DNA of 64,000 bases from Streptosporangiales bacterium. Its GTDB lineage: Bacteria > Actinomycetota > Actinomycetes > Streptosporangiales > WHST01. Position numbers and translations under genes: made by a program. The notes under the pieces are model-generated. The model was not told where the DNA came from, ran no database searches, and worked only from the letters and a program-made list of their open reading frames with translations. Within the stretch, counting starts at the first letter, position 1. Each line of letters opens with the position of its first letter. Below, piece after piece: positions 1 through 64,000 of the stretch. The DNA is taken from assembly GCA_009379825.1 (NCBI GenBank), contig WHTA01000020.1, positions 1 through 64,000 of the forward strand. Reading direction: 5' to 3'.

Positions 1-104
1 ACGAAGACTCATACCTACCCACCGGCTCCATGGGCGGTACCGCCGAGGAGGCCCTCGACACAGCCTGCGGTCTCTACCTCGCCGACCCGACCGCCTGGAC
101 CTGA
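1..104 (+). CDS. C-terminal fragment of an unidentified protein
   Basis: The reading frame enters from the left edge (first full codon at base 3) and ends at TGA 102-104. About 33 residues are visible, including YLPTGSMGG and ending LADPTAWT. This is too short to assign a family. It converges on the DUF6772 gene that follows on the other strand. The frame is supported only by its codon composition and by ending cleanly before the intergenic gap. Confidence 0.45.
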   Translation, partial: EDSYLPTGSMGGTAEEALDTACGLYLADPTAWT

Positions 105-149
105 GCCCCCGACGAACTTCCGGAGATGCCCACTAGCCGGCCGGGTCGG

Positions 150-1091
150 TCACCAGTCGGCAGACACGAGCACCGAGTCGAGGTACAGGAAGTTCCGCAC
201 CGGGGTGTGGGTACGTACGGAGATGTAGAAGTTCAGCAGGCTCTCCAGCGCGTCGTAGCGCTCGTCGTACGCCGGCACGGGCACGTCGCGCATGTCGTAG
301 ACGCGGTCGTTGACCTGCAGCTCGACGTTCGACCGGGTGGCGGTGTCGATCTGCCAGCGCAGGTAGTGCCAGTTCACCTTGGTCGGCACCTCGTTGTAGC
401 ACAGCTCCTGCGGCTCGCCGAACGGCTGCCAGTCCTCCGGGCGGGGCGCGGTGAAGTCGGCCAGCCGGTCGAGCTTGATCTTGCCTTCCAGGTGCTCCCG
501 CGGGGTCGGCTCGGGGACCGTGGGGTACATCCACTGCCGGCGGAAGTTGTTGTCCATGTCGGTGTTCAGGTACCGCGCGACGCAGTGGTAGCGCACGCCG
601 TCGCACAGGTCGCTGCCCAGCGTCAGGGCGCCGAACTGCCGCTCGGACGGGTGCGTGTTGCCGTCCCAGCTCTCGGCGAACGCAGCGGTGCCCGCGGCGT
701 TCGCCGGTGACGCGGCCTCGGCCTTGTAGGTGAAGTACGTCTCGAACTGCACCCTGCCGCGGCCGGCCATCGTCAGCCGGCGGATCGCCACGCTGGTGTG
801 GCCCTTCTCCGGCCGGGTGGCCAGCTTCAGCGCGTAGGTGCCGGACATCGCACCGTGCGTGCCGACGTCGAAGAACGTGCACGAGCTCAGCTGCGGCGGC
901 CGGAAGTCGCTCATGTGCACGTCGACCTTGTCCAGGTCGCCGTGGTTGTCATGGTTGCCGATCAGCTCGACCCAGCCGTGCGTACCGGTGTTGAAGTCGT
1001 CGTGCACGAGCAGCCTCGGCAACGGATTGAACCGCGACAACGCGGGATTGGCGCCGACCAACGCCTCCCGGAACCCCACCTGCGCCGACAT
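150..1091 (-). CDS. DUF6772-like protein, possible carbohydrate-associated beta-sandwich
   Basis: Protein of 313 residues with no signal peptide or membrane segment. It is rich in aromatic residues and alternating beta-strand patterns (HDDFNTGTHGWVELIG near residue 30, FETYFTYKAEA near 120, a C-terminal FLYLDSVLVSADW). This resembles the jelly-roll DUF6772 family, which I recall from sugar-utilisation neighbourhoods; that family name is from memory and has no experimental function. The start is ATG at 1091. It is divergent from an MFS transporter across a palindromic operator, so the two are probably co-regulated. Function is not assigned. Confidence 0.7.
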   Translation of the reverse strand: MSAQVGFREALVGANPALSRFNPLPRLLVHDDFNTGTHGWVELIGNHDNHGDLDKVDVHMSDFRPPQLSSCTFFDVGTHGAMSGTYALKLATRPEKGHTSVAIRRLTMAGRGRVQFETYFTYKAEAASPANAAGTAAFAESWDGNTHPSERQFGALTLGSDLCDGVRYHCVARYLNTDMDNNFRRQWMYPTVPEPTPREHLEGKIKLDRLADFTAPRPEDWQPFGEPQELCYNEVPTKVNWHYLRWQIDTATRSNVELQVNDRVYDMRDVPVPAYDERYDALESLLNFYISVRTHTPVRNFLYLDSVLVSADW

Positions 1092-1117
1092 CCCGTCACC
1101 ACGCCTTCACTAGCCAA

Positions 1118-1140
1118 TGAACGTTACCGTGAACGTTCAC
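1118..1140. promoter_or_regulatory. Candidate LacI-type operator between divergent genes
   Basis: GTGAACGTTCAC at 1129-1140 is a perfect 12-bp palindrome. The element TGAACGTTAC at 1118-1127 repeats its core 12 bp away as a direct repeat. The site lies between the divergent DUF6772 and MFS genes. AACGTT-centred palindromes are typical of LacI/GalR-family operators. Its position argues that the MFS gene does not begin at the ATG overlapping it (1117). No LacI-family gene is visible in the window, so the cognate regulator is unknown. Confidence 0.5.
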
Positions 1141-1263
1141 GAAGCCTACCGGACCGGGCTGCGCCAGCCAAGACATGCACCGGCCGAACCCGAAGGGGCG
1201 TCCGGCGATGACTCTGACACCGAGGTATCGTGGGTGCCGGCGGGGTGCCACGACTGGGGAGCG

Positions 1264-2454
1264 ATGGCGGAGAAGGTCGACATCCGGACGATGCTCACGG
1301 CCGTCTACCTGCCGTGCCTCGTCTACGCGATCGGCCAGGGTGCCGTGATACCCGTGATCGCGCTCACCGCGCGCGACCTCGGTGCGTCGGTGGCCGTGGC
1401 CGGGTTCGTGGCCGCGCTCGTCGGGGTCGGCCAGATCGTCGGCGACATCCCTGCCGGTGCGCTCGCGTCCAGGGTCGGCGAGCGGAACGCGATGATCGTC
1501 GCGACCGCCGTGGCGGCGCTCGGCCTGACCGGCTGCCTGCTTGCGCCATCGGTCTGGTTGCTGGCGATCGGCATCTTCGGCATCGGGCTGGCCACCTCGG
1601 TGTGGCAGCTGGCACGGCTGTCGTTCGTCGCCGAGGTGGTGCCGTACCAGTACCGCGGCCGCGCGCTGTCCACGCTCGGCGGGGTGCAGCGGGTCGGCAT
1701 GTTCCTCGGCCCGTTCGTCGGCGCCGGTGCCATGCACGTGCTCGGCGGCAAGGGCGCGTACTGGGTGTACCTCGCCGCGGCGCTCGCGGCCGGCGGCCTG
1801 CTGCTGCTCGTCACGGACGTCACCAAGCACCAGGTGCCTACCGAGCCGGTGCCTACGCTGAGCGTGCTCAAGCAGCACTGGCCGATCCTGCGCACGCTCG
1901 GCTTCACTGCCCTGCTGTTCGGCGCGGTGCGGTCGTCGCGGCAGGTGGTGATCCCGCTGTGGGCGGACAGCATCGGACTGAGCCCGACCACCACGAGCCT
2001 CGTCTACGGCATCTCAGGCGCCGTCGACATGCTGCTGTTCTACCCCGCGGGCAAGGTGATGGACAGGTACGGCCGGATGTGGGTGGCGGTGCCTTCGATG
2101 GTGCTGCTCGGTGTCGCACACCTGTTGCTGCCGCTGACGCACCAGGCGAGCACGCTGCTCCTGGTCGGGATCGTGATGGGGATCGGCAACGGCATCGGCT
2201 CCGGCCTGGTGATGACGATGGGCGCGGACGCCGCGCCGGCCACCGGACGCGCCACGTTCCTCGGTGCGTGGCGGCTCGCGCCGGACGTCGGCATGGCCAC
2301 CGGCCCGCTGACGGTCAGCGCCGTCAGCGCGGCGATCGCGCTCGGCCCTGCCGTACTCACCATGGGCGGGATCGCGCTGGCCGCGGTGGTGGCGCTGCAC
2401 CGCTGGGTGCCCCGCACCACCGGTGAGGCGCCCGCGCCGGCTGAACCCGGCTGA
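1264..2454 (+). CDS. MFS transporter
   Basis: Inner-membrane major facilitator of 396 residues with about twelve hydrophobic helices. The loop after helix 2 (ASRVGERNAM) and the later KVMDRYGR segment match the MFS loop 2-3 / loop 8-9 signature, so it probably exports or imports a small molecule by proton coupling. I chose ATG 1264 (MAEKVDIRTM) because GGGGAG lies a few bases upstream; an upstream ATG at 1117 would place the palindromic operator inside the gene. It is convergent with the M48 protease, with only four bases between stops. The substrate cannot be told from sequence. Confidence 0.85.
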   Translation: MAEKVDIRTMLTAVYLPCLVYAIGQGAVIPVIALTARDLGASVAVAGFVAALVGVGQIVGDIPAGALASRVGERNAMIVATAVAALGLTGCLLAPSVWLLAIGIFGIGLATSVWQLARLSFVAEVVPYQYRGRALSTLGGVQRVGMFLGPFVGAGAMHVLGGKGAYWVYLAAALAAGGLLLLVTDVTKHQVPTEPVPTLSVLKQHWPILRTLGFTALLFGAVRSSRQVVIPLWADSIGLSPTTTSLVYGISGAVDMLLFYPAGKVMDRYGRMWVAVPSMVLLGVAHLLLPLTHQASTLLLVGIVMGIGNGIGSGLVMTMGADAAPATGRATFLGAWRLAPDVGMATGPLTVSAVSAAIALGPAVLTMGGIALAAVVALHRWVPRTTGEAPAPAEPG

Positions 2455-2458
2455 CGCG

Positions 2459-3523
2459 TCAGGAGTCGGCGGACCGGTCGTCGCGGGAGCGGACGTAGTC
2501 GCGCACCTTGTCGACCACCCGACCCCCGAGGTCGACGGCGCCGCCGCCGATGTCCTTCAGCGTCTTCACCAACGCGTCCTCGGACTGGTCCCAAGAATCC
2601 TTGTACGACCCGGCGGCGCGCTTGATCTCCTCGGCGAACGAGGCCTCCTCGTCGTCCTCGCGACGGGGGTAGTCGCCGCCCCTGATCGCCTCGTACTCGC
2701 GCGAGCCGACCCACTTGCCCAGCTCCACCGCACGTTCGGAGGCGAACGGGTGCGTCCGCGTCAACATGTTCATCAGCCGCGCGACGCCGTCGCGGGCGTC
2801 GCCGGTGCTCGCGTACTCCTCGCCCTGCCGGACGAACGAGCCGAAGTCCATGTCGCCGATCTGGATGCCGCCGGCCATCTTCATGTGCGCACGGGTCGCG
2901 GCGCCGACGTCCTGCACGACCAGCAGGCCGGCGCGGTCGCACGACAGCTCCGACTTGCGCGACCACTCCTTCAGCGCGTTGACGATCCCGGCGAGCACCA
3001 GGCCGGTCAGCGGGATCCTGGTGCCGATGCCGGAGATCCGCATCAGGGTGAACAGCACGGAGTTGTACAGCGCGTGCCCGGACAGCACGTGCCCCATCTC
3101 GTGCCCGAGGACGAACAGCAGCTCCTCGTCGTCGAACAGCTCGACCAGCTCGCTGTTGAGGACGAGGAACGGGTGGTCGACGCCGAGGGTGTGCGCGTTC
3201 ACCGTGGCGTCGGCGGTGACGTAGAGCTCGGGTATCTCCGGCAGGTCGAGCCGCTTCGCCGCCTCCAGCCGCAGCTCGTGCAGCCGGGGCAGCTGGTTCT
3301 CGTCCACCCGCACCGCGGACGCCAGGAAGAGCAGCCGCAGCCGGCGTTCGCTGAACATGCCGACGAGCGCCTTCAGCAGGGTGTCCGCGTACGGCACCTT
3401 GCGCAGCGCGGTGAGCGCCGAGCGGTCCGCCGGGTGCTCGTAGGCGCGGGAGCTGATGCCGGGGAAGTCGACCAGGTGCCGAGGCACCACGTCGCCGCCG
3501 TGGGTTCCGTTCGACGTGCTCAC
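2459..3523 (-). CDS. M48-family zinc metallopeptidase
   Basis: Protein of 354 residues with the zinc-protease motif HEMGH at residues 141-145 (GHEMGHVLSGH). The third ligand is probably Glu192 in SELSCDRAGL, the usual ELxxD helix of M48/HtpX-like proteases. Moderately hydrophobic stretches around the active site suggest membrane association, but no clear multi-pass topology like HtpX is seen. The C-terminus is charged and may be helical. It is encoded on the same strand as ino1 and padR but separated by about 90 bp. A role in turnover of membrane or envelope proteins is inferred from the family. Confidence 0.85.
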   Translation of the reverse strand: MSTSNGTHGGDVVPRHLVDFPGISSRAYEHPADRSALTALRKVPYADTLLKALVGMFSERRLRLLFLASAVRVDENQLPRLHELRLEAAKRLDLPEIPELYVTADATVNAHTLGVDHPFLVLNSELVELFDDEELLFVLGHEMGHVLSGHALYNSVLFTLMRISGIGTRIPLTGLVLAGIVNALKEWSRKSELSCDRAGLLVVQDVGAATRAHMKMAGGIQIGDMDFGSFVRQGEEYASTGDARDGVARLMNMLTRTHPFASERAVELGKWVGSREYEAIRGGDYPRREDDEEASFAEEIKRAAGSYKDSWDQSEDALVKTLKDIGGGAVDLGGRVVDKVRDYVRSRDDRSADS

Positions 3524-3610
3524 GAGGCCCTCCCGGAGTTCATCGGAGGTTCGACCCTACCCACACCGCGGCGTCCGTGGGGCGGTCGACCGCCCCACGG
3601 CCCCGGTTGG

Positions 3611-4690
3611 CTAGTGGTCGACCTCGCCGCGGATGAACTGCTCGACCAGGCCGCGCGCCACGTCGTCGTGGTACTGCACGGGCGGCGACTTCATCAGGTA
3701 CGAGGACGCGGAGAGCACCGGGCCGGCGACGCCGCGGTCCTTGGCCATCTTCGCCGCTCGGATCGCGTCGATGATGATGCCGGCCGAGTTCGGCGAGTCC
3801 CACACCTCGAGCTTGTACTCCAGGTTCAGCGGCACGTCACCGAACGCCTTGCCCTCCAGCCGCACGTACGCCCACTTGCGGTCGTCGAGCCACTCGACGT
3901 AGTCGGACGGGCCGATGTGCACATTGCGGCCGCCGAGGTCGCGGTCGACCTGCGAGGTCACGGACTGGGTCTTGGAGATCTTCTTCGACTCCAGCCGGTC
4001 GCGCTCCAACATGTTCTTGAAGTCCATGTTGCCGCCGACGTTCAGCTGCATGGTGCGCTGCACCTCGACGCCGCGGTCCTCGAACAGCCTGGTCAGCACG
4101 CGGTGGGTGATGGTCGCGCCCACCTGGCTCTTGATGTCGTCGCCGATGATCGGCAGCCCCGCGTCCTCGAACTTCTTCGCCCATACCGGGTCGGAAGCAA
4201 TGAATACCGGCAATGCGTTGACGAACGCCACGCCGGCGTCGATGGCGCACTGGGCGTAGAACTTGCCCGCGTTCTCCGAACCCACCGGGAGGTACGAGAC
4301 GAGGACGTCCACCTGCGCGTCCTTCAACGCCTGGACGACGTCCACCGGCTCCGCGTCGGCCTCCGTGATGGTCTCTCGGTAGTACCGTCCGAGACCGTCG
4401 TGCGTGTGCCCACGCTGTACGGTGACGCCGGTCGGCGGCACGTCGCACAGCTTGATCGTGTTGTTCTCGCTCGCGGTGATGGCATGCGCGAGGTCCTGGC
4501 CGACCTTCTTCGCGTCCACGTCGAACGCGGCGACGAACTCGAGGTCGCCGACGTGGTAGGACCCGAACCGCACATGCATCAGCCCCGGGACGGTCGCCGT
4601 GGGGTCGGCATCCTTGTAGTACTGGACGCCCTGCACCAACGAGGCGGCGCAGTTACCGACACCGACAATAGCTACCCGAACCGTGCCCAT
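3611..4690 (-). CDS. ino1: Inositol-3-phosphate synthase
   Basis: Converts glucose 6-phosphate to 1D-myo-inositol 3-phosphate using NAD, the first step toward phosphatidylinositol, PI-mannosides and mycothiol in actinobacteria. The N-terminal Rossmann motif is [12 protein letters not shown] and the substrate/NAD region includes SENNTIK and NALPVFIAS. The length (359 aa) matches short actinobacterial Ino1 enzymes. I start at ATG 4690 ([10 protein letters not shown]), with AGGAG 8 nt upstream, rather than at a weaker start nine codons earlier. It lies just downstream of the padR gene on the same strand, the arrangement known in mycobacteria and streptomycetes. Confidence 0.95.
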
Positions 4691-4713
4691 CTGGTCGTGC
4701 TCCTGTCTCTCGA

Positions 4714-5313
4714 TCAACGGTTACGCGGACGTCGCCGGCCGGTTGGCCGGCCCGAACGTCCGCCGAGCTCTTCGCGCTCGGTTTCGATGAGGTCGGTGAG
4801 CCAGCGCACCTCGCGTTCGACCGCCTCCAGGCCGTGCTCCTGCAGGGCGAGCGTGTAGCGGTCGAGCCGTTCCCTGCGGCGGGCCATCGACTCGCGCAGT
4901 TCGGCCATCCGCTCCTGCATCCGGGTGCGCCGGCCTTCGAGGATGCGCAGCCGCACGTCCGCCGGGGTCTGGCCGAAGAGGGCGAAGTGGACGCCGAACG
5001 ACTCGTCCTCCCAGCTCGTGGGCCCGGACTCGTCCCGCATCTCGGTGAGCCGTTCCTTGCCGGCCGCGGTCAGCTCGTAGACGATGCGCGCCCTGCGGCC
5101 GGCAAGCACGCCGGGATCGGGTTCGTCGTCACTGGCCTCGATCCAGCCCCGCTCGACGAGCCTGCGCAGGCAGGGGTACAGCGAGCCGTAGGAGATCGCG
5201 CGGAGGTGACCGAGCACGGCGGCCAGTCGCTTACGGAGCTCGTAGCCGTGCAGAGGTGCGTCGGCGAGCAGGCCGAGCACCGCCAGCTCGAGTACCTCGG
5301 CGCGCCTGACCAC
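4714..5313 (-). CDS. PadR-family transcriptional regulator
   Basis: Protein of 199 residues. The N-terminal winged helix includes [17 protein letters not shown] and [17 protein letters not shown], the classical PadR signature. The C-terminal helical dimerisation domain (about residues 115-185) is rich in Arg/Glu and probably a coiled coil. It starts at GTG 5313 after a GAGGG Shine-Dalgarno. A perfect 23-bp palindrome lies immediately upstream, consistent with autoregulation. With ino1 directly downstream it probably controls inositol synthesis, as proposed for syntenic genes in other actinobacteria. The effector is unknown. Confidence 0.93.
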
Positions 5314-5331
5314 GGTCCCTCACTCTCGACG

Positions 5332-5354
5332 CGATGTATCGAGTCGATACATCG
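5332..5354. promoter_or_regulatory. PadR operator, perfect 23-bp palindrome
   Basis: Two 11-bp arms, CGATGTATCGA and TCGATACATCG, flank a single central G. The core has the ATGT...ACAT pattern typical of PadR-family operators. It sits 19 bp upstream of the padR start codon and is the most symmetrical element in this part of the window. It therefore probably represses padR and, through read-through, ino1. Confidence 0.75.
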
Positions 5355-5442
5355 AGATGATTTGAAGCTACCTCGGTTACCACCCGCATGCAAGGTCACG
5401 ACAGGTCGCCTATCGCGCCGATGCCACGTACCCTTGGGTGCC

Positions 5443-5844
5443 ATGTGGTCCAAGCGCTCAGTAGTCGACTACTCGCTCCAGCGGCGAGCGACGCTGACGG
5501 CGCTCTTCCAGGGCAACACGTTCGGCGACGACGTCTGTGACGCGCATCCCTACCTGCTCAGGGCCGCCAAGTTCCACGGCGAGCCGACCGAGGAGAAATG
5601 TCCGGTCTGCCGGAAAGAACGACTGACCCACGTGACGTACGTCTACGGCGACGAGCTCGGGCAATACGCTGGACGCGTCAGGCAGAGCCGCGAGCTGCCT
5701 GCGATGGCCCAACAGTACGGCGAGTTCCGGGTCTATGTCGTGGAGGTGTGCCAGGGCTGCGGTTGGAACCATCTGACGCGTTCATACGTGTTGGGTACGG
5801 GTAAACCACCCGCGCCGAGGAAACGTCGTACAGCCGAACGATAG
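5443..5844 (+). CDS. DUF5318 family zinc-ribbon-like protein
   Basis: Small basic cytoplasmic protein of 133 residues. Two cysteine pairs, CPVC around residue 53 and CQGCGW near residue 104, probably bind one zinc ion. The C-terminus ends in a Lys/Arg-rich tail (PRKRRTAER). The start is ATG 5443, giving MWSKRSVVDY. Members of this family sit directly upstream of the ponA-type penicillin-binding protein in mycobacteria and streptomycetes, as here. Function is unknown; a regulatory or nucleic-acid-binding role is only a guess from the zinc ribbon and basic tail. Confidence 0.85.
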   Translation: MWSKRSVVDYSLQRRATLTALFQGNTFGDDVCDAHPYLLRAAKFHGEPTEEKCPVCRKERLTHVTYVYGDELGQYAGRVRQSRELPAMAQQYGEFRVYVVEVCQGCGWNHLTRSYVLGTGKPPAPRKRRTAER

Positions 5845-5963
5845 ACACGAACGGGCAGCCAGACCGTGGCCGCGAGCAGCCGCCATGAACCGGTCAGTCA
5901 GACTGGTGCCAGTCCGTACCCGCGGTCGTGCACCGCGAGCCCCCGCCCCGATGGACGAGATGA

Positions 5964-8171
5964 ATGGCATACCAACCGACTACGCGTAGACAGAACGGCG
6001 AGCCCCTGCGCCGCTCCAGGTCAACCGCAGCCGGCTCGCGCAGGCGGCGGAAGAAGCCGCAGCGACGTTGGTGGCGGACCCTCCTGAAGGTGTCGCTCGG
6101 TTGCTTCCTCTTCTTCCTCCTCCTCGGCATCGGCATCTTCGTCGTCGCTTACCAGGCGACCGATATCCCGGACGCCAACAAGGTCGCGACCTCGCAGTCC
6201 TCGGTGATCCAGTACTCCAACGGCAAGGAGATGGGCCGGATCGCGTCGGAGAACCGCGAGAACGTCAAGCTGGAGCAGGTGCCGAAGCACGTCCGCTACG
6301 CCGTGCTCGCCGCGGAGAACCGCGACTTCGAGTCCGAACCTGGCTTTTCGATCTCCGGTTACATGCGCGCCGCCTGGGCGTTGATCCGCGGTGAACAGCT
6401 CCAGGGTGGCTCCACCATCACGCAGCAACTGGTCAAGAAGACCTACCTGACCGACGACAGGACGTTCACCAGGAAGTTCAAGGAACTGATCCTCGCCATC
6501 AAGATCGAGCGCAAGCTCTCCAAGGACGAGATCCTCGAGCGCTACCTGAACACCGTCTACTACGGCCGGGGCGCGTACGGCATCCAGACCGCCTCCAAGG
6601 CGTACTTCGACAAGGATGTGAGATCGGTCACGGTCCGCGAGGCCGCGGTCCTCGCGTCGGTCATCAGGAACCCGTCGCTGTACGACCCGAACCAGAACCC
6701 GGAGAACCTGAAGAACAGGTACTCCTACGTGCTCAACGGCATGGAGAGCAAGGGCTGGCTCGACTCGGCGGCGAAGTATCCCGCCAAGCCACCCAAAGTG
6801 GCGCAATCAACCACCAGGAACCAGTACAAGGGCCAGAACGGCTACCTCATCCAGATGGTGAAGGAGGAGCTGGAGCGACGCGGCATCAGTGAGGACGAGC
6901 TGCTGACCGGTGGCTATCGCGTGCGCACCACGTTCCAACCGAAACGGATGAAACAGGCCGTCAAGGCGGTACGGCAGCAGTTCCCGAACTACCTCAAGAA
7001 GGACGGCGTCGACGTCGGCATGGCCTCGGTCGACCCACGCACCGGCCGGGTCGTGGCCATCTACGGCGGACCCAACTACCTCAAGGAACAGCTGAACCAC
7101 GCCACGACGGGTGGTCTCACCCAGCCGGGGTCGTCGTTCAAGCCGATCGTGCTGGCGTCGGCGCTCAAGCAGGGCATCGGCCTGCGCACCACGTACGACG
7201 GCAACTCGCCGCAGACCATCAACGGGCACGAGTTCAGCAACTCCGGCGGCTCCAGCTACGGCCCCGTCGACATACCCAAGGCGACCCAGAAGTCGATCAA
7301 CACCGCGTACCTCCAGATGGGCCAGGAAGTCGGTCTGGAGAATGTGGCGGAGAACGCCAAGCAGCTCGGCTACGAGACCAGCGAGTGGTGCCAGCCCGGC
7401 CAGCACGGCACCCACATGAAGACCGTGACGTCGATGCCGCTCGGACCGATGGACATCTGTCCGCTCGCGCAGGCCGGGGCTATCGCGACCTTCGCCAACC
7501 AGGGCACGTTCATCGAGCCCACCACCATCGAGTCGGTGCGGAAGCCGAACGGCGAGCCGATCGACCTCGGCAAGCCGAGGGAGCGGAAGGTCTTCTCCAA
7601 GGGCGTCGCGGCGGACACGCTGCACGCGATGTCGCGGGTCGCGCAGTCCGGCGGCACGGCGCCGGGCGCCGCGCTCCCCGACCGGCCGATGGCCGGCAAG
7701 ACCGGTACCTCCACGCAGAACCGGTCGGCGTGGTTCGTCGGCACCGTCCCGCAGCTCACCACTACCGTGGCGACCTATCGCGCGGAGGGCGGCACCATCC
7801 CCGGCGTACAGGGCGAGGTGCAAGGCGGCACCGTGCCGGCGAGCATCTGGCAGGACTACATGGCCAGGGCTACCAAGAACATGCCGCCGAGGGAGCTGCC
7901 CGAACCCGCGTACGTCGGCAACGTGGAGCGACGGGAGACGGTCGCGCCGACGCCGGACGAGACGGAGACCAGCGAGCCGAGCGAGACGCAGACCGGCGAG
8001 CCGAGCACGTCCGAACCGAGCCAGCCGACCGAGGAGCCGACCCAGCCGAGCTCCCCACCCCCGACGACCGAGGAACCGACGGAGACGCAGTGTCCACCGC
8101 TCGACCCGTCGTGCAACAACGGGCAAGGCGGCGGCAATACGGAGGAATCCGCCCGAGAACCCGACGGCTGA
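5964..8171 (+). CDS. ponA: Class A penicillin-binding protein (transglycosylase/transpeptidase)
   Basis: Bifunctional cell-wall synthase of 735 residues. A basic cytoplasmic tail precedes one membrane anchor at about residues 43-63. The glycosyltransferase domain has AAENRDF (Glu118) and GGSTITQQLVKK. The transpeptidase domain has the SxxK box in PGSSFKPI (about residue 389), SxN in KSINTAY (about 444) and KTGTS (about 579). The last ~90 residues are a Pro/Thr/Glu-rich disordered tail, common in actinobacterial PonA. It makes and cross-links peptidoglycan outside the membrane. The start is ATG 5964 (MAYQPTTRRQ). Confidence 0.95.
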   Translation: MAYQPTTRRQNGEPLRRSRSTAAGSRRRRKKPQRRWWRTLLKVSLGCFLFFLLLGIGIFVVAYQATDIPDANKVATSQSSVIQYSNGKEMGRIASENRENVKLEQVPKHVRYAVLAAENRDFESEPGFSISGYMRAAWALIRGEQLQGGSTITQQLVKKTYLTDDRTFTRKFKELILAIKIERKLSKDEILERYLNTVYYGRGAYGIQTASKAYFDKDVRSVTVREAAVLASVIRNPSLYDPNQNPENLKNRYSYVLNGMESKGWLDSAAKYPAKPPKVAQSTTRNQYKGQNGYLIQMVKEELERRGISEDELLTGGYRVRTTFQPKRMKQAVKAVRQQFPNYLKKDGVDVGMASVDPRTGRVVAIYGGPNYLKEQLNHATTGGLTQPGSSFKPIVLASALKQGIGLRTTYDGNSPQTINGHEFSNSGGSSYGPVDIPKATQKSINTAYLQMGQEVGLENVAENAKQLGYETSEWCQPGQHGTHMKTVTSMPLGPMDICPLAQAGAIATFANQGTFIEPTTIESVRKPNGEPIDLGKPRERKVFSKGVAADTLHAMSRVAQSGGTAPGAALPDRPMAGKTGTSTQNRSAWFVGTVPQLTTTVATYRAEGGTIPGVQGEVQGGTVPASIWQDYMARATKNMPPRELPEPAYVGNVERRETVAPTPDETETSEPSETQTGEPSTSEPSQPTEEPTQPSSPPPTTEEPTETQCPPLDPSCNNGQGGGNTEESAREPDG

Positions 8172-8295
8172 GCTGCCGCGACTCCTCCGCTATGGGCATC
8201 CGGGCCGCAGTCGGCCTGGTGCCAACCGGTAGCCTCGGTCACACGCCACGTAAGACGGCGCGCCAGCGCCGGGAGGACACACAGGCGGGGAGCTG

Positions 8296-9819
8296 GTGGC
8301 TGACAATTCTGCGCAGTCGGATGCCGCGGACGACGACGCCTCGGCGGTCACCGGGTCTCCAGCCGAGGCCGACGGCAACCAGACGGGCCGGGTGACGCTC
8401 GCCGCTCACCAGTCGGCGCCGAGCCGCGAGGACCCGGTCGTGCACGCGGCCAGCAACATCGTCGGCGGACCGCTCGGCCGGCGGGCCGCGATCGGCGGCT
8501 CGTGGTGGACGCCGCTGATGATCGTGCTGGCGCTCACCACGTTCGCCCTGATCCTCGCCTACCTGCAGAAGTACCCGTGCAGCTCCGGTGGCTGGAACAA
8601 GGAGAACTTCCACTACACGCACGTCTGCTACACCGACATCTACCCGCTCTACTTCGGTGAGCGGCTCTCCGACGGGCTCGTGCCGTTCTTCGAGTACCCG
8701 GTGGAGTACCCGGTGGTCATCGGCGGCGTGATGCAGGTCATCGCCACCCTGGTCCGTCCGCTCAGCGACGACCCTGGCACCCGCGGCTACCTGTTCTACC
8801 TGCTGAACGTGCTACTCATGGCCGGGGCCGCGATCGGCACCGCCTGGGCGCTTGTACGCACCCTCGGCCGCCACCGACCGTACGACGCGGTGCTGTTCGC
8901 CGCGGCGCCCGGGCTGGTGGTCGCCGCGTTCATCAACTGGGACCTGCTCGCGGTCTTCCTGACGGCCGCCACCATGCTCGCCTGGGCGCGCCAGCGACCC
9001 GGCTGGGCGGGGGTGCTGCTCGGCCTCGCCGTCGCCACAAAGTTCTACCCGTTCATCCTGCTCGGGCCGCTGTTCGTGCTGTGCCTGCGCGCCGGCAAGC
9101 TGCGGGCGTTCTTCAGCACGCTGGTCGCGGCGGTGGGCACCTGGCTGGCGCTGAACGTGCCGATAGCGCTGGCCGCACCCGCCGGCTGGGGCAGGTTCTA
9201 CGAGTTCAGCCAGACCCGGCCGGCGGACTGGGGCTCCACCTGGTACCTCGTGCAGAACCTGATGCCTGGGTTCTTCGGCTCGGCGCCGGCCGACGGCGAG
9301 CCACCGCCGCTGCTCAACCCGGTCGGCACGATCAGCTTCGGCCTGCTCTGTACGGGCATCGCGCTGCTGATCCTGCTCGCGCCTGAACGGCCCCGCTGGC
9401 CACAGGTCGCGTTCCTCACCCTCGCCGCGTTCCTCGTCACGAACAAGGTGTGGTCGCCGCAGTACGTGCTCTGGCTGCTGCCGTTCCTGGTGCTCGCCCG
9501 CCCCAGGTGGCGTTCGTTCCTCGTCTGGCAGGCCGCGGAGATCCTCTACTTCCTCGGCATCTGGTGGTACCTCTACGACCTGGCGGAACCGGACAAGGGA
9601 CTGCCGCCCGCCCTCTACTTCATCACGCTGCTCGCCCGCCTGGGCGCCGTCGCCGGGCTGTGCGGGCTGATCGTCCGCGACATCTTGCGTCCAGAGCACG
9701 ACACCGTGCGCTGGTGGGGTGACGACGACCCCGTGGGCGGCGTGCTCGACGGCGCCCCCGACCACTTCGACCTACGCCCGCTCGTCGGGTCTTCCTCGAC
9801 TCGCGCCGCGCCGTCGTGA
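8296..9819 (+). CDS. GT87-family (DUF2029) membrane glycosyltransferase
   Basis: Polytopic protein of 507 residues with a hydrophilic N-terminus of about 70 residues, then roughly ten membrane helices. Conserved features of the GT87/DUF2029 family include NWDLLAVFLTAATM, the TKFYPFILLGPLF segment and VWSPQYVLWLLPFLV. These enzymes use polyprenyl-phosphate mannose or arabinose donors at the outer face of the membrane. It starts at GTG 8296 after GGGGAG. A homologue follows ponA in the same position in Mycobacterium (recalled), so this belongs to the conserved cell-envelope block. Acceptor and sugar are unknown. Confidence 0.85.
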   Translation: MADNSAQSDAADDDASAVTGSPAEADGNQTGRVTLAAHQSAPSREDPVVHAASNIVGGPLGRRAAIGGSWWTPLMIVLALTTFALILAYLQKYPCSSGGWNKENFHYTHVCYTDIYPLYFGERLSDGLVPFFEYPVEYPVVIGGVMQVIATLVRPLSDDPGTRGYLFYLLNVLLMAGAAIGTAWALVRTLGRHRPYDAVLFAAAPGLVVAAFINWDLLAVFLTAATMLAWARQRPGWAGVLLGLAVATKFYPFILLGPLFVLCLRAGKLRAFFSTLVAAVGTWLALNVPIALAAPAGWGRFYEFSQTRPADWGSTWYLVQNLMPGFFGSAPADGEPPPLLNPVGTISFGLLCTGIALLILLAPERPRWPQVAFLTLAAFLVTNKVWSPQYVLWLLPFLVLARPRWRSFLVWQAAEILYFLGIWWYLYDLAEPDKGLPPALYFITLLARLGAVAGLCGLIVRDILRPEHDTVRWWGDDDPVGGVLDGAPDHFDLRPLVGSSSTRAAPS

Positions 9820-11027
9820 TGCGCCGCGCCGCCGCCGTCGAGTGGCCGGCGCTGGGTGCGTGGGGGGCCTCCAGGCTGCTCGTGCTCGGCGTCACGGTCG
9901 TCGCCTTCGGCGGGCTGGCGGCTGCGCTCAACTCGCTCGACCGGTGGCAGCAGTGGGACGCCGCGCTGCTCGCGGAGATCGCCGAGTACGGCTACGACGG
10001 CAACCCGAACGACAACCCCGACCCGGGGTTGCGCGGCTTCCTGCCCGGCCTGCCGCTGTTGATGCGGCTGCTGCACGTCGTCGTCCCGCACTGGACGCTG
10101 GTCGGCCTGCTCATCTCGCTCGTCGCATCCGCGGTGGCGGCGATCGCCATGGTCCGCCTCGGCGAGGCGGAAGGCCCGCCGACCACCGGCGTACGGGCCA
10201 CCGCCTTCCTGTTCTTCTCACCGTTCGCAGTGTTCCTCGTGGCCGGCTACACCGAGGCCACCTTCCTGGCGTTCGCCGTGCCGGCGTGGCTGAACGCGCG
10301 ACGCGGCCGCTGGATCTGGGCGGGCGTGCTCGGCGCACTCGCCGCGTCGGTACGGATCACCGGCCTGTTCCTCGCGCTCGCGATGATCGTCATGTTCGCG
10401 ATGCAGGTGGCCGAGATCCACAACCGGCGCAGGTCCAGGCGCCGGCGCGGCCGGCACACCGCACGCCGCGCAAACGCGCGCGGCTATGCACTGCTGCCCG
10501 ACCAGCCTGGCGGGCCGGAACGGATGGACACCAGGCGCCACCGCCCGGTGCACGTACTCGCGCTGCTGCTGCCGTTCCTGCCGCTGCTGCTGTACGCGAC
10601 GTACCTGTGGCAGACGACCGGCGACTGGTTCGCCTGGCTCACCGCGCAAGAGCGTGGCTGGGGCCGGCAGTTCACCTGGCCGTGGGAGGCGTTCCTCACG
10701 ACCTGGGACGGCGCGGTCTCCGGACCGTTCGTCGCGGCATTCCGCGCGGAGCTGCTCGCCGCGGCGCTCGGCATCGCACTGTGCGTGTGGCTGCTGGTGA
10801 AGAAGCGCTTCGACGAGCTGGTGTACGTCGGGCTGCAGATGGGTGCGCTGATCACCAGCACGTACTACCTGTCGATCACCAGGTCGACGCTGCTGTGGTG
10901 GCCGCTGTGGCTGCTGCTCGCTCGGGTGATCAGGCGGCGGCTGTGGTTCTGGTTGTTCCTGGCCGCGAACACCCCGATGATGGGCTGGTTCACCGCCCGC
11001 TTCCTCAACGGCGACTGGGCCGGCTGA
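9819..11027 (+). CDS. PIG-V-like mannosyltransferase, membrane protein
   Basis: Polytopic protein of 402 residues. The luminal-type loop DRWQQWDAAL with its essential-looking WD pair, and FFSPFAVFLVAGYTEATFL, match the PIG-V/GPI-mannosyltransferase-II superfamily found in actinobacteria. An interior Arg-rich segment (about residues 200-225) probably forms a cytoplasmic loop. The ATG at 9819 overlaps the preceding stop codon (TGATG), so translation is coupled to the GT87 gene and the two probably act on one pathway such as lipoglycan mannosylation. GTG at 9816 is an alternative start. The acceptor cannot be read from sequence. Confidence 0.8.
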   Translation: MRRAAAVEWPALGAWGASRLLVLGVTVVAFGGLAAALNSLDRWQQWDAALLAEIAEYGYDGNPNDNPDPGLRGFLPGLPLLMRLLHVVVPHWTLVGLLISLVASAVAAIAMVRLGEAEGPPTTGVRATAFLFFSPFAVFLVAGYTEATFLAFAVPAWLNARRGRWIWAGVLGALAASVRITGLFLALAMIVMFAMQVAEIHNRRRSRRRRGRHTARRANARGYALLPDQPGGPERMDTRRHRPVHVLALLLPFLPLLLYATYLWQTTGDWFAWLTAQERGWGRQFTWPWEAFLTTWDGAVSGPFVAAFRAELLAAALGIALCVWLLVKKRFDELVYVGLQMGALITSTYYLSITRSTLLWWPLWLLLARVIRRRLWFWLFLAANTPMMGWFTARFLNGDWAG

Positions 11028-11033
11028 CGCCGG

Positions 11034-12325
11034 TCAGGCCGGCACCAGGCGCAGCGTCCGCGCCGCCAGCTCGTCGACGCGTACCCGGTCGAAGTCCCTG
11101 ACGGCACTGCGGACGTGCACGTGGGTGGTGCCCACCAGCTCGGCGGGGATGCCGGCCCGGCCGTGCAGTGCGCCGAACACACTGCCCGCGGTCGCGCCGT
11201 TGGAGTCGGTGTCGCGGCCGCCGGCGATGGTGCCGCCGACCGCCGCGAGGAACGTGTCGCCCCACAGCAGGCCGACGGCGATGAGCGCCGCGTTGTTGAT
11301 GGTGTGCACCCAGGGGTACTGCCCGAGCTCCCGGTCGACCCAGTCGAGTGCGTCGGTGTGGGTCGCGCCCGACCCGTGCAGGTCCTGCACACCGCGCAGC
11401 GCCTCCGCCAGCCTGGACCGCGACGGCAGCACCTGCTGTGCCACCCGTAGCGCCTCGGCCGCGGAGTCGACGCACAGGGCCGCGGCGGTCAGCGCCGCCG
11501 TCCACATCTCCCCGTAGGCGCCGTTCGCGACGTGCGAGAGCCGAGCGTCCACGAGGGCGAGTCGCGCGGCCTCCGCCGGGTCGCCGGGGGAGACGTAGCC
11601 GTAGGCGTCACCGCGGATGAGCGCGCCGATCCACTCCCGGTACGGGTTGTCGTGCGTCGCGGTCCGCGGCGGCCGCAGGCCGTGCACGAGGTTGCGGTAC
11701 GCCGCACGCTCGGCCGTGTACGTCTGGGTGAACGGCACGCGGTCCAGCCACTCGGCCGCGACCTGTTCCGTGGTCAGGTCGCGGCCGTACCGTTCGAGCA
11801 GGTGCAGGGCGAGGATCGTCCAGTCGATGTCGTCGTCGCGCGGCACGTCGGTGAAGCGGCCGGCGCAGGCGACCGGTGCCGACGGGTGCAGCGCGGGCAC
11901 GCCTTCCGGCAGCGGGTCGAGCAGCGGCAGGTAGCCGGTCTGCGGCCACTGGCCGGCGGCGCGCAGGTACGTCGCCAGCTGCGCTCTGGTGAGCCCCTCG
12001 ACCGGCTTGCCGAGGGTGTTCCCCACGGTGCGGCCGAGCCAGGCGCCGCCGATGCGGTCGGCCAGCTGGTCCGTGGGCACGTCGAGCCTGGCGAGCCCGG
12101 TGCGATCGGCAAGCAGCGACGCGGCGTCCGCCGGCTCGTCGTAGCCCCAGCCGGGGTCGCGGTCGAGCGCGGCGAGCTCGTCGCGGATCGCGGCGAGCCG
12201 GTCGAGGTCGCCGGCCGCCGCCGCCTGCCGTGCCCTGTCTCCAGCGTCCCAACCTGGTAGCCGGCCAGCCTGCGCTGCTCGGCCTCGTCGGGGACCAGGT
12301 CGGGGGGATCCAGTACGTCGTGCAC
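11034..12325 (-). pseudogene. ADP-ribosylglycohydrolase-family gene with an N-terminal frameshift
   Basis: The main frame encodes a DraG/ARH-fold protein with the metal-binding signatures RDDDIDWT and GRDTDSNGATAG. These enzymes remove ADP-ribose or similar groups, and members are common in actinobacterial sugar loci. The N-terminus is in another frame: GTG 12325, with GGAG upstream, reads HDVLDPPDLVPDEAEQRRL then AGYQ. The body resumes one frame over as GWDAGDRARQ near 12252. A single-base change near 12250-12260 would restore about 430 residues. It is the last gene of the ABC-transporter operon. Either a real inactivating frameshift or a sequencing error. Confidence 0.75.
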
Positions 12326-12333
12326 GGCGACTC

Positions 12334-13179
12334 CTAACCCTTGACGGCACCGGAAAGGAAGCCCTGGGTCACCCGCCACTGCAGGGCGAGGAACAGCACG
12401 ATGATCGGGAGGATGGTGATCAACGTACCCGCGGCGAGCGGCCCGACGTCGGTCGACCGGCCGCCGAGGAACAGGTAGAGACCGGTGGTCAGCGGCTGGT
12501 AGTCGCCGCCGGGGAGGTAGAGCAGGGGCACGAGGAAGTTGTTCCAGTTCTGCAGGAAGGTGAAGACGGCCAGCGCACCCATGCCCGAGGTCACAAGCGG
12601 CAGCATCACGCGGACGAAGATCTGCGACTCCGAGGCACCGTCGATCCTCGCCGCCTGCTCGATCTCGACCGGCAGGTCGGCGAAGAAGGCCCGCATGAAG
12701 AAGGTGCCGAACGACAGTCCCGTGCTCGCCAGCACCAGGTTAACGCCGACCAGGTTGTCGAGCAGTCTCATCGACCGCAGCTGGAAGTACAGCGGAATCA
12801 TGTACGTGAAGAACGGGACGAGCAGGCCGACGACCACCAGGTAGAAGAGCAACGTCCGGCCGCGGAAGGGCAACCGCGCGAACGTGTAACCACCCATCGT
12901 CGACAGGACCACGACCAGCAGCGTGCTCGGGACGGACAGCAGGAAACTGTTCAGGACGTACTCGTCGAAGTTGCCGACCGTCCATGCAGTGACGATGTTC
13001 TCCAGCGAGAACGAGGTGAAGAACCCGAACGGGTTGACCTTCACGTCCGCCGAGGTCTTCAGCGCCGTCGACACCGTGAGCACGAGCGGGAACAGCATCA
13101 GCAGGGAGAGCGCGACGAGCAGCGTGTGCTTCCCCGCGACCGTGCCGAACCTGCCGTCGGCGGGTTTGCGCCGGCTCAT
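12334..13179 (-). CDS. Sugar ABC transporter permease (MalG type)
   Basis: Protein of 281 residues with six membrane helices. The cytoplasmic EAA loop for contacting the ATPase reads EQAARIDGASESQIFVRVML, close to the MalG consensus EAAxIDGAsxxqif. It starts at ATG 13179, whose first bases overlap the stop of the upstream permease (ATGA), showing translational coupling. It forms the membrane channel for galactoside import with the partner permease and solute-binding protein. No ATPase is encoded here, so a shared MsiK-type ATPase elsewhere is likely, as usual for actinobacterial CUT1 systems. Confidence 0.93.
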   Translation of the reverse strand: MSRRKPADGRFGTVAGKHTLLVALSLLMLFPLVLTVSTALKTSADVKVNPFGFFTSFSLENIVTAWTVGNFDEYVLNSFLLSVPSTLLVVVLSTMGGYTFARLPFRGRTLLFYLVVVGLLVPFFTYMIPLYFQLRSMRLLDNLVGVNLVLASTGLSFGTFFMRAFFADLPVEIEQAARIDGASESQIFVRVMLPLVTSGMGALAVFTFLQNWNNFLVPLLYLPGGDYQPLTTGLYLFLGGRSTDVGPLAAGTLITILPIIVLFLALQWRVTQGFLSGAVKG

Positions 13180-14138
13180 GCCGTGGTCCCCTGCAGCGAG
13201 AGCCTGCGTTGCAGCCGGTTCAGCCCGACCGCGAACGGGATCGCCATCACCGTGATGACCAGTGCCAGTGTGGTGCCGTAGCTGATCCGGTTCAGCTGGA
13301 ACGCATTGCTGTACGCATACGTGCCGAGCACCTCGGTCGCACCCGCGGGGCCACCGCCGGTCATCACGAAGACGATGTCGAACACCGAGAAGCCGCCGAT
13401 CAGCGTGATCGTAGTGACCATCAGGAACACCGGCATGATCTGCGGCAGGATGACGTGGCGCAGCCGCTGCAACGAGTTCGCCCCGTCCAGCAGGGCGGCG
13501 TCGACGAGGTCCATGTCGACGTTCTTCAACGCCGCGAGGAAGACCACGAAGACGAAGCCGACCGTAGCCCAGACGGCCGTCGCGAGCACCGCGTACAGGG
13601 CGGTGTCCGGGTTGCCGAGCCAACCAGTGGTCAGCGAGCCCAGCCCCACCGACTCCAGCACCTTGTTCAGCCAGCCGCGGGCCGGGTCGTAGATCCAGCC
13701 CCACACCACACCGATCGCAACTTGCGGGAGGACGTACGGCAGGAAGAACGCGGTGCGGTAGAACGCCTTGGCCCGTTGCACACTCCACACCAGCAGCGCG
13801 AGGCCGAGCCCGATGACCAGTGGCGCGGCGGTGCCGATCAGGATCCAGACGACGTTGTTCCAGAACGCCGCCCACACCGCCCGGTCCTGGGCCAGCTCGG
13901 CGAAGTTGCCCAGCCCCACCCACGGCGGGTTCAGGTCGATGCCGTTGAAGTCGACGAAGACGTAGTAGATGGCGTTGGCCATCGGGAAGAGCAGGAAGAC
14001 GGCCACCATCAGGATCAACGGTGCGACGAGCAGGACGCCAAGCCGGGCCTGCGCCCTGGCGGTGAAGTCCGGGACGTTCGTCCGGCGCCTCGGCTGTTCC
14101 TTCCGCGCCGGCGGCGCCGGCGGCGCATCGACCGTCAT
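13176..14138 (-). CDS. Sugar ABC transporter permease (MalF type)
   Basis: Protein of 320 residues. A Pro/Arg-rich cytoplasmic N-terminus is followed by about six membrane helices. The EAA-like loop DLVDAALLDGANSLQRLRHV lies near residue 215. It precedes and overlaps the MalG-type permease by four bases and follows the solute-binding protein, the canonical order of a carbohydrate-uptake (CUT1) transporter. The substrate is inferred from the divergent alpha-galactosidase to be an alpha-galactoside such as melibiose or raffinose. Confidence 0.93.
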   Translation of the reverse strand: MTVDAPPAPPARKEQPRRRTNVPDFTARAQARLGVLLVAPLILMVAVFLLFPMANAIYYVFVDFNGIDLNPPWVGLGNFAELAQDRAVWAAFWNNVVWILIGTAAPLVIGLGLALLVWSVQRAKAFYRTAFFLPYVLPQVAIGVVWGWIYDPARGWLNKVLESVGLGSLTTGWLGNPDTALYAVLATAVWATVGFVFVVFLAALKNVDMDLVDAALLDGANSLQRLRHVILPQIMPVFLMVTTITLIGGFSVFDIVFVMTGGGPAGATEVLGTYAYSNAFQLNRISYGTTLALVITVMAIPFAVGLNRLQRRLSLQGTTA

Positions 14139-14148
14139 GCCGGGCGGC

Positions 14149-15427
14149 TCACTTCCTGGCTGCCGCTTGCAGGTCCGCGGCCACCTGCTTCGGCGTCGAC
14201 TGGCCGGTGAAGGCCGCCGCCTGCATCCCGTCGTACATGGTCTCGTTGAACTTGTCGCTGCTCATCACGTCGATGTTGTAGCCGAGGTCGCCGCCGTCGG
14301 AGAGCGCGGAGACGTCGTCGAGCACCTGGGCGAACAGCGGCGAGACGTCGAGGTCGTCGGTGTCGATGGGCGTCGGTGGGATCGTATGCAGGTGCTTCAC
14401 CGTCCACCGGGCATGCTCGGGCGAGGCGAGGAAGTCGAGGAACTCGATCGCCGCCTTCTTCTTCGTGCTGGCGGCCGAGACGAACGGACCGGAGCCGAGA
14501 CCACCGGCGAACGAGCCTGGCCCGTCCGAACCGGGGAACGGCACGTAGCCGACCTCGAAGTCGGTGTTGTCGTCGATCTCACCGACCATCCAGCTGCCGG
14601 TGGGCAGCATCGCGGCTTCCCCGGAGAAGAACGACGAGTTCGCGCTGTCGTAGTTCACCGACGTCGGCGACTTGCTGAGGTAGCCGGAGTCGTGGAAGGC
14701 CTTCCAGACCTGCAGTGCCCGCACCACCTCGGGTGAGTCCCACGACCGCTTGCCGCTGAACAGCTCCTGCATGCCGTCGGAACCGAGCTCGCTGGACAGC
14801 GCCATGCTCAGGTAGTGGCCGCCCTGCCAGCCTTCCTTGTCGCTGACGGCCATCGGAGTCTTGCCGGACTTCTTGATCGTCGCCGCGGCCGAGCGGAGGT
14901 CGGCGAGGTTCTCCGGCGGCTCGAGGCCGAGCTTGTCGAAGACGTCCTTGTTGTAGAACAGCCCGAGGGTCTCCATCTCGCCCGGAATGCCGTAAACCCT
15001 GCCGTCCTGGGTGACCCGTTCCTTGGCGAAGTCGTAGACCTGCCAGTCGTGCTTCTCGTACGCACTGGTGAGGTCGTGGACCAGACCGGCCTCGGCGAGC
15101 GCGCCGCCGAAGCCGGGACCCGAGCCCCAGTTGAAGACGTCCGGGCCCTTGCCGGAGCGCAGCTGGGTCTGCAGGACGGTGCGCATGTTGTCCGACGGCA
15201 TGGTCTTCAGGTCGACCTCGATGCCGGACTCCTGCTCGAAGTCCTTGATGTGCTTCTCCAGCGCGCGCAGCGCCTTGGCGTCCTCGGGCGACTCGATCAA
15301 CCACGTGACCGACTTCTGATCGCCCTGGCCTGCCTCGTCACCGCCGGACAGCGTGCCTCCGGTGCACGCTGTCCGGCGGTGCGCAGGCGAGGACGGCGGC
15401 CGACAGTCTCAACGGTGAGAAGCGCAT
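14149..15427 (-). pseudogene. Sugar-binding lipoprotein of ABC transporter; signal peptide disrupted
   Basis: The mature part (reading from about 15300 to 14149) is a type 1 extracellular solute-binding protein, with segments such as GIPGEMETLGLFYNKD and FLDFLASPEHARW. Continuing upstream in the same frame gives a lipobox-like Cys in CTGGTLSGGDEAGQ (near 15365) but no start. A plausible signal peptide, MRFSPLRLSAAVLACA, begins at ATG 15427 in a different frame. Between them is a perfect 18-bp inverted repeat. The simplest reading is a lipoprotein gene whose signal peptide has been broken by an inverted duplication, or a palindromic assembly artefact. A TTG at 15300 could only give a protein with no export signal. 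Confidence 0.8.
15339..15381. repeat. Perfect 18-bp inverted repeat within solute-binding protein leader
   Basis: Arms at 15339-15356 and 15364-15381 are exact reverse complements around a 7-base loop. One arm codes naturally (in the minus strand) for the start of the mature lipoprotein, CTGGTLSGG; the other occupies the place where the end of a signal peptide is expected. There is no T-run, so it does not look like a terminator. Confidence 0.85.
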
Positions 15428-15480
15428 GGCGGGGCCCTTCACTACGTCGCGGTTCCTCGCGGGGGCGTGCGTGGAACGGC

Positions 15481-15507
15481 GATATGTTTTCACCGCGAAA
15501 ATATATC
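15481..15507. promoter_or_regulatory. Candidate ROK operator upstream of the sugar-transporter operon
   Basis: Near-perfect inverted repeat GATATGTTTTC - ACCGC - GAAAATATATC, with one mismatch between 11-bp arms. It is AT-rich in an otherwise very GC-rich region. It starts 54 bp upstream of the solute-binding protein start and touches the stop codon of the ROK gene. A related site precedes the alpha-galactosidase gene on the other side of the regulator. Confidence 0.6.
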
Positions 15508-15509
15508 TG

Positions 15510-16637
15510 TCAAGGCACTGTGCTCGATGCGCGCGGAAACTCCTGCTGCACGGCGATCACCGCGGCGCCGCGCGCCCACTCGGTGAAGTCCATCGGGCGG
15601 ATCACCGGGTCCAGACCGCACGCGGCGACGTACGCCGTACGCCCGGCACGCATTGCCTCCTGGCCCAGCTTGGCCAGCCGCACCCCCTCACCGGAGAGGA
15701 TGATCCGGTCCACGCCGGTCAGGCAGGTGACGGCGGCGGTGGCCCGGCCGAGCGCGTACGCGGCCTCGTCCACGACGCGCACCGCAAGCGGGTCCCCGGC
15801 TTCGGCCTGCTGCAACAGCTCGTCGTACGTCACCTCGTGCCCGCTCCCCTGGGCCACCGCGGCGGTCATCGCCGCGGACGTGACGTAGGCGGTCAGGCAG
15901 CCGCGGTGGCCGGCGGCGCAGAGGGGGCCGTGCGGGTCGATCGGGAAGTGGCTGACCGGCGTGACCAGGGTGGGGACGACCTCGTCGTTGATCACCAGCC
16001 CGTAGCCGACGCCGGCGCCGACGGTGAGCAGTGCGAAGTCGGCCCAGGTGCGGCCGTGGCCGAACCACTGCTGTGCCTTGGTCAGGCCGACGACGTCGTT
16101 GGCCAGGTAGACGGGCACGTCGATGTCGCGCGCCAGCAACCCACGGAACGGCACCTCGTGCCAGTGCAGGAACGGCGAGTCGGCCACGGTCTCGCCCTTG
16201 TCGACGCTGCCGCCCACCGTGACGCCGACCGCGTTCACCGGGCGGCTGGCGCGGGCACGCAGCCGTCCGACGAGGGCGAGGACGGCGGCTACCACGTCCG
16301 GCACGTCGAACGACGGCACCGCGACCACCTCACCGTCGAGGATCTGTGCGCGCAGGTCGGTGACCACGGCGTAGATCGACTCGGTGGTCAGCTTGACCCC
16401 GACGAACCGGTAGTCGTCGGGCACCACGTCGAGCGGCAGCGACGACCGGCCACGGCCGGACAGCCGTACGGCCGCCTCCTCCACCAGGACCCCCGCCTCG
16501 ACCAGCGGTTTCACGATGCGGGTCATGGTGGCGGGCGACAGCCCCAGCTTCTTGCCCAGCTGCGCCCGCGACTGGGGGCCATGGACCAGCACCTCCACCG
16601 CGACATTGCGCGCGAGGGTAGGCAGCTCGGTCGACAT
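15510..16637 (-). CDS. ROK-family transcriptional repressor
   Basis: Protein of 375 residues. The N-terminal winged helix (ARNVAVEVLVHGPQSRAQLG, then LSPATMTRIVKPLVEAG) is followed by a sugar-kinase-like ROK domain with GVTVGGSVDKG, the DVVGLTKAQQWF region and a zinc-type motif GPLCAAGHRGCL. Such proteins repress sugar genes until the sugar binds. ATG 16637 follows AGGAGGT closely. It lies between the transporter operon it precedes and the divergent alpha-galactosidase, with similar AT-rich inverted repeats on both sides. It is therefore the probable local regulator. Confidence 0.9.
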   Translation of the reverse strand: MSTELPTLARNVAVEVLVHGPQSRAQLGKKLGLSPATMTRIVKPLVEAGVLVEEAAVRLSGRGRSSLPLDVVPDDYRFVGVKLTTESIYAVVTDLRAQILDGEVVAVPSFDVPDVVAAVLALVGRLRARASRPVNAVGVTVGGSVDKGETVADSPFLHWHEVPFRGLLARDIDVPVYLANDVVGLTKAQQWFGHGRTWADFALLTVGAGVGYGLVINDEVVPTLVTPVSHFPIDPHGPLCAAGHRGCLTAYVTSAAMTAAVAQGSGHEVTYDELLQQAEAGDPLAVRVVDEAAYALGRATAAVTCLTGVDRIILSGEGVRLAKLGQEAMRAGRTAYVAACGLDPVIRPMDFTEWARGAAVIAVQQEFPRASSTVP

Positions 16638-16705
16638 GGCACCTCCTGACGCGGGGCGAGCCCATTCTCCGGGCCCGGTTGCCCGCGTGTGGCATTGTAG
16701 GTGCC

Positions 16706-16728
16706 GATATTTTCTCAGCGGAACTATT
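16706..16728. promoter_or_regulatory. Second candidate ROK operator, upstream of alpha-galactosidase
   Basis: GATATTTTC - TCAGC - GGAACTATT repeats the layout of the site at 15481: an ATATTTTC half-site, a five-base spacer and an imperfect inverted half. It lies between the divergent ROK and alpha-galactosidase genes, 20-40 bp before the latter. The weaker symmetry makes this call less certain than the first. Confidence 0.45.
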
Positions 16729-16745
16729 TGGCCGAGGTCGGCAGG

Positions 16746-18899
16746 GTGACGACGAACGACAGCGACACACCGTTGGTGCTCCGGGCCGGCGGCACCTGCG
16801 CCGTGGTGGACGTACGCGGCGCGATCCCCCGCGTACTGCACTGGGGCGCTGCCGGCGGCACGGGCGACGAAGCGTTCCTCGCCACGCTGGCGACGTCGCA
16901 GGAGGGCACCGACCAGCTGACGGGGGCGAGCCGCATCCCCGCCGTGCTGCCCGAGCAGTCGGCCGGCTGGTTCGGCACGCCCGGCCTGGACGGGCACCGC
17001 GACGGCACCGCGTTCAGCATCCGCTTCCGGCGCTCCCGCTGGCACCTCGACGCCGACGGGCCGGGCCAGTCGCTGTTGGTCGAGGGCACCGACGAGGCGG
17101 CGCAGCTCGCGGTGAGCACGACGATCGAGCTCTCCGCCGCGGGGGTACTGCGGCTGCGCGCCGCGTTCACCAACACCGCTCCCGCCGGCGACTACACGGT
17201 CAACGCCGTGCGGCTGGCGCTGCCGGTGCCGGCCGAGGCGCAGGAGCTGCTCGACTTCGCCGGCCGGCACCTGCGCGAGCGCTCCCCGCAGCGACACCCG
17301 TTCCGGGTCGGCACCCACCTGCGCGAGGGCCGGCGCGGCCGCACCGGCTCCGACGCCAGCCCACTACTCGCCGCCGGGGAGGCTGGCTTCGGCTTCCGAC
17401 ACGGCCAGGTGTGGGCGGTGCACACCGCCTGGAGCGGGAACCACGCGACCTTCGCCGAGCTCGGCCTGTCCGGCGTCAAGGTGCTCGGCGGCGGCGAGCT
17501 GCTACTGCCGGGCGAGGTGGCGCTCGGTCCCGGCGAGACGTACACCACCCCGTGGCTCTACGGCGCGTACGGCGAGGGGCTGGACGCCGTGGCCGCGGCG
17601 TTCCACACGCACCTCAGGACCCGTACGACGCACCCCTCCTCGCCGCGGCCGGTGGTACTGAACACCTGGGAGGCCGTGTACTTCCAGCACGACCTCGACA
17701 CGCTGGTCGGTCTGGCCGAGCTCAGCGCGAAGGTCGGCGTCGAGCGGTTCGTCCTGGACGACGGCTGGTTCCTCGGCCGCAGGGACGACAGCGCGGGGCT
17801 CGGCGACTGGCGCGTCGACCCGGCTGTGTGGGCGCAGGGGCTCGGTCCCCTGGTCGAGGCGGTACGCGGCCTGGGCATGCAGTTCGGACTCTGGTTCGAA
17901 CCCGAGATGGTGAACGAGGAATCCGACGTCGCGCGGGCCCACCCGGAGTGGATCCTCGCGCCAGGCGAACGCCTGCCGCTGCCCGGCCGGAACCAGCAGG
18001 TGCTCAACCTGACCATCCCCGAGGCGTTCGACCACGTGCTGGCGTCGATGAGCGCGGTGATCACCGAACACTCCGTGGACTACGTGAAGTGGGACCACAA
18101 CCGTGACCTACTCGAGGCGGGTGACCGTATGACGGGTGAACCCCGCGTCCATGCGCAGACACGCGCCGTCTACGCGCTCATGGACGAGCTCGTGCGCCGC
18201 CACCCAGGACTCGAGATCGAGTCGTGCTCCTCCGGTGGCGGCCGCGTCGACCTGGAGGTGCTGCAGCGCACCGATCGGGTGTGGGCAAGCGACTGCATCG
18301 ACGCGCTGGAGCGGCAGCGGATCCAGCGGTGGACCGGCCTGCTGCTGCCGCCCGAGCTGGTCGGCTCGCACGTGGGCGCGCCGACGGCGCACACGACCGG
18401 CCGTACCCACACGCTGGCGTTCCGGGCGGCCACCGCGCTGTTCGGCCACTTCGGCATCGAGTGGGACCTGCGCGCGGCGTCGCCGGAGGAGCTGGACGAG
18501 CTCGCGGCATGGGTGGCGCTGTACAAGAAGGAACGCGCGCTGCTGCACAACGGCACGACGGTCAACTGCGACTACCCCGACGAGACGTACCTCGGTCACG
18601 GCGTCGTCGCCCGGGACCGGCGGCGGGCGCTGTTCGCCCTGGTCGCCATGGACACCATGCCGGCGGCCCAGCCTGGCCGGGTGCGGTTGCCCGGCCTCGA
18701 TTCCGGTCTGGCGTACCGGATCGAACCCGTACAGCTGTCCGCCGGCGCTCTGGTCCGCACCCGCGGCGGCCCCCCGGACTGGTGGGCGGAACCGATGACC
18801 GTCTCCGGCGCCACGCTCGCGACCGTGGGGCTGCCTGGACCGATGCTCTACCCCGAGCAGGCGCTCCTGTTCCGCCTCGTCGCGGAGCAGCCGGAGTAG
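16746..18899 (+). CDS. Alpha-galactosidase, GH36 family
   Basis: Cytoplasmic glycoside hydrolase of 717 residues that splits terminal alpha-1,6-galactose from raffinose-family sugars or melibiose. A beta-sandwich N-terminus (about 1-300) precedes a (beta/alpha)8 barrel with VLNTWEAVYFQHD, FVLDDGWFLGRR and WFEPEMVNEES. The catalytic nucleophile is Asp in YVKWDHNRD (about residue 450) and the acid/base is Asp in ASDCIDALERQRI (about 516). I chose GTG 16746, with GAGGT 7 nt upstream, because an upstream GTG at 16701 would overlap the operator. It is transcribed away from the ROK gene and followed 12 bp later by an oxidoreductase. Confidence 0.93.
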   Translation: MTTNDSDTPLVLRAGGTCAVVDVRGAIPRVLHWGAAGGTGDEAFLATLATSQEGTDQLTGASRIPAVLPEQSAGWFGTPGLDGHRDGTAFSIRFRRSRWHLDADGPGQSLLVEGTDEAAQLAVSTTIELSAAGVLRLRAAFTNTAPAGDYTVNAVRLALPVPAEAQELLDFAGRHLRERSPQRHPFRVGTHLREGRRGRTGSDASPLLAAGEAGFGFRHGQVWAVHTAWSGNHATFAELGLSGVKVLGGGELLLPGEVALGPGETYTTPWLYGAYGEGLDAVAAAFHTHLRTRTTHPSSPRPVVLNTWEAVYFQHDLDTLVGLAELSAKVGVERFVLDDGWFLGRRDDSAGLGDWRVDPAVWAQGLGPLVEAVRGLGMQFGLWFEPEMVNEESDVARAHPEWILAPGERLPLPGRNQQVLNLTIPEAFDHVLASMSAVITEHSVDYVKWDHNRDLLEAGDRMTGEPRVHAQTRAVYALMDELVRRHPGLEIESCSSGGGRVDLEVLQRTDRVWASDCIDALERQRIQRWTGLLLPPELVGSHVGAPTAHTTGRTHTLAFRAATALFGHFGIEWDLRAASPEELDELAAWVALYKKERALLHNGTTVNCDYPDETYLGHGVVARDRRRALFALVAMDTMPAAQPGRVRLPGLDSGLAYRIEPVQLSAGALVRTRGGPPDWWAEPMTVSGATLATVGLPGPMLYPEQALLFRLVAEQPE

Positions 18900-18911
18900 G
18901 GGAGCAACGCG

Positions 18912-19943
18912 ATGGTTCTCGACGACGCAGTCGCCCCCACGTCCGACGGCACCGTGCGCTGGGGCATCCTCGCCACCGGCGGCATCGCCAGGATCTTCAC
19001 CCGCGACCTGCTCGTGCACGGGCACCGGGTCACGGCCGTGGGCTCGCGGTCCTACGCGACCGCGCGGGCCTTCGCCGACGAGTTCGGCATCGAGCGGGCG
19101 CACGGCTCGTACGACGAGCTCGTCGCGGACCCGCAGGTCGACGTCGTCTACGTCGCGACGCCGCACAACCTGCACCTCGCCAACGCCACCGCCGCGCTCG
19201 AGCAGGCGAAGCACGTGCTCGTGGAGAAGTCGTTCACCGTCAACGCCGCCGAGGCACGGCAGCTGGCCGCGCTCGCGCGCAGCAAGCGGCTGCTCGTGCT
19301 CGAGGCCATGTGGACCCGGTTCCTGCCGCACATGCACTTCGTCAGGGACGTCGTCGGCAGCGGCCGGATCGGCGAGGTGCGTACCCTGCACGCGGACCAC
19401 GCACAACAGCTGCCGGCGGATCCGGCGCACCGGCTCAACGACCCCGACCTCGCCGGCGGCGCGCTGCTCGAGCTCGGCGTCTACCCGCTGTCGTTCGCGC
19501 ACGACCTGGCCGGCCCGCCCACCGAGGTCCTGGCCCGCGGCACGTTGCGGACCACGGGCGTGGACGCGTCGGTGGCGACCGTACTGACGCACGCGAACGG
19601 CGTGGTCTCCACGTCGTTCTCGTCGAGCGAGGTGCGCGGCCCGAACAACGCCACCGTGGTGGGCACCAAGGGCAGGATCGAGATCGCGCCGTTCTGGTAC
19701 ACGCCGACGCGGGTCACCGTCTACGACAACCACGACGAGGTCACGGCCACCTTCGACGAGCCGTTCAGCGGACGCGGCATGCAGTACCAGGCCGCAGAGG
19801 TCGAGCGGCTACTCGCCACGGGCGAGACGGAGAGCCCCCTGCTCGCCCTGGACGACTCGATCGCCGTACTCACCACGATGGACGCGGCGCGCCGCGCCCT
19901 CGGCGTCCACTACGGCGCCGACCACCTCGACCCGCTCCCGTAG
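18912..19943 (+). CDS. Gfo/Idh/MocA-family NAD(P)-dependent oxidoreductase
   Basis: Protein of 343 residues with an N-terminal Rossmann fold (WGILATGGIARIF), the family signature VDVVYVATPHNLH followed by HVLVEKSFTVNA (EK motif with Lys for substrate), and a C-terminal alpha/beta domain. These enzymes oxidise or reduce sugars and sugar derivatives in the cytoplasm. It follows the alpha-galactosidase by 12 bp with GGGAG before the ATG, so the two form one operon and the substrate is probably a galactose-derived sugar. Confidence 0.9.
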   Translation: MVLDDAVAPTSDGTVRWGILATGGIARIFTRDLLVHGHRVTAVGSRSYATARAFADEFGIERAHGSYDELVADPQVDVVYVATPHNLHLANATAALEQAKHVLVEKSFTVNAAEARQLAALARSKRLLVLEAMWTRFLPHMHFVRDVVGSGRIGEVRTLHADHAQQLPADPAHRLNDPDLAGGALLELGVYPLSFAHDLAGPPTEVLARGTLRTTGVDASVATVLTHANGVVSTSFSSSEVRGPNNATVVGTKGRIEIAPFWYTPTRVTVYDNHDEVTATFDEPFSGRGMQYQAAEVERLLATGETESPLLALDDSIAVLTTMDAARRALGVHYGADHLDPLP

Positions 19944-20757
19944 CTAGCGCGCTTTCGGACGAGGGGGCCGACCACTGGGACCGACCGACTCTCGCCGCTG
20001 CCCCTCCCGAGTCGAAGCCGTCGACGAAGCCCCACGCCACACGAGGACGGTGGTCGACGTACCCACAGCGAACGACCTGACGCCGGCCGACCACCGTTAC
20101 CCGTTGCTGCCGTACCCCCGCAGAAGCCGTCCACCCGCGCCGGCTCGCTCCCCCGCCGGCACCAGACTCTGGGGCCCTGCCGCAGCGGCGGGACCCCAAG
20201 GTTTGTCGCACCCCCGTCATGCCGGCGCCGGCGGAGGCGGCGGCGCCGCAGTCGGAGCCGCAGTCGGAGGTGGCGGCGCCGCAGTCGGAGCCGCAGGCGG
20301 AGGTGGCGGCGCCGCAGTCGGAGCCGCAGGCGGAGGTGGCGGCGCCGCAGTCGGAGCCGCAGTCGGAGCCGCGGGCGAACTCGCCGATGCTGCGTGCCGG
20401 TATCCGGTGCAGAGCCGAACCGTAGACGCCCGAGGCCGCGCCGCCGCTGCTGGCCGGCAGGTAGATCGTCCGCGCTACCGCGGGCACCTGGCGAGCGGTG
20501 GTCGCCACCAACGCGGCCGACTCCAGGGGCGTACCGGTGGCCTGATACGACCACCACCGCCTCAGCGTCGGCTGCAGCCGCGCGGCGAAGAACTCCCGGC
20601 CGCGCACCGGCGGCACGAAGACCCTCGCGTGGCTGCCCGCCGCGGCCAGACAGCGCCGCAGCTCGCCCGCGACCGCCGTGGCCTGGTCATTGTCGCCGAC
20701 CAGCACCACGTACGCCTGCGGCGAGCCGCGCAAGGCCCTGGAGTCGCTGCCAAACAT
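19870..20757 (-). CDS. Hypothetical protein with internal 11-residue repeats (doubtful 3' half)
   Basis: The first ~125 residues look protein-like: an alpha/beta pattern beginning YVVLVGDNDQATAVAGEL and including WWSYQATGTPLESAALVATT. The middle is four copies of an 11-residue Cys/Gly/Asp/Ala repeat from a 33-bp DNA repeat. The remainder is Arg/Gly-rich and overlaps the 3' end of the oxidoreductase gene, so the true end is probably earlier or the repeat has shifted the frame. It follows the permease gene by 10 bp on the same strand. I do not recognise a family. Confidence 0.4.
   Translation of the reverse strand: MFGSDSRALRGSPQAYVVLVGDNDQATAVAGELRRCLAAAGSHARVFVPPVRGREFFAARLQPTLRRWWSYQATGTPLESAALVATTARQVPAVARTIYLPASSGGAASGVYGSALHRIPARSIGEFARGSDCGSDCGAATSACGSDCGAATSACGSDCGAATSDCGSDCGAAASAGAGMTGVRQTLGSRRCGRAPESGAGGGASRRGWTASAGVRQQRVTVVGRRQVVRCGYVDHRPRVAWGFVDGFDSGGAAARVGRSQWSAPSSESALATGAGRGGRRRSGRRGRGAPRPSW
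20239..20370. repeat. Four tandem copies of a 33-bp GC-rich repeat
   Basis: Units begin GGCGGCGCCGCAGTCGGAGC at 20239, 20272, 20305 and 20338 and differ at only a few positions. Because 33 is a multiple of three, all frames stay open across it. Plus strand gives VAAPQSEPQAE repeats and minus strand gives Cys/Asp/Gly/Ala repeats. The array explains several spurious long open frames here. Confidence 0.9.
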
Positions 20758-20767
20758 CGCGGCGACG

Positions 20768-22027
20768 TTAGGTACGACCGCTGAAATCCCGCTGAAATCG
20801 CGATCGAACGGCGTTGAACGCGTCGTCGCGCCGGCTCGGTGCCAGGAATCCCGCCGCCGCCACGAGCATGGCGACCGCCACCGCCCAACCGGTGAACGCG
20901 AACACGAACACGACCGCCACGGCGACGAACGCGACCGCCGCCGCGATCCGTACCGGGCCGTCGAGCACGCGGACGGCTGCCGCCGTGCAACCGAGGTAGA
21001 CGGCGAGGAACAGGGCGGTCGGCAGCGTCACGAAGTCCGCGGTCCCGACCAGCCGGAACGCGACGGCAGCGAACAACACGACACCCGTGACGACGATGCC
21101 GAGCTGCAGCAGACGCGTGTCGACAGGTCCACGACGCCGGTCACGAGTCAGCTCGGTGGCGAGCGCGGCGGCGCCGGTCAGGTACGCATTGGTGGCCGCG
21201 AGCGTCAAGGCGACGGCGGCCACCGTGGCGAGGCCCCGCCCGACGGCGCCGACCGCGGCCTGCAGCAGGTCGGCAAGTGGCACCGTGCTGCCGGCCGCCG
21301 GTCCGAGCACACCGATCGCGGTCACCGCGAGCGCGAGGTAGACGGTCGCCGTCACGGCGAACGCTGCGCCGATGACACACGGCAGCTGCCGACGGGGGTC
21401 GCGCAGATGCGACGTCAACGGCGCGATCGCCTCCCACCCGACGAACGACAGCATCAGGACGGCACTCGCGCTGCCGATCGACGTCCAGCCGTGCGGCAGG
21501 AACGGCGTCCAGTTGGCGGCGCGCGCCGACGGCGTACCGCCGACGACCGCCACCGCGACCAGCGCCACGAGCACCGCGACCAGGACGAGCTGCACCGTCG
21601 TACTGGCACGTGCGCCGCCGAGCGTCAGGCCCACGACGGCGGCGAGCAACACGACCGCAGCGACGACGGTCGTAAGGCGTCCGCCGCCGACGAGGTCCGC
21701 GACGTACGCACCGCCGATCAGGCACACCACGGGTGCGCCGAGCACCACGCCGGCGAGGAACGACCACCCGGTCGCGCGCCCGGCGCGGGTACCCAGGCCG
21801 GCCCGGACGTATCCCACCACGCCGCCGCTGCCGCCGAAGCGGACGCCGAGCGCCGCGAAGACCCACGCCAGGAGGGCGGACACCACGAGCATGCCGGCCC
21901 AGGCGAGCACCGACGCGGGACCGGCGAGGTGTGCGGCCAAGCCGGGCAGCAGGAGCAGGCTCGGCCCGAGCAGTGCGCCGACGTACATCGCGGCGCCGCG
22001 GGTGTTCGACAGACCAGTGTTCGTCAC
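20768..22027 (-). CDS. APC-superfamily amino-acid permease
   Basis: Inner-membrane transporter of 419 residues with about twelve hydrophobic helices. The N-terminal GAAMYVGALLGPSLLLLPG replaces the usual G-IG motif of helix 1, and the middle has FVGWEAIAPLTSHLRDPRR as in YjeH-like amino-acid exporters. I chose GTG 22027 because residues upstream of it are non-hydrophobic and lie in the intergenic region shared with the divergent AsnC regulator. A role in amino-acid efflux or uptake controlled by that regulator is inferred from the pairing. Confidence 0.85.
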   Translation of the reverse strand: MTNTGLSNTRGAAMYVGALLGPSLLLLPGLAAHLAGPASVLAWAGMLVVSALLAWVFAALGVRFGGSGGVVGYVRAGLGTRAGRATGWSFLAGVVLGAPVVCLIGGAYVADLVGGGRLTTVVAAVVLLAAVVGLTLGGARASTTVQLVLVAVLVALVAVAVVGGTPSARAANWTPFLPHGWTSIGSASAVLMLSFVGWEAIAPLTSHLRDPRRQLPCVIGAAFAVTATVYLALAVTAIGVLGPAAGSTVPLADLLQAAVGAVGRGLATVAAVALTLAATNAYLTGAAALATELTRDRRRGPVDTRLLQLGIVVTGVVLFAAVAFRLVGTADFVTLPTALFLAVYLGCTAAAVRVLDGPVRIAAAVAFVAVAVVFVFAFTGWAVAVAMLVAAAGFLAPSRRDDAFNAVRSRFQRDFSGRT

Positions 22028-22132
22028 GCGGACAGCATCGCTCGAATCCCCCGGCATCGGCGTGCAAACATTGCTTATAGAAGACCCAGCTACGCAATTC
22101 TGCGTCACGATCATCGAGAACGGACGAACATC

Positions 22133-22603
22133 ATGCCAACTGCTCAGTTCGACCACGTCGACCGCAAGATCCTGCAGCGGTTGCAGGTCGACGGTCGCAT
22201 CGCCAACGTCGAGCTCGCCGACTCCATCGCGCTGTCCCCGTCGTCGTGCCTACGCCGCACCAAGGCGCTGGAGTCCGCCGGCGTGATCAGCGGGTACCGC
22301 GCCGAGCTCGACCGACAGCGGTTGGGCCTCGGCCTGACCGTGTTCGTGTCGCTCAAGGTGGAGCAGCACTCGCGCGAGACGTCCCGCCGGATCGAGGAGG
22401 CGCTCACGTCCATCCCCGCGGTCGTCGCGTGCCACGTCGTGTCGGGCGGGGCGGACTTCCTGGTCGAGGCGGTGGTGCCCGACCTGGGCTCGTACGAACA
22501 ACTGCTGCTCGACCAGATCCTCGCGATCGAGCCGGTGACCGACGCGCGCAGCACGTTCGCGATCCGGACGGTGCTGAGCCGCGGCCCGCTGCCGGTGGCC
22601 TGA
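22133..22603 (+). CDS. Lrp/AsnC-family transcriptional regulator
   Basis: Protein of 156 residues. The N-terminal winged helix is typical (FDHVDRKILQRLQVDGRI, then CLRRTKALESAGVI). The C-terminal RAM ligand-binding domain includes VVACHVVSGGADFLVE and a final FAIRTVLSRG. These form octamers that sense amino acids. It is divergently transcribed from the amino-acid permease, with about 105 bp between starts holding AT-rich half-sites (ATTGCTTATAG and GCAATTCTGC), so it probably regulates that transporter. Confidence 0.92.
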   Translation: MPTAQFDHVDRKILQRLQVDGRIANVELADSIALSPSSCLRRTKALESAGVISGYRAELDRQRLGLGLTVFVSLKVEQHSRETSRRIEEALTSIPAVVACHVVSGGADFLVEAVVPDLGSYEQLLLDQILAIEPVTDARSTFAIRTVLSRGPLPVA

Positions 22604-22616
22604 ACCGCCGACCGGG

Positions 22617-23378
22617 TCAGCCGGCGAGCTGCTCCCGCAGGTAGGCGATGTCGTCCTCCTGGCCCTCGGCCGGGGTCTCCACGAGCGCCGGGGCGTCCGC
22701 CGCCTTGATCACCGCAGCGATCGCCTGCGGGTCGATCTCGCCGGACGCGATGTTCGCGTGCCGGTCGGCGCCGGAACCGAACGTGTCGCGGCTGTTGTTC
22801 GCGTGCACCAGGTCGATGCGGCCGGTGATCGCCCGCACCCGGTCGACGATGCCGTCGAGGTCCTCCCCCGCCGCGTGCGCGTGGCAGGTGTCCAGGCAGA
22901 AGCCGACGTCGAAACCGTCCAGGGCCTCCCACAGCCGGGCGAGCGAGTCGAACGTACGCGCCATGGCGTTGTCGCCGCCGGCGGTGTTCTCGATCAGGAT
23001 GGGCAGCTCGAACTCGCCGCGCTCGAAGACCTTGCGCCAGTTCTCGTACCCGACGGCCGGGTCGTCGTTCTTCAGCACGTGGCCGCCGTGCACGATCAGC
23101 CCCTTCGCGCCCAGCTTCGCGGCCGCCGCGGCGTGCTGGGTGAGCAGCTTGCGGCTGGGGATGCGGATGCGGTTGTTCGTGGTGGCGACGTTCACCAGGT
23201 ACGGCGAGTGGATGTACAGGTCGATGCCCGCCGGCGCGAGCTCCTCGATCCCTTCGGGGACCTTCGGCCCCTTGTAGCCCTGCGGGTCACCGAGGAAGGT
23301 CTGCGCGATCTCCGCCCCGCGGGCCTTCACCTGGGTGAGTGCTTCGGTCTGGTCGACATGCGCTCCGATACGTGGCAC
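22617..23378 (-). CDS. nfo: Deoxyribonuclease IV (AP endonuclease, Nfo family)
   Basis: TIM-barrel endonuclease of 253 residues that cuts DNA at abasic sites in base-excision repair. The zinc-cluster motifs are present in order: YIHSPYLVNVA, VHGGHV, ILIENTAGG, FCLDTCHAHAAG, and VHANNSRDTFGSGADRHANI. I start at GTG 23378 (VPRIGAHVDQTEA), which aligns with the usual N-terminus; upstream residues are low-complexity. The length equals that of mycobacterial endonuclease IV. It converges with the AsnC gene (13 bp between stops). Confidence 0.93.
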   Translation of the reverse strand: MPRIGAHVDQTEALTQVKARGAEIAQTFLGDPQGYKGPKVPEGIEELAPAGIDLYIHSPYLVNVATTNNRIRIPSRKLLTQHAAAAAKLGAKGLIVHGGHVLKNDDPAVGYENWRKVFERGEFELPILIENTAGGDNAMARTFDSLARLWEALDGFDVGFCLDTCHAHAAGEDLDGIVDRVRAITGRIDLVHANNSRDTFGSGADRHANIASGEIDPQAIAAVIKAADAPALVETPAEGQEDDIAYLREQLAG

Positions 23379-23478
23379 GCAGCTGAGCCTACGTGCCGGC
23401 GCCGACACCACGGCCGCCACCCGCGGTTGCCCGTAGCATGCTGCGGGTACGCCACGGCACGGATGGAGGACCGGTCAC

Positions 23479-24529
23479 GTGATCATGACGGAGGAGAGCG
23501 CGCTCACCAACCCCGACAACGTGCTACTGGTGTCGGACACCGTCTCGCGCCCGACCGAGGCGATGAAGGCCGCGATGACCGCAGCCACCATCGCCGACGA
23601 GCAGTACCACGCGGACCCCACGGTCACGGAGCTCGAGCGGCGCTGCGCGCAGCTGCTCGGCCAGCCGGCGGCGCTGTTCCTGCCCACCGGCACGATGTGC
23701 AACGTGATCGCGTCGCTCCTGCACGTGCGGCGCGGCGGCGACGAGGTGCTCGCGCACCGGCTGTGCCATCTGTTCAACGCCGAGGCCGGCGGTCTCGCCC
23801 GGCTGGCCGGCGGCATCTCGACACCGCTCGACAGCACGCCGGACGTGCCCGAGGGCACCTTCACCGTCGAGACGCTGCAAGTGGCGATCCGTCCGGCCAG
23901 CCGCTACGGCCCGCGCACCCGGATGGTCTCGTTCGAGCAGACGGTGAACCAGGCCGGTGGCCGGGTGTGGCCGCTCGAGTAGCTGCAGGCCGTTACCGCG
24001 GCCGCGCGGGAGCAGGGCCTGCGGACGCACCTGGACGGCGCCAGGCTGTGGAACGCCGCCGTCGCCACCGGCACGGAACCGGCGTCGTACGGCGCGCTGT
24101 TCGACACCGTCTGGGTGGACTTCTCCAAGGGGCTCGGCTGCCCTGCAGGCGCGGTGCTTGCCGGCAGCGAGGAGCTGATGGCGGAGGCGTGGCGGCGGTG
24201 CGTCCAGGCAGGGCGCGGGCATGCTCGCCGCCGCGGCGCTCTACGCGCTCGACCACCACGTCGACCGGCTGGCCGACGACCACCGGCGGGCCGCCAGGCT
24301 CGCCGCGGAGCTCACCGCGCTGCCCGGCATCGAGCCCGTCGCGCGCCGGCAGGAGACGAACATCGTGCTGCTCGACCTGCCCGACGCGTACGGCATCGCG
24401 AAGGAGGTGGCCGAGGCCGGCGTCGTCCTGGACGTCCGCGGCGCCACCCGGGTGCGCTGCGTGACCCACCTCGACGTCGATGACGACGGCATCGACCGGG
24501 CGGTCACCGCGGTCGCGGCGGCGGGCTGA
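23479..24529 (+). pseudogene. Threonine aldolase family gene, inactivated (stop codon plus deletion/frameshift)
   Basis: The remains of a PLP-dependent low-specificity threonine aldolase are clear: QYHADPTVTELERR, FLPTGTMCNV, THLDGARLWNA and the PLP lysine in WVDFSKGLG. A TAG at 23980 interrupts VWPLE-LQAVTAA where homologues have Gln (CAG), a single C-to-T change. Further on, EAWRR (about 24200) jumps frame to GGGASRQGAGMLAAAALYAL, with residues missing between. The GGCGGCGG sequence at the join suggests a deletion between short repeats. The C-terminal part is otherwise intact to 24529. Two independent lesions make this a true pseudogene. Confidence 0.88.
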
Positions 24530-24532
24530 CCG

Positions 24533-25476
24533 TCAGGCCGACTCCCGGCACGGCGCCACTGCGACCGGAGTCGCCACTCGCCGGGGACGTGCCCGGCCGT
24601 AGCCGAGCACCACGGCGAGGCCGCAGGCGAGCATGCCGAGCACGGCGAGCACGGCGAGCAGCCCGACCGGCTCGCCGAACATGCCGAGCGCCCACAGCGC
24701 GGTGGTCGGCGGTGTGAGGTAGAGCAGTACGTTCAGCCGCACCACGCCCGCGCGCCTGGCCGTCAGCCAGTACGTGCCGTAGCCGCCGAAGCCGGACAGC
24801 ACCACCGTCCAGGCCACCGCGACCCAGAACAGCGGGCTGGCCGGCGGCAGCAACGTCCCGGTGCCTGCGGCCACGGCGACGAACACCGCGGCACTGGCGG
24901 CGGTCTGCACGAGCAGGCCGTCGACCACGCCGGTGGTCGCGCCCCACCGGCGCTCGACCATCGTCGCGGCGACCAGGGCGGCCATCCCCGCGAACGGCAG
25001 CGCGTACGCCCACGGCGGTGTGCCCTGCGGGACGGCGAGGTCGCCTGCGACGACCAGCGTCACCCCGCCGAGCCCGATGGCGAGGCCGAGCCACTGCCAC
25101 CTGTCCACCCGCTCGCCGAGCAACGGACCGCTCAGCACCCCGGTCACCAGCGGCTGCAGGGCGGCGATCAGCGCCGCCGTCCCCGGCGGCACGCCCAGCT
25201 GGATGCCGTACACCACGCCGGCCAGGTAGCCGGCCTGGCCGAGCAGGCCGACGACGGCCTGCACCCGTACCGCGCGGCGGGTCAGCCGCGGCGACGCCGC
25301 GGGCCGGCGAGCAACACCGCGGAGACGACGAACCGCCAGGTCAGCGCGGTCGTGATGACGGCGACCCGGCTGCTCAGCTCGGCCCCGACGAAGCCGGAGC
25401 TCCACAGCACGACGAAGCCGACGGCCAGCGCCGCGTCCACTCCACGGCCACCGGCGACCGCACGAAACACGCTCAT
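24533..25476 (-). pseudogene. EamA/DMT-family transporter with a frameshift
   Basis: The N-terminus (MSVFRAVAGG from ATG 25476, then FVVLWSSGFVGAELSSRVAV) is the first helix of a drug/metabolite transporter but stops after about 65 residues. Eight or nine further helices, including GTAALIAALQPLVTGVL and FGGYGTYWLTARRAG, continue in the next frame from about 25310 to 24533. One base change near 25305 would restore a ~310-residue protein with the usual duplicated EamA repeats. It is divergent from a TetR regulator across a palindrome, so it was probably its target. Real decay or sequence error cannot be separated here. Confidence 0.8.
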
Positions 25477-25499
25477 GCCTGGCAGGTAACCATACCGGT

Positions 25500-25509
25500 C
25501 AGTATACTG
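25500..25509. promoter_or_regulatory. Candidate TetR operator
   Basis: CAGTATACTG is a perfect 10-bp palindrome, extended imperfectly by flanking CCGGT and GTCAG. It lies midway between the divergent EamA and TetR starts, where a TetR-type repressor would cover both promoters. The AT-rich core stands out in this GC-rich DNA. Confidence 0.5.
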
Positions 25510-25541
25510 TCAGTGTAGTCTTCCGATGAAAAGGAGCGCCG

Positions 25542-26141
25542 ATGAGCACACTGCCCGCCGCCCACCTCACCCCCGCAGGCGAGCGCATCCTGGCGGTCGC
25601 CAGCGAGCTCTTCTACACCCGCGGCATCGGCGCGGTCGGGGTGGAGCTGGTCGCGGCCGAGGCCGGGGTCACGAAGAAGACCCTGTACGACCGGTTCGGC
25701 TCGAAGGCAGCGCTGGTCAGCGCGTACCTACGGGTGCGCGACGAGCGCTGGCGCGCCTTCCTCACCGGGTACGTGGACGAGCACGGCGCCGGCGACCCCG
25801 CGCGGCGGCTGCTGGCCGCGTTCGACGGGCTGGGCGCGTGGATGCGGCAGGAGAACCACACCCCGCGCGGCTGCGGCTTCGTGAACGCGTCCGCCGAGCT
25901 CACCGACCCGCACCACCCGGGAAGGGAGGCGGTGCTTGCCCAGAAGCACTGGGTGCAGGAGTACCTCGCAGAGCTGGCCACGGCCACAGGAGTCGCCGCC
26001 CCTGGCCCGCTGGCCGCACAGCTACTGTTGCTGTTCGAAGGTGCCTGCGTGGCGCACGGCCTCGGCACCGACCCCGACCCGACGACCACCGCCCGTACCG
26101 CCGCCGCCACCCTGCTCGCCGCCGCACGGGGCTCTGGGTGA
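25542..26141 (+). CDS. TetR/AcrR-family transcriptional regulator
   Basis: Protein of 199 residues. The N-terminal helix-turn-helix reads ILAVASELFYTRGIGAVGVE then AAEAGVTKKTLYDRFGSKAAL, the standard TetR signature. The C-terminal ligand-binding domain is helical and contains CGFVNASAELTDPHHPG, seen in a common actinobacterial TetR subgroup. GGAG precedes the ATG. It is divergent from the EamA transporter gene, which it probably represses. Confidence 0.92.
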   Translation: MSTLPAAHLTPAGERILAVASELFYTRGIGAVGVELVAAEAGVTKKTLYDRFGSKAALVSAYLRVRDERWRAFLTGYVDEHGAGDPARRLLAAFDGLGAWMRQENHTPRGCGFVNASAELTDPHHPGREAVLAQKHWVQEYLAELATATGVAAPGPLAAQLLLLFEGACVAHGLGTDPDPTTTARTAAATLLAAARGSG

Positions 26142-26340
26142 CCAGGCTGTGGACAGCTGCCTGGGCTGTCCGTCGGCGCTGGTAGGCTGGCGTACGCCAC
26201 GTCGGTGAACGTGGCGCTTCGGCTACGAGGCATCGTCGATCTTCCCCTGAGCTGCCGTCGGCGTGGTGCTGCGTGGCCGAACGACGTACGACCTCCTGCC
26301 ACGGAAGGACCGTGGCCGCCGAGTCCGAAGGAGGCACCAG

Positions 26341-26637
26341 TTGTCCGCACGTCACTACGAGGTGATGGTCATCCTCGACCCGGATGTCGAGGAGCGCACC
26401 GTTGCCCCGTCGCTCGACCAGTTCCTGACCGTCGTGAAGAACAGCGGCGGCAGCGTGGAGAAGGTCGACGTCTGGGGTAGGCGCAAGCTCGCCTACGAGA
26501 TCAAGAAGAAGTCCGAGGGCATCTACGCGGTGCTCGACCTGACCGCGGAACCAGAGGCGGTCAAGGAGCTCGACCGGCAGCTCGGCCTGCAGGAGTCCGT
26601 GCTCCGCACGAAGGTGATCCGACCGGAGCTCCGCTGA
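26341..26637 (+). CDS. rpsF: 30S ribosomal protein S6
   Basis: Ribosomal protein of 98 residues: [15 protein letters not shown] at the N-terminus and [17 protein letters not shown] in the middle are diagnostic. It binds S18 and 16S rRNA in the platform of the small subunit. The start is TTG 26341 with GGAGG about 7 nt upstream. It is the first gene of the conserved rpsF-ssb-rpsR-rplI operon. The ~200 bp before it must hold the operon promoter; I see no confident -10/-35 pair there. Confidence 0.96.
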
Positions 26638-26652
26638 GCAGGAGGTAGCCCG

Positions 26653-27153
26653 ATGGCAGCAGGCGACACCCCGATCACGATCGTCGGCAACCTGGTCGAC
26701 GACCCCAATCTTCGCTTCACCCAGTCCGGCCAGGCGGTCGCCAACTTCCGCGTCGCGTCCACGCCGCGGTACCGCGACAACCAAACCGGCGAGTGGAAGG
26801 ACGGCGAAGCGCTCTTCCTCACCTGCAACATCTGGCGGCAGGCGGCGGAGAACGTCGCCGAGTCCCTGCAGCGAGGCATGCGCGTGATCGTCAACGGCCG
26901 GCTCAGGCAGCGGTCGTTCGAGACCCAGCAGGGCGAGAAGCGCACCGTGTACGAGGTCGAGGTCGACGAGGTCGGCCCGTCGCTGCGGTACGCGTCGGCC
27001 AAGGTCACCAAGACCAGCCGCTCAGGCGGCGGGTTCGGCGGTGACAGCGGTGGCCAGCCGGGCGGCGGCGCTCCGGCCGACGACCCCTGGGCGACCCCGG
27101 CACCGGCCGGTGGCGGCGCACCGGGCGGCTCGTACGACGAGCCGCCGTTCTGA
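26653..27153 (+). CDS. ssb: Single-stranded DNA-binding protein
   Basis: Protein of 166 residues with an OB-fold ([36 protein letters not shown]), a Gly/Pro-rich flexible linker and the acidic C-terminal tip YDEPPF that recruits repair and replication proteins. It lies between rpsF and rpsR with GGAGGT before the ATG, the standard actinobacterial arrangement. Confidence 0.96.
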
Positions 27154-27240
27154 CGCCGCATCGATCGAGCACCACCAAGTAGTTCTGTCCACACCACGGC
27201 CAATCCCGCCGCGAGGCGGACTCGAAGAAGGAGTTCCATG

Positions 27241-27477
27241 ATGGCCAAGAACATCGTGCGCAAGCCGCGCAAGAAAGTCTGTATGTTCTGCCAAGACAAG
27301 CTCACGTACGTCGACTACAAGGACACCGCGCTGCTGCGCAAGTTCATCTCGGACCGCGGCAAGATCCGCGCCAGGCGCGTCTCCGGCAACTGCCGGCAGC
27401 ACCAGCGCGACGTCGCGACGGCAGTGAAGAACGCCCGCGAGGTCGCACTGCTGCCGTACACCATGCAGGCACGCTGA
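27241..27477 (+). CDS. rpsR: 30S ribosomal protein S18
   Basis: Ribosomal protein of 78 residues with [20 protein letters not shown] typical of S18. It keeps CMFC near the N-terminus and a Cys in GNCRQHQRD, so it is the zinc-binding (C+) paralogue. Two adjacent ATGs exist (27238 and 27241); the second is better spaced from AAGGAG. It follows ssb in the operon. Confidence 0.95.
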
Positions 27478-27494
27478 GTCGAGGGGAAGAGAAG

Positions 27495-27947
27495 ATGATG
27501 AAGCTCGTCCTCGTGCAAGAGGTCTCCGGACTCGGTGAGCCGGGAGACGTGGTCGACGTCAAGGATGGCTACGGGCGCAACTACCTGGTGCCCCGCGGGT
27601 ACGCCATGGTGGCGACCAAGGGCCAGGAGAAGCAGATCGCGCAGATCAAGCGGGCCCGCTCGGCGCGCGAGATCCGCGACCTCGACCAGGCCAAGGAGAT
27701 CGCCGACAAGCTCGGCAGCATGATCGTCAAGGTCGGCGCCCGCGCCGGCGACGGCGGCCGGCTGTTCGGATCGATCACCGCGGCCGACGTCGCAACCGCG
27801 GTGAAGGAGTCCGGCGGCCCCGAGCTCGACCGCAGGCGCATCGAACTACGCGCACCGGTGAAGACCGTCGGCAAGCACTCCGTGTCGATCCGGCTGCACC
27901 CGGAGGTCAGCGCCACCATCGACATCGACGTGGTGCCGAACAACTAA
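27495..27947 (+). CDS. rplI: 50S ribosomal protein L9
   Basis: Protein of 149-150 residues. The N-terminal L9 signature is GLGEPGDVVDVKDGYGRNYL, followed by the long connecting helix (QIKRARSAREIRDLDQAKEI) and the C-terminal rRNA-binding domain with GRLFGSITAADVA. Tandem ATGs at 27495 and 27498 give the same protein less one residue. It is the last gene of the operon and is followed by a strong hairpin. The replicative helicase dnaB, often next in actinobacteria, is not here. Confidence 0.96.
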   Translation: MMKLVLVQEVSGLGEPGDVVDVKDGYGRNYLVPRGYAMVATKGQEKQIAQIKRARSAREIRDLDQAKEIADKLGSMIVKVGARAGDGGRLFGSITAADVATAVKESGGPELDRRRIELRAPVKTVGKHSVSIRLHPEVSATIDIDVVPNN

Positions 27948-27965
27948 CGCACGACACTTCCAGCG

Positions 27966-27997
27966 AACGGGCCCCTGCACCATGCAGGGGCCCGTTT
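27966..27997 (+). terminator. Rho-independent terminator of the rpsF operon
   Basis: Perfect 14-bp stem AACGGGCCCCTGCA / TGCAGGGGCCCGTT with a three-base loop, ending in a short T run. It lies 19 bp after the rplI stop codon. Confidence 0.9.
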
Positions 27998-28055
27998 CGC
28001 AGGTCCGCAGCCACCCCGTTTGGGGCGTGCACTTCGGTTAGGCTGCTGCGCGGAT

Positions 28056-28433
28056 GTGGAACGGCGTTCGCAGCCGCGGCAGGGGCCGGATTCCACCAAC
28101 GTCAGCCCGTGGGTCTTCGTGCTCCTCGGCGGCGTCGGGGTGGCCGTGATCGTCCTCGCGGCGGCAATGCGCCGCGGCGCTAGTAGCTGGGTGCGCATGA
28201 CCTTGACCGTCGTCGGCTGCCTGTTCGCCTTCGGGCTGTGGCCGATGCTTCTCGTCATTCCGGCCATCGTCTTGCAGTTCAAGGCGCCGAGCAACGCTTG
28301 GTTCACCGCGCTCGCCGGCAACGCGGCCGAAGCACGCACCGGACCGGCCCAACACGCTCAGCACCCAGGGCAGCACAACCGACCACCAGAGGGCTGGCAC
28401 CAGCCAGACGAGCGGTACTGGCAGGGTCGGTGA
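28056..28433 (+). CDS. Small membrane protein, unknown function
   Basis: About 125 residues with two hydrophobic helices (WVFVLLGGVGVAVIVLAAAM and LTVVGCLFAFGLWPMLLVIP) followed by a hydrophilic His/Gln/Pro-rich C-terminus (QHAQHPGQHNRPPEGWHQ). The start is uncertain; GTG 28056 is the most reasonable in-frame codon, and no good ribosome-binding site is visible. The His-rich tail could bind metal, but this is speculation. No family recognised. Confidence 0.55.
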   Translation: MERRSQPRQGPDSTNVSPWVFVLLGGVGVAVIVLAAAMRRGASSWVRMTLTVVGCLFAFGLWPMLLVIPAIVLQFKAPSNAWFTALAGNAAEARTGPAQHAQHPGQHNRPPEGWHQPDERYWQGR

Positions 28434-28440
28434 GCGCCGG

Positions 28441-28882
28441 CTACGGGTTGGCGTAGCTGCGGCGTGGTGCGATCAGCACGGCGGCCCGTCGTTGTTCGGC
28501 CATGACGCGGTCGTAGGTGTCCCAGTCGTCGTGGGTTCCGCCTGCGGCTCGGAAGACGTCGCGCAACAGGGCTCGCAGCGCCGAGTCGTCGACGTCCGGA
28601 TGTCGGTCGTCCGGGCCGATGATCTCCGCGTCCCCCTCGACGGTGGCCCACTGTCAGCCGGCCCGGGCCACGATCGTCGCGCGCGGGGCGGCGCGCAGGT
28701 GCTGCAGCTTGCGGGACCCGCCGATTGCCACCAGCCCGACGACCTGCACACCGGTGACGGGATGCGGCAGCACGCCGGCGTTGACCACGGACGCCTGCAC
28801 GCTGCCGTCAGCGCGCGAGGTGCTCAACGCAGAGCCCGTGATCCTTGGGGATCAGCTCAGCGAACGCAGAGATATCAGTCAT
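28441..28882 (-). pseudogene. Pyridoxamine-oxidase-like (PPOX/F420-type split-barrel) remnant
   Basis: From ATG 28882 the frame reads MTDISAFAELIPKDHGLCV then runs off after 24 residues. The next frame continues LSTSRADGSVQASVVNAGVL and HLRAAPRATIVARAG, then meets TGA where homologues have Trp (AG-stop-QWATVEG). It resumes to YDRVMAEQRRAAVLIAPRRS and stops at 28441. This is the ordinary order of the ~145-residue TIGR03618-like flavin/F420 oxidoreductase family. Two lesions, one indel near 28812 and one Trp-to-stop change, mean it is dead unless the sequence is wrong. Confidence 0.75.
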
Positions 28883-29000
28883 GAAGGACTACCTTCCACG
28901 GCTACACCGCCGCCGTCCAGTCCTTACTGCCGAAAGACCAGGTCGGTCGCCGCCGATCGACCGCTGTGAGCACTGCCCGGCCGTTCGTACGTTCGAGGGC

Positions 29001-29501
29001 ATGCCGAGCCCACACCCGCCCGAGATCAGCGTGCAGCTCTACCGCGCGGCCACCGAGCTGGCCGCCGCGAGCCCGCCGTGGCTGCAGCAGCTCGTCGAGA
29101 TCGGTACCGAGGCCGGCCTCGCCGTGTTCGCGCTGTTCTTCCTCGCCGCCTGGTGGCGTTCCCGCCGACTGCCCGACGGCAGCCAGGCGTTGGCGCTGCT
29201 CGCTCCGGTGGCCACCGTCGTCGCGTACCTGGCCAGCGAGGCGGTCAAGCTGGGCGTACGTGCGGACCGGCCGTGCCGGACGGTGCCCGACGTGCAACCG
29301 ATCGCCGCCTGCCCGGGCGTCGGGGACTGGTCGCTGCCCAGCAACCACGCCGCCATCGCAGGCGCCGCGGTCGTCACCGTCGCCGTGGCCTGGCGGGTGC
29401 TCACGGTCGCGGTGCTGGCCCGCCCGGCCGGCCGTGCGGTCACCCTGCTGCGTGGCTACCGACTCACCCGGCCGCTCGTCGCCAGTGGCCGGACGCGATG
29501 A
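29001..29501 (+). CDS. PAP2-like phosphatase lacking its third catalytic motif
   Basis: Membrane protein of 166 residues. The first two phosphatase motifs are seen: KLGVRADRPC (KxxxxxxRP) and SLPSNHAAIAG (PSxH with Asn). The third motif, SRxxxxxHxxxD in the last helix pair, is absent: the sequence jumps from VTVAVAWRVLTVAVLARP to a basic tail. An in-frame internal deletion is likely, so lipid-phosphatase activity is doubtful. ATG 29001 starts the protein. The stop overlaps the next ATG (ATGA), so it is coupled to the DedA gene. Confidence 0.75.
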   Translation: MPSPHPPEISVQLYRAATELAAASPPWLQQLVEIGTEAGLAVFALFFLAAWWRSRRLPDGSQALALLAPVATVVAYLASEAVKLGVRADRPCRTVPDVQPIAACPGVGDWSLPSNHAAIAGAAVVTVAVAWRVLTVAVLARPAGRAVTLLRGYRLTRPLVASGRTR

Positions 29502-30148
29502 GCCAGGCGATCCTGGACGCCGTGCACGGCGTCGTCACCTCGCCGTGGATCTACCTGATCCTGGTCGCGCTCGCCTGGGTGGACGGCTTCCTGCCCGCGT
29601 TCCCCAGCGAGAGCGTGGTGATCACCGCGGGCGTCTTCGCCGCCGCCGGCAACCCGAACCTGTACGCGGCCATCGCGGTGGCGGCCGCCGGAGCGTTCGC
29701 CGGCGACCACACCGCGTACCTCATCGGCCGGCTGGCCGGCGCACGGCTGCTGGCACGGGCCCGACCGGGCACCCGGCGCAGGCGTGCACTCGACCGGGCG
29801 GCAGGCGCGCTCGCCGTACGCGGCGGGCTCGTGCTCGTCGTCGCGCGCTACATCCCCGGCGGCCGGACGGCCGTGACGCTCACCATGGGCACCGTTGCGT
29901 ACCCGCTGCCTCGGTTCACCCTGTTCGCCGCGCTCGCAGCCGGCACCTGGGGGACGTACGGCGGGCTGATCGGCTACCTCAGTGGTCTCGCGAGGCCGAC
30001 CCGGTGCGCGGGCTGCTGTTCGGCCTCGGCCTCGCCGCCGGCATCACCGTCGTGGCGGAGGCCGTCAGGTACGTTCGCCGACGTAGAGCACGTTGCCGTC
30101 CGGGTCGCGGAAGTCGAACATCGGCGGCACGCCCGCCCAGCGCAGTAG
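29498..30148 (+). pseudogene. DedA-family membrane protein with a C-terminal frameshift
   Basis: ATG 29498 opens a DedA/SNARE-associated protein: WVDGFLPAFPSESVVITAGV, AGAFAGDHTAYLIGR and ARYIPGGRTAVTLTMG with its conserved Arg. After GGLIGYLSG (near 29990) the frame becomes ARPTRCAGCC, while the neighbouring frame reads the expected last helix, READPVRGLLFGLGLAAGI. One base change near 29995 would restore a ~200-residue protein. As written, the reading frame ends at 30148 and overlaps the VOC gene on the other strand. Confidence 0.75.
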
Positions 30149-30433
30149 CTCGTCGACGGCCACGCCGCGACTGGACAGGTGGGCGTGCAGCGCTGCCGCA
30201 TCGTCGGTCGTGAAGCGGATCCCGGTGTCCACGCCAGCCTCGTGTGCGGGGGTCAGCGCGACGCTGACGGCCGACCCTGGCGGGCGCACCTCGATCCAGC
30301 GCCCGCCGAGCTGCTCGACCGGCGCGTCTATGAGCGTCTCGAACCCGAGCGTCTCGGCGTAGAACGCCAGCGCCCGGTCCTGGTCACTGACCGGGATGCC
30401 CACCGTGCGCACCCCGTCGATACGTGCGGTCAT
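30065..30433 (-). CDS. VOC-superfamily (glyoxalase/bleomycin-resistance-like) protein
   Basis: Protein of 122 residues with the paired beta-alpha-beta-beta-beta fold: TVGIPVSDQDRALAFYAETL, WIEVRPPGSAVSVAL, GIRFTTDDAAALHAHL and MFDFRDPDGNVLYVGE. The last Asp/Glu region is the usual metal-ligand strand. ATG 30433 overlaps the stop of the upstream SRPBCC gene (ATGA), with GGAGG properly spaced. Members range from dioxygenases to antibiotic-binding proteins; the substrate is unknown. Confidence 0.88.
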   Translation of the reverse strand: MTARIDGVRTVGIPVSDQDRALAFYAETLGFETLIDAPVEQLGGRWIEVRPPGSAVSVALTPAHEAGVDTGIRFTTDDAAALHAHLSSRGVAVDELLRWAGVPPMFDFRDPDGNVLYVGERT

Positions 30434-30987
30434 GATCGTTCCTCCGGTTCCGTGTCGCCCTCGAGCGCGGCCTTGAGCACGGTCAGGCGGTCGCGCCAGA
30501 AGGCCTTGGTCTGCTGCGCGGTCTCCGCGTCGGGCAACCGCTCGTGCTCCACGGCGAGCTGGCTCTTGGCTGCTCCCTTGGCCTCGAACGTGATGGCGAC
30601 CCTGGTGCCGTCGTCGGGTCGCTCGAAGCGGGCCGACCGGCATGCGTGCGAGGTGCGTTCGCGCAGCACGACTCCGGGCAGCCAGCGCTCCCGCTCCGCC
30701 GGGTCGACGACGGCGGCGTATAGGCATTCGACGGCCACGTTCACCGTCTTGCTGGCGCCGGCGGCGAACGTGCCGCCGGGCCGTACGCCCGGTTCGCGCA
30801 GCCCGCGCGCCTGCTCGTACTCGACGATCAGCTTCTGCGCCCACCAACTGCTTAGCCCCTGCTCCTGTTCGAGCCAGTCGGCGATCTCCCGGTACGGGCG
30901 GCCAGGCGCACCCCACTCGTCGAGCAGGGCGAACCACTCGTCGTAGGTCCGGCCGGCCGCCCGGCGTTCGCGCTTGGTCGCATTCAT
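30430..30987 (-). CDS. DUF4287-type N-terminus fused to an SRPBCC (START-like) domain
   Basis: Protein of 185 residues. The first ~65 residues (RTYDEWFALLDEWGAPGRPY, then WLEQEQGLSSWWAQKLIVEY) match the DUF4287 helical domain. The rest is a ligand-binding START-like fold (ECLYAAVVDPAERERWLPG, ARFERPDDGTRVAITFEAKG). ATG 30987 follows GGAGA. It is transcribed with the VOC gene and divergently from the YCII/ECF sigma pair, a grouping seen for ECF sigma regulons. Function is unknown. Confidence 0.8.
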   Translation of the reverse strand: MNATKRERRAAGRTYDEWFALLDEWGAPGRPYREIADWLEQEQGLSSWWAQKLIVEYEQARGLREPGVRPGGTFAAGASKTVNVAVECLYAAVVDPAERERWLPGVVLRERTSHACRSARFERPDDGTRVAITFEAKGAAKSQLAVEHERLPDAETAQQTKAFWRDRLTVLKAALEGDTEPEERS

Positions 30988-31077
30988 GGTGTTCTCCTCT
31001 CTTCGCAACCTGGTAGAAGCTGCGGTGCCGGTTTCGACATCCCTGGCGGAGAATCGTGGAAAATTCTGGAGGTACCG

Positions 31078-31449
31078 ATGAAGTACCTGGTTCTGATCTA
31101 CACCAACCCGCAGGCGCGGCAGCTCTGGGAGCAGCTGCCCGAGGCCGAGCGGGCCGCGGGGCTGCGGGCGTATGCCGCGCTGAACGAGGAGCTCGCCGCG
31201 TCGGGAGAGATGATCGTGTCGGAGTCCCTCGCCGACTCGTCGCTCGCCAAGCACCTGACCGTTCGCGGCGGGGAGGCGATGACCACCGACGGGCCGTACG
31301 CGGAGGTGAAGGAACAGCTGGCCGGCTTCTACCTGGTCGAGTGCGGCGACATCGACCGGGCCTGCGAGATCGCGGCGCGCATTCCGGAAGCCGAGGCCGG
31401 GGTGGTCGAGGTACGGCCGGTGCGTACCTTCGGCGGGGTGGAGATGTGA
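31078..31449 (+). CDS. YCII/DGPF-domain protein
   Basis: Protein of 123 residues with the DGPF-type motif TDGPYAEVKEQLAGFYLVE and an N-terminal MKYLVLIYTNPQ strand, the standard ferredoxin-like YCII fold. GGAGG precedes the ATG. The stop overlaps the GTG start of the sigma factor (GTGA). DGPF proteins are the hallmark partner of ECF42-group sigma factors, although their biochemical role is not settled. Confidence 0.92.
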   Translation: MKYLVLIYTNPQARQLWEQLPEAERAAGLRAYAALNEELAASGEMIVSESLADSSLAKHLTVRGGEAMTTDGPYAEVKEQLAGFYLVECGDIDRACEIAARIPEAEAGVVEVRPVRTFGGVEM

Positions 31450-32705
31450 CGGCGGCGGTCGAAGTCGAGGGCCTGCTACGAGCGCTCGCGCCGCAGGTCG
31501 TCGGGCGGCTCGTCCGGCGGTACGGCGACTTCGACAGCTGCGAGGACGCCGTACAGGAGGCCCTGCTCTCGGCCGCGCAGCAATGGCCGGTCGACGGTGT
31601 GCCCGACAACCCGCGGGGCTGGCTGGTCACGGTCGCGTCCCGCCGGCTGGTCGAGGCGGTGCGCAGCGACACCGCGCGCCGGCGGCGGGAGGCGACCGCC
31701 GCGCAGCTCGAACCACCGCACGGCGACGTGGCGCCGGCCGAGGACGACGCGCTGACGCTGCTGTTGCTCTGCTGCCATCCGTCGCTCACGCTCCCGTCGC
31801 AGGTGGCGCTGACGCTGCGGGCCGTAGGCGGCCTGACCACGGCGGAGATCGCGCGCGCGTTGCTGGTGCCAGAGTCGACCGTCGGCCCGCGCATCAGCCG
31901 GGCGAAGCAACGGATCAGGGCCAGCGGGGCGGAGTTCCGGCTGCCGCCGCCGGCGGAACGGTCGCAGCGGGTCGCCGCGGTGCTGAAGGTGCTGTACCTG
32001 ATCTTCAACGAGGGTTACGCCGCGAGCTCCGGCCCGGCACTGCTGCGGGTCGAGCTCACGGCCGAGGCGATCCGGCTCACCAGGAAGCTCCAGGCACTAC
32101 TGCCGGACGACGGCGAGGTGGCCGGTCTGCTCGCCCTCATGCTGCTCACCGACGCGCGGCGGCCGGCCCGCACCCGTCCCGACGGTGCGCTCGTACCGCT
32201 CGCCGAGCAGGACCGCAGCCGGTGGGACCGGCCGGCCATCGACGAAGGGGCCGCGCTCGTCACGCGCACGCTCGCGGCCGGGCCCGTCGGCCCGTACCAG
32301 CTGCAGGCTGCCATCGCCGCCGTGCACGCCGACGCCGAACGAGCCGAGAACACCGACTGGCCGCAGATCCTCGGGCTGTACGACCTGCTCCGCGCCGCCG
32401 CGCCCGGGCCGATGGTCACCCTGAACCGCATCGTCGCCGTGGCGATGGTCCACGGCGCGGCGGCGGCCCTGGGTGAGCTGACCACCGCCTCGACCGACGA
32501 CGCGCTCGCCGGGCACTACCGGGTGGATGCGGTGCGCGCATACCTGCTCGAGCTGGTCGGCGACCGCGACGCCGCGAGGGACGCCTACCTCACCGCCGCC
32601 CGCCGCACGCTGAGCGTCCCTGAGCAGCGGTACCTCAGGTCGCGCGCGGCGGCGCTGTCCGCCGTGCCCGGTCAGTCCTCGACCGGCACCAGCCCCGCCT
32701 CGTAG
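31446..32705 (+). CDS. ECF sigma factor of the ECF42 type (with C-terminal helical extension)
   Basis: Protein of 419 residues. The sigma-2 region contains YGDFDSCEDAVQEALLSA and the sigma-4 helix-turn-helix reads LTTAEIARALLVPESTVGPR. A long C-terminal extension of ~220 residues (NEGYAASSGP, GPYQLQAAIAAVHADAE, LNRIVAVAMVHG) is the TPR-like region that defines this ECF group and is needed for activity in studied members. There is no anti-sigma gene. GTG 31446 overlaps the DGPF gene stop. Its 3' end overlaps the convergent response-regulator gene by 34 bp. Confidence 0.93.
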   Translation: MTAAVEVEGLLRALAPQVVGRLVRRYGDFDSCEDAVQEALLSAAQQWPVDGVPDNPRGWLVTVASRRLVEAVRSDTARRRREATAAQLEPPHGDVAPAEDDALTLLLLCCHPSLTLPSQVALTLRAVGGLTTAEIARALLVPESTVGPRISRAKQRIRASGAEFRLPPPAERSQRVAAVLKVLYLIFNEGYAASSGPALLRVELTAEAIRLTRKLQALLPDDGEVAGLLALMLLTDARRPARTRPDGALVPLAEQDRSRWDRPAIDEGAALVTRTLAAGPVGPYQLQAAIAAVHADAERAENTDWPQILGLYDLLRAAAPGPMVTLNRIVAVAMVHGAAAALGELTTASTDDALAGHYRVDAVRAYLLELVGDRDAARDAYLTAARRTLSVPEQRYLRSRAAALSAVPGQSSTGTSPAS

Positions 32706-33343
32706 GCGACGATCGCCGCCTGCACCCGGTTCTTCGCCTCCAGCCTGGTGAGGATGCTGCTCACGTACGCCTTCACGGTGCCCTCGACGAGGTAGAGCCG
32801 GCGTCCGATCTCGGCGTTCGACAGGCCCGCGCCGATCAGGCCGAGCACGTCCCGCTCCCTGTTGGTCAACGACGCCACCTGTTGTTTGGCCGCGGCACTG
32901 CGCGACATCCGGCCGCCGGAGCCGCCGGTGGCCAGCTCGGCGATCACCCGCTTCGCCACCCGCGGCGAGAGGTACGCGGCGCCACCGGCCACCGCGTGCA
33001 CGGCGGTGAGCAGCTCCCGCGGGTCACCGGACTTGAGCAGGAAACCGCTCGCCCCGTCACCCAGCGCCCTGGCGATGTACTCGTCCTCGGAGAACGTGGT
33101 GAGCACGACGACCGCCACGTCGGGTACGGACGCCTTGATCTCCGCGCCCGCGGCGAGCCCGTCCACCTCGGGCATCCTGATGTCGAGCAGCGCGACGTCC
33201 GGCCGGTGCCGCTGCGCCAGGTCGATGGCCGCGCGACCGTCGTCGGCCTCGGCCACCACCTCGAGCTCCGCGTCCGTCTCGAGGATCGCGCGCACACCTG
33301 CGCGCACCATGCCCTCGTCGTCGGCGAGCAGTACCCGGATCAT
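32672..33343 (-). CDS. NarL/LuxR-family response regulator
   Basis: Protein of 223 residues: receiver domain with phosphoacceptor Asp54 (DVALLDIRMPEVDG), acidic pocket DDE at residues 8-10 and Lys in LLKSGDPREL; then a LuxR-type helix-turn-helix (LTNRERDVLGLIGAGLSNAE, EGTVKAYVSSILTRL). It follows the histidine kinase by 16 bp with AAGGGAG before the ATG, so it is its cognate regulator. Confidence 0.94.
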   Translation of the reverse strand: MIRVLLADDEGMVRAGVRAILETDAELEVVAEADDGRAAIDLAQRHRPDVALLDIRMPEVDGLAAGAEIKASVPDVAVVVLTTFSEDEYIARALGDGASGFLLKSGDPRELLTAVHAVAGGAAYLSPRVAKRVIAELATGGSGGRMSRSAAAKQQVASLTNRERDVLGLIGAGLSNAEIGRRLYLVEGTVKAYVSSILTRLEAKNRVQAAIVAYEAGLVPVED

Positions 33344-33359
33344 CGCGTTCTCCCTTCCT

Positions 33360-34950
33360 TCACGGGCGGACCACGACGATGCGGTGCTTGTCCGCCAACC
33401 GCCCGTCGACGAAGCACAGCCGGTACACGTCGGAGGGCAGGTTGAACATGTTGCGCTCGACCCGGTAGTACTCGCAGCGTGCCCGTTGCGGCTTGGCCGG
33501 CTCGGCCACCCGCGCCCGCTCGGTGTACTCCCGGCTGGGCAACGACCCGGCCATCGCGGGTCCGCTCCTGCCCGACCCGTAGCTCCCGGTACGTCTGCGG
33601 CGACATCGTCGACGCGTACGCCTTGTACGCGTACTGGGTGGCCATCACGACGACGAGCAACCCGCCGATCGCGCCGGGGATCACCAGCGACGCCACCAGA
33701 CTGCGGCGGACCCGGCGGCTCGCGTGCGCCAGTCGCCGAGCCGACTCCGTGATGCCGGCGTCGGCCGCAGCGGGCTCGGTCGGTTGCGCCTGCGCGCCGC
33801 CGTCGGCCGTATGCGGCAGGCTCGCGACCAGCTCGAAGCCGCCGCCGGTGGCGTGCGTGCGCAGCGTGCCGCCCACCAGCCGCACCCGTTCGTCCAGCCC
33901 GACCAGACCGCGTCCGCCCGACGGCGCCGGCCGAGCGTCGGGCGACTGGTCGTTGCGTACCCGCACGACGGTCTCCGCGGTGGTGCGCCGTACCTGGACG
34001 GTGACCGCGGTGCCGGGTGCGTGCTTCGCGGCGTTCGTCAGCGCCTCCTGCACCACCCGGTACGCGGCCCGGTCGACCATGGCCGGCGGGGGCGGCCCTT
34101 CGGTCGCCTCGTCCACGTCGAGACGTGCCTCCATCCCGGACGCGTTGGCGCGCTGCACGAGGGCCGTGATGCTCTCGCGTACCGGTCCGGTCGGGGCGTG
34201 CTCGGTGTCTTCGCGCAGCACGCCGATGATGTCGCGCAGGTGCTCGGTCGCGTCCGCGGCACCGGCCCTGAGCTCGCGCACGGCGGCGCGGTGCTCGTCG
34301 GTCAGCCCTGGTGCCAGCTCGAGTGCGCCTGCGCGGACGCCGAGCAGGCTCAGCTCGTGCCCGAGCGAGTCGTGCATGTCGGACGCGATCCGTGCGCGCT
34401 CACGCAGCCGCGCCTCCGCTGAGACGATCTCCTGCTCGCGTTCGAGTTGGTCGGCGCGCTGCCAGCCGGCCCGTACGAGGTCCTGGTACTGCCGCCAGCT
34501 GCGTCCGACCAGCCACGGGAAGACCATGGTGAGCAGCAGGATCACCATGCCGCTCACCCACTCGTTGAGCGGGATGCCGAGCAGCGGCGTGGCGACGCTG
34601 CCGACCGTGACCACCGCGGCGAAGACCACGAGCGCGGGGCGAGCCGTGGGCATCCGCCGACCGGCGAGGAGGGCGAGGACCGGCGCCATGAAGATGACGT
34701 TGGCGTCGAGCAACGCGCCGAGGAGGACTGCGGCGAGCGACGCGAGCGGGTACAGGCGCGCGCCTGCGATGAGGGCGGTGACGACGAGCACCCGGAGGGG
34801 GAACGTCCACCACGGCGTCCCGATGGCGCCGACCACGACCGGCACGCTGCACGCCAGGCTCAGCACACCGTCGACGAGGATCGTCCTGCGGTCACGCCAC
34901 AGCCACCGCGGCCGCGCGATCCGTGCCCATGCGGGCAACCCCCTGCTCAC
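33360..34950 (-). CDS. NarL-type sensor histidine kinase with frameshifted C-terminal extension
   Basis: An N-terminal membrane domain of about five helices is followed by the HisKA_3 box RIASDMHDSLGHELSLL (His193) and an ATPase domain with EALTNAAKHAPG (N-box) and GGRGLVGLDERVRL (G-box). After the ATPase come another membrane helix (LVASLVIPGAIGGLLVVVM) and an extracellular-type tail. At about 33555-33575 the frame shifts: SPQTYRELRVGQ runs into Arg/Gly-rich sequence, while the adjacent frame gives MAGSLPSREYTERA to VYRLCFVDGRL and stops at 33360. The tail is thus broken or mis-sequenced; the kinase core is intact. Without the shift the open frame would end at 33340, inside the response-regulator start. 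Confidence 0.85.
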
Positions 34951-35066
34951 CGAGGCACGGTACCCCGGTGGATTGTGCAGCCGGTACTGCCGAAGGTAAG
35001 CATCGACCGGCCCTGTGGCGCGTCGGGCGCCGGTATGGTGAGAGCCTCCGCCGGAAAGGGGCTGCT

Positions 35067-35294
35067 ATGACCGACCCAGGATCCGAACCGGCAGACGACG
35101 GCCGCGGACGGGAGCGCAACACCACCCCACGCACGCGTGAAGCCACGGACGAACGCGACGAACAGGACGAGACCGCAGTGCAACGCACCCAACAGGCCGA
35201 CGACCAGTTGACCAGCCAACGCGCCGCCGCAGCCGCCCACCGCCAACAACGCCGCGACGACCGCGAGCCAGGCACAGACGCCCCCGCCCGCTAA
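35067..35294 (+). CDS. Small hydrophilic protein, unknown
   Basis: Protein of 75 residues made almost only of charged and polar residues (MTDPGSEPADDGRGRERN, RTQQADDQLTSQRAAAAAHR), probably disordered or a single helix. GGAAAGGGG precedes ATG 35067 at good spacing, which is the main support. No family recognised. It lies between the two-component system and the 3' end of the T4SS-associated cluster, which is convergent. Confidence 0.5.
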   Translation: MTDPGSEPADDGRGRERNTTPRTREATDERDEQDETAVQRTQQADDQLTSQRAAAAAHRQQRRDDREPGTDAPAR

Positions 35295-35638
35295 CCTCGC
35301 CCGGCCGGGGGACCCTGCACCGCCAGCTCGCCCAGGGTGCGTGCCCGACCCGGTCGTGCGCGCGCCCGGACCCCGGCAACTCGGCCCCGGCCACGCGTGT
35401 CCGGCCCGAGCATGTACCCAAGCCGCGGCGGGTAGGAACGTGTGTCCGCTCGTCGGCTCGCCTGGAAGCGCGGCCTGGGCCCGGCCATGGCCGCCAAAGC
35501 TCGGGCCCGCCGGGCGTCACGTCGGCAAGCGCCCGGTGGTGAATGCTTACCCGGCCTCGTGGCTGGTGGCCGGCCGTGGGTGCATGGGATCCCGCGGCCG
35601 TTGCCGGCGGCCGCGCCGTAGTGCTCGTGTGGCTGACG
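35295..35638. other. Intergenic stretch without a convincing gene
   Basis: This lies between the small hydrophilic gene and the 3' end of the first disordered-protein gene, which converge on it. All open frames here are antisense or out-of-frame GC-rich reading. I see no strong hairpin plus T-run. Confidence 0.5.
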
Positions 35639-37813
35639 TCAGCTCGGGCCGGGGGTGTGTCCCGGTCCGTTGGGGCCTGGCCGTTCGGTCTTGTCGCGGT
35701 CGTTGGTGCGTCGGTCCGCATTGGGGCCACGCCGGCCGGTCTGGCTGTATCCGACGGAGTGCCGGCCGTCGCGGAACTGGTCGGCGAACTTCCCCGGCTT
35801 GCCGCCGGTCGGTTGCTGTGTCGGAGCGGCCGGTCGCTCGGTCGGGGCCTGCTCGCCGCCACGGTGTGTCGGCTGGGGAGCGACGAAGGCACCGGGCTGG
35901 GGCGGCTGCTGCGGCGCGCCCGTCGGCACCGGGCCGGCCGGCTCCTCGGACTGCTCACGACCAGGCGGCGTGGGCTGCGGTTGACCGGGCGTGCCTTGCT
36001 GAACCTGCCCCTGCACCAAGTGGGGGTCGCGCTGCGGCTGGTTCGGCGGCTGCCCCTGCGCCCGATCCTGGTCGTGCTGCGGCCACACCGGCTGCTGCTC
36101 CTGGGTCTGTCCCGGTTGTTGCTGCTGTTCCAGCGACGTCAGCAGGTGCTCGGCCTGGCCGGCGGCCTGCAGGTACTGTTGCCGCTCGGTCTCGGCGCCG
36201 GTCACCTGCTGCTTGGCGGCTTCCAGCTGCTGGCCGATCTCACCCGCGTTGCGTGCGTGGACGTCGCGGCTCTGCGCGGCCACCATCGCCGCCTGCTGCG
36301 CCTGCTGCGCGGCCTGCTGTGCAGCGGCGGCTTGCTGTTCGGCCCACGGGGCACCTTGTTGGAACTCCTGCTGGTGACGTTGGGCTTCCTGCTGGTAGTA
36401 GCCGGCCCAGGCAGTGGCGTTGTGCCGGATCTGCTCCTGCTGCTGTGCCTCGTTGCCGGCCTGCGCCTGGATGCCGGTCAGGTACTCGACGTCCTGCTGC
36501 GCCTTGTCGCGCCGCTGGGTGGCGTCCTCGGCCCCACGCATTGCGAGGTCGCGCCACTGCGCGGCCTCCACCATCGTCGCCTGCCGCGGGTCGACCTGTT
36601 GCCCCTGGGCCTGCTGCGGTTTGCCAGCGGCCGGCGTCTGTTGCTGCTCAGGTTCCTGCGCGGGTGTCGGCGGGGCACCCAACGTTGCCCGGCCACCAAC
36701 CTCCTGCTGCGCCTGAGCGGGAGCTCGCTCGTCGTTCTCCCCGACCGGCCGTTGTTGCTGTGAATCGACGGACGGGGCGTCCGGCCGACCGCCGGGCAGC
36801 CGGGCCAGGCGCTCGTCCAGCTCCGCGGAACCCACCGGCTCCTCGCGGCCAGCTTCCCGCGATCCCAACCCGGCAGGTTCGTTCGTTCGCTTACCCCCGT
36901 CCTGCTCGCGCGCGGCCTGTCCGGCCTCTTGCGACCACCACTTGCCGTCCGCGTCCCGCCCCCTTGCCCGGACAGCGGCCGCGGCCCCCAGGTAACCCTG
37001 CGGCCGCAGGGCCCAGACGAGAGCAGCAGCGAAGCCCGCAGTGCCTGGGTTCAGGATCGGCTGGTCAGTCATACCTGCCGCAGCCATGCTCGCCGCGGTG
37101 CTCACCACCAGGCCCGTCACGCCCACGACGCGGAACTTCGGCACCTCGGTACGCGCCTCCGCGCTAACGGCCTGGCGGAATTGCTTGTCCTTGAGGAGCA
37201 GGGCGAAGACACCCGGTGTCTTGCCCTCGTTCGTGCGCCCCGGCAGGAACCTACTTCGCGCACCTGCCCAGGTGCGCTGAACGGCACCACCGGCACGCGT
37301 CTGGCCGAGCCACTCCACACCGGTGCGGACCTGTCGTGCCAAGGCCGCACGGCGGGTCTCGGCCCGGCGGGCACGGTGCCGACCACCGCGGCTACGGTTC
37401 GGCTCGTTCTCCTGCTGCTGGTCGGGTGGAGTGCCGGCGCGCCCTTCCACCTCCGCAGCCTGGCTGCGCGACGGAGCACGACGTCGACCAGGCAGCCGAC
37501 GCAGCCGGCTGAGCCACCCCTCGCCTCGCCGCACGCCTTGGTCGACCGTGGCGCCTTCCCGACTCGGCTGCTGCTCGGCTCGGCCGTCCGCCCGCCGTCT
37601 CGTCTGCTCGCGGTCGGCGGCGTGCCTGGAACGACGGTGCCTGCGCGTCTCCTGGTCGACGCTGCGGCCCGCGTCGACGCGCCCCTCCGTGCTGACGGTG
37701 AAGGAGAACTTCCGACCGAAGAGCTCCGCCTCGAATGCCACGCGGGCGGCTCCGCCCACGCGCGGAGTACGCTCCGGATCGCGCTGCCTGCGCTTGTGCA
37801 TCGGCCCGCTCAT
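35639..37813 (-). CDS. Large Gln/Pro-rich membrane-associated protein (T4SS cluster)
   Basis: Protein of 724 residues. A short N-terminal beta-like segment (VAFEAELFGRKFSFTVSTEG, residues 25-44) precedes ~150 Arg-rich residues. Two hydrophobic segments near 228-247 and 256-280 (VVGVTGLVVSTAASMAAAGM; GFAAALVWAL) could form a hairpin. A Gln/Ala-rich coiled coil runs about 395-560, and a Pro/Gln/Gly-rich disordered tail ends at PNGPGHTPGPS. The start codon overlaps the stop of the preceding double VIVPVG gene (ATGA), so the two are translationally coupled. It is the last gene of the minus-strand cluster. I do not recognise a family. Confidence 0.8.
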   Translation of the reverse strand: MSGPMHKRRQRDPERTPRVGGAARVAFEAELFGRKFSFTVSTEGRVDAGRSVDQETRRHRRSRHAADREQTRRRADGRAEQQPSREGATVDQGVRRGEGWLSRLRRLPGRRRAPSRSQAAEVEGRAGTPPDQQQENEPNRSRGGRHRARRAETRRAALARQVRTGVEWLGQTRAGGAVQRTWAGARSRFLPGRTNEGKTPGVFALLLKDKQFRQAVSAEARTEVPKFRVVGVTGLVVSTAASMAAAGMTDQPILNPGTAGFAAALVWALRPQGYLGAAAAVRARGRDADGKWWSQEAGQAAREQDGGKRTNEPAGLGSREAGREEPVGSAELDERLARLPGGRPDAPSVDSQQQRPVGENDERAPAQAQQEVGGRATLGAPPTPAQEPEQQQTPAAGKPQQAQGQQVDPRQATMVEAAQWRDLAMRGAEDATQRRDKAQQDVEYLTGIQAQAGNEAQQQEQIRHNATAWAGYYQQEAQRHQQEFQQGAPWAEQQAAAAQQAAQQAQQAAMVAAQSRDVHARNAGEIGQQLEAAKQQVTGAETERQQYLQAAGQAEHLLTSLEQQQQPGQTQEQQPVWPQHDQDRAQGQPPNQPQRDPHLVQGQVQQGTPGQPQPTPPGREQSEEPAGPVPTGAPQQPPQPGAFVAPQPTHRGGEQAPTERPAAPTQQPTGGKPGKFADQFRDGRHSVGYSQTGRRGPNADRRTNDRDKTERPGPNGPGHTPGPS

Positions 37814-39165
37814 AGCGCGTAGTTCAGCGGATCGATGAACGCGCAGCCGGCGGAGATCATCGCCGGCAGCACGATGGCCACGGACCTCGCCACGTCTTCA
37901 GGGCTGAGCCCGACCGGGGTCTCGCCAGGCGGCAGCCCCTCGTCGGCACCCTCGGCCAGCGCGGTGCAGGCGTCCCACAGGGACGCGCACGTCAGGCCGT
38001 ACGACCGGATCATGTACGGCTCGGGTTCTATCGACAACAAGATTTCCCCCTCGACCCCGAGACCGTAGAGATCAGGACGCTGCGGTGTGTTCCCGTAGGC
38101 GTCGCCCAACGGGAAGAGCTGTACGGCACGGAACAGGTCGCGCAGCGGGCCCTGCACGGGATCGAACTCCACGAGCAGCCCGCGCGCCAGCATGCCGGCG
38201 ACCAGGTCCTCGGCGTTCGGCAGACCCTCGGCGGACCGCAGGTGTTCGACCAGCGTCGTCTTCGTGACCTGGTGCCGCACGTGCTGCTGGAAGCCGTCGG
38301 CAGCGGCATGCCAGGCGAGGAACTCCTCCATGGTCAGGTCGACGTAGCGGGTGCCGAGATGCAGTTGGTAGTACTGGTCGGGACGGTCCGCGGGATCGCC
38401 CTCCCAGAAGTCCCAACCCATCGGGACGCCGACCGGAACGATGACCGGAGTACGGCCCGGCGACGCCGAACGTCCACCGTCGGTCGGGAACTCGACCGGG
38501 CCGGGGACGGTCGGCAGGTCGTAGTTCAGCGGGTCGAGGAACGCTGCCTTCGTGCTGACCAGCATCGGCAGGCACTCCGCGACGTTACGTGCGACCTCGT
38601 CCGCCGTCAGGTGCAACGGCTCCTCGTCGGGCGGGCGGTCAGCGTCGACGCCGGACGCGTACCCGGCGCAGGCATCCCACAGGGTCGGGTAGGTGAGGGC
38701 GAACGACCACAGCTGGTACACGTCAGGACCGACCGCGCAGAACCTGCTCGACCCGTACCCGATCCCGAACAGCTCGCGCTCGTGCACGGTGCTGCCCAGG
38801 CCGAGGGCGCGTGGATACAGCCGGTGCCTGCTGAGCAGCTGCTCGAGGTCGCCGGCCTCGGGGTCGAACTCGAGCAGCAGGCCGCGGTGGATCAGCTCGT
38901 CGATGAGCGGCGACGCGTCGGGGAACCGGCCGGTCGGCTCGTGGCCGAAGTCGCGGAGGTACTCGACCAGCCAGTCGCGGTCGACCTTCAGGTTGATCTG
39001 CGCTTCCGGGTCGGCGAAGCCGGCTGACCATACGGTGTACAGCTCGGCCGTCAGCTCCTCCGGCTCACCGCCGAGATGGATCTCGCAGTAGTTCGGCGGG
39101 CGCGCGGGAGGACCGTCCTCCGGATACACAGGTCCCATGTCGAGACCAACCGGGACAATCACCAT
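37810..39165 (-). CDS. Double VIVPVG-domain protein A (novel paralogous family)
   Basis: Protein of 451 residues made of two tandem copies of the ~215-residue domain shared by five genes here. Copy 1 starts MVIVPVGLDMGPVY and ends AAFLDPLNYDL; copy 2 starts PVIVPVGVPMGWDFW and ends CAFIDPLNYAL. Each copy has LxxRGLLxEFDP, a LFPLG/LYPRA...G segment, YxxxWSxxLTxxxLWDAC and the terminal FxDPLNY motif. There is no signal peptide or membrane helix, so it is probably cytoplasmic. I start at ATG 39165 by alignment to the paralogues; a TTG 13 codons upstream is possible. Its stop overlaps the start of the 724-residue disordered protein gene. Function unknown. Confidence 0.85.
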   Translation of the reverse strand: MVIVPVGLDMGPVYPEDGPPARPPNYCEIHLGGEPEELTAELYTVWSAGFADPEAQINLKVDRDWLVEYLRDFGHEPTGRFPDASPLIDELIHRGLLLEFDPEAGDLEQLLSRHRLYPRALGLGSTVHERELFGIGYGSSRFCAVGPDVYQLWSFALTYPTLWDACAGYASGVDADRPPDEEPLHLTADEVARNVAECLPMLVSTKAAFLDPLNYDLPTVPGPVEFPTDGGRSASPGRTPVIVPVGVPMGWDFWEGDPADRPDQYYQLHLGTRYVDLTMEEFLAWHAAADGFQQHVRHQVTKTTLVEHLRSAEGLPNAEDLVAGMLARGLLVEFDPVQGPLRDLFRAVQLFPLGDAYGNTPQRPDLYGLGVEGEILLSIEPEPYMIRSYGLTCASLWDACTALAEGADEGLPPGETPVGLSPEDVARSVAIVLPAMISAGCAFIDPLNYAL

Positions 39166-39463
39166 TGACCTGCCCGCCGTTCCTCCTCGTTCGTAACGAA
39201 ACAACTGTACGGGAGATTCGCGGGTAAATGGTCGCCGTCATCCACAGGTTGAGGCGAGGAAGATCACGCACCGTGCACCGGCCGGCGTCTCGAAACCCAC
39301 ACCACCGCCGTCAGCAGAGCCCCTCACGCCGCTTGACAAGACATAGAAGCATCCAAGCTGCGAGCCACCCTCAATGATGCTGGCCTCAGCCAAGCTGGAG
39401 ATCGCCAACCGCACGGAACTGGCCGCGCTCGTTACGTCCGCCCCACCACGGCATTAGCCGCTG
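39166..39463. other. Intergenic region before VIVPVG gene A
   Basis: This ~300-bp stretch holds no convincing gene. It contains the odd palindrome TTCGTTACGAA (in the minus-strand leader, about 39190-39200) and GAGGAGG 16 nt before ATG 39165. Because the preceding gene ends at 39464, a separate promoter for gene A and its partner may lie here. Confidence 0.4.
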
Positions 39464-40813
39464 CTACCGAGCGCTGCGGTTCGGGTCCTGCTGCTGCGGG
39501 CGACTTTCGGTTGCCCTGTCCTGTGCCGGCGTACCGCTGCCCGGGCGTTGGCCGCTGCGCTCGGGGTGCCGGTTGACCGGCTGCTGCTGCTGCGGTCGGG
39601 AGGCACTGACCGCCCGTGGACCGCCGCCCTGGACCTGGCTCTGCCATTGTGGCGGCTGCGCAAAGGAGCCGGGCTGCTGCGGCGCCTGGCCCCCGGGCTG
39701 TTGTGGTGGCCCCCCATGCGGCGCCGGCGCAAACCCCTGCGGCTGCTGTGGTGCCGCACCCTGCGGCGCGGGACCGCGCCCCGGCTGCTGCGGCACCGCC
39801 TGCTGTGGCGGCATCCCCGGCCGCTGGCCCTGCGGCGCCATCTGGGGTTGCTGCGGCACCGCCTGCTGCGGCACCTGACCCGGCTGCTGCGGAGGCATCT
39901 GCGGCTGCTGCGGCACCGCCTGCTGTGGCGGCATCCCCGGCCGCTGGCCCTGCGGCGCCATCTGCGGTTGCTGCGGCACCTGACCCGGCTGCAGCGCCTG
40001 CCCACGACCCACCACAGGCGCCTGCTGCGGCATCGGCGGCACCGGCGCCCGCCCCACCGCAGGCTGCTGCTGCGGCATCTGCACGCCGGCGGCCTGGCCG
40101 AGCTGCTGTACGCGGGCGTTGATGTCCGCCGCCGGTGGGATCTGCTGCGGTGACTGCGCGGGCCGCCCATGTCTGATTGGCGGCTGGTTCCTGTCGCGGC
40201 GGCCGTCGCGGCGGCGGCCCGGCTCCTGGGCCTGCCGTGTCTCACGCCGTGCCTTGATCCGTTCCGCTACGTTCTTGACGGCCTGGACCACGTGCCGCAC
40301 CCCGGGCAGTGCGGCCAGACGTGCCATGCGGCCACGTTGGGCCGGCGTCGCCTGCCGGCCGACGTCGACCGGCCGGCTCGGTCCGGGTTGCTGCCGGGCG
40401 TTCGGCACCTGGTTGGCGATCCGGCCCTCGGCACGCACCGCACGCCACTGCTGGAACTGGCCGTTCAGCCGTCGACCTTCCTGGATCATGTTCTTGGGCC
40501 GGAACATGCCCACCGGGTGACGCATGGCGTAGTTGAAGGCCCACTTCAGGGTGCCGATCGGCGCCTTGACACCGAGCCACCACAGACCCTTCACCGCCGC
40601 CTTGATGCCGCGGCCGACCTTGCGCATCTTCCCCGGCTTGGCCTGCTTGTCCGGGTTCTTCTGCGCACGGTGTCGGCCGCGCTGTTGCGCCACCGGTGGC
40701 TGGCCGGCGCGCCCGGCCGCGTGCGGTGGGCCCGCTCGGCCGCGGCCCGCGGCGTTACGGTGTCCGGTAGGCGACAGGCCCGCCTGCATGCGTAGGTGTG
40801 GTGGCACGTACAT
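39464..40813 (-). CDS. Pro/Gln-rich low-complexity protein (T4SS cluster)
   Basis: Protein of 449 residues. Basic N-terminus (KPGKMRKVGRGIKAAVKGLW near residue 55), then a moderately hydrophobic/amphipathic stretch (WWLGVKAPIGTLKWAFNYAM). A basic region is followed by ~220 residues dominated by Pro-Gln-Gln repeats with Met/Gly (MPPQQ, QAVPQQP, QGQRPG). It is probably disordered and phase- or surface-active, but its function is unknown. ATG 40813 overlaps the stop of double VIVPVG gene B by one base (TAATG), repeating the pairing seen for genes A and C. The nearly identical 78-bp DNA repeat inside it shows recent expansion. Confidence 0.75.
   Translation of the reverse strand: MYVPPHLRMQAGLSPTGHRNAAGRGRAGPPHAAGRAGQPPVAQQRGRHRAQKNPDKQAKPGKMRKVGRGIKAAVKGLWWLGVKAPIGTLKWAFNYAMRHPVGMFRPKNMIQEGRRLNGQFQQWRAVRAEGRIANQVPNARQQPGPSRPVDVGRQATPAQRGRMARLAALPGVRHVVQAVKNVAERIKARRETRQAQEPGRRRDGRRDRNQPPIRHGRPAQSPQQIPPAADINARVQQLGQAAGVQMPQQQPAVGRAPVPPMPQQAPVVGRGQALQPGQVPQQPQMAPQGQRPGMPPQQAVPQQPQMPPQQPGQVPQQAVPQQPQMAPQGQRPGMPPQQAVPQQPGRGPAPQGAAPQQPQGFAPAPHGGPPQQPGGQAPQQPGSFAQPPQWQSQVQGGGPRAVSASRPQQQQPVNRHPERSGQRPGSGTPAQDRATESRPQQQDPNRSAR
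39783..39980. repeat. 78-bp direct repeat with 120-bp period inside the Pro/Gln-rich gene
   Basis: Bases 39783-39860 and 39903-39980 are identical except at one position (39845 versus 39965). They encode the repeated QMAPQGQRPGMPPQQAVPQQP-type block, shown here only in outline. This is a coding minisatellite, not a CRISPR or mobile element. Confidence 0.85.
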
Positions 40814-42144
40814 TACGGCTGGCTCACCGGGTCGATGTACGCGCAGCCGGCGGAGATGAGGGCGGGCAACGCCCCCGCTACGGCCCGGGCTACGTTCTCA
40901 GCCGTCACGGCTTCCGGTTCCTCCTCCTGCGCAGCCGCGTCCTGCAAGCTCCCTGCGAGTGTGGCACAGGCATCCCACGCCGTGGGGGTGGTGAGTGCGT
41001 ACGACCACACTGTGTACGTGATGGCGTCCACCTCCACCAGCGGCTCGTCCTCGACACCGAGACGGAACAGCTCCGGCTGCTCCTGGGTGTTCCCCAGCCC
41101 ATCGCCCAGCGGGTAGAGACGCACGGCGCTGAGCAACGGCTCCACCGGCCCTTCGCTCGGTTCGAACTCGACCAGCAGGCCACGGTCGAGCAGCCGCGTC
41201 ACCACGTACGCCGCGTCGGTCATGCCCTGCACGGCGAGGTCACGCACCAGGGTCTCCCTGGTCACCTCGTGCCTGGCATGCCGGCCCAGGTCGTTGAACG
41301 CCGCCAGCCACGCGGTGAACTCCGCCCGCGACAGGTCGGCGTACTCGTACGCCAGATGCGCCTGGTAGTACTGCTCGTCCCGCTGCTCCGGGTCGTCGTA
41401 CCAGTAGTCCCAGCCCAACGACATCCCGACGGGGACGAGCACCGGCGGCCGTCCGTCGGGCGCCCGACGCGGCAACGGCACCGGCTCTGGCGGAGGCACC
41501 GGCGGGTCGTAGTTCACCACGTCGAGGAACGCCGCCCGCGTGCTCACCAACAGCGGCAGGTTCTCCGCCACCTGGTCCGCCACCTCACCTGCGGTCAGGT
41601 TGAGCGGCTCATCGTACGGCGGCAGGTCGAGGTCCACCGTCTCCGCGAACTGCCTGCAGGCATGCCACAGCGACGGCAGGGCGATGCCGAACGACCAGAC
41701 GTGGTACACGTTCGACGGCACCTCGGCGAACCGGCTCGAGCCGTAGCCGATGCCGTACATGTACGGCAGTTGCGCGGTGCTGCCGAGCCCGAGCGCGCGC
41801 GGGAACAGCCGGTGCGTGCCGAACACCGCCGCGAGCCGGTCGCCCGCACCGGGCTCGAACTCGAGGAGCAGACCGCGTTCCACCAGCCGGCCAATGACCG
41901 CGGCGGGGTCGGCGACCTGCGCCGGATGCTGGTGTACGGCCTCCTCCAGCCGCGCGCGGTCGACCTTGAGGTCCAGATGGGCGTCCGGATCGGCGAACGC
42001 GCACGCCCACACCGTGTACTCGGCGACGTCGAGTTCCTCGGGACTGCCACCGAGATGCACCTGGTAGTACAGGAGAGTCGGGTCCGCGGTATCTTGTTGT
42101 ACGTACACCGGGCCCATGTCCAAGCCCACCGGCACGATCACCAT
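40813..42144 (-). CDS. Double VIVPVG-domain protein B
   Basis: Protein of 443 residues, two tandem VIVPVG domains. Copy 1: MVIVPVGLDMGPVYVQQD to STRAAFLDVVNYDP. Copy 2: PVLVPVGMSLGWDYWYDD to SAGCAYIDPVSQP, with YPLGDGLGNTQEQPELFRLG between. It is most similar in layout to protein A, and copies 1 of A and B resemble each other (YGIGYGSSRF in both), as do copies 2 (GWDYW/GWDFW). So the double form arose once and was then duplicated. ATG 42144 is preceded by GGTGGGG. It is coupled at its 3' end to the Pro/Gln-rich protein gene. Function unknown. Confidence 0.85.
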   Translation of the reverse strand: MVIVPVGLDMGPVYVQQDTADPTLLYYQVHLGGSPEELDVAEYTVWACAFADPDAHLDLKVDRARLEEAVHQHPAQVADPAAVIGRLVERGLLLEFEPGAGDRLAAVFGTHRLFPRALGLGSTAQLPYMYGIGYGSSRFAEVPSNVYHVWSFGIALPSLWHACRQFAETVDLDLPPYDEPLNLTAGEVADQVAENLPLLVSTRAAFLDVVNYDPPVPPPEPVPLPRRAPDGRPPVLVPVGMSLGWDYWYDDPEQRDEQYYQAHLAYEYADLSRAEFTAWLAAFNDLGRHARHEVTRETLVRDLAVQGMTDAAYVVTRLLDRGLLVEFEPSEGPVEPLLSAVRLYPLGDGLGNTQEQPELFRLGVEDEPLVEVDAITYTVWSYALTTPTAWDACATLAGSLQDAAAQEEEPEAVTAENVARAVAGALPALISAGCAYIDPVSQP

Positions 42145-42230
42145 CGACGCCCCACCGATTCGCTGTCGTCCAACCACCGAGCACACCCTACGGGAATCGC
42201 CGCTGGTCGTGGGGTAACCGACGGGGCCCG

Positions 42231-43478
42231 TCAGAAGCGTGAACGGGGCGGCTCGGCGCGCTCCGCACCCGGGCGTCCGGTGCCGCGACCGGGCTGGCTC
42301 GGTGCGCTCGGCGCAGCCCTCCTGCTGGTGCCGCGCGGACCGGCGACGGTGGCGCGGGCGCCTCCCCGCCGCGGCGCCGGGTTGTCGGTACGCTCCTCCG
42401 CCGGCCAGCCGTCCGACCGCAGGCCGGCCGCCACCGGACGGGTGCTCGGCGCACTCCGCGGTGGCTGGCCACCTCCCCTGGCGACGTCCGCGCGCAGTTG
42501 GGCGACGTCGTCCCTGAGCTTCTCGTAGCCCGCGCTCAGCTGCTGGATCTGCTTGTCCTGCGCTACGTCCGCGCGGAGGCTGCGCTCGTGCTTGCTCTCC
42601 TGCCGATCCTCCCACCGCTTGTCGCCGCGCTCGCGCAGCTTCGTGACGGTGGCAGAGAGCGCACCCCTGGTGGTGGCCGTCGTCACCCACACCGCGACAC
42701 CTGCGGCGACCGCGAGTCCGACACCGCCCGCCTGGAACCCGGAGAGCACGGCGGCCCCGACCGCTGCAGTGCGGCCCATGGAGACGGCGTCGAGCAGCAG
42801 GTACTTGCTGATCTCGTACCCGTACAACCGTTGCACCGGCTTCGGCTCTTTGCTTTCTCCTCGCCGGACACGATCCTTGACCCGCGCCCAGTTCCGTCGC
42901 GCGAACTGCCCGACGGTTCGACGGTCACCGCGATGCCTGCCCCGACCGCGGGCGCCACGCAAGACGTCCCAGCGGCCGCGCGGCACCTGCGCCGTCGGCT
43001 GGTGTTCGTTGGCACGTACGGCGGCCTGCTCCTGTCGGTGGCGTGCGTGCTGCGCCCAGCGGTCGGCCTCGGCCGGCGACAGGTCGTGACCGGGCTGGCG
43101 GTAGCCGTAGACGAAGTACCGCGGGTCGCCGTCGAACCGCCCGCTGATGTGGGTGATCCGCCACTGCGGCGAGCCATGCTGGTCCCTGCCCTGCCACAGA
43201 GCGCCCAGTTGCCAACCCTGGTCGGGCAACGGCACGGCGGGTTCGACCGCAAGCCCGTCGGGTACGTGGTAGCCGGCGAGCAGTCGCTGGGGGACGCCGG
43301 ACATGGTCTGGCTGAGGTACCGGAAGCGAGGCGTCCCCTCGTGGTCCCGCCAGCTGACGACCAACCGCCAGTTGCCCGGCGGCTGCTGCGCCGACTCGGG
43401 GATCGACCACCAGCGGTCGGTGGCTTCCTGCTCCCCGGCTCGGGCACGGTGACGGGGGCGGCGCGACCACACCCTCAT
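42231..43478 (-). CDS. Membrane/coiled-coil protein with tandem WxLxxLW-type N-terminal repeats
   Basis: Protein of 415 residues. Two related ~45-residue units lie at about 36-75 (NWRLVVSWRDHEGTPRFRYL) and 87-130 (GWQLGALWQGRDQHGSPQWR, then GDPRYFVYGYRQPG). Next come a basic segment, a hydrophobic hairpin (AAVGAAVLSGFQAGGVGLAV, then AAGVAVWVTTATT), a coiled coil (DKQIQQLSAGYEKLRDDVAQ) and an Arg/Pro-rich tail. The neighbouring 657-residue protein shares the same architecture, and both begin MR-WSRR. ATG 43478 is the chosen start. Family not recognised; a scaffold at the membrane is my guess. Confidence 0.78.
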   Translation of the reverse strand: MRVWSRRPRHRARAGEQEATDRWWSIPESAQQPPGNWRLVVSWRDHEGTPRFRYLSQTMSGVPQRLLAGYHVPDGLAVEPAVPLPDQGWQLGALWQGRDQHGSPQWRITHISGRFDGDPRYFVYGYRQPGHDLSPAEADRWAQHARHRQEQAAVRANEHQPTAQVPRGRWDVLRGARGRGRHRGDRRTVGQFARRNWARVKDRVRRGESKEPKPVQRLYGYEISKYLLLDAVSMGRTAAVGAAVLSGFQAGGVGLAVAAGVAVWVTTATTRGALSATVTKLRERGDKRWEDRQESKHERSLRADVAQDKQIQQLSAGYEKLRDDVAQLRADVARGGGQPPRSAPSTRPVAAGLRSDGWPAEERTDNPAPRRGGARATVAGPRGTSRRAAPSAPSQPGRGTGRPGAERAEPPRSRF

Positions 43479-43671
43479 CCGCGGACCCGCGGGCCGGTGG
43501 ACCGGCGGCGACGGTGCCGAGGAAGTCGGTCGACGAGAACCCGCATTGCACCCCCGGTCCGATCCGTGCGGCCGCGTCGTACGTCGAACGCGCCGAGCTG
43601 ACCAAATCGAAGGTAGTAAAGCCGCATGTGGCGACGGTGAACCTCACCTGACGCCTCGGTTAACCCGCTCC

Positions 43672-45645
43672 CTAGTCGGGACCGCGGGTTGGCGGCTGGC
43701 GGTTCGGACCGCGCTGGTCGTCCGCCGGCCGCTTCGGGTCGCCGTCACCGCGTCTGCCACTCGCGCCACGGCCCTGGTTCTGGTCGGCCGGTGGGTCGGG
43801 TGAGCCACGGTGTTCAGCGGTGCCGTGACCGGTACCGGCCTGTACCGCCCGCTCGAGCCCTTCGATCTGCTCACCGAGCCCGCCGACCACCGCGCGCAGG
43901 TCCTTGATCTGACCGGTCTGGAAGTCGTCCACCCGGTCCTGCTTCTCACCGATCCGCCTGAGCTCGGCGATGTGCTCATTCTGGATCAGGCCCACCTTGC
44001 GACCCCACTCGACCAGGCCCTCCAGCCGATCGTGGGTGTTCAGCAAGCCACGTTGGTTGTCGTACAGCGTCTGCTGGTTCTCCCCCAGGGTCTTCGCCTG
44101 ACCCTCGAGCGCGCCCTGCACCTTGGCGTTCGCCTTCTCCTGCTGGCGCATCCCGTAGAGGCCCACGGCCGAGATGAACGGTGTCATCAGGACCGCTGGC
44201 AACACCAGGCCCCAGTTGCCGGACACCGCGTACGTTGCCGCTGCGACGCCCTGCAACGGGCCGGACGTGATCATGATGTGGTCGAGGTAGGTCTTCCACA
44301 TCGGGCGCGACTTGACGTCGCCCTCGGCACGGTTGCGTTCCTTGGTCAGCGGCTTGATCCTGCCCAGCCGCCGACCGGGCGCCCGCGACGGCCGTTGTCG
44401 CGTCCGCCGCTCCCGGTACCGCGCGGCGGACTTCGGCGTGACCTGTTGCGCCGGATCGCCCTGGTGCCGAGGTACGGCGGTCTCCTGACCACGTTCGGCA
44501 CGCCGGGCGAGGATCTGCCGCGCCCGTACCGTGGTGAGCGTGGCCAGTCCGGCCAGCGCGGCGCCCACGAACGGGTTGGCCGTCAGGACGCTGGAACCGG
44601 CCGCAATGACGCCGCCGACCACGGTGCCGCCGGCAGCGCCGGCGGCGAGCGCCACCAGCCAGTTCCGCAGCGGCCGGTGGATGCTGGTTTTCGGGTGCCG
44701 GCCCGGACCACGTTCGTCCGGCTCGGCGCCCGGGGCGCCGCCCTCTTGCGTCCGCGGCGCCGCCGGGGTCGGCGGGGTACCCAGTGCACGCCCGGGCGGC
44801 TGCTGCTGGACGCCCGGCATCGGCTGCGTCGGCGGGTCACCCCGCTGCTGCTGCGAAGTAGGCGGCGGCTGGGGAGCACCGGATGGCTGCTGCGCTGCCG
44901 GTGGCTGCGGAGGACCGGGTGTCTGCACTCCCGGTGGCTGCTGCTGCGGAGCATCGGGTTGCTGTTGTGCGACGCCGGGCGGCAGCTGCGGAGCAGGAGG
45001 CGGTGGCGGGGGGGCCGGTGGCTGTTGCTGCGCCGCCGGGGGCGGCTGCGGGGCACCGGAGGGCTGACCGGCCGGTGGCTGCTGTGGAACGGGCGGCTGC
45101 TGTTGTGCGGCCTGTTGTTGCGAGGCACCGGGCCCCGACGGTGTCGCCGGCGCCTGGGGCGGTGGAGCACTTGCGGCCGCCTCTGCGCGTACTCGTTCGC
45201 GCAGCCACGCCCGATAGTTCTCCTGCGCCTGGCCTTCCGACTGCCGGGACTCCTCGAACGACACCTCGGGGCCTGGCGGTCGATAGCCGAACAGGAACTG
45301 GTTGGGATCGCCCTGTTGTGGACCGGTCAGGATGCTGACGCTGTCGACCGGCCGCCCATGTTCGTCCCAGTCCTGCCACAGGGCCGCGAGTTGCCAACCC
45401 CGATCCGGCGCTCCGGGCAGACCCAGCGGGGCCCAGTCGGGTACGGGGACGCCGCGCAACGCGTTCTGTGGATCGCCTACCATCGGCCGCGTCAGCGCGG
45501 TGACGGTCGGCTCCGGAGCACCGTGCCGGTCGCGGCCGTACCACAGGACGGCCAGCTGGAAGTCACCCTGAGGCCCCTCGGCCGTCAGCTGGACGTCACC
45601 TTCGGGGCCGCGAATGCCGGTGCGGCGTCGTCGACTCCACCTCAT
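43672..45645 (-). CDS. Large Pro/Gln-rich membrane and coiled-coil protein with tandem WxLxxLW repeats
   Basis: Protein of 657 residues. N-terminal tandem units DFQLAVLWYGRDRHGAPEPT and GWQLAALWQDWDEHGRPVDS (each followed by a GDPxxxLxG-type turn) match those of the 415-residue neighbour. A Pro/Gln-rich disordered region follows (about 165-300), then a first hydrophobic hairpin (LVALAAGAAGGTVVGGVIAA), a basic stretch and a second hydrophobic pair (NWGLVLPAVLMTPFISAVGL). A long coiled coil (AKTLGENQQTLYDNQRGLLN to LGEQIEGLERAVQAG) precedes a basic tail. ATG 45645 overlaps the stop of VIVPVG gene C (ATGA). Function unknown; probably a membrane-anchored partner of protein C. Confidence 0.8.
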   Translation of the reverse strand: MRWSRRRRTGIRGPEGDVQLTAEGPQGDFQLAVLWYGRDRHGAPEPTVTALTRPMVGDPQNALRGVPVPDWAPLGLPGAPDRGWQLAALWQDWDEHGRPVDSVSILTGPQQGDPNQFLFGYRPPGPEVSFEESRQSEGQAQENYRAWLRERVRAEAAASAPPPQAPATPSGPGASQQQAAQQQPPVPQQPPAGQPSGAPQPPPAAQQQPPAPPPPPPAPQLPPGVAQQQPDAPQQQPPGVQTPGPPQPPAAQQPSGAPQPPPTSQQQRGDPPTQPMPGVQQQPPGRALGTPPTPAAPRTQEGGAPGAEPDERGPGRHPKTSIHRPLRNWLVALAAGAAGGTVVGGVIAAGSSVLTANPFVGAALAGLATLTTVRARQILARRAERGQETAVPRHQGDPAQQVTPKSAARYRERRTRQRPSRAPGRRLGRIKPLTKERNRAEGDVKSRPMWKTYLDHIMITSGPLQGVAAATYAVSGNWGLVLPAVLMTPFISAVGLYGMRQQEKANAKVQGALEGQAKTLGENQQTLYDNQRGLLNTHDRLEGLVEWGRKVGLIQNEHIAELRRIGEKQDRVDDFQTGQIKDLRAVVGGLGEQIEGLERAVQAGTGHGTAEHRGSPDPPADQNQGRGASGRRGDGDPKRPADDQRGPNRQPPTRGPD

Positions 45646-46289
45646 AGCTCATAGTTCAGCGGGTCGAGGAAACAACAGCCGCTGACGACCAACACCGGCA
45701 AGGCGGCTGCGACCTGAGCGGCGACGGCCTCTGCGGTGAGGCCGATCGGCTCCTCACCGGGTTCGAGATCCTCGTCCAGGCCCTGCGCCAGCTCCGCGCA
45801 CGCGTCCCACAGGGACCTGCAGGTGAGCGCGTACGACCAGACGGCGTAGACATCCGCGTTCACCGTTACCAACGTCTGTCCGCCGATGCCCAGCTCGTAA
45901 CCGGTCGGGTCCTCGGGGGAGTTGCCCATGCCCTGCACGAGCGGGAACAGCTGGTGGTCGCGGAAGACGTTCTCCGCGGACCCGTTCTCCGGGTCGTACT
46001 CGACGAACAGTCCGCGCTCGACCAAGCCGGCGACGACCGTGTCCGGGTCGTCGACGCCAGCGGCGTTCTCCTTGACCAGCTGGGCCAGGGTGGACCGGCT
46101 CATCTCGTGGTTCGCGTGCCGCTGCACGTCGACGAACGCGGCACCCCACACGGTCACCTCGTCGCGAGTGAGATCCGCGGCCACGGTGCCGAGGTGAATC
46201 TGCCAGAACTCCGACGGCCGCTCGGCCGGGTCACCGGGGCCGAAGTCCTGCCCCATGTTCAACCCGGCGGGTACGATCACGGTCGCCAT
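45642..46289 (-). CDS. Single VIVPVG-domain protein C
   Basis: Protein of 215 residues that defines one full domain. VIVPAGLNMG is at 4-13, IHLG at 31-34, LVERGLFVEYDP at 89-100, LFPLVQGMGN at 114-123, VYAVWSYALTCRSLWDAC at 147-164 and the terminal GCCFLDPLNYEL at 204-215. The first half (VTVWGAAF ... ERGLFVEYDP) and second half (YAVWSYAL ... GCCFLDP) look like diverged copies of one winged-helix-like unit. AAGGAC precedes ATG 46289. Its stop overlaps the start of the 657-residue protein gene. No family recognised. Confidence 0.85.
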   Translation of the reverse strand: MATVIVPAGLNMGQDFGPGDPAERPSEFWQIHLGTVAADLTRDEVTVWGAAFVDVQRHANHEMSRSTLAQLVKENAAGVDDPDTVVAGLVERGLFVEYDPENGSAENVFRDHQLFPLVQGMGNSPEDPTGYELGIGGQTLVTVNADVYAVWSYALTCRSLWDACAELAQGLDEDLEPGEEPIGLTAEAVAAQVAAALPVLVVSGCCFLDPLNYEL

Positions 46290-46347
46290 CTCTTGTCCTT
46301 TCCCCGGTCCGGCCCGCCGATCCACACTGCTGCTCGACGGGCGGGAC

Positions 46348-47004
46348 TTACCCCAGCTCGTAATTCAACGGATCGAGGAAGGCGGCGCCAGTGCTCACCA
46401 GCATGGGGATGGCGCTACCCACCTCGCGCACGAGTGTCTCCGCGTCGACGTCGATCGGAGTCTCGCCAGGCTCGACGTTCGTCGCGGCCTCGGCCATGTC
46501 CACGCACGCGTCCCACAGCGACGCGAAGGTCAACGAGTACGACCAGAGCTGATACGCGTTCGACGACACGGAAGCGATCGGCTGACCGGCGAACCCGATG
46601 CGGTACTGGGTCGGCTCGTCCGGCGTGCTGCCGAGCCCCTGCCCCTGCGGGAACAGCCGCAGCCCGCGGAACAGCTCCTCCAGCGGTCCCTCGAGCGGGT
46701 CGTACTCCACCAGCAGACCGCGCTCGACCAGACCGGTGACGACGGACGCCGGGTCGGCAAGCGGACCCCCGAGCCCGTTGTCCGTACGTAGGAACTCTTC
46801 CAGCGACTTGCGGTTCACCTGCAGCTCGGCGTGCCTGGGCGGATCGGTGAACGCGCCGGCCCAGGCGACGAACTCGTCGGTGGTCAGGTTCTGCGGGTCA
46901 CCGCCGAAGTGCACCTCGTAGTGCAACGGCTCGCGGTCGGGCTCACCGTCGGGACCGAACTCCGGCCCCATGACGAACCCCACCGGCACGATCACCGTCG
47001 GCAT
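46348..47004 (-). CDS. Single VIVPVG-domain protein D
   Basis: Protein of 218 residues: MPTVIVPVGFVMGPEFGPDG, LVERGLLVEYDPLEG, LFPQGQGLGSTPDE, YQLWSYSLTFASLWDACVDM and STGAAFLDPLNYELG, so every family motif is present. GGAGG stands 8 nt before ATG 47004. It lies 58 bp upstream of gene C on the same strand and probably shares its transcript. A pair of 9-bp direct repeats lies about 70-100 bp upstream. Function unknown. Confidence 0.85.
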   Translation of the reverse strand: MPTVIVPVGFVMGPEFGPDGEPDREPLHYEVHFGGDPQNLTTDEFVAWAGAFTDPPRHAELQVNRKSLEEFLRTDNGLGGPLADPASVVTGLVERGLLVEYDPLEGPLEELFRGLRLFPQGQGLGSTPDEPTQYRIGFAGQPIASVSSNAYQLWSYSLTFASLWDACVDMAEAATNVEPGETPIDVDAETLVREVGSAIPMLVSTGAAFLDPLNYELG

Positions 47005-47611
47005 ACCACAGCCTCCGCATCACGGGCGTTCGCTGAACCGGCTGAACTCGCTTCGCCGCTAAAGTCGGCTCACTCTACGTCTTGTCGGCGCTACGTTACG
47101 TCTTGGGCTCACACTACCCGAGCTGGCTGACCGGCGGTTATGACAACCACATGCAGTTGCGCCCTACCCGGATACGTCAACGCGCACCTCGGCCACCCTG
47201 CCGGGATGTGGACCGGTCCCCACTTCGACCGCTGCCAGACCGCGTGCTCTGCCGGGGCTCCGGCCGAGCGCGGTCGTTGGTACGTGCCACCGGCCGGTCG
47301 TGCGCTGCGGCGCGGTGGCCGGCGCGTGCACTGCGCGCGTTCACGGCAACCACGTGCTGAGGCGTCGAGGAGCTCTGCAGACCGGCGACCACCGCCGACG
47401 ACGACCGGCCGGAGCTCAGCGCCACGGCACTGCGTCCCGCCGACCCTCGGCCGTAGAGGTCACTGGTGGTTTGGCGATCCGCAGCCATGGTGGTTGTCCC
47501 CCTAGCGTCGGCGGTCCCGGTCAGGTACTAACGCGAGGATATCGGTTTCCCGGCCCGCACGGGATACTTGAAAGTAACTTGTCGGATTGCCCACAACACG
47601 TGTCCACCGGT
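47005..47611. other. 600-bp intergenic region between VIVPVG genes D and E
   Basis: No convincing gene. A 121-codon plus-strand frame (47140-47505) has poor composition and no good ribosome-binding site. The region contains the direct repeats at 47076-47105, the small palindrome GGTTATGACAACC near 47138, and AT-richer sequence near 47535-47585. It is the longest non-coding stretch in the cluster and probably carries a promoter for genes D and C and what follows. Confidence 0.5.
47076..47105. promoter_or_regulatory. Paired direct repeats upstream of gene D
   Basis: TACGTCTTG occurs at 47076-47084 and 47097-47105, start to start 21 bp, two helical turns. Tandem sites on one helix face are typical of an activator or oligomeric repressor binding upstream of a promoter; here that would be the promoter of gene D on the minus strand. 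Confidence 0.35.
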
Positions 47612-48256
47612 CTACGCGGCTACCGGGTCGAGGAACGCGCACTCGGCACTGACCAACAGCGGGATGTTCACCGCGAGCTCACGCATGACGCTCTCCGCGT
47701 CGAGCTCCTCCATGTCCCCGCCAGGAGTGACGTACTGGTTCATCTCCTTGGCGAACTGCTGGCACGACTGCCACAGGTTCAGGTAGTACAACGAGTTCGA
47801 CCACAGCGCATAGACGTCACCGTTCACGCCGATACGCGGCTCGCTGCCGACGGCGATGCGGTACATCAACGGGTCGTCGCCGCTGTTGCCCATGCCCACG
47901 CCGAGTGGGAACAGCCGGTGCTTGCGCGCGATCGTCTCCACGTCGCCCTCGACCGGATCGAACTCGATCAGCAGGCCGCGCTCGATCAGCTCATCGACGA
48001 TCTTGCCCGGACGGCTGATCACGCCCTTGGTCGCCTTGCGCACGGTGTCGAGCAGCAGCTCGCGCGTACCTTCCAACTTGGCCTGGCGCTCCGGCTCCAC
48101 CATCGCGGACGCCCACACCTTGACCTCGTCGGCGTTGAGTTGCTCGGCGTACCCGCCGACGCTCACGTGCCAGAACTCCGGACTGCTGCTGTGTTGGCCG
48201 TCGACCCGGAAGTACTCGCCCAGCATCATGCCCACGGGCACGATCACCTTCGGCAT
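47612..48256 (-). CDS. Single VIVPVG-domain protein E (most divergent copy)
   Basis: Protein of 214 residues starting MPKVIVPVGMMLGEYFRVDG. It keeps LIERGLLIEFDPVEG, HRLFPLGVGMGNSGDDPLMY, VYALWSNSLYYLNLWQSCQQ and SAECAFLDPVAA. The WDAC motif is changed to WQSC and the NYEL end is lost, so it is the outlier of the family. GAGGGAG lies 9-13 nt before ATG 48256. It directly follows the VirB4 gene (about 55 bp), which ties the family to the secretion ATPase. Function unknown. Confidence 0.85.
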   Translation of the reverse strand: MPKVIVPVGMMLGEYFRVDGQHSSSPEFWHVSVGGYAEQLNADEVKVWASAMVEPERQAKLEGTRELLLDTVRKATKGVISRPGKIVDELIERGLLIEFDPVEGDVETIARKHRLFPLGVGMGNSGDDPLMYRIAVGSEPRIGVNGDVYALWSNSLYYLNLWQSCQQFAKEMNQYVTPGGDMEELDAESVMRELAVNIPLLVSAECAFLDPVAA

Positions 48257-48312
48257 CGGCCTAACTCCCTCGCTCGTCGTCCACGGACACCTTCGTCTGT
48301 ACGCGTGGCGGC

Positions 48313-49893
48313 CTACTTGGTCGCCGTCGGAAGGTACACGACGCCATCCTTGTCGGCACCGGGGTCCTGGTCCTTGCTCTCGATCGCGTTCGCCCATTTT
48401 CTGTTGGTGTCGTTGAGACTCAGCTCCGCGGGGGTGAGCACCATCTCGAACGGCATGCCGGCCTGCCCGCCGACCTTCACCAGGAACTTCCCTCGCCCCG
48501 GCGGCGCCGTCTCCCGACCGGTCTCCTGGTCGAGCGACGGCGGGGTGGACCACGAGACGATGAGCTGCTGCTCGCGCCGGGTCATCGGCACGATCTGGTT
48601 CAGCAACTGCATCTCGCGCCGCGGCAAGCCACCGCAGATGATCAGGCCGGCGCGCTCGACGAAGCCCTTCGCCTTGGCGACGTCCTCCTGGTCACGCAAC
48701 GACTCGAGGTCGCTCATGGTGTGCGTCGTCATCGACTGGCCGACGCCGTACGTGCGGTTGAGTCGGGTCAGCTCGTCGATCCGGTCGACCAGACCGACAC
48801 CGGCACGCAGGATTCGCCACAACTCGTCCAGCACCAGGTAGAAGTGGCGTGGCCGCTCACCCTTCGACACCGCCAACGCGTCGGCCGCCTCGACGGTGGC
48901 GAACGCCTCCGCCCAGCAGGCCAACAGCACCGAACCCTCGAGCAGCTGGTCCGATGCCGGGATGCTCGACAGGTCGACCGATGCCGGCCGGTCGAGCGGA
49001 AACCTGTTGCTCGTCTGCGCGTTGAAGGTCTTGCCGAGCGGACCGTGCACCAGCGAGAGCAGCGAACGCATCAACGGCTCGACGGAATGCGCGTACTTGG
49101 CGTCGTCCTCCGTCGACAACGTCATCAGCCGCAGCTCTTCCGGACCCTCCTGGATCAGCCGGCCGAGGTCTTCCAGGATCGGCGCGTCACCGTCCGAATG
49201 CTTGTGCTCGAGCAACTGTACGGCGGCATCGATGAAGTTCTCCTCATCACCGCTCACGCTGCCTCGCCTGGCGATGGCGATGAGCGCGGCCACCATGTTC
49301 GAGCGCCGCCCGCGCGCGTTCGCCGACAGCTCCTCGCGAGCCCGGCCGGTCAGGCTCTGCGACACCGTGCCCATCTCGCCGAGGTCGAGCGGGTTCAGCG
49401 TGCCCTGGCCGCGCCCGAGCCGCACGACGGAGCCACCGAGCGCCTCGATGATGTCGCTGTACTCACCCTTGGTGTCGCCGGGCACGATCCCTACCGTGCC
49501 GCGGAAGTTCAACCCGACGAGCAGGCGGCGTTGCACCGTCGACTTGCCCAGACCGGGCAGCGCCAGCGTGAACATCGACGGGTTCGCGATGAGCGAGGCG
49601 CGCTCGAACCAGGCGATGGGGTCCATGCACAACGTCGAGCCGGTGATCAGGTCGCGGCCGAGCGGCACGCCGATCATCGGTGTGCCTGCGCCGGCGATGA
49701 AGGGCCAGAGGCCGCACACCTGGCGGGTGGTAGCACGGTACTCCTGCGGCAGGTCGAGGTAGCTCATCTTCCCGCCACCGCGACCGTTGAGGCCCTTACG
49801 GGTGAGCTTGGTCGTCTCTTGTACGGCCAGCCCCTCACCAGTGGGCTCGGTCTCGGGAATGTCCCGCTCGTCCTTGCGCTTGCGACGCCCCAT
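48313..49893 (-). CDS. VirB4/TraC-type T4SS ATPase
   Basis: Protein of 526 residues, essentially the ATPase half of VirB4. Walker A is PGLGKST at 113-119 and Walker B is LVLDELW at about 353-359, with GTLNPLDLGEMG and the later SMTTHTMSDLESL helices as in VirB4/TraC. It lacks the large N-terminal VirB3/VirB4 domain; the separate SCO6880-family protein encoded just upstream (18 bp) probably supplies it, a split typical of actinobacterial systems. The ATPase powers assembly or substrate transfer at the inner face of the membrane. ATG 49893. Confidence 0.92.
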   Translation of the reverse strand: MGRRKRKDERDIPETEPTGEGLAVQETTKLTRKGLNGRGGGKMSYLDLPQEYRATTRQVCGLWPFIAGAGTPMIGVPLGRDLITGSTLCMDPIAWFERASLIANPSMFTLALPGLGKSTVQRRLLVGLNFRGTVGIVPGDTKGEYSDIIEALGGSVVRLGRGQGTLNPLDLGEMGTVSQSLTGRAREELSANARGRRSNMVAALIAIARRGSVSGDEENFIDAAVQLLEHKHSDGDAPILEDLGRLIQEGPEELRLMTLSTEDDAKYAHSVEPLMRSLLSLVHGPLGKTFNAQTSNRFPLDRPASVDLSSIPASDQLLEGSVLLACWAEAFATVEAADALAVSKGERPRHFYLVLDELWRILRAGVGLVDRIDELTRLNRTYGVGQSMTTHTMSDLESLRDQEDVAKAKGFVERAGLIICGGLPRREMQLLNQIVPMTRREQQLIVSWSTPPSLDQETGRETAPPGRGKFLVKVGGQAGMPFEMVLTPAELSLNDTNRKWANAIESKDQDPGADKDGVVYLPTATK

Positions 49894-49911
49894 CGGTCTC
49901 CACCCCTGCGA

Positions 49912-51429
49912 TCAGTCGTTCGGCAGCTTCAGCGCCACGTGCTCGGGCAGGATCACGCCGAGCGGCAGGGCCGCAAGGAACGCCGTGTCCTGGGAGCCGT
50001 ACGCCCGCCGCAGTGCAATGCGCGACGGCGCGGAGAGGTTCTCCATCGCCGTGTCGGCCAACGCCAACCGGTCCGAGTCGTCTTCGCCGCCGTCATCGGC
50101 GACCGTGGCGGTCGCCACTATCCCGAACCGGGTGAGGCCGGCACCTTCCGCCTCCTCCTGCGCCGCACGCTGGGCCGACCGCAGCTCGGCACGCTTGCGG
50201 CTCTTGTCGCTACGCGCGGCGTCCACGCCCGCACCGGCGGCCCGGCTGTCGCTCTCCACCAGGCCGGCCGCCTCCGCCGGCGAGTGCGGGCGGTAGTAGA
50301 TCGACACCCGCTTCCTGTTGATGGCCGGGTGCGGCCGCAACAGGTCGGAGAGCACGCTGGAGAAGACCTCACCGCGCGGGGCTTCACCCATCACCCAGCT
50401 GATCGAGCGGGCACCGTCGTGCCGGTAGTCGCGCCACGAGGCGTGGTGCATCGTCGGCCCGACCTTGTCCCAGGTGAGGCCGCTGCCCCCGTTGCCGCGG
50501 GCCTTGTCGATCAGCGGTGCGATCGCCGGCTCGAACGCCATCCGTACCGTCTCGGCCAGCTCCATCTGGGTCAGCGGACGTGCGACGCCGGCGCCGGTCG
50601 CCGCCAACCACTCGGTCAGCTGCGGCAGTCGCTGCGCCATCAGCACGCCCATCTCTTCAGGCGCCCTGGTCCGCTTGCCGAGGTTCGACGCCGCGTCGTA
50701 GCAGTACGCCACGAACGTACGAACCGTAGGCGACCCCGTCGGGTAGATCTGCTCGACCGAACCCATCACGCTGTTCGCGAACGGCGACGACGCGTGGTTG
50801 GTCCGCTGCGTCTCGATCTCCCTGCGGAGCCGCTCACCGGAGTCAGGCGCGGTCTCGACCACAACCTGGTAGCCGAGCAGCGAGGGCTCGTTGCCCATCC
50901 GGCGCATGTAGTCGCCCCAGTTCGCCACCCAGGTGTCGGTGTCCTGCTTGTCGACCAGGCTGCCGCCCTGGGCGTTGCACTGCACCACGGTGGTGTAGTG
51001 GTTGGCCTTCCGGAAGTGCAGCATCACGAACGGGCGCCCGAGGCCGTCCTGGCCCTCGTAGGCGTCGGTGTCCGAGGCGAGTCCGGGAAGTAGGAACTTG
51101 CCGCCGGGCACCCTGGAGAACGGGCCCGACTGGTAGATGTTCTGTCCGCGTGCCACTCCGACCATCCAACTCACTCGAGCGTTCAATCGTTCACCGAGGT
51201 GCCGGCCATAACGGTCCCGGATCGCCGTCGGTGCCAAGAGGACGAAGCCGATCGCCAACAGGATCCCGGCCGCCGTCATGTTCTGCGGCCCGACGACGGC
51301 GACGATGGCGAGGAGTAAGAAGAGACCCAGGGTGGGGCCGAGTCCCAGCTTGCCGAGGCCGGGCTTGTACGGACGCCGCCAGTTGCCGTACGTCCGCTCC
51401 TTGACCTCGGAGACCGTATCGGTGGACAT
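49912..51429 (-). CDS. SCO6880-family T4SS membrane protein (VirB4 N-terminal-domain-like)
   Basis: Protein of 505 residues with two N-terminal membrane helices (LGPTLGLFLLLAIVAVVGPQ and AAGILLAIGFVLLAPTA, about 30-70) and a large soluble part (TYRELR-free, with YQSGPFSRVPGGKFLLPGL, HYTTVVQCNAQGGSLVDKQD and ISWVMGEAPRGEVFS). This is the protein NCBI names after Streptomyces SCO6880. It pairs with a VirB4 ATPase and probably represents VirB3 plus the N-terminal half of VirB4. It is three bases from the VirB6-like gene upstream, so the genes form an operon. Confidence 0.85.
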   Translation of the reverse strand: MSTDTVSEVKERTYGNWRRPYKPGLGKLGLGPTLGLFLLLAIVAVVGPQNMTAAGILLAIGFVLLAPTAIRDRYGRHLGERLNARVSWMVGVARGQNIYQSGPFSRVPGGKFLLPGLASDTDAYEGQDGLGRPFVMLHFRKANHYTTVVQCNAQGGSLVDKQDTDTWVANWGDYMRRMGNEPSLLGYQVVVETAPDSGERLRREIETQRTNHASSPFANSVMGSVEQIYPTGSPTVRTFVAYCYDAASNLGKRTRAPEEMGVLMAQRLPQLTEWLAATGAGVARPLTQMELAETVRMAFEPAIAPLIDKARGNGGSGLTWDKVGPTMHHASWRDYRHDGARSISWVMGEAPRGEVFSSVLSDLLRPHPAINRKRVSIYYRPHSPAEAAGLVESDSRAAGAGVDAARSDKSRKRAELRSAQRAAQEEAEGAGLTRFGIVATATVADDGGEDDSDRLALADTAMENLSAPSRIALRRAYGSQDTAFLAALPLGVILPEHVALKLPND

Positions 51430-51431
51430 CG

Positions 51432-52787
51432 CTAGAGCTCACCTCCCTGCCCGCTGCCGGACGGGCCGAGTTCCTCGCCGCCCGAGCTCATCTCCCGGTC
51501 CATCTCGTACTTCATCTGCTCACCAGCCTGCTGTGCGGTCCCCGCGATCGCTCCGACGGCCAGAGCAGCCCCTCCGGTCGCGGCTCCGGCAGCCGCCGTA
51601 CCACCGGCCGCCGCCGTACCGCCACCGCCACCGCCGGCCGCGCCACCGACACCTCTACCGCCACTGCCGGTGGTCGGCGCGGTGGAGCCCATCTTCCCGC
51701 CACTCTCCGCCGGTGAGGCGCCTTGCGGTCCACCGCGTAGGCCGCCTTCCGCCTGGTAGCTCTGCCGGACATCACCGCCGCCTTGGCCACCGGTCGGCTG
51801 CGACCCCGACGGCTCGGCCTGATCACTCGGCCCGCTGTCCGGCATGCCGCCACCGCCGACCGCGGAACCGGCGAGCGCGACGCCGACAGGTGTCAGCAGC
51901 CGCAGCAGCGCCGGGAGCACGAATACCGCGCCGCCGATCAGCACCAAGCCGGACAGCGATGCCTTGATGTCCAGGTCTTCCCCGCCAATATCCTCGCTCT
52001 GGTTCATGAACAGTTTGAAGGCAACGGCGTAAATCGTTGCCGCGGCCGGCTTCATACAGATGAACGCCAGCATCCAGGCGATGTACTTGTTCAGCCACTT
52101 CCGCCCGGTCTCGGTGGTAGCCGCGGCCGCGGGCAAGATGATGGTGCCAGCGAGAACCACGAGGACCGCGCCTCGGAACATCATCAGGATCAACTGGATG
52201 ATCATGGAGATGATCATCAGGCCACCGAAGAGGAGGAAGAGTAGTACCGACTCGGCAACCGTGACGACGTCCTTCCAGGCATCGCCATCGGCCATTCTCT
52301 CCCAGAGACTTTGGTCGCCGCTGGAGTACTTGGCCTCGTTCAGGATCCACTCGGTGTACCTGTCACCGATCCACAGCAACACATGCACGACCTGGATCAC
52401 GAGCACGCTCGCGATCACCAGCGTAAGGAGTCCGCGCAGCACCTCTTTCAGGTTCTCGTGGTAGCCGCGGGAGAAGTTCCACATCATCCGGCCGCCGGCC
52501 ACCGCGATCCCAATAGTGGCAACGATGAACGACAACCAGATCAGGTTGTCACTGGTCCAGCTCGCCACGTTGTCGAACGCGCCAGGCGCGTTGCCGTCAC
52601 CCAGCGGGTTACCGGCACCGACACCAGGAGTGTCGACCCTGAGGAACCCCGAGTAGAGTTCCTGGATCAGGGACGCCATGGTCTCGGCCACCAGGACTGC
52701 GATCGCCCTGAAGATCGTGCCGACCGGATCCTGGAAGAATTGGACGACCACCTCGAGGACATCTGCTATGTCACCCAGTGGGCCCAT
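51432..52787 (-). CDS. VirB6/TrbL-like polytopic T4SS channel protein
   Basis: Protein of 451 residues with about seven membrane helices (LIWLSFIVATIGIAVAGGRM, LLTLVIASVLVIQVVHVLLW, LFGGLMIISMIIQLILMMF, IAWMLAFICMKPAAATIYAV, LVLIGGAVFVLPALLRLL). A Gly/Ala/Ser-rich cytoplasmic or external tail of ~120 residues ends GPSGSGQGGEL. Number of helices and position beside VirB4 fit VirB6, the inner-membrane channel subunit. It lies four bases downstream of the VirB8-like gene. Confidence 0.82.
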   Translation of the reverse strand: MGPLGDIADVLEVVVQFFQDPVGTIFRAIAVLVAETMASLIQELYSGFLRVDTPGVGAGNPLGDGNAPGAFDNVASWTSDNLIWLSFIVATIGIAVAGGRMMWNFSRGYHENLKEVLRGLLTLVIASVLVIQVVHVLLWIGDRYTEWILNEAKYSSGDQSLWERMADGDAWKDVVTVAESVLLFLLFGGLMIISMIIQLILMMFRGAVLVVLAGTIILPAAAATTETGRKWLNKYIAWMLAFICMKPAAATIYAVAFKLFMNQSEDIGGEDLDIKASLSGLVLIGGAVFVLPALLRLLTPVGVALAGSAVGGGGMPDSGPSDQAEPSGSQPTGGQGGGDVRQSYQAEGGLRGGPQGASPAESGGKMGSTAPTTGSGGRGVGGAAGGGGGGTAAAGGTAAAGAATGGAALAVGAIAGTAQQAGEQMKYEMDREMSSGGEELGPSGSGQGGEL

Positions 52788-52790
52788 TGG

Positions 52791-53546
52791 TCAATCCACC
52801 CCTCTGAGCTCGATAAACCCATCTATCGAGTTGATCCCCTGCCAACCGCCGCCATCACTGACGTGCTCGGCGGTGGCGACGGCCTTCCAACTGCCGTCGG
52901 CCCAGGTCAGCGTCGCTTGCCCCTTGGCGTACCCAGATCGACTGTCCCCCACTGCGACCTCGACGATGGCGTCGGACTTGCTGTAGGCAAGTATCCGGAA
53001 ACCGGCGATCTGCGCCGGCGAGCGAACCGAGCCCTCCCCCGCGACCATGGCGCGGACCTCGTCCTTGAAGGCTCCCTCGGCGTACTGCTTGTCGACCACG
53101 CTGGTGTCCGGGGCCGCCAACCAGGTACGGAAGCCGATGTTCATCGTGGCCATCACCGCACCCATCGGGGTCCGCGCATAGCAACGGGTGACACCATTCT
53201 CGTCGTCCACCTCCAGTGGTCCAGCGGACTCAGATGCGGGAAGGGCCATGCCCTTCCAAAGCGTCCAGTTGATGTCGTCCGGCGCGGACTCGGGGAGCTT
53301 CTGCCTCTTGTCCTTGAGGTCACAGTCGTCAGTCTCCGTGCTCGACTCGCTCGGCATCTGTGTGGGCTGCGTAGTAGTGGTCGCCTGCGGAGTCGGCGAC
53401 TGCGCTACCTCGCCGCCGCCATCGTCACTGAGCACGACGAAGACAGCACCGACGATGAGCAGCCCGACCAGCATCAGCGACGCCACCAGCGAGAACTGCT
53501 TGGGTGTGCGTTCGGTGCGGCCGGTCGACCGCTTTCTCGGACTCAT
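52791..53546 (-). CDS. VirB8/TcpC-like bitopic T4SS protein
   Basis: Protein of 251 residues: basic cytoplasmic start (SPRKRSTGRTERTPKQFS), one membrane helix (LVASLMLVGLLIVGAVFVVL, residues 20-40), a Thr/Pro/Gln linker and an extracytoplasmic domain of ~180 residues. That domain includes TRCYARTPMGAVMATMNIGF and a final NTF2-like sheet (GYAKGQATLTWADGSWKAVA). This topology matches VirB8/TcpC scaffold proteins, though similarity is by architecture. Its ATG overlaps the stop of the upstream small membrane protein gene (ATGA). Confidence 0.75.
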   Translation of the reverse strand: MSPRKRSTGRTERTPKQFSLVASLMLVGLLIVGAVFVVLSDDGGGEVAQSPTPQATTTTQPTQMPSESSTETDDCDLKDKRQKLPESAPDDINWTLWKGMALPASESAGPLEVDDENGVTRCYARTPMGAVMATMNIGFRTWLAAPDTSVVDKQYAEGAFKDEVRAMVAGEGSVRSPAQIAGFRILAYSKSDAIVEVAVGDSRSGYAKGQATLTWADGSWKAVATAEHVSDGGGWQGINSIDGFIELRGVD

Positions 53547-53911
53547 GTGACCAAGACCTTCGCCAAGTAACTAGCACAAGTCACCAGAATGCAGCCGGCT
53601 GCGACCGACCCGAGCGCACGCACGATGCGTCTGCTCCCGTGCCCGACGATGTACACCCAGCAGAACAGCCCGCCGACCATCACGAAGGAGATACCTCCCG
53701 CCCAGGCGAGGATGTTGAGGATCCACTGCACGATGTTCCATGCCACGCAGTCGAAGTTGGCCTCGTCGGAGGTAGGGCTGCTCCCGGCGCTCTGGCAGTC
53801 GGGGCCACCGATCAGCACCGATGCAAGCGGCAACACCACCAGCCCCGCCAGGCGGACTGCCTGGGAGCTGGCCACACGCGTCACCCATGTCAGCGCGGAT
53901 GTTCGGAACAC
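53543..53911 (-). CDS. VirB2-like small membrane protein (copy a)
   Basis: About 122 residues. After an N-terminal hydrophobic segment and CQSAGSSPTSDEANFDC, two helices follow (ILNILAWAGGISFVMVGGLF and IVRALGSVAAGCILVTCASY) separated by the short basic loop VGHGSRR. This is the hairpin layout of VirB2/TrbC pilins. It is a clear paralogue of the next gene. I chose GTG 53911, with GGAGG 5-8 nt upstream, over a TTG four codons earlier. Confidence 0.78.
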   Translation of the reverse strand: MFRTSALTWVTRVASSQAVRLAGLVVLPLASVLIGGPDCQSAGSSPTSDEANFDCVAWNIVQWILNILAWAGGISFVMVGGLFCWVYIVGHGSRRIVRALGSVAAGCILVTCASYLAKVLVT

Positions 53912-54018
53912 CCAATCCTCCAACCCGATCGACGTTCGTCGACTGAGTTACGTGTTGGCAGCATCTGCTGGGCCGTGCGTCTCGCGAGCTGACGGACGGC
54001 CGGTCGAGAGCTGGCCGA

Positions 54019-54312
54019 CTACTCCTCGTCGGAGATGTCTGTGCCGGTCAAGGTGCCCGCGATCGCGGCGCCCACGGTGATCAGCAAACAGCCCGCTGAG
54101 ACGCCGGCGAGCGCACGGACTGCCCGAGACGATCCGTGCCCACCGAAGTACGCGTAACAGAACACGCCCCCGACGACCACGAATGCGATTCCGGCGCCCC
54201 ACGCGAGGACCTGTGTCAGCCAGCTGAACAGCGTGCCGACCTTGTCCCCTACCTCGTCAGGCAGCGGGTCCGCGGACAGCAGCCTGATGACAAGCGGAAG
54301 GACCATCTTCAT
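54019..54312 (-). CDS. VirB2-like small membrane protein (copy b)
   Basis: Protein of 97 residues. VLAWGAGIAFVVVGGVFCYA and AVRALAGVSAGCLLITVGAA flank the basic loop GGHGSSR, aligning directly to copy a. GGAGGAG precedes ATG 54312, and this ATG overlaps the DUF6668 gene stop (ATGA), which fixes the start. The hydrophobic hairpin with a basic turn fits a pilin-like or channel-lining T4SS component. Confidence 0.8.
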   Translation of the reverse strand: MKMVLPLVIRLLSADPLPDEVGDKVGTLFSWLTQVLAWGAGIAFVVVGGVFCYAYFGGHGSSRAVRALAGVSAGCLLITVGAAIAGTLTGTDISDEE

Positions 54313-55004
54313 GCCGAACTCCTCCCAGAGTTCCAATTCGCATCCTGTGTACTGTTCTCGGCTGGGCCGGCAGTCTCTTCTGCCGCGGACAACCGGCTCA
54401 GCTCGGTGAGATGTTCTCGTAGCCCGGTAAGTTCCTTCGGCGGCCGTTCCGGTTGTTCACCGAACCGCCACTCCTCCACCCACGGGATGTGCCAGACCCT
54501 CGGCACCGACCCGGCAAGCGTCCTGGCCTGGTTCCGCAACGGCGGCGGGAGCTTACCCGGTGCGTCCGCCATGAGCACCAGCCCGGCCAGATCGAAGCCG
54601 GGCGGGGTGAGTCGCCAGAACCACTCCCTGATGGCGTCCTGTGCGGCACGCAGCCCGTGCTGGTCGGTGCGCGCAACGAGCAACAGCGGTCGCGCCTTGA
54701 CCCCGGCGGGGACCACCGGCCAGTGCTGCGAGACGTCGTAGCCACCGGCCGCCATGCCCGACACCAGCCGAGTCACGCCCGCCCCGCCGTGCACGCCGAC
54801 CGCCCACCATGCGACGTCGACGGCCAGCCGCCGCGGGCACCGCCACCAGCCGAGGCGACGGGTGGGAGTTGGGATCCCGCCGGCTTCCGCGTCGAGGTGC
54901 GGTCGCTGCCACGGCGGGGTAACCGGCGTAGCAGGAACCGCTGCTGATTCACCCTCGTCCGGTGCCGCACGGGGAGGCACCCACGGATTGGCATCCGCGC
55001 TCAT
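54309..55004 (-). CDS. DUF6668-like protein with degenerate P-loop
   Basis: Protein of 231 residues. A Pro-rich N-terminus leads to a ParA-like fold: WWAVGVHGGAGVTRLVSGMA keeps the GGxGxTxL shape of a Walker A but lacks the usual Lys. Later strands read RPLLLVARTDQHGLRAAQDA and DLAGLVLMADAPGKLPPPLR. Proteins of this type (DUF6668, recalled) sit in actinobacterial T4SS-like loci. It may bind nucleotides without hydrolysing them. ATG 55004 is best spaced from GGGAGGG. First gene of the minus-strand arm. Confidence 0.75.
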   Translation of the reverse strand: MSADANPWVPPRAAPDEGESAAVPATPVTPPWQRPHLDAEAGGIPTPTRRLGWWRCPRRLAVDVAWWAVGVHGGAGVTRLVSGMAAGGYDVSQHWPVVPAGVKARPLLLVARTDQHGLRAAQDAIREWFWRLTPPGFDLAGLVLMADAPGKLPPPLRNQARTLAGSVPRVWHIPWVEEWRFGEQPERPPKELTGLREHLTELSRLSAAEETAGPAENSTQDANWNSGRSSA

Positions 55005-55172
55005 CGCCATCCCTCCCGGTATGACCACCTGAGTTCTCGCACCCACGGCAGACGGGTGGTCACGATCCGGCATCTGCCGTACCGACAGCATCGTACTTGC
55101 GACGCCCCCCACACGGGGCTGGTCACGCTATCCTTTCGGCTGGACCCACCGAGTAGTCACCTGGTAGTGCGG

Positions 55173-55191
55173 TTCTCCACCCGGTGGAGAA
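55173..55191. promoter_or_regulatory. Perfect 19-bp palindrome between the two T4SS arms
   Basis: TTCTCCACC - C - GGTGGAGAA, nine-base arms around one base, with no mismatch. It is in the 300-bp gap between the divergent DUF6668 and beta-propeller membrane protein genes, where both arms of the cluster must start. It is the strongest regulatory candidate of the locus. No regulator gene is visible inside the cluster. Confidence 0.6.
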
Positions 55192-55304
55192 TCAGCCGTG
55201 CCGGTAGACGGCCGCTCCCGACAACCGGTTCCAGCAAACATCGGGGTGGTCGTAGCCGGTTCCGGCCGATCCGCTGTGGCCACCACGTACCTGCGAGGAG
55301 AGCA

Positions 55305-56918
55305 TTGCCCGCCGACCAGATCGACCCAAGCTCGGTGCCCGACTGGCCGCATCCCGTGGTCAGCGTCGGAGCGGACGGCATTCACGTGGACGGGCAGCCG
55401 ATCGTCATGCCGCCGGGCGTCGACCTCGCCAGCGGAGATGCGAGGCAGCTCGCGCTGCAGGCGGTGGCGTCGAGATATGCCGAGCTCAACCGGCCGATCA
55501 AGGTCCGCGCCCGGGAGGCCGACGGCACCGCGTGGGACTTGGTCCTGGCGCCCGACGGCAGCGTCGTCCCGATCGGGGACTCGCCGGTGGAGTTCCCCGG
55601 CGGGAAACCGACGCGCAAGAAGAAGCGCGGCGGCCCACCGCGCGGCCAGGAGAACGACTCCGGCGGCCCGAAGGACAAGAAGCGCGGCCTGGTCGCAGTT
55701 GCGGTCTTCGCCGCCGTCGTGCTGCTGCTCGGCGTGGGTGTTTTCGCCCTGCGCAGCGGCGACGGTGGCCCGGTCAGGCCAAAACGGACACCGCCGACCA
55801 CACCGCCGGCCGCGAACCTCCCGGTCGACCCGCCACCGAGGTACGGCGCACGGGCCAGCTGGGCGATCGAGGCGCCGCGCAACGACGAGGAGATCACCGG
55901 GTTGCCCGGCGACCTGGTGGCGATGATCAGCGACCAGAAGGTCCTCGAGGTGCGCGACGTGCATACGGGGGTCATGCAGTGGCAGCAGGACCTCCCCGGC
56001 GGCGCGAACGGGAAGCTGCACGTCACGGAGATCGACGGCGACCCGGTGTTGGCGGTGGACGGGTCCGGCGGCCTGTTCTACTGGGAGCTCGACGACAAGG
56101 AGCACAGGTCCAAGAAGCTCCTCTACCCGGAGACCGGCGACGTCGACGTCTCGTTCGTGGGCAAGTCGCCCCTGCTGTTGTTGCCCAACCAGACGGCCGG
56201 CTACTTCTGGAAGGGCAAAGCCAGGATCGTCGACGTCCCGCTGGGCGCCACCGCGATCGCGGCGCAGGGCGCGTACCTGCTCGCCGTCGACAAGGCGGGC
56301 CGGATGTGGCAGCTGCGCGACAGCGACGACGTGCTGCCCGAACCGACCAACCTTCCGGTACCGGTGAAGGGCGCGGAGCTCCTGCGCGCGGCGGTGCTCT
56401 CCAACGGCATGTTCCTGACCGCCTGGCTGAACGGCGGCAAACACTTGGTCGTGCTGTACGAGGCACCCGGCGGGGACGAACGCGGCCGCAGAGAGATGGT
56501 CGATGAACGGTTGGAGAAATCCAGCTCGATCGGACCGGAGGAAAGCGACCCGCTCCTCCAGGCGACCGACGACGCCAGCGTTGCCGCGGTGGGCAACATG
56601 GTCGTGTTCCCGAAGCTGCCGGTCGCGTACACGATCGACGACCTGGAAGTCATGATGATGAGCCAGGGCCGCCTCTACGCCCGCGTCGACGGTGGGTATC
56701 AGGAGCTGACCCCGTACCACCGCGCCGAGGTCGACGCCCGGGAGAGCGTGCCGCTCCTCGTCATCGACGACGTCGCGCTGCTGGCTACCGACAAACTCGA
56801 CCGGACGTTGCTCTACGCCCTTCACCGGTCGGACGGGCGCTCGCCCTCCCCGTCTGAGGACTCCGAACCAGAACCGAACGACAGCGGTACTTCCAGCACA
56901 CCGGAATCGACCCCATGA
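55305..56918 (+). CDS. Bitopic membrane protein with PQQ-like beta-propeller domain
   Basis: Protein of ~537 residues. The N-terminal cytoplasmic domain (~110 residues; HPVVSVGADGIHVDGQPIVM, ADGTAWDLVLAPDGSVVPIG) is followed by a basic stretch, one membrane helix (RGLVAVAVFAAVVLLLGVGV) and an extracytoplasmic region of repeated beta blades such as VLEVRDVHTGVMQWQQDLPG and LLAVDKAGRMWQLRDSDDVL. A Ser/Pro/Glu tail ends it. TTG 55305 is the only good start, with GAGGAG just upstream. It is first of the plus-strand arm and overlaps the lipoprotein gene by four bases. It could be a periplasmic-side scaffold; no named family. Confidence 0.75.
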   Translation: MPADQIDPSSVPDWPHPVVSVGADGIHVDGQPIVMPPGVDLASGDARQLALQAVASRYAELNRPIKVRAREADGTAWDLVLAPDGSVVPIGDSPVEFPGGKPTRKKKRGGPPRGQENDSGGPKDKKRGLVAVAVFAAVVLLLGVGVFALRSGDGGPVRPKRTPPTTPPAANLPVDPPPRYGARASWAIEAPRNDEEITGLPGDLVAMISDQKVLEVRDVHTGVMQWQQDLPGGANGKLHVTEIDGDPVLAVDGSGGLFYWELDDKEHRSKKLLYPETGDVDVSFVGKSPLLLLPNQTAGYFWKGKARIVDVPLGATAIAAQGAYLLAVDKAGRMWQLRDSDDVLPEPTNLPVPVKGAELLRAAVLSNGMFLTAWLNGGKHLVVLYEAPGGDERGRREMVDERLEKSSSIGPEESDPLLQATDDASVAAVGNMVVFPKLPVAYTIDDLEVMMMSQGRLYARVDGGYQELTPYHRAEVDARESVPLLVIDDVALLATDKLDRTLLYALHRSDGRSPSPSEDSEPEPNDSGTSSTPESTP

Positions 56919-57529
56919 CGACATCGGTTCGCGGCATCGCTGCTGCCGTCCTGGTAACGGCATTCGTCACGGGGACCACAGGCTGCGGGATCTTCGGTGA
57001 CGGCCAGGAGGGCAACACCCCTCATCCCAGCATACGCAAGTCGGGTCCTACCGAGTCGGTCTCGAACCGGCCGGACAAGGAACCGGGCGCATACAGCACC
57101 CCGGACCCCGACGACGTCGACTTCACCGAGCCGAAGGCGGTGTGCGACGCCTTCACCGACTCGCTGTTCAGCGGCGACCCGGTGCACGAAGGACAGACGC
57201 AGCCGATCGCGCGCGCCGCCGAGTACGTGACGCCGGACTACGAGAAACCGTTTCTCAGCAATGCCCCGCGACTCGCGCACTGGGAGGACTGGGACGACGC
57301 CGGCGCCACCCAGCTGCGCCGGATACGTCTACCCAGCGTAGTGGACGACGCCCCCAAAGATAAGCAAACGCGCAAATATCGGGCAGCCGCCAGGCGGGTC
57401 ATCCCGTCCGATTCCGAAGGAAACCCCGTCGGGCAGACCATCACGTTCCGGGTTTACTGCACACTCGATGATGTCGACGGGAACTGGTTGGTCTACGACC
57501 ACAGTCAAGAAGAGATCGACGTGCCTTAA
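56915..57529 (+). CDS. Lipoprotein of the T4SS cluster
   Basis: Protein of 204 residues. The signal peptide (MTTSVRGIAAAVLVTAFVTG) ends in a lipobox-like TTGC, Cys24, so the mature protein is anchored to the outer face of the membrane. The mature part has DFTEPKAVCDAFTDSLFSGD and a C-terminal ITFRVYCTLDDVDGNWLVYD strand pair, like small NTF2-type domains. Its two remaining Cys could form a disulfide. ATG overlaps the preceding stop (ATGA). No family recognised; a VirB7/VirB8-like accessory role is possible. Confidence 0.75.
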   Translation: MTTSVRGIAAAVLVTAFVTGTTGCGIFGDGQEGNTPHPSIRKSGPTESVSNRPDKEPGAYSTPDPDDVDFTEPKAVCDAFTDSLFSGDPVHEGQTQPIARAAEYVTPDYEKPFLSNAPRLAHWEDWDDAGATQLRRIRLPSVVDDAPKDKQTRKYRAAARRVIPSDSEGNPVGQTITFRVYCTLDDVDGNWLVYDHSQEEIDVP

Positions 57530-57547
57530 CGGGAGGAACGGGCAGGG

Positions 57548-59287
57548 ATGGCCTCGAAGAGCCTGATGTTCATGTTCGGCGTCGCCGGCGTCTGCGCCTT
57601 CCCGTTCGTGCTGATGTTCGCCGTCCTCTTCCTGGCCCCGCTCGGCATGGGCGGCATGGCCGTGGCGGCCACCTGTGACGAGGTCTCCCAGTCCAACCCA
57701 CTACCGCCCGGCGGCGCGGAGGGCACCGTGCAGCCGGTCGACGACATCAGGGTCAGCAGCGGCTTCGGCGAGCGGTGGGGCACGTTCCACCACGGCACCG
57801 ACTACCCGAGCGGCGGGTACGGCGCACCGATCTACGCCTACGCCGACGGCGTCGTCTCCAGGGTCAAGGCGAACCCCGGCGGGTACGGACACTACATCGT
57901 CATCGACCACAACATCGACGGCAAGAAGTTCAGCACCCTCTACGCGCACAGTTTCGCCAGCCAGATCGAGGTAACGGAAGGCGACAACGTGAAGGCCGGC
58001 CAGGGCATCGCTCGGATCGGGTACGACGGCGACATCCGTCCCCCCGACGTCAGCGGCTCGCACCTGCACTTCGAGTACCACCCGGGCGGCTACGGCGGCC
58101 TGGACAGTGCGGTCGACGCGCACCCGTACGTCAAGGCCGCCAAGCCAGTGAGCGAGGCGAACAACCAGAACGCCGCGGCGATGCGGGCGGCGTTCGAGCG
58201 GCCCAGCGATCCGGGCGACGGCGGCGACGACACCGATGTCGGCGGCATCCCACTGCCGAAGCCGGACGGCCCGGGAATCGACCACATCTCGAAGGCCGGT
58301 CCGATCCCGGAGAACTACCTGGCCGCGTACAAGAAGGCCGGCCAGGACTACAACCTGCCTTGGCAGCTGCTCGCCGGCATCGGCTGGGTGGAGACCCAGC
58401 ACGGCCAGCTGGACGCGGAGGGCGTCAAGTCGGGCTACAACGACGCCGCGTTCCCCGACGAACCGGAGGGGTGTTGCGCCGGCCCGATGCAGTTCAACGC
58501 CAACCCCAACTTCAGGGACAACGCGCCCGGCCAGACGACCTGGGACGCGTACAAGACCGACGGCAACGGCGACGGCGTGATGAACGTCTACGACATCCAG
58601 GACGCTGCGCCGTCCGCGGCGAAGAAGCTCGTCGCCGACGGCGTGAAGGGTGGCAGCGAGCAGGCCGTGCGCAGCGCCATCCTCCGCTACAACAACCCGG
58701 ACACCTACGTGAACAGCGTGCTCGAGTCCGCCTGGGTGTACGCCGACGGCGAGGTGCCGACCATCCCCGGCGAGGACCAGGGACAGTGCCAGCCCGGCGG
58801 AGGCTCGTTGGTCGGTGGCGGCGACACCAGCCCGGGCAAGAAGGGCAACACGGACGTGAAGACCGACTGGCCCGCGGAGTCGGCTACCAGACCCGACCCC
58901 TACACCGACGGCGCGAAGATCACGCCGCGGATGGCGAACCTACTGAACAGAATGAACCAATCGGGTTCCAGACCCTCGTCAGAACATTGCCATCGAGATC
59001 CGTCAGAAGACAGCGTGGGCGACCATTCCAGCGGCGTGGCGTGTGACTTCATGTATACGCCGGCGAACACGCAACACAACAAGGATGCCGGCTGGGCGAT
59101 GGCCAACTGGCTGGTCGCCAACCAGAAGACGCTCGGGGTCGAGTACGTCATCTGGCAGGGCAAGAAATGGTCGTCGACCAACCAGCCGGACCGCTGGCGG
59201 CCGTACGAGTCGAGGCATTACAGCTGCCCGGACCCGAGCAATATCACCGGCTGCCACTACGACCACGTACACGTGACGGTGTTCTGA
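57548..59287 (+). CDS. Three-domain peptidoglycan hydrolase (M23 + lytic transglycosylase + DD-peptidase-like), VirB1 role
   Basis: Protein of 579 residues with an N-terminal membrane helix (12-40). Domain 1 (60-190) is an M23 endopeptidase: HHGTD at 81-85, YAH at 132-134 and HLHFEY at 172-177. Domain 2 (about 255-400) is an SLT-type transglycosylase with its catalytic Glu in GIGWVETQHG (about 282) and CCAGPMQFN. Domain 3 (450-579) has DHSSGVACDF and a final YDHVHVTVF, the His/Asp and HxH ligand pattern of hedgehog/DD-peptidase-fold zinc enzymes. Together they would open the cell wall for the secretion channel. It is between the lipoprotein gene and a strong terminator hairpin. Confidence 0.9.
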   Translation: MASKSLMFMFGVAGVCAFPFVLMFAVLFLAPLGMGGMAVAATCDEVSQSNPLPPGGAEGTVQPVDDIRVSSGFGERWGTFHHGTDYPSGGYGAPIYAYADGVVSRVKANPGGYGHYIVIDHNIDGKKFSTLYAHSFASQIEVTEGDNVKAGQGIARIGYDGDIRPPDVSGSHLHFEYHPGGYGGLDSAVDAHPYVKAAKPVSEANNQNAAAMRAAFERPSDPGDGGDDTDVGGIPLPKPDGPGIDHISKAGPIPENYLAAYKKAGQDYNLPWQLLAGIGWVETQHGQLDAEGVKSGYNDAAFPDEPEGCCAGPMQFNANPNFRDNAPGQTTWDAYKTDGNGDGVMNVYDIQDAAPSAAKKLVADGVKGGSEQAVRSAILRYNNPDTYVNSVLESAWVYADGEVPTIPGEDQGQCQPGGGSLVGGGDTSPGKKGNTDVKTDWPAESATRPDPYTDGAKITPRMANLLNRMNQSGSRPSSEHCHRDPSEDSVGDHSSGVACDFMYTPANTQHNKDAGWAMANWLVANQKTLGVEYVIWQGKKWSSTNQPDRWRPYESRHYSCPDPSNITGCHYDHVHVTVF

Positions 59288-59314
59288 GCAACCGCAGAAC
59301 GCCGTAACAGAACG

Positions 59315-59347
59315 CCGCCCACCACGCTCTCGCACCGTGGTGGGCGG
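59315..59347. terminator. Probable bidirectional terminator hairpin
   Basis: Perfect 12-bp stem CCGCCCACCACG / CGTGGTGGGCGG around a nine-base loop, between the convergent hydrolase gene and the following minus-strand gene. The T-run is weak, as is common in actinobacteria. Confidence 0.7.
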
Positions 59348-59373
59348 TCCTGTGTCTGGGCCCGTGGTCCGCG

Positions 59374-60126
59374 CTAGCGCGCGTGGCTGTGGGAGTTGTG
59401 ACGCTCGCCGCGGTCGCGGTCCTCCCTGACCCGGCGGTCCGCCTGGTCCCGTTGCCTGGTCTGCTGGCCGCCATCGCGGCCGTCCATCTGCTGCCGCCCG
59501 CGTTGCTGCGCGGCATCGATCTTCCCCTGCAGGTCCCCGCGCGTCTGCGCGCGGGCCTGCATCTCGTTCTGCACCTTTGTGTCGGACCCCATGCCGTTGG
59601 CCTGGCGACCCCTGAGCTCGTTGAGGTTCTCTGTAGCGATCTGCTGGTTGGACTTCTCCGGGTCGGCCGTGGCAGCCGCCATCCGTTCCTCGAGCCGGTT
59701 GCTCTGCCGGTTGACGCTGTGCTCCTGGTCCGCCACCATGCCGTTGATCCCGAGCCGCTGCGGGTTCGACGGATGCGAGACGTCGTTCGTGTCGCGACCG
59801 GGCTGCTCGGTGCGCTGCTCGTCGGCCACCAGCCGTTCGCTGCGCCCCTGCTGTCCGTCCCGGCGCTGCTGGTCGTCACCGTGCTGCTCGCGCAGCCGTT
59901 CCATCCGCTGGTCGATGTCCTGGCTGCGAGCGGTCTCCCGCCCGTCGCGCGCGTACTGGCCGCTCCTGTCCAGGCCGAGTTCGGCGGTGGTCTCGGGACT
60001 GCGGCCGATCGGCTGGGTCACGTCGGGGTTCGAGTGGTCCGTGGCGCGTTCGTCGCGGTACTGGCCGCGGCGATCCCTGCCGCCGGGCTCGTAGCCGGCG
60101 TCCGGTGCCGCGAAATCTTCGGACAT
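59374..60126 (-). CDS. Charged, Gln/Arg-rich helical protein (T4SS cluster)
   Basis: Protein of 250 residues dominated by Gln, Arg, Asp and Glu (RMERLREQHGDDQQRRDGQQ, QSNRLEERMAAATADPEKSN), probably a mixture of disorder and coiled coil, ending in a His-containing tail (HNSHSHAR). No Cys, signal peptide or membrane helix. GGGGGCG precedes ATG 60126. It is embedded between the hydrolase and coupling-ATPase genes but on the opposite strand. The low-complexity character recalls the other disordered proteins of the cluster. No family recognised. Confidence 0.65.
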   Translation of the reverse strand: MSEDFAAPDAGYEPGGRDRRGQYRDERATDHSNPDVTQPIGRSPETTAELGLDRSGQYARDGRETARSQDIDQRMERLREQHGDDQQRRDGQQGRSERLVADEQRTEQPGRDTNDVSHPSNPQRLGINGMVADQEHSVNRQSNRLEERMAAATADPEKSNQQIATENLNELRGRQANGMGSDTKVQNEMQARAQTRGDLQGKIDAAQQRGRQQMDGRDGGQQTRQRDQADRRVREDRDRGERHNSHSHAR

Positions 60127-60248
60127 CTCGCCCCCTCGGCTCAACTACTCCCGGTGAAGCGGCCACCGGTCATCGCTTTGCAGGTAGCGTACGTCATTGG
60201 ACCCGTGCGTGGCAGCCGTCGCTGCGTGGCCGGCGAGAGGGAGGACAG

Positions 60249-62114
60249 ATGAAGGCCGCTGGCAAGAGTGACGCCGGACCCATAGCCGTCCTTATCGCCA
60301 TCGCGTCGGCAGCGACGCTGGCGTTCACCATCGGCACCGCAATCACGGTCGCCGACTGGTGGAACGGCGCAGAATGGGAGTTCCACAACCCGTTCGCCGC
60401 GATCATCGAGCTGATCAACGGCGAACTCGAGTGGACCGCTATGACGACGTTCGTGCTGCTCCTCGAGTGGGTGCTGCTCGGTGCGCTCGGCGGTGGCGTA
60501 TTCGTCCTCATAAAGACCTTCCGCAAGGGCGTGGACAAGACCGAGTGGGACGACGCGTCCCGCCGGATGGGGTCGCGCCGCGACGAGCGCGCCACTCTGC
60601 TGGCCGCCGAGCAGATGAGCGCCAGGCTGAACGTCGGCACGGCGGAGCCCGGCGTCCTCTGCGGCCGTAGCGTCCGTACCAGTCAGCTCGTCTACGCGCC
60701 GTGGGAGTTCCTGCACCTCGACATCTGGGGCATCGGCCGCGGTAAGACGACGTCCCGTGTAGTGCCCGCGATCCTGCGCGCGCCGGGCGCAGTGGTCTCC
60801 ACCTCCAACAAACCGGAGGTGATGGTGAAGACCCGCAAGCCGCGCGAGCAGGTAGGTGACTGCTGGGTGTTCGACCCGCAGGACATCGCCGGCGAGAAGC
60901 CGAGCTGGTGGTGGAACCCGCTCAAGCACCTGCACAACCTCACCAAGGCGGAAGAGCTCGGCGAGACGCTCGCCGACGCGAAGGTCGAGGACAAGCAGCA
61001 GGCACGCGAGGACTCGTTCTTCGACCCGAAGGCGAAGAAGCTGCTCTCGCTCGCGCTGTACGCGGCGGCCATCGACCAACGCCCGATCACGGACATCTAC
61101 CTCTGGCTCACCGACCCGCGCGACACCACGATGGAGGACATCTTCCGGCACCACGGCATGGACGGCCTGACCGGTGCCGCGCTCGGTGCGTTGCGGCGAC
61201 TGCCGGACAAGACCCGCGACAGCATCTACGCCAGTGCCGAGCTCTACGTCGACTTCCTGCTGAACGACCAGATCGTGCAGTGGATCACCCCGGGCGAGGG
61301 CAAGCGCGAGTTCAGCCCGGAGCACTTCGTCCGCAGCCGCGACACGCTGTACCTCATCTCCCGCAAGGGACAGGGCTCCGCCGCAGCGCTCACCACCGCG
61401 CTCACCGCCGTCACCATGCGGCTGGCCGAGGACTACGCGTCCAGCCTCTCCAGCGGCCGGCTCAACCCGCCGATGATGGCGGTGCTCGACGAGGTGGCGA
61501 ACGTCTGCCGGTGGCGGCAGCTGCCGGAGATGTACAGCCACTACCGGTCCCGCGGCATCGTGCTGATGACGTTCCTGCAGTCGTGGTCGCAGGGCGTGCA
61601 GCTGTGGGGACCTGAGGGCATGAAGGTCCTCTGGGACGCGGCAACCTGCAAGGTCTACGGCGGCGGCAGCGGCGAGGGCGAGTTCCTCAAGCTGATCTCC
61701 GACACCGTCGGCGAGTGGGAGATGCCGGTACACACGTCGAACACCGACGCGCAGAGCATGTGGCTGAAGTCCGGCTGGCAGGACAGCACCCGGGCGAAGG
61801 CGATCCTGCCGGTGGCCGAACTGGCGGCACTGCCCGAGGGGCGGCTGGTCGCGATGCTCGCCGGCGTACGACCGTTGATGCTGAACGCGGAGTACTACTT
61901 CAAGACCGATGACGCGGCCATCGTCTCGGAATCCGAGCGCAAGTACGGCAAGCAGGAACAGCAGCGCCAGGACGCCATGAACATGCAGCACATGAACCAG
62001 CCGGTAGAGCCGGTGCCGCCGATCGGGCAGCAACCGGAGCAACAACTCCCGGCCGGCAACCAGGGTGACCCGAACGCCGGCCTGGCCGCCTGGCTGAACG
62101 TCCGTAGGAACTGA
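60249..62114 (+). CDS. VirD4/TraG-type coupling ATPase
   Basis: Protein of 621 residues. Two N-terminal membrane helices (AVLIAIASAATLAFTIGTAI and FVLLLEWVLLGALGGGVFVL, about 12-90) precede a large ATPase domain with Walker A GIGRGKTT (161-168) and Walker B MMAVLDEVAN (about 408-417), plus VFDPQDIAGEKPSWWWNPLK and the TraM-recognition-type ILMTFLQSWSQG region (FLQSWSQGVQLWG). A Gln/Pro-rich tail follows. It recruits substrates to the T4SS. ATG 60249 follows GGGAGGACAG. Being six bases before the DUF4913 gene, it forms an operon with it. Confidence 0.93.
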   Translation: MKAAGKSDAGPIAVLIAIASAATLAFTIGTAITVADWWNGAEWEFHNPFAAIIELINGELEWTAMTTFVLLLEWVLLGALGGGVFVLIKTFRKGVDKTEWDDASRRMGSRRDERATLLAAEQMSARLNVGTAEPGVLCGRSVRTSQLVYAPWEFLHLDIWGIGRGKTTSRVVPAILRAPGAVVSTSNKPEVMVKTRKPREQVGDCWVFDPQDIAGEKPSWWWNPLKHLHNLTKAEELGETLADAKVEDKQQAREDSFFDPKAKKLLSLALYAAAIDQRPITDIYLWLTDPRDTTMEDIFRHHGMDGLTGAALGALRRLPDKTRDSIYASAELYVDFLLNDQIVQWITPGEGKREFSPEHFVRSRDTLYLISRKGQGSAAALTTALTAVTMRLAEDYASSLSSGRLNPPMMAVLDEVANVCRWRQLPEMYSHYRSRGIVLMTFLQSWSQGVQLWGPEGMKVLWDAATCKVYGGGSGEGEFLKLISDTVGEWEMPVHTSNTDAQSMWLKSGWQDSTRAKAILPVAELAALPEGRLVAMLAGVRPLMLNAEYYFKTDDAAIVSESERKYGKQEQQRQDAMNMQHMNQPVEPVPPIGQQPEQQLPAGNQGDPNAGLAAWLNVRRN

Positions 62115-62119
62115 GGCCC

Positions 62120-62770
62120 GTGTCCACTCCCGACGAGCCGTCCCAGAACGGCAGCGACCCGACCGCCGTGCCGACCGAGGCCGAAGCCAACGCGCTCGAG
62201 GCCGCCCAGACGTCGCTGGGCGAGCTGACCACGTTGATGACCGACGTGAAGACGTACGCGGACGCGCGGTACGACGCGATGGGCGACCAACTGGCCGAGC
62301 TGGCCGCCCGCGTCGACGGACTCGAGAACGGCCAAGGCGGCGGCGACAGCGGGGGTGGCGGCGACGGCGGCCTCGACCCGGCAAAGTTCCAGCCGTGGTC
62401 GGCGCGGGCCACCGCGCAGGACTGGTACGAGCTGATCAACTGGGTCGACTGGATGCAGCAGGCGTACAGCCTCTCCGGCCAGACCTACGACCCGGTGCCG
62501 CCGTGCTGGCCGGCACACCAGAACGTGGTGGAGGAGCTCGCCGCCCTGCAGGCGTCCTGGAAGGCGGCGATGGTCGACGACGTGGACGGGGCAGGAGCCA
62601 GCGACGCCTCGCTGTACTGGCACGACCGCTGGCTCTACCCGACCAGGGAGCGGTTGTCGAACTGCTTCCTCGAGCGTTGCCGGATCGGTCAACACGAGCT
62701 GCCCAAGCCACCGCTTCGCACCAAGCCAGATTACCTGCCGGCGGGCGTACTGCCGGACGCGGAGGCGTAG
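62120..62770 (+). CDS. DUF4913-domain protein
   Basis: Protein of 216 residues starting at GTG 62120. A helical N-terminal part (LGELTTLMTDVKTYADARYD, LAELAARVDGLENG) is a probable coiled coil, then a Gly-rich linker. The C-terminal DUF4913 domain contains WYELINWVDWMQQAYSLSGQ, PPCWPAHQNVVEELAALQAS and YWHDRWLYPTRERL. DUF4913 is recurrent in actinobacterial conjugative loci next to VirD4/TraG genes. It may be an adaptor between substrate and coupling ATPase. It is the last gene of the plus-strand arm. Confidence 0.85.
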   Translation: MSTPDEPSQNGSDPTAVPTEAEANALEAAQTSLGELTTLMTDVKTYADARYDAMGDQLAELAARVDGLENGQGGGDSGGGGDGGLDPAKFQPWSARATAQDWYELINWVDWMQQAYSLSGQTYDPVPPCWPAHQNVVEELAALQASWKAAMVDDVDGAGASDASLYWHDRWLYPTRERLSNCFLERCRIGQHELPKPPLRTKPDYLPAGVLPDAEA

Positions 62771-62925
62771 CAGCCCACACAGTGACGCCACCGCGACCAC
62801 CCAGTCGCAATGCGCAGTGTGAGCTACACCGCGCCGTCCCCCGCAACCGAAGCGGTCGTACCGCCGTCTACCCCACCAGTACGTAGGCACTGCCCTCTGG
62901 TGGGCGTGGCGGAGGAAGGACTGCG

Positions 62926-63098
62926 ATGGCAGCGCACAGGAAGAACCAGGGCACGGTTACCGGGGCAAGCACGAGCGCAGGCGGCAGCCGGGCACGCCGC
63001 ATGAGGTGACGCCGCGCACCAAGGGCTGGGTGGGCAAGCGCCGGATGACCACCGTCAAGGTGGCAGCCGGGGAAGCCAGCTACCCGACGGCCGCATGA
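62926..63098 (+). pseudogene. Small basic protein gene, apparently frameshifted
   Basis: GGAGGAAGGA stands ideally before ATG 62926 (MAAHRKNQG), but this frame stops after 27 residues. One frame over, GKHERRRQPGTPHEVTPRTK and GWVGKRRMTTVKVAAGEASY continue to a TGA at 63096. A single-base indel near 62960 would join them into about 57 residues of strongly basic peptide. Alternatively the short peptide is real and the rest chance. Low confidence. Confidence 0.35.
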
Positions 63099-63148
63099 CC
63101 CGTACACTCTCCGAGGCCGGACATTCACGACGACCCGAGGTGCTTGTC

Positions 63149-63817
63149 ATGCCGGAGGATCCAAGGAACGTCTACGACCGCGTGCAAGCCGTCGTCGACA
63201 GCGACGGTCGACTACCGGTACCCATGTACGTCGTCATGCCCCAGTTCCCCTACGAGGGCGAGCTGCACGTCAAGCCGCTGCTCGAACCGACCGTCCCCGA
63301 GCCGCCGCGGCGCGGCGACCACGGCCCAGCCGAGTGCCCGCGGTGTATGGCCGTCGAGCAGGGCGCGATCTGGATGGACGACAACTGGGTGCTCGCCATC
63401 GAGCCACAGGCCTCGGGGCTGCCGGCCGCGGTGATGATCCAGCCGAAGGCACACGTCGACCTCGGCCAGCTCGACGACGACATGGCCGGCCAGCTCGGCC
63501 GCATCGTCGTCCACCTGGAACGCGCGATGCAGGCACTCGACGGCATCGCCCGCGTGCACGTCGCCCGGTGGGGTGACACGGACGCACACCTGAACGTGTT
63601 CTGCTACGCGCGGCCGGAGGGCTACGGCCAGCTGCGCGGCACCTGCCTGTCGCTGTGGGAGGACATCCTGCCGCCGACACCGCAGGACCTCTGGCTGGGC
63701 AACCACAAGGCGATCGCGGACGCGTTCGCCGCGTCGTACGGCAGCGGCGAGGTGCTGATCGAGTTCGAGATGCATACCGAGACCGAGGACCTCGGCACCC
63801 GCCTGCAAGGCCACTGA
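63149..63817 (+). CDS. HIT-like superfamily protein, degenerate active site
   Basis: Protein of 222 residues. A zinc-like pair ECPRCMAVEQGAIW, then NWVLAIEPQASGLPAAVMIQ, KAHVDLGQLDDDMAGQLGRI and DAHLNVFCYARPEGYGQLRG follow the order of HIT hydrolases. The usual HxHxH triad is reduced to a single His in AHLNVF. It may be a non-catalytic or altered nucleotidyl transferase/hydrolase. I chose ATG 63149 (MPEDPRNVYD), with GAGGTG at 8 nt, over an ATG at 63095. Confidence 0.75.
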   Translation: MPEDPRNVYDRVQAVVDSDGRLPVPMYVVMPQFPYEGELHVKPLLEPTVPEPPRRGDHGPAECPRCMAVEQGAIWMDDNWVLAIEPQASGLPAAVMIQPKAHVDLGQLDDDMAGQLGRIVVHLERAMQALDGIARVHVARWGDTDAHLNVFCYARPEGYGQLRGTCLSLWEDILPPTPQDLWLGNHKAIADAFAASYGSGEVLIEFEMHTETEDLGTRLQGH

Positions 63818-63835
63818 CGCGCAGCCACGCAGCCG

Positions 63836-64000
<165 letters not shown>

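What the first reader, a model, noticed from the sequence alone, without database searches (positions are those of the whole stretch)
37810..48256. Seven copies of an unfamiliar ~215-residue 'VIVPVG' domain in five genes beside a T4SS ATPase
Sequence shows: proteins A and B have two copies each, C, D and E one each. Shared landmarks are [M/P]xVIVPVGxxMG at the start, L[V/I]xRGL[L/F][V/I]E[F/Y]DP, [L]FPLGxGxGN, Y..WS..LT..SLWDAC, and AFLDPLNYEL at the end. I know no named family with these. The first and second halves of each domain look like diverged repeats of one winged-helix-like unit, which is inference. Repeated duplication next to VirB4 suggests substrates, chaperones or adaptors of the secretion machine; this could be the undescribed system in the window.
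Basis: partly seen in the sequence, partly recalled or inferred. Interest (0 to 1): 0.9.

Follow-up and report, generated by a model that had tools for sequence, protein, structure and literature searches.

The report
Tandem peptide-clamp-like proteins beside secretion system
A rare family of acidic actinobacterial proteins, found seven times beside a type IV secretion machine, looks like a double peptide-gripping clamp that probably holds very basic partner proteins, in one relative a toxin, for delivery to that machine.

Summary
Seven copies of one ~215-residue domain (30-55% identity, all pairs E<=3e-27) lie in five minus-strand genes downstream of VirB4 and SCO6880-family genes. No Pfam, NCBIfam, PHROG, PADLOC or credible PDB sequence match was found. 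An eighth copy is elsewhere in the genome; 18 copies in four genomes were found among ~1,100 searched, although the SCO6880 core is common (80 of 201).

AlphaFold2 (pLDDT 88) shows each domain is a duplicated unit: a small beta sheet, helices, a last strand. That resembles the RiPP "peptide clamp" (RRE/PqqD) fold. The best PDB match is ThcOx, which starts with two such clamps, but it is weak (E 0.016).

A tree indicates that the two-domain proteins A and B are fusions of neighbours D and C. The T4SS-linked copies are acidic (pI 4.1-4.7). They usually overlap, by 1 or 4 bp, a following gene for a strongly basic protein (pI 10-12). In a congener such a gene sits between a VirD4-like ATPase and a TNT-toxin protein, in a cassette that two related loci lack.

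Best reading: substrate adaptors/chaperones of a T4SS. Substrates, binding and secretion are inferred and untested.

The parts
47612..48256 (-). E: single-domain protein (214 aa), first gene after VirB4; proposed general adaptor
   Evidence: 69% identical to its counterpart in the MAG JAFMQP; pI 4.66
46348..47004 (-). D: single-domain protein (218 aa); closest to the first domains of A and B
   Evidence: 72% identical to MAG counterpart; tree groups it with A1, B1 and the MAG first domains, 94/95
45642..46289 (-). C: single-domain protein (215 aa); closest to the second domains of A and B; stop overlaps start of p657 (ATGA)
43672..45645 (-). p657: basic (pI 10.1), Pro/Gln-rich protein with Gly/Ala-rich hydrophobic segments and a coiled-coil-like C-terminus; proposed cargo of D/C
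   Evidence: 4-bp overlap with C
42231..43478 (-). p415: basic (pI 11.4); N-terminal domain shared with p657 (E 3e-16), hydrophobic hairpin; proposed second cargo
   Evidence: matches MAG gene L031:7504 (E 8e-8)
40813..42144 (-). B: two-domain protein (443 aa), B1 41506-42144 and B2 40816-41445
   Evidence: stop overlaps start of p449 (TAATG)
39464..40813 (-). p449: very basic (pI 12), Pro/Gln-rich partner following B
37810..39165 (-). A: two-domain protein (451 aa), A1 38515-39165 and A2 37813-38448; AlphaFold2 pLDDT 85.5, pTM 0.86
   Evidence: stop overlaps start of p724 (ATGA)
35639..37813 (-). p724: basic (pI 10.4) partner following A, one hydrophobic segment, Gln-rich coiled-coil-like region
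48313..49893 (-). VirB4-like ATPase
   Evidence: NF045971 E 3e-12, NF045975 E 4e-12; 82% identical in MAG
49912..51429 (-). SCO6880-family protein
   Evidence: NF042935 E 1e-141
51432..52787 (-). multi-spanning membrane protein, VirB6-like position; conserved upstream of SCO6880 in other genomes
   Evidence: 51% identical in MAG
52791..53546 (-). membrane-anchored protein conserved in SCO6880 loci
53543..53875 (-). small two-helix membrane protein, pilin-like
   Evidence: sequence
54019..54336 (-). small two-helix membrane protein, weak TrbC/VirB2 pilin match
   Evidence: PF04956 E 0.004, below cut-off
54309..55112 (-). DUF6668 protein, conserved at the head of SCO6880 loci (start uncertain)
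   Evidence: PF20373 E 1e-10
57548..59287 (+). M23 peptidase (cell-wall hydrolase, VirB1-like role); weak SLT-like match
   Evidence: PF01551 E 4e-19; PF13406 E 0.02 is below cut-off
60249..62114 (+). VirD4/TraG coupling ATPase
   Evidence: PF12696 E 2e-29, PF02534 E 2e-20

Best explanation
The copies form a substrate-adaptor (chaperone) family of an actinobacterial SCO6880-type T4SS. Each domain is a tandem of two peptide-clamp-like winged helices. D and C probably pair, and A and B look like D-C fusions. The acidic clamp would hold a segment of a strongly basic partner made from the next, overlapping gene (p657, p449, p724; also p415), keep it soluble, and pass it to VirD4/VirB4, with E as a common docking adaptor. 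Shown: the family, its internal repeat, predicted fold topology, gene order, tree grouping and charge contrast. Inferred: pairing, binding, delivery and the hub role of E.
For: (1) All seven copies, and seven more in MAG JAFMQP, sit inside the T4SS operon after VirB4. (2) In congener G001 a copy lies between a VirD4-like ATPase (PF02534 E 2e-28) and a TNT-toxin protein (PF14021 E 2e-29) with overlapping genes; two orthologous loci (VirD4 53-60% identical) lack the copy and the toxin. (3) Five of seven domain-to-partner junctions overlap by 1 or 4 bp, against 33 of 117 same-strand pairs. (4) Copies near T4SS genes have pI 4.05-4.66, partners 10.1-12.0, background median 5.6. (5) First domains of the fused proteins group with D (94/95), second domains with C (92/93). 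(6) AlphaFold2 pLDDT 88.2, pTM 0.85; the beta-sheet/helix unit occurs twice. Top PDB match ThcOx, whose residues 7-86 and 87-194 are two peptide-clamp domains. The N-terminal half matches PqqD profiles (21.3 against 9.6 +/- 1.8 shuffled; 57 unrelated windows reach at most 16.4).
Against: No binding or secretion evidence. The Foldseek match is weak (E 0.016, TM 0.26) and the fused model's top hit is unrelated (PKMT1, E 0.05; TruD only at rank 39). Only the N-terminal half matches PqqD. Window partners carry no recognised toxin or effector domain, and their hydrophobicity is not unusual. G001 has no VirB4 or SCO6880 match, so the toxin cassette is tied to a VirD4-like protein only. Three copies (own C41, G257 pair) are far from T4SS genes and the G257 pair is not acidic in the same way (pI 9.7, 5.5). 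E and D have no partner directly downstream.
Confidence: 0.5

Rival explanations
1. Structural parts: the domain proteins and their basic partners form an extra cytoplasmic or inner-membrane complex of this lineage's T4SS, with no secreted cargo among them.
For: E and D are 69-72% identical between species, close to DUF6668 (68%) and above the VirB6-like protein (51%) and p251 (46%); all lie in the core operon; several partners have hydrophobic hairpins.
Against: The core SCO6880 machine occurs in 80 of 201 genomes of the order while the family was found with confidence in only 4; G001 has a copy with a toxin gene and no VirB4/SCO6880; partners hardly align between species.
Confidence: 0.22
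2. Immunity proteins: acidic, duplicated proteins that neutralise toxins made by the neighbouring genes.
For: Acidic pI, duplication, adjacency to a TNT toxin gene in G001.
Against: They lie upstream of the partner, where immunity genes are usually downstream (own knowledge); D and E evolve slowly; no toxin domain was found in the window partners.
Confidence: 0.1
3. Winged-helix DNA-binding regulators of the T4SS operon.
For: Winged-helix-like units.
Against: pI 4.05-4.66 for every copy near T4SS genes, against DNA binding; seven different copies in one operon; no regulator-family match.
Confidence: 0.05
4. Peptide-maturation (RiPP) recognition proteins: true RREs that hand a precursor peptide to a modifying enzyme.
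For: Clamp-like fold.
Against: No Pfam or NCBIfam match to a RiPP enzyme among the genes scanned from 35.6 to 63.8 kb; no small precursor gene was noticed.
Confidence: 0.05

Closest known systems
RiPP recognition element / peptide clamp (PqqD; tandem clamps of ThcOx; clamps of TruD and MccB)
   Same: beta-sheet followed by helices; tandem arrangement as in ThcOx residues 7-194 (PMC5108345); PqqD profile similarity of the N-terminal half
   Different: four-strand start and an extra last strand per unit; no significant sequence match; acidic stand-alone proteins next to a T4SS, not a RiPP enzyme
T4SS adaptors/chaperones: IcmS/IcmW/LvgA with DotL, CagF with Cag-beta (PMC12981334, PMC12857230)
   Same: small acidic soluble proteins encoded with a T4SS, proposed to bring substrates to the coupling ATPase
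   Different: no sequence-family match detected; monoderm actinobacterial machine; several paralogues, most probably paired each with its own partner
EagR (DUF1795) chaperones of T6SS effectors with transmembrane helices (own knowledge)
   Same: chaperone gene next to an effector gene; several partners here have hydrophobic hairpins
   Different: different secretion system; no relation tested beyond the absence of a Pfam match
S. coelicolor SCO6871-6884 and cmdABCDEF clusters (PMC2782261)
   Same: SCO6880/CmdC-like core with neighbouring membrane protein and ATPase genes (by the paper's description; core synteny across the order)
   Different: the domain family was found in none of the other SCO6880 loci examined

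Membership tests
RiPP recognition element (PqqD-like) | N-to-C order beta-beta-beta then alpha-alpha-alpha (definition in PMC12710340) | tested here: inconclusive
   AlphaFold2: each unit is four strands, three to four helices, one strand; right general order but extra strands
RiPP recognition element (PqqD-like) | Significant match to PF05402 or structural match to an RRE | tested here: inconclusive
   No PF05402 match up to E 10; hhalign with 10 PqqD sequences above controls for the N-half only; Foldseek top hit ThcOx E 0.016, not below 0.001
RiPP recognition element (PqqD-like) | Binds a leader peptide as an edge strand | not testable with these tools
   needs binding data or a complex structure; a shared N-terminal motif in the partners was tested and not supported
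SCO6880-type T4SS locus | VirB6-like, SCO6880, VirB4 in a row, plus VirD4, pilin-like protein and M23 hydrolase | tested here: met
   (pilin match weak, E 0.004)
Conjugative element | relaxase in the locus | tested here: not met
   no relaxase family among the genes scanned from 35.6 to 63.8 kb; the rest of the genome was not searched
T4SS substrate chaperone/adaptor | small acidic protein encoded beside its substrate and coupling ATPase | tested here: inconclusive
   pI 4.05-4.66, overlap with partner genes, VirD4-copy-toxin order in G001; that the partners are substrates is not shown
T4SS substrate chaperone/adaptor | binds substrate and coupling protein, needed for export | not testable with these tools
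   needs experiment

The most novel reading that the evidence does not exclude
A peptide-clamp (RRE-like) fold has been redeployed, in tandem and duplicated form, as the cargo-recognition layer of a T4SS in Gram-positive bacteria, with one clamp pair per partner protein. In one lineage the partner is a TNT-domain toxin, although the 2012 survey of polymorphic toxins did not find T4SS used by them (PMC3482391).
Probability: 0.25. Interest if true: 0.8.

Novelty: new variant of a known kind. Interest (0 to 1): 0.57.

Why it matters
How chromosomal SCO6880-type T4SSs in Actinobacteria choose substrates, and whether they export proteins at all, is open as far as I know. If these proteins are adaptors, the gene next to each names a candidate substrate, which makes the question directly testable. 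It would also link the RiPP peptide-clamp fold to secretion: only two papers in the library hold both terms, and neither title nor abstract connects them.

Tried and rejected
Weak matches in four genomes of one genus of the order (G102, G111, G116, G120; E 3e-5 to 6e-4): the two examined are a Pro-rich membrane protein beside a conserved leuS-like gene; rejected as unrelated. A shared N-terminal beta-hairpin recognition motif in the partner proteins (YLSFGRDxxG type) looked convincing by eye but failed leave-one-out profile tests (ranks 9 to 212); not claimed. Hydrophobic segments as a distinguishing mark of partners: background proteins have as many. Similarity of the second half to SCO6880 (score 24): a 20-residue helix match, rejected; it also shows that such scores can arise without kinship. 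A DUF4913 reading of the 179-aa gene after TNT: no Pfam match. Plasmid, phage and viral-contig searches found no relatives.

Full report
OBSERVATION. The window contains seven copies of one domain in five minus-strand genes: A 37810-39165 and B 40813-42144 with two copies each, C 45642-46289, D 46348-47004 and E 47612-48256 with one each. All 21 pairs align over nearly the full length with 30-55% identity and E at or below 3e-27; 24 columns are invariant. Chance is excluded. An eighth copy (E-like, 52% identical to E) lies on another contig of the same genome.

FAMILY STATUS. No significant match in Pfam, NCBIfam, PHROGs or PADLOC, and none credible in the PDB sequences (one phmmer hit of D to a WD-40 protein at E 2e-4 had no stretch passing on its own and vanished with the profile). 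Whole-genome searches found the family in four of 347 genomes of the order (the window's genome G000, two congeners G001 and G002, and G257 of another family), and in no further genome of samples of 395 (class) and 396 (phylum). These samples overlap, and few candidates per genome were scored, so distant copies can be missed. G002 contig C295 has the length and content of JAFMQP010000023.1, a MAG named Acidothermales bacterium. Plasmid, phage and viral collections gave nothing.

SURROUNDINGS. On the minus strand, upstream of E, lie a DUF6668 gene, two small pilin-like proteins (one with a weak TrbC match), a membrane-anchored protein, a VirB6-like membrane protein, the SCO6880-family protein (E 1e-141) and the VirB4-like ATPase. 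On the plus strand are an M23 hydrolase and a VirD4/TraG ATPase. No relaxase was found among the scanned genes of the locus. The same core order is seen around SCO6880 in other genomes of the order, and none of those loci examined holds a copy of the domain. The closest described clusters are S. coelicolor SCO6871-6884 and cmdABCDEF (PMC2782261).

FUSION HISTORY. A maximum-likelihood tree of 18 domains puts the first domains of A, B and of the two MAG two-domain proteins with D (94/95), and the second domains with C (92/93, an open fork for C itself). D and C are neighbours in both genomes. The simplest reading is that A and B descend from a D-C fusion and that D and C act as a pair; this step is inference. 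For the first domain, the two window copies pair with each other and so do the two MAG copies, which suggests separate duplication or gene conversion in each lineage.

PARTNER GENES. C, B and A end with a 4-, 1- and 4-bp overlap with p657, p449 and p724. In the MAG one two-domain gene overlaps its follower by 4 bp (ATGA), and in G001 the copy overlaps the toxin gene by 1 bp and VirD4 by 4 bp. That makes five of seven domain-to-partner junctions overlapping, against 33 of 117 same-strand neighbours overall; the numbers are small and the pairs were chosen after looking. Partners are strongly basic (pI 10.1-12.0), most are Pro/Gln- or Lys-rich, and several have a Gly/Ala-rich hydrophobic hairpin; copies near T4SS genes have pI 4.05-4.66. 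p415 and p657 share an N-terminal domain (E 3e-16). Between window and MAG the core ATPases are 81-82% identical, D 72%, E 69%, C 55%, A and B 46-50%, and partners align weakly (p415, 35% over 84 residues) or not at all.

THE TOXIN CASSETTE. In G001 the order is M48 peptidase, VirD4-like ATPase, domain protein (190 aa), 1180-aa protein with a TNT domain (PF14021, E 2e-29), 179-aa protein, zinc-ribbon protein. Orthologous loci in G136 and G063 (VirD4 60% and 53% identical) have VirD4 and the follower, with an M48 peptidase before it in G136, but not the domain protein or the toxin. So the domain gene and the toxin gene seem to have come or gone together next to a coupling ATPase. G001 has no match to SCO6880 or to the window's VirB4, so a full T4SS is not shown there.

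FOLD. AlphaFold2 on 14 aligned members gives pLDDT 88.2 and pTM 0.85: E4-7, E10-16, E27-33, E36-40, four helices, E98-101, then much the same order again. The profile comparison of the two halves agrees, although unrelated short matches can reach similar scores. Foldseek against the PDB: no match below 0.001; best ThcOx 5lq4 (E 0.016, prob 0.57), whose first domain is two peptide-clamp domains, residues 7-86 and 87-194; MccB, which has a peptide clamp (own knowledge), is at rank 13. The N-half matches a PqqD alignment above shuffled and natural controls; the C-half does not. The fused protein A is predicted with pTM 0.86, but its top match is Rickettsia PKMT1 (E 0.05), with TruD (a clamp enzyme) at rank 39. 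I read the fold as clamp-like, with moderate confidence.

MECHANISM. Acidic tandem clamps bind basic partner proteins as these are made, keep them soluble and hand them to VirD4/VirB4; E, next to VirB4 and well conserved, may be the shared docking adaptor. Known T4SS parallels are IcmS/IcmW/LvgA (small, acidic, bind effectors and DotL) and CagF (docks with Cag-beta). Steps shown: family, repeat, predicted topology, gene order, overlaps, charge, tree grouping. Steps inferred: D-C pairing, binding, partner identity as cargo, secretion, the role of E.

VERDICT. Rivals, in order: structural parts of the machine (0.22), immunity proteins (0.1), regulators (0.05), RiPP maturation (0.05). I file it as a new variant of a known kind (T4SS substrate adaptors), not as a member of the RRE family, since the membership tests were inconclusive.

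Noticed in passing
L026:8072-15432 (G001:C19): VirD4-like ATPase without an obvious N-terminal membrane anchor, followed by a domain protein and a TNT-domain protein with a long AAKQQG-type basic repeat tail, in a genome without SCO6880/VirB4 matches; orthologous VirD4 loci in G136 and G063 lack the toxin cassette.
   Followed up: partly
window 42231-43478 and 43672-45645: p415 and p657 share an N-terminal domain with an apparent internal duplication (W-LA-LW--RD-HG-P) that matches no Pfam family.
   Followed up: partly
L031:2377-3726 (MAG JAFMQP): A DnaJ-domain membrane protein in opposite orientation between C' and A' of the MAG operon.
   Followed up: no
L025:16060-17282 (G000:C41): E-like orphan copy followed by a 187-aa protein with a long uncharged Gly/Ala segment, among metabolic genes, with no T4SS gene nearby.
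   Followed up: partly
L027:9307-10697 (G257:C35): Two adjacent diverged single-domain copies (pI 9.7 and 5.5) in a genome whose SCO6880-type T4SS lies on another contig; again a pair.
   Followed up: partly
window 55335-56918: Membrane-anchored protein with a possible beta-propeller outer part, conserved in the MAG (46%), no Pfam match.
   Followed up: no
window 47005-47611: 607-bp gap between E and D with no convincing gene.
   Followed up: no
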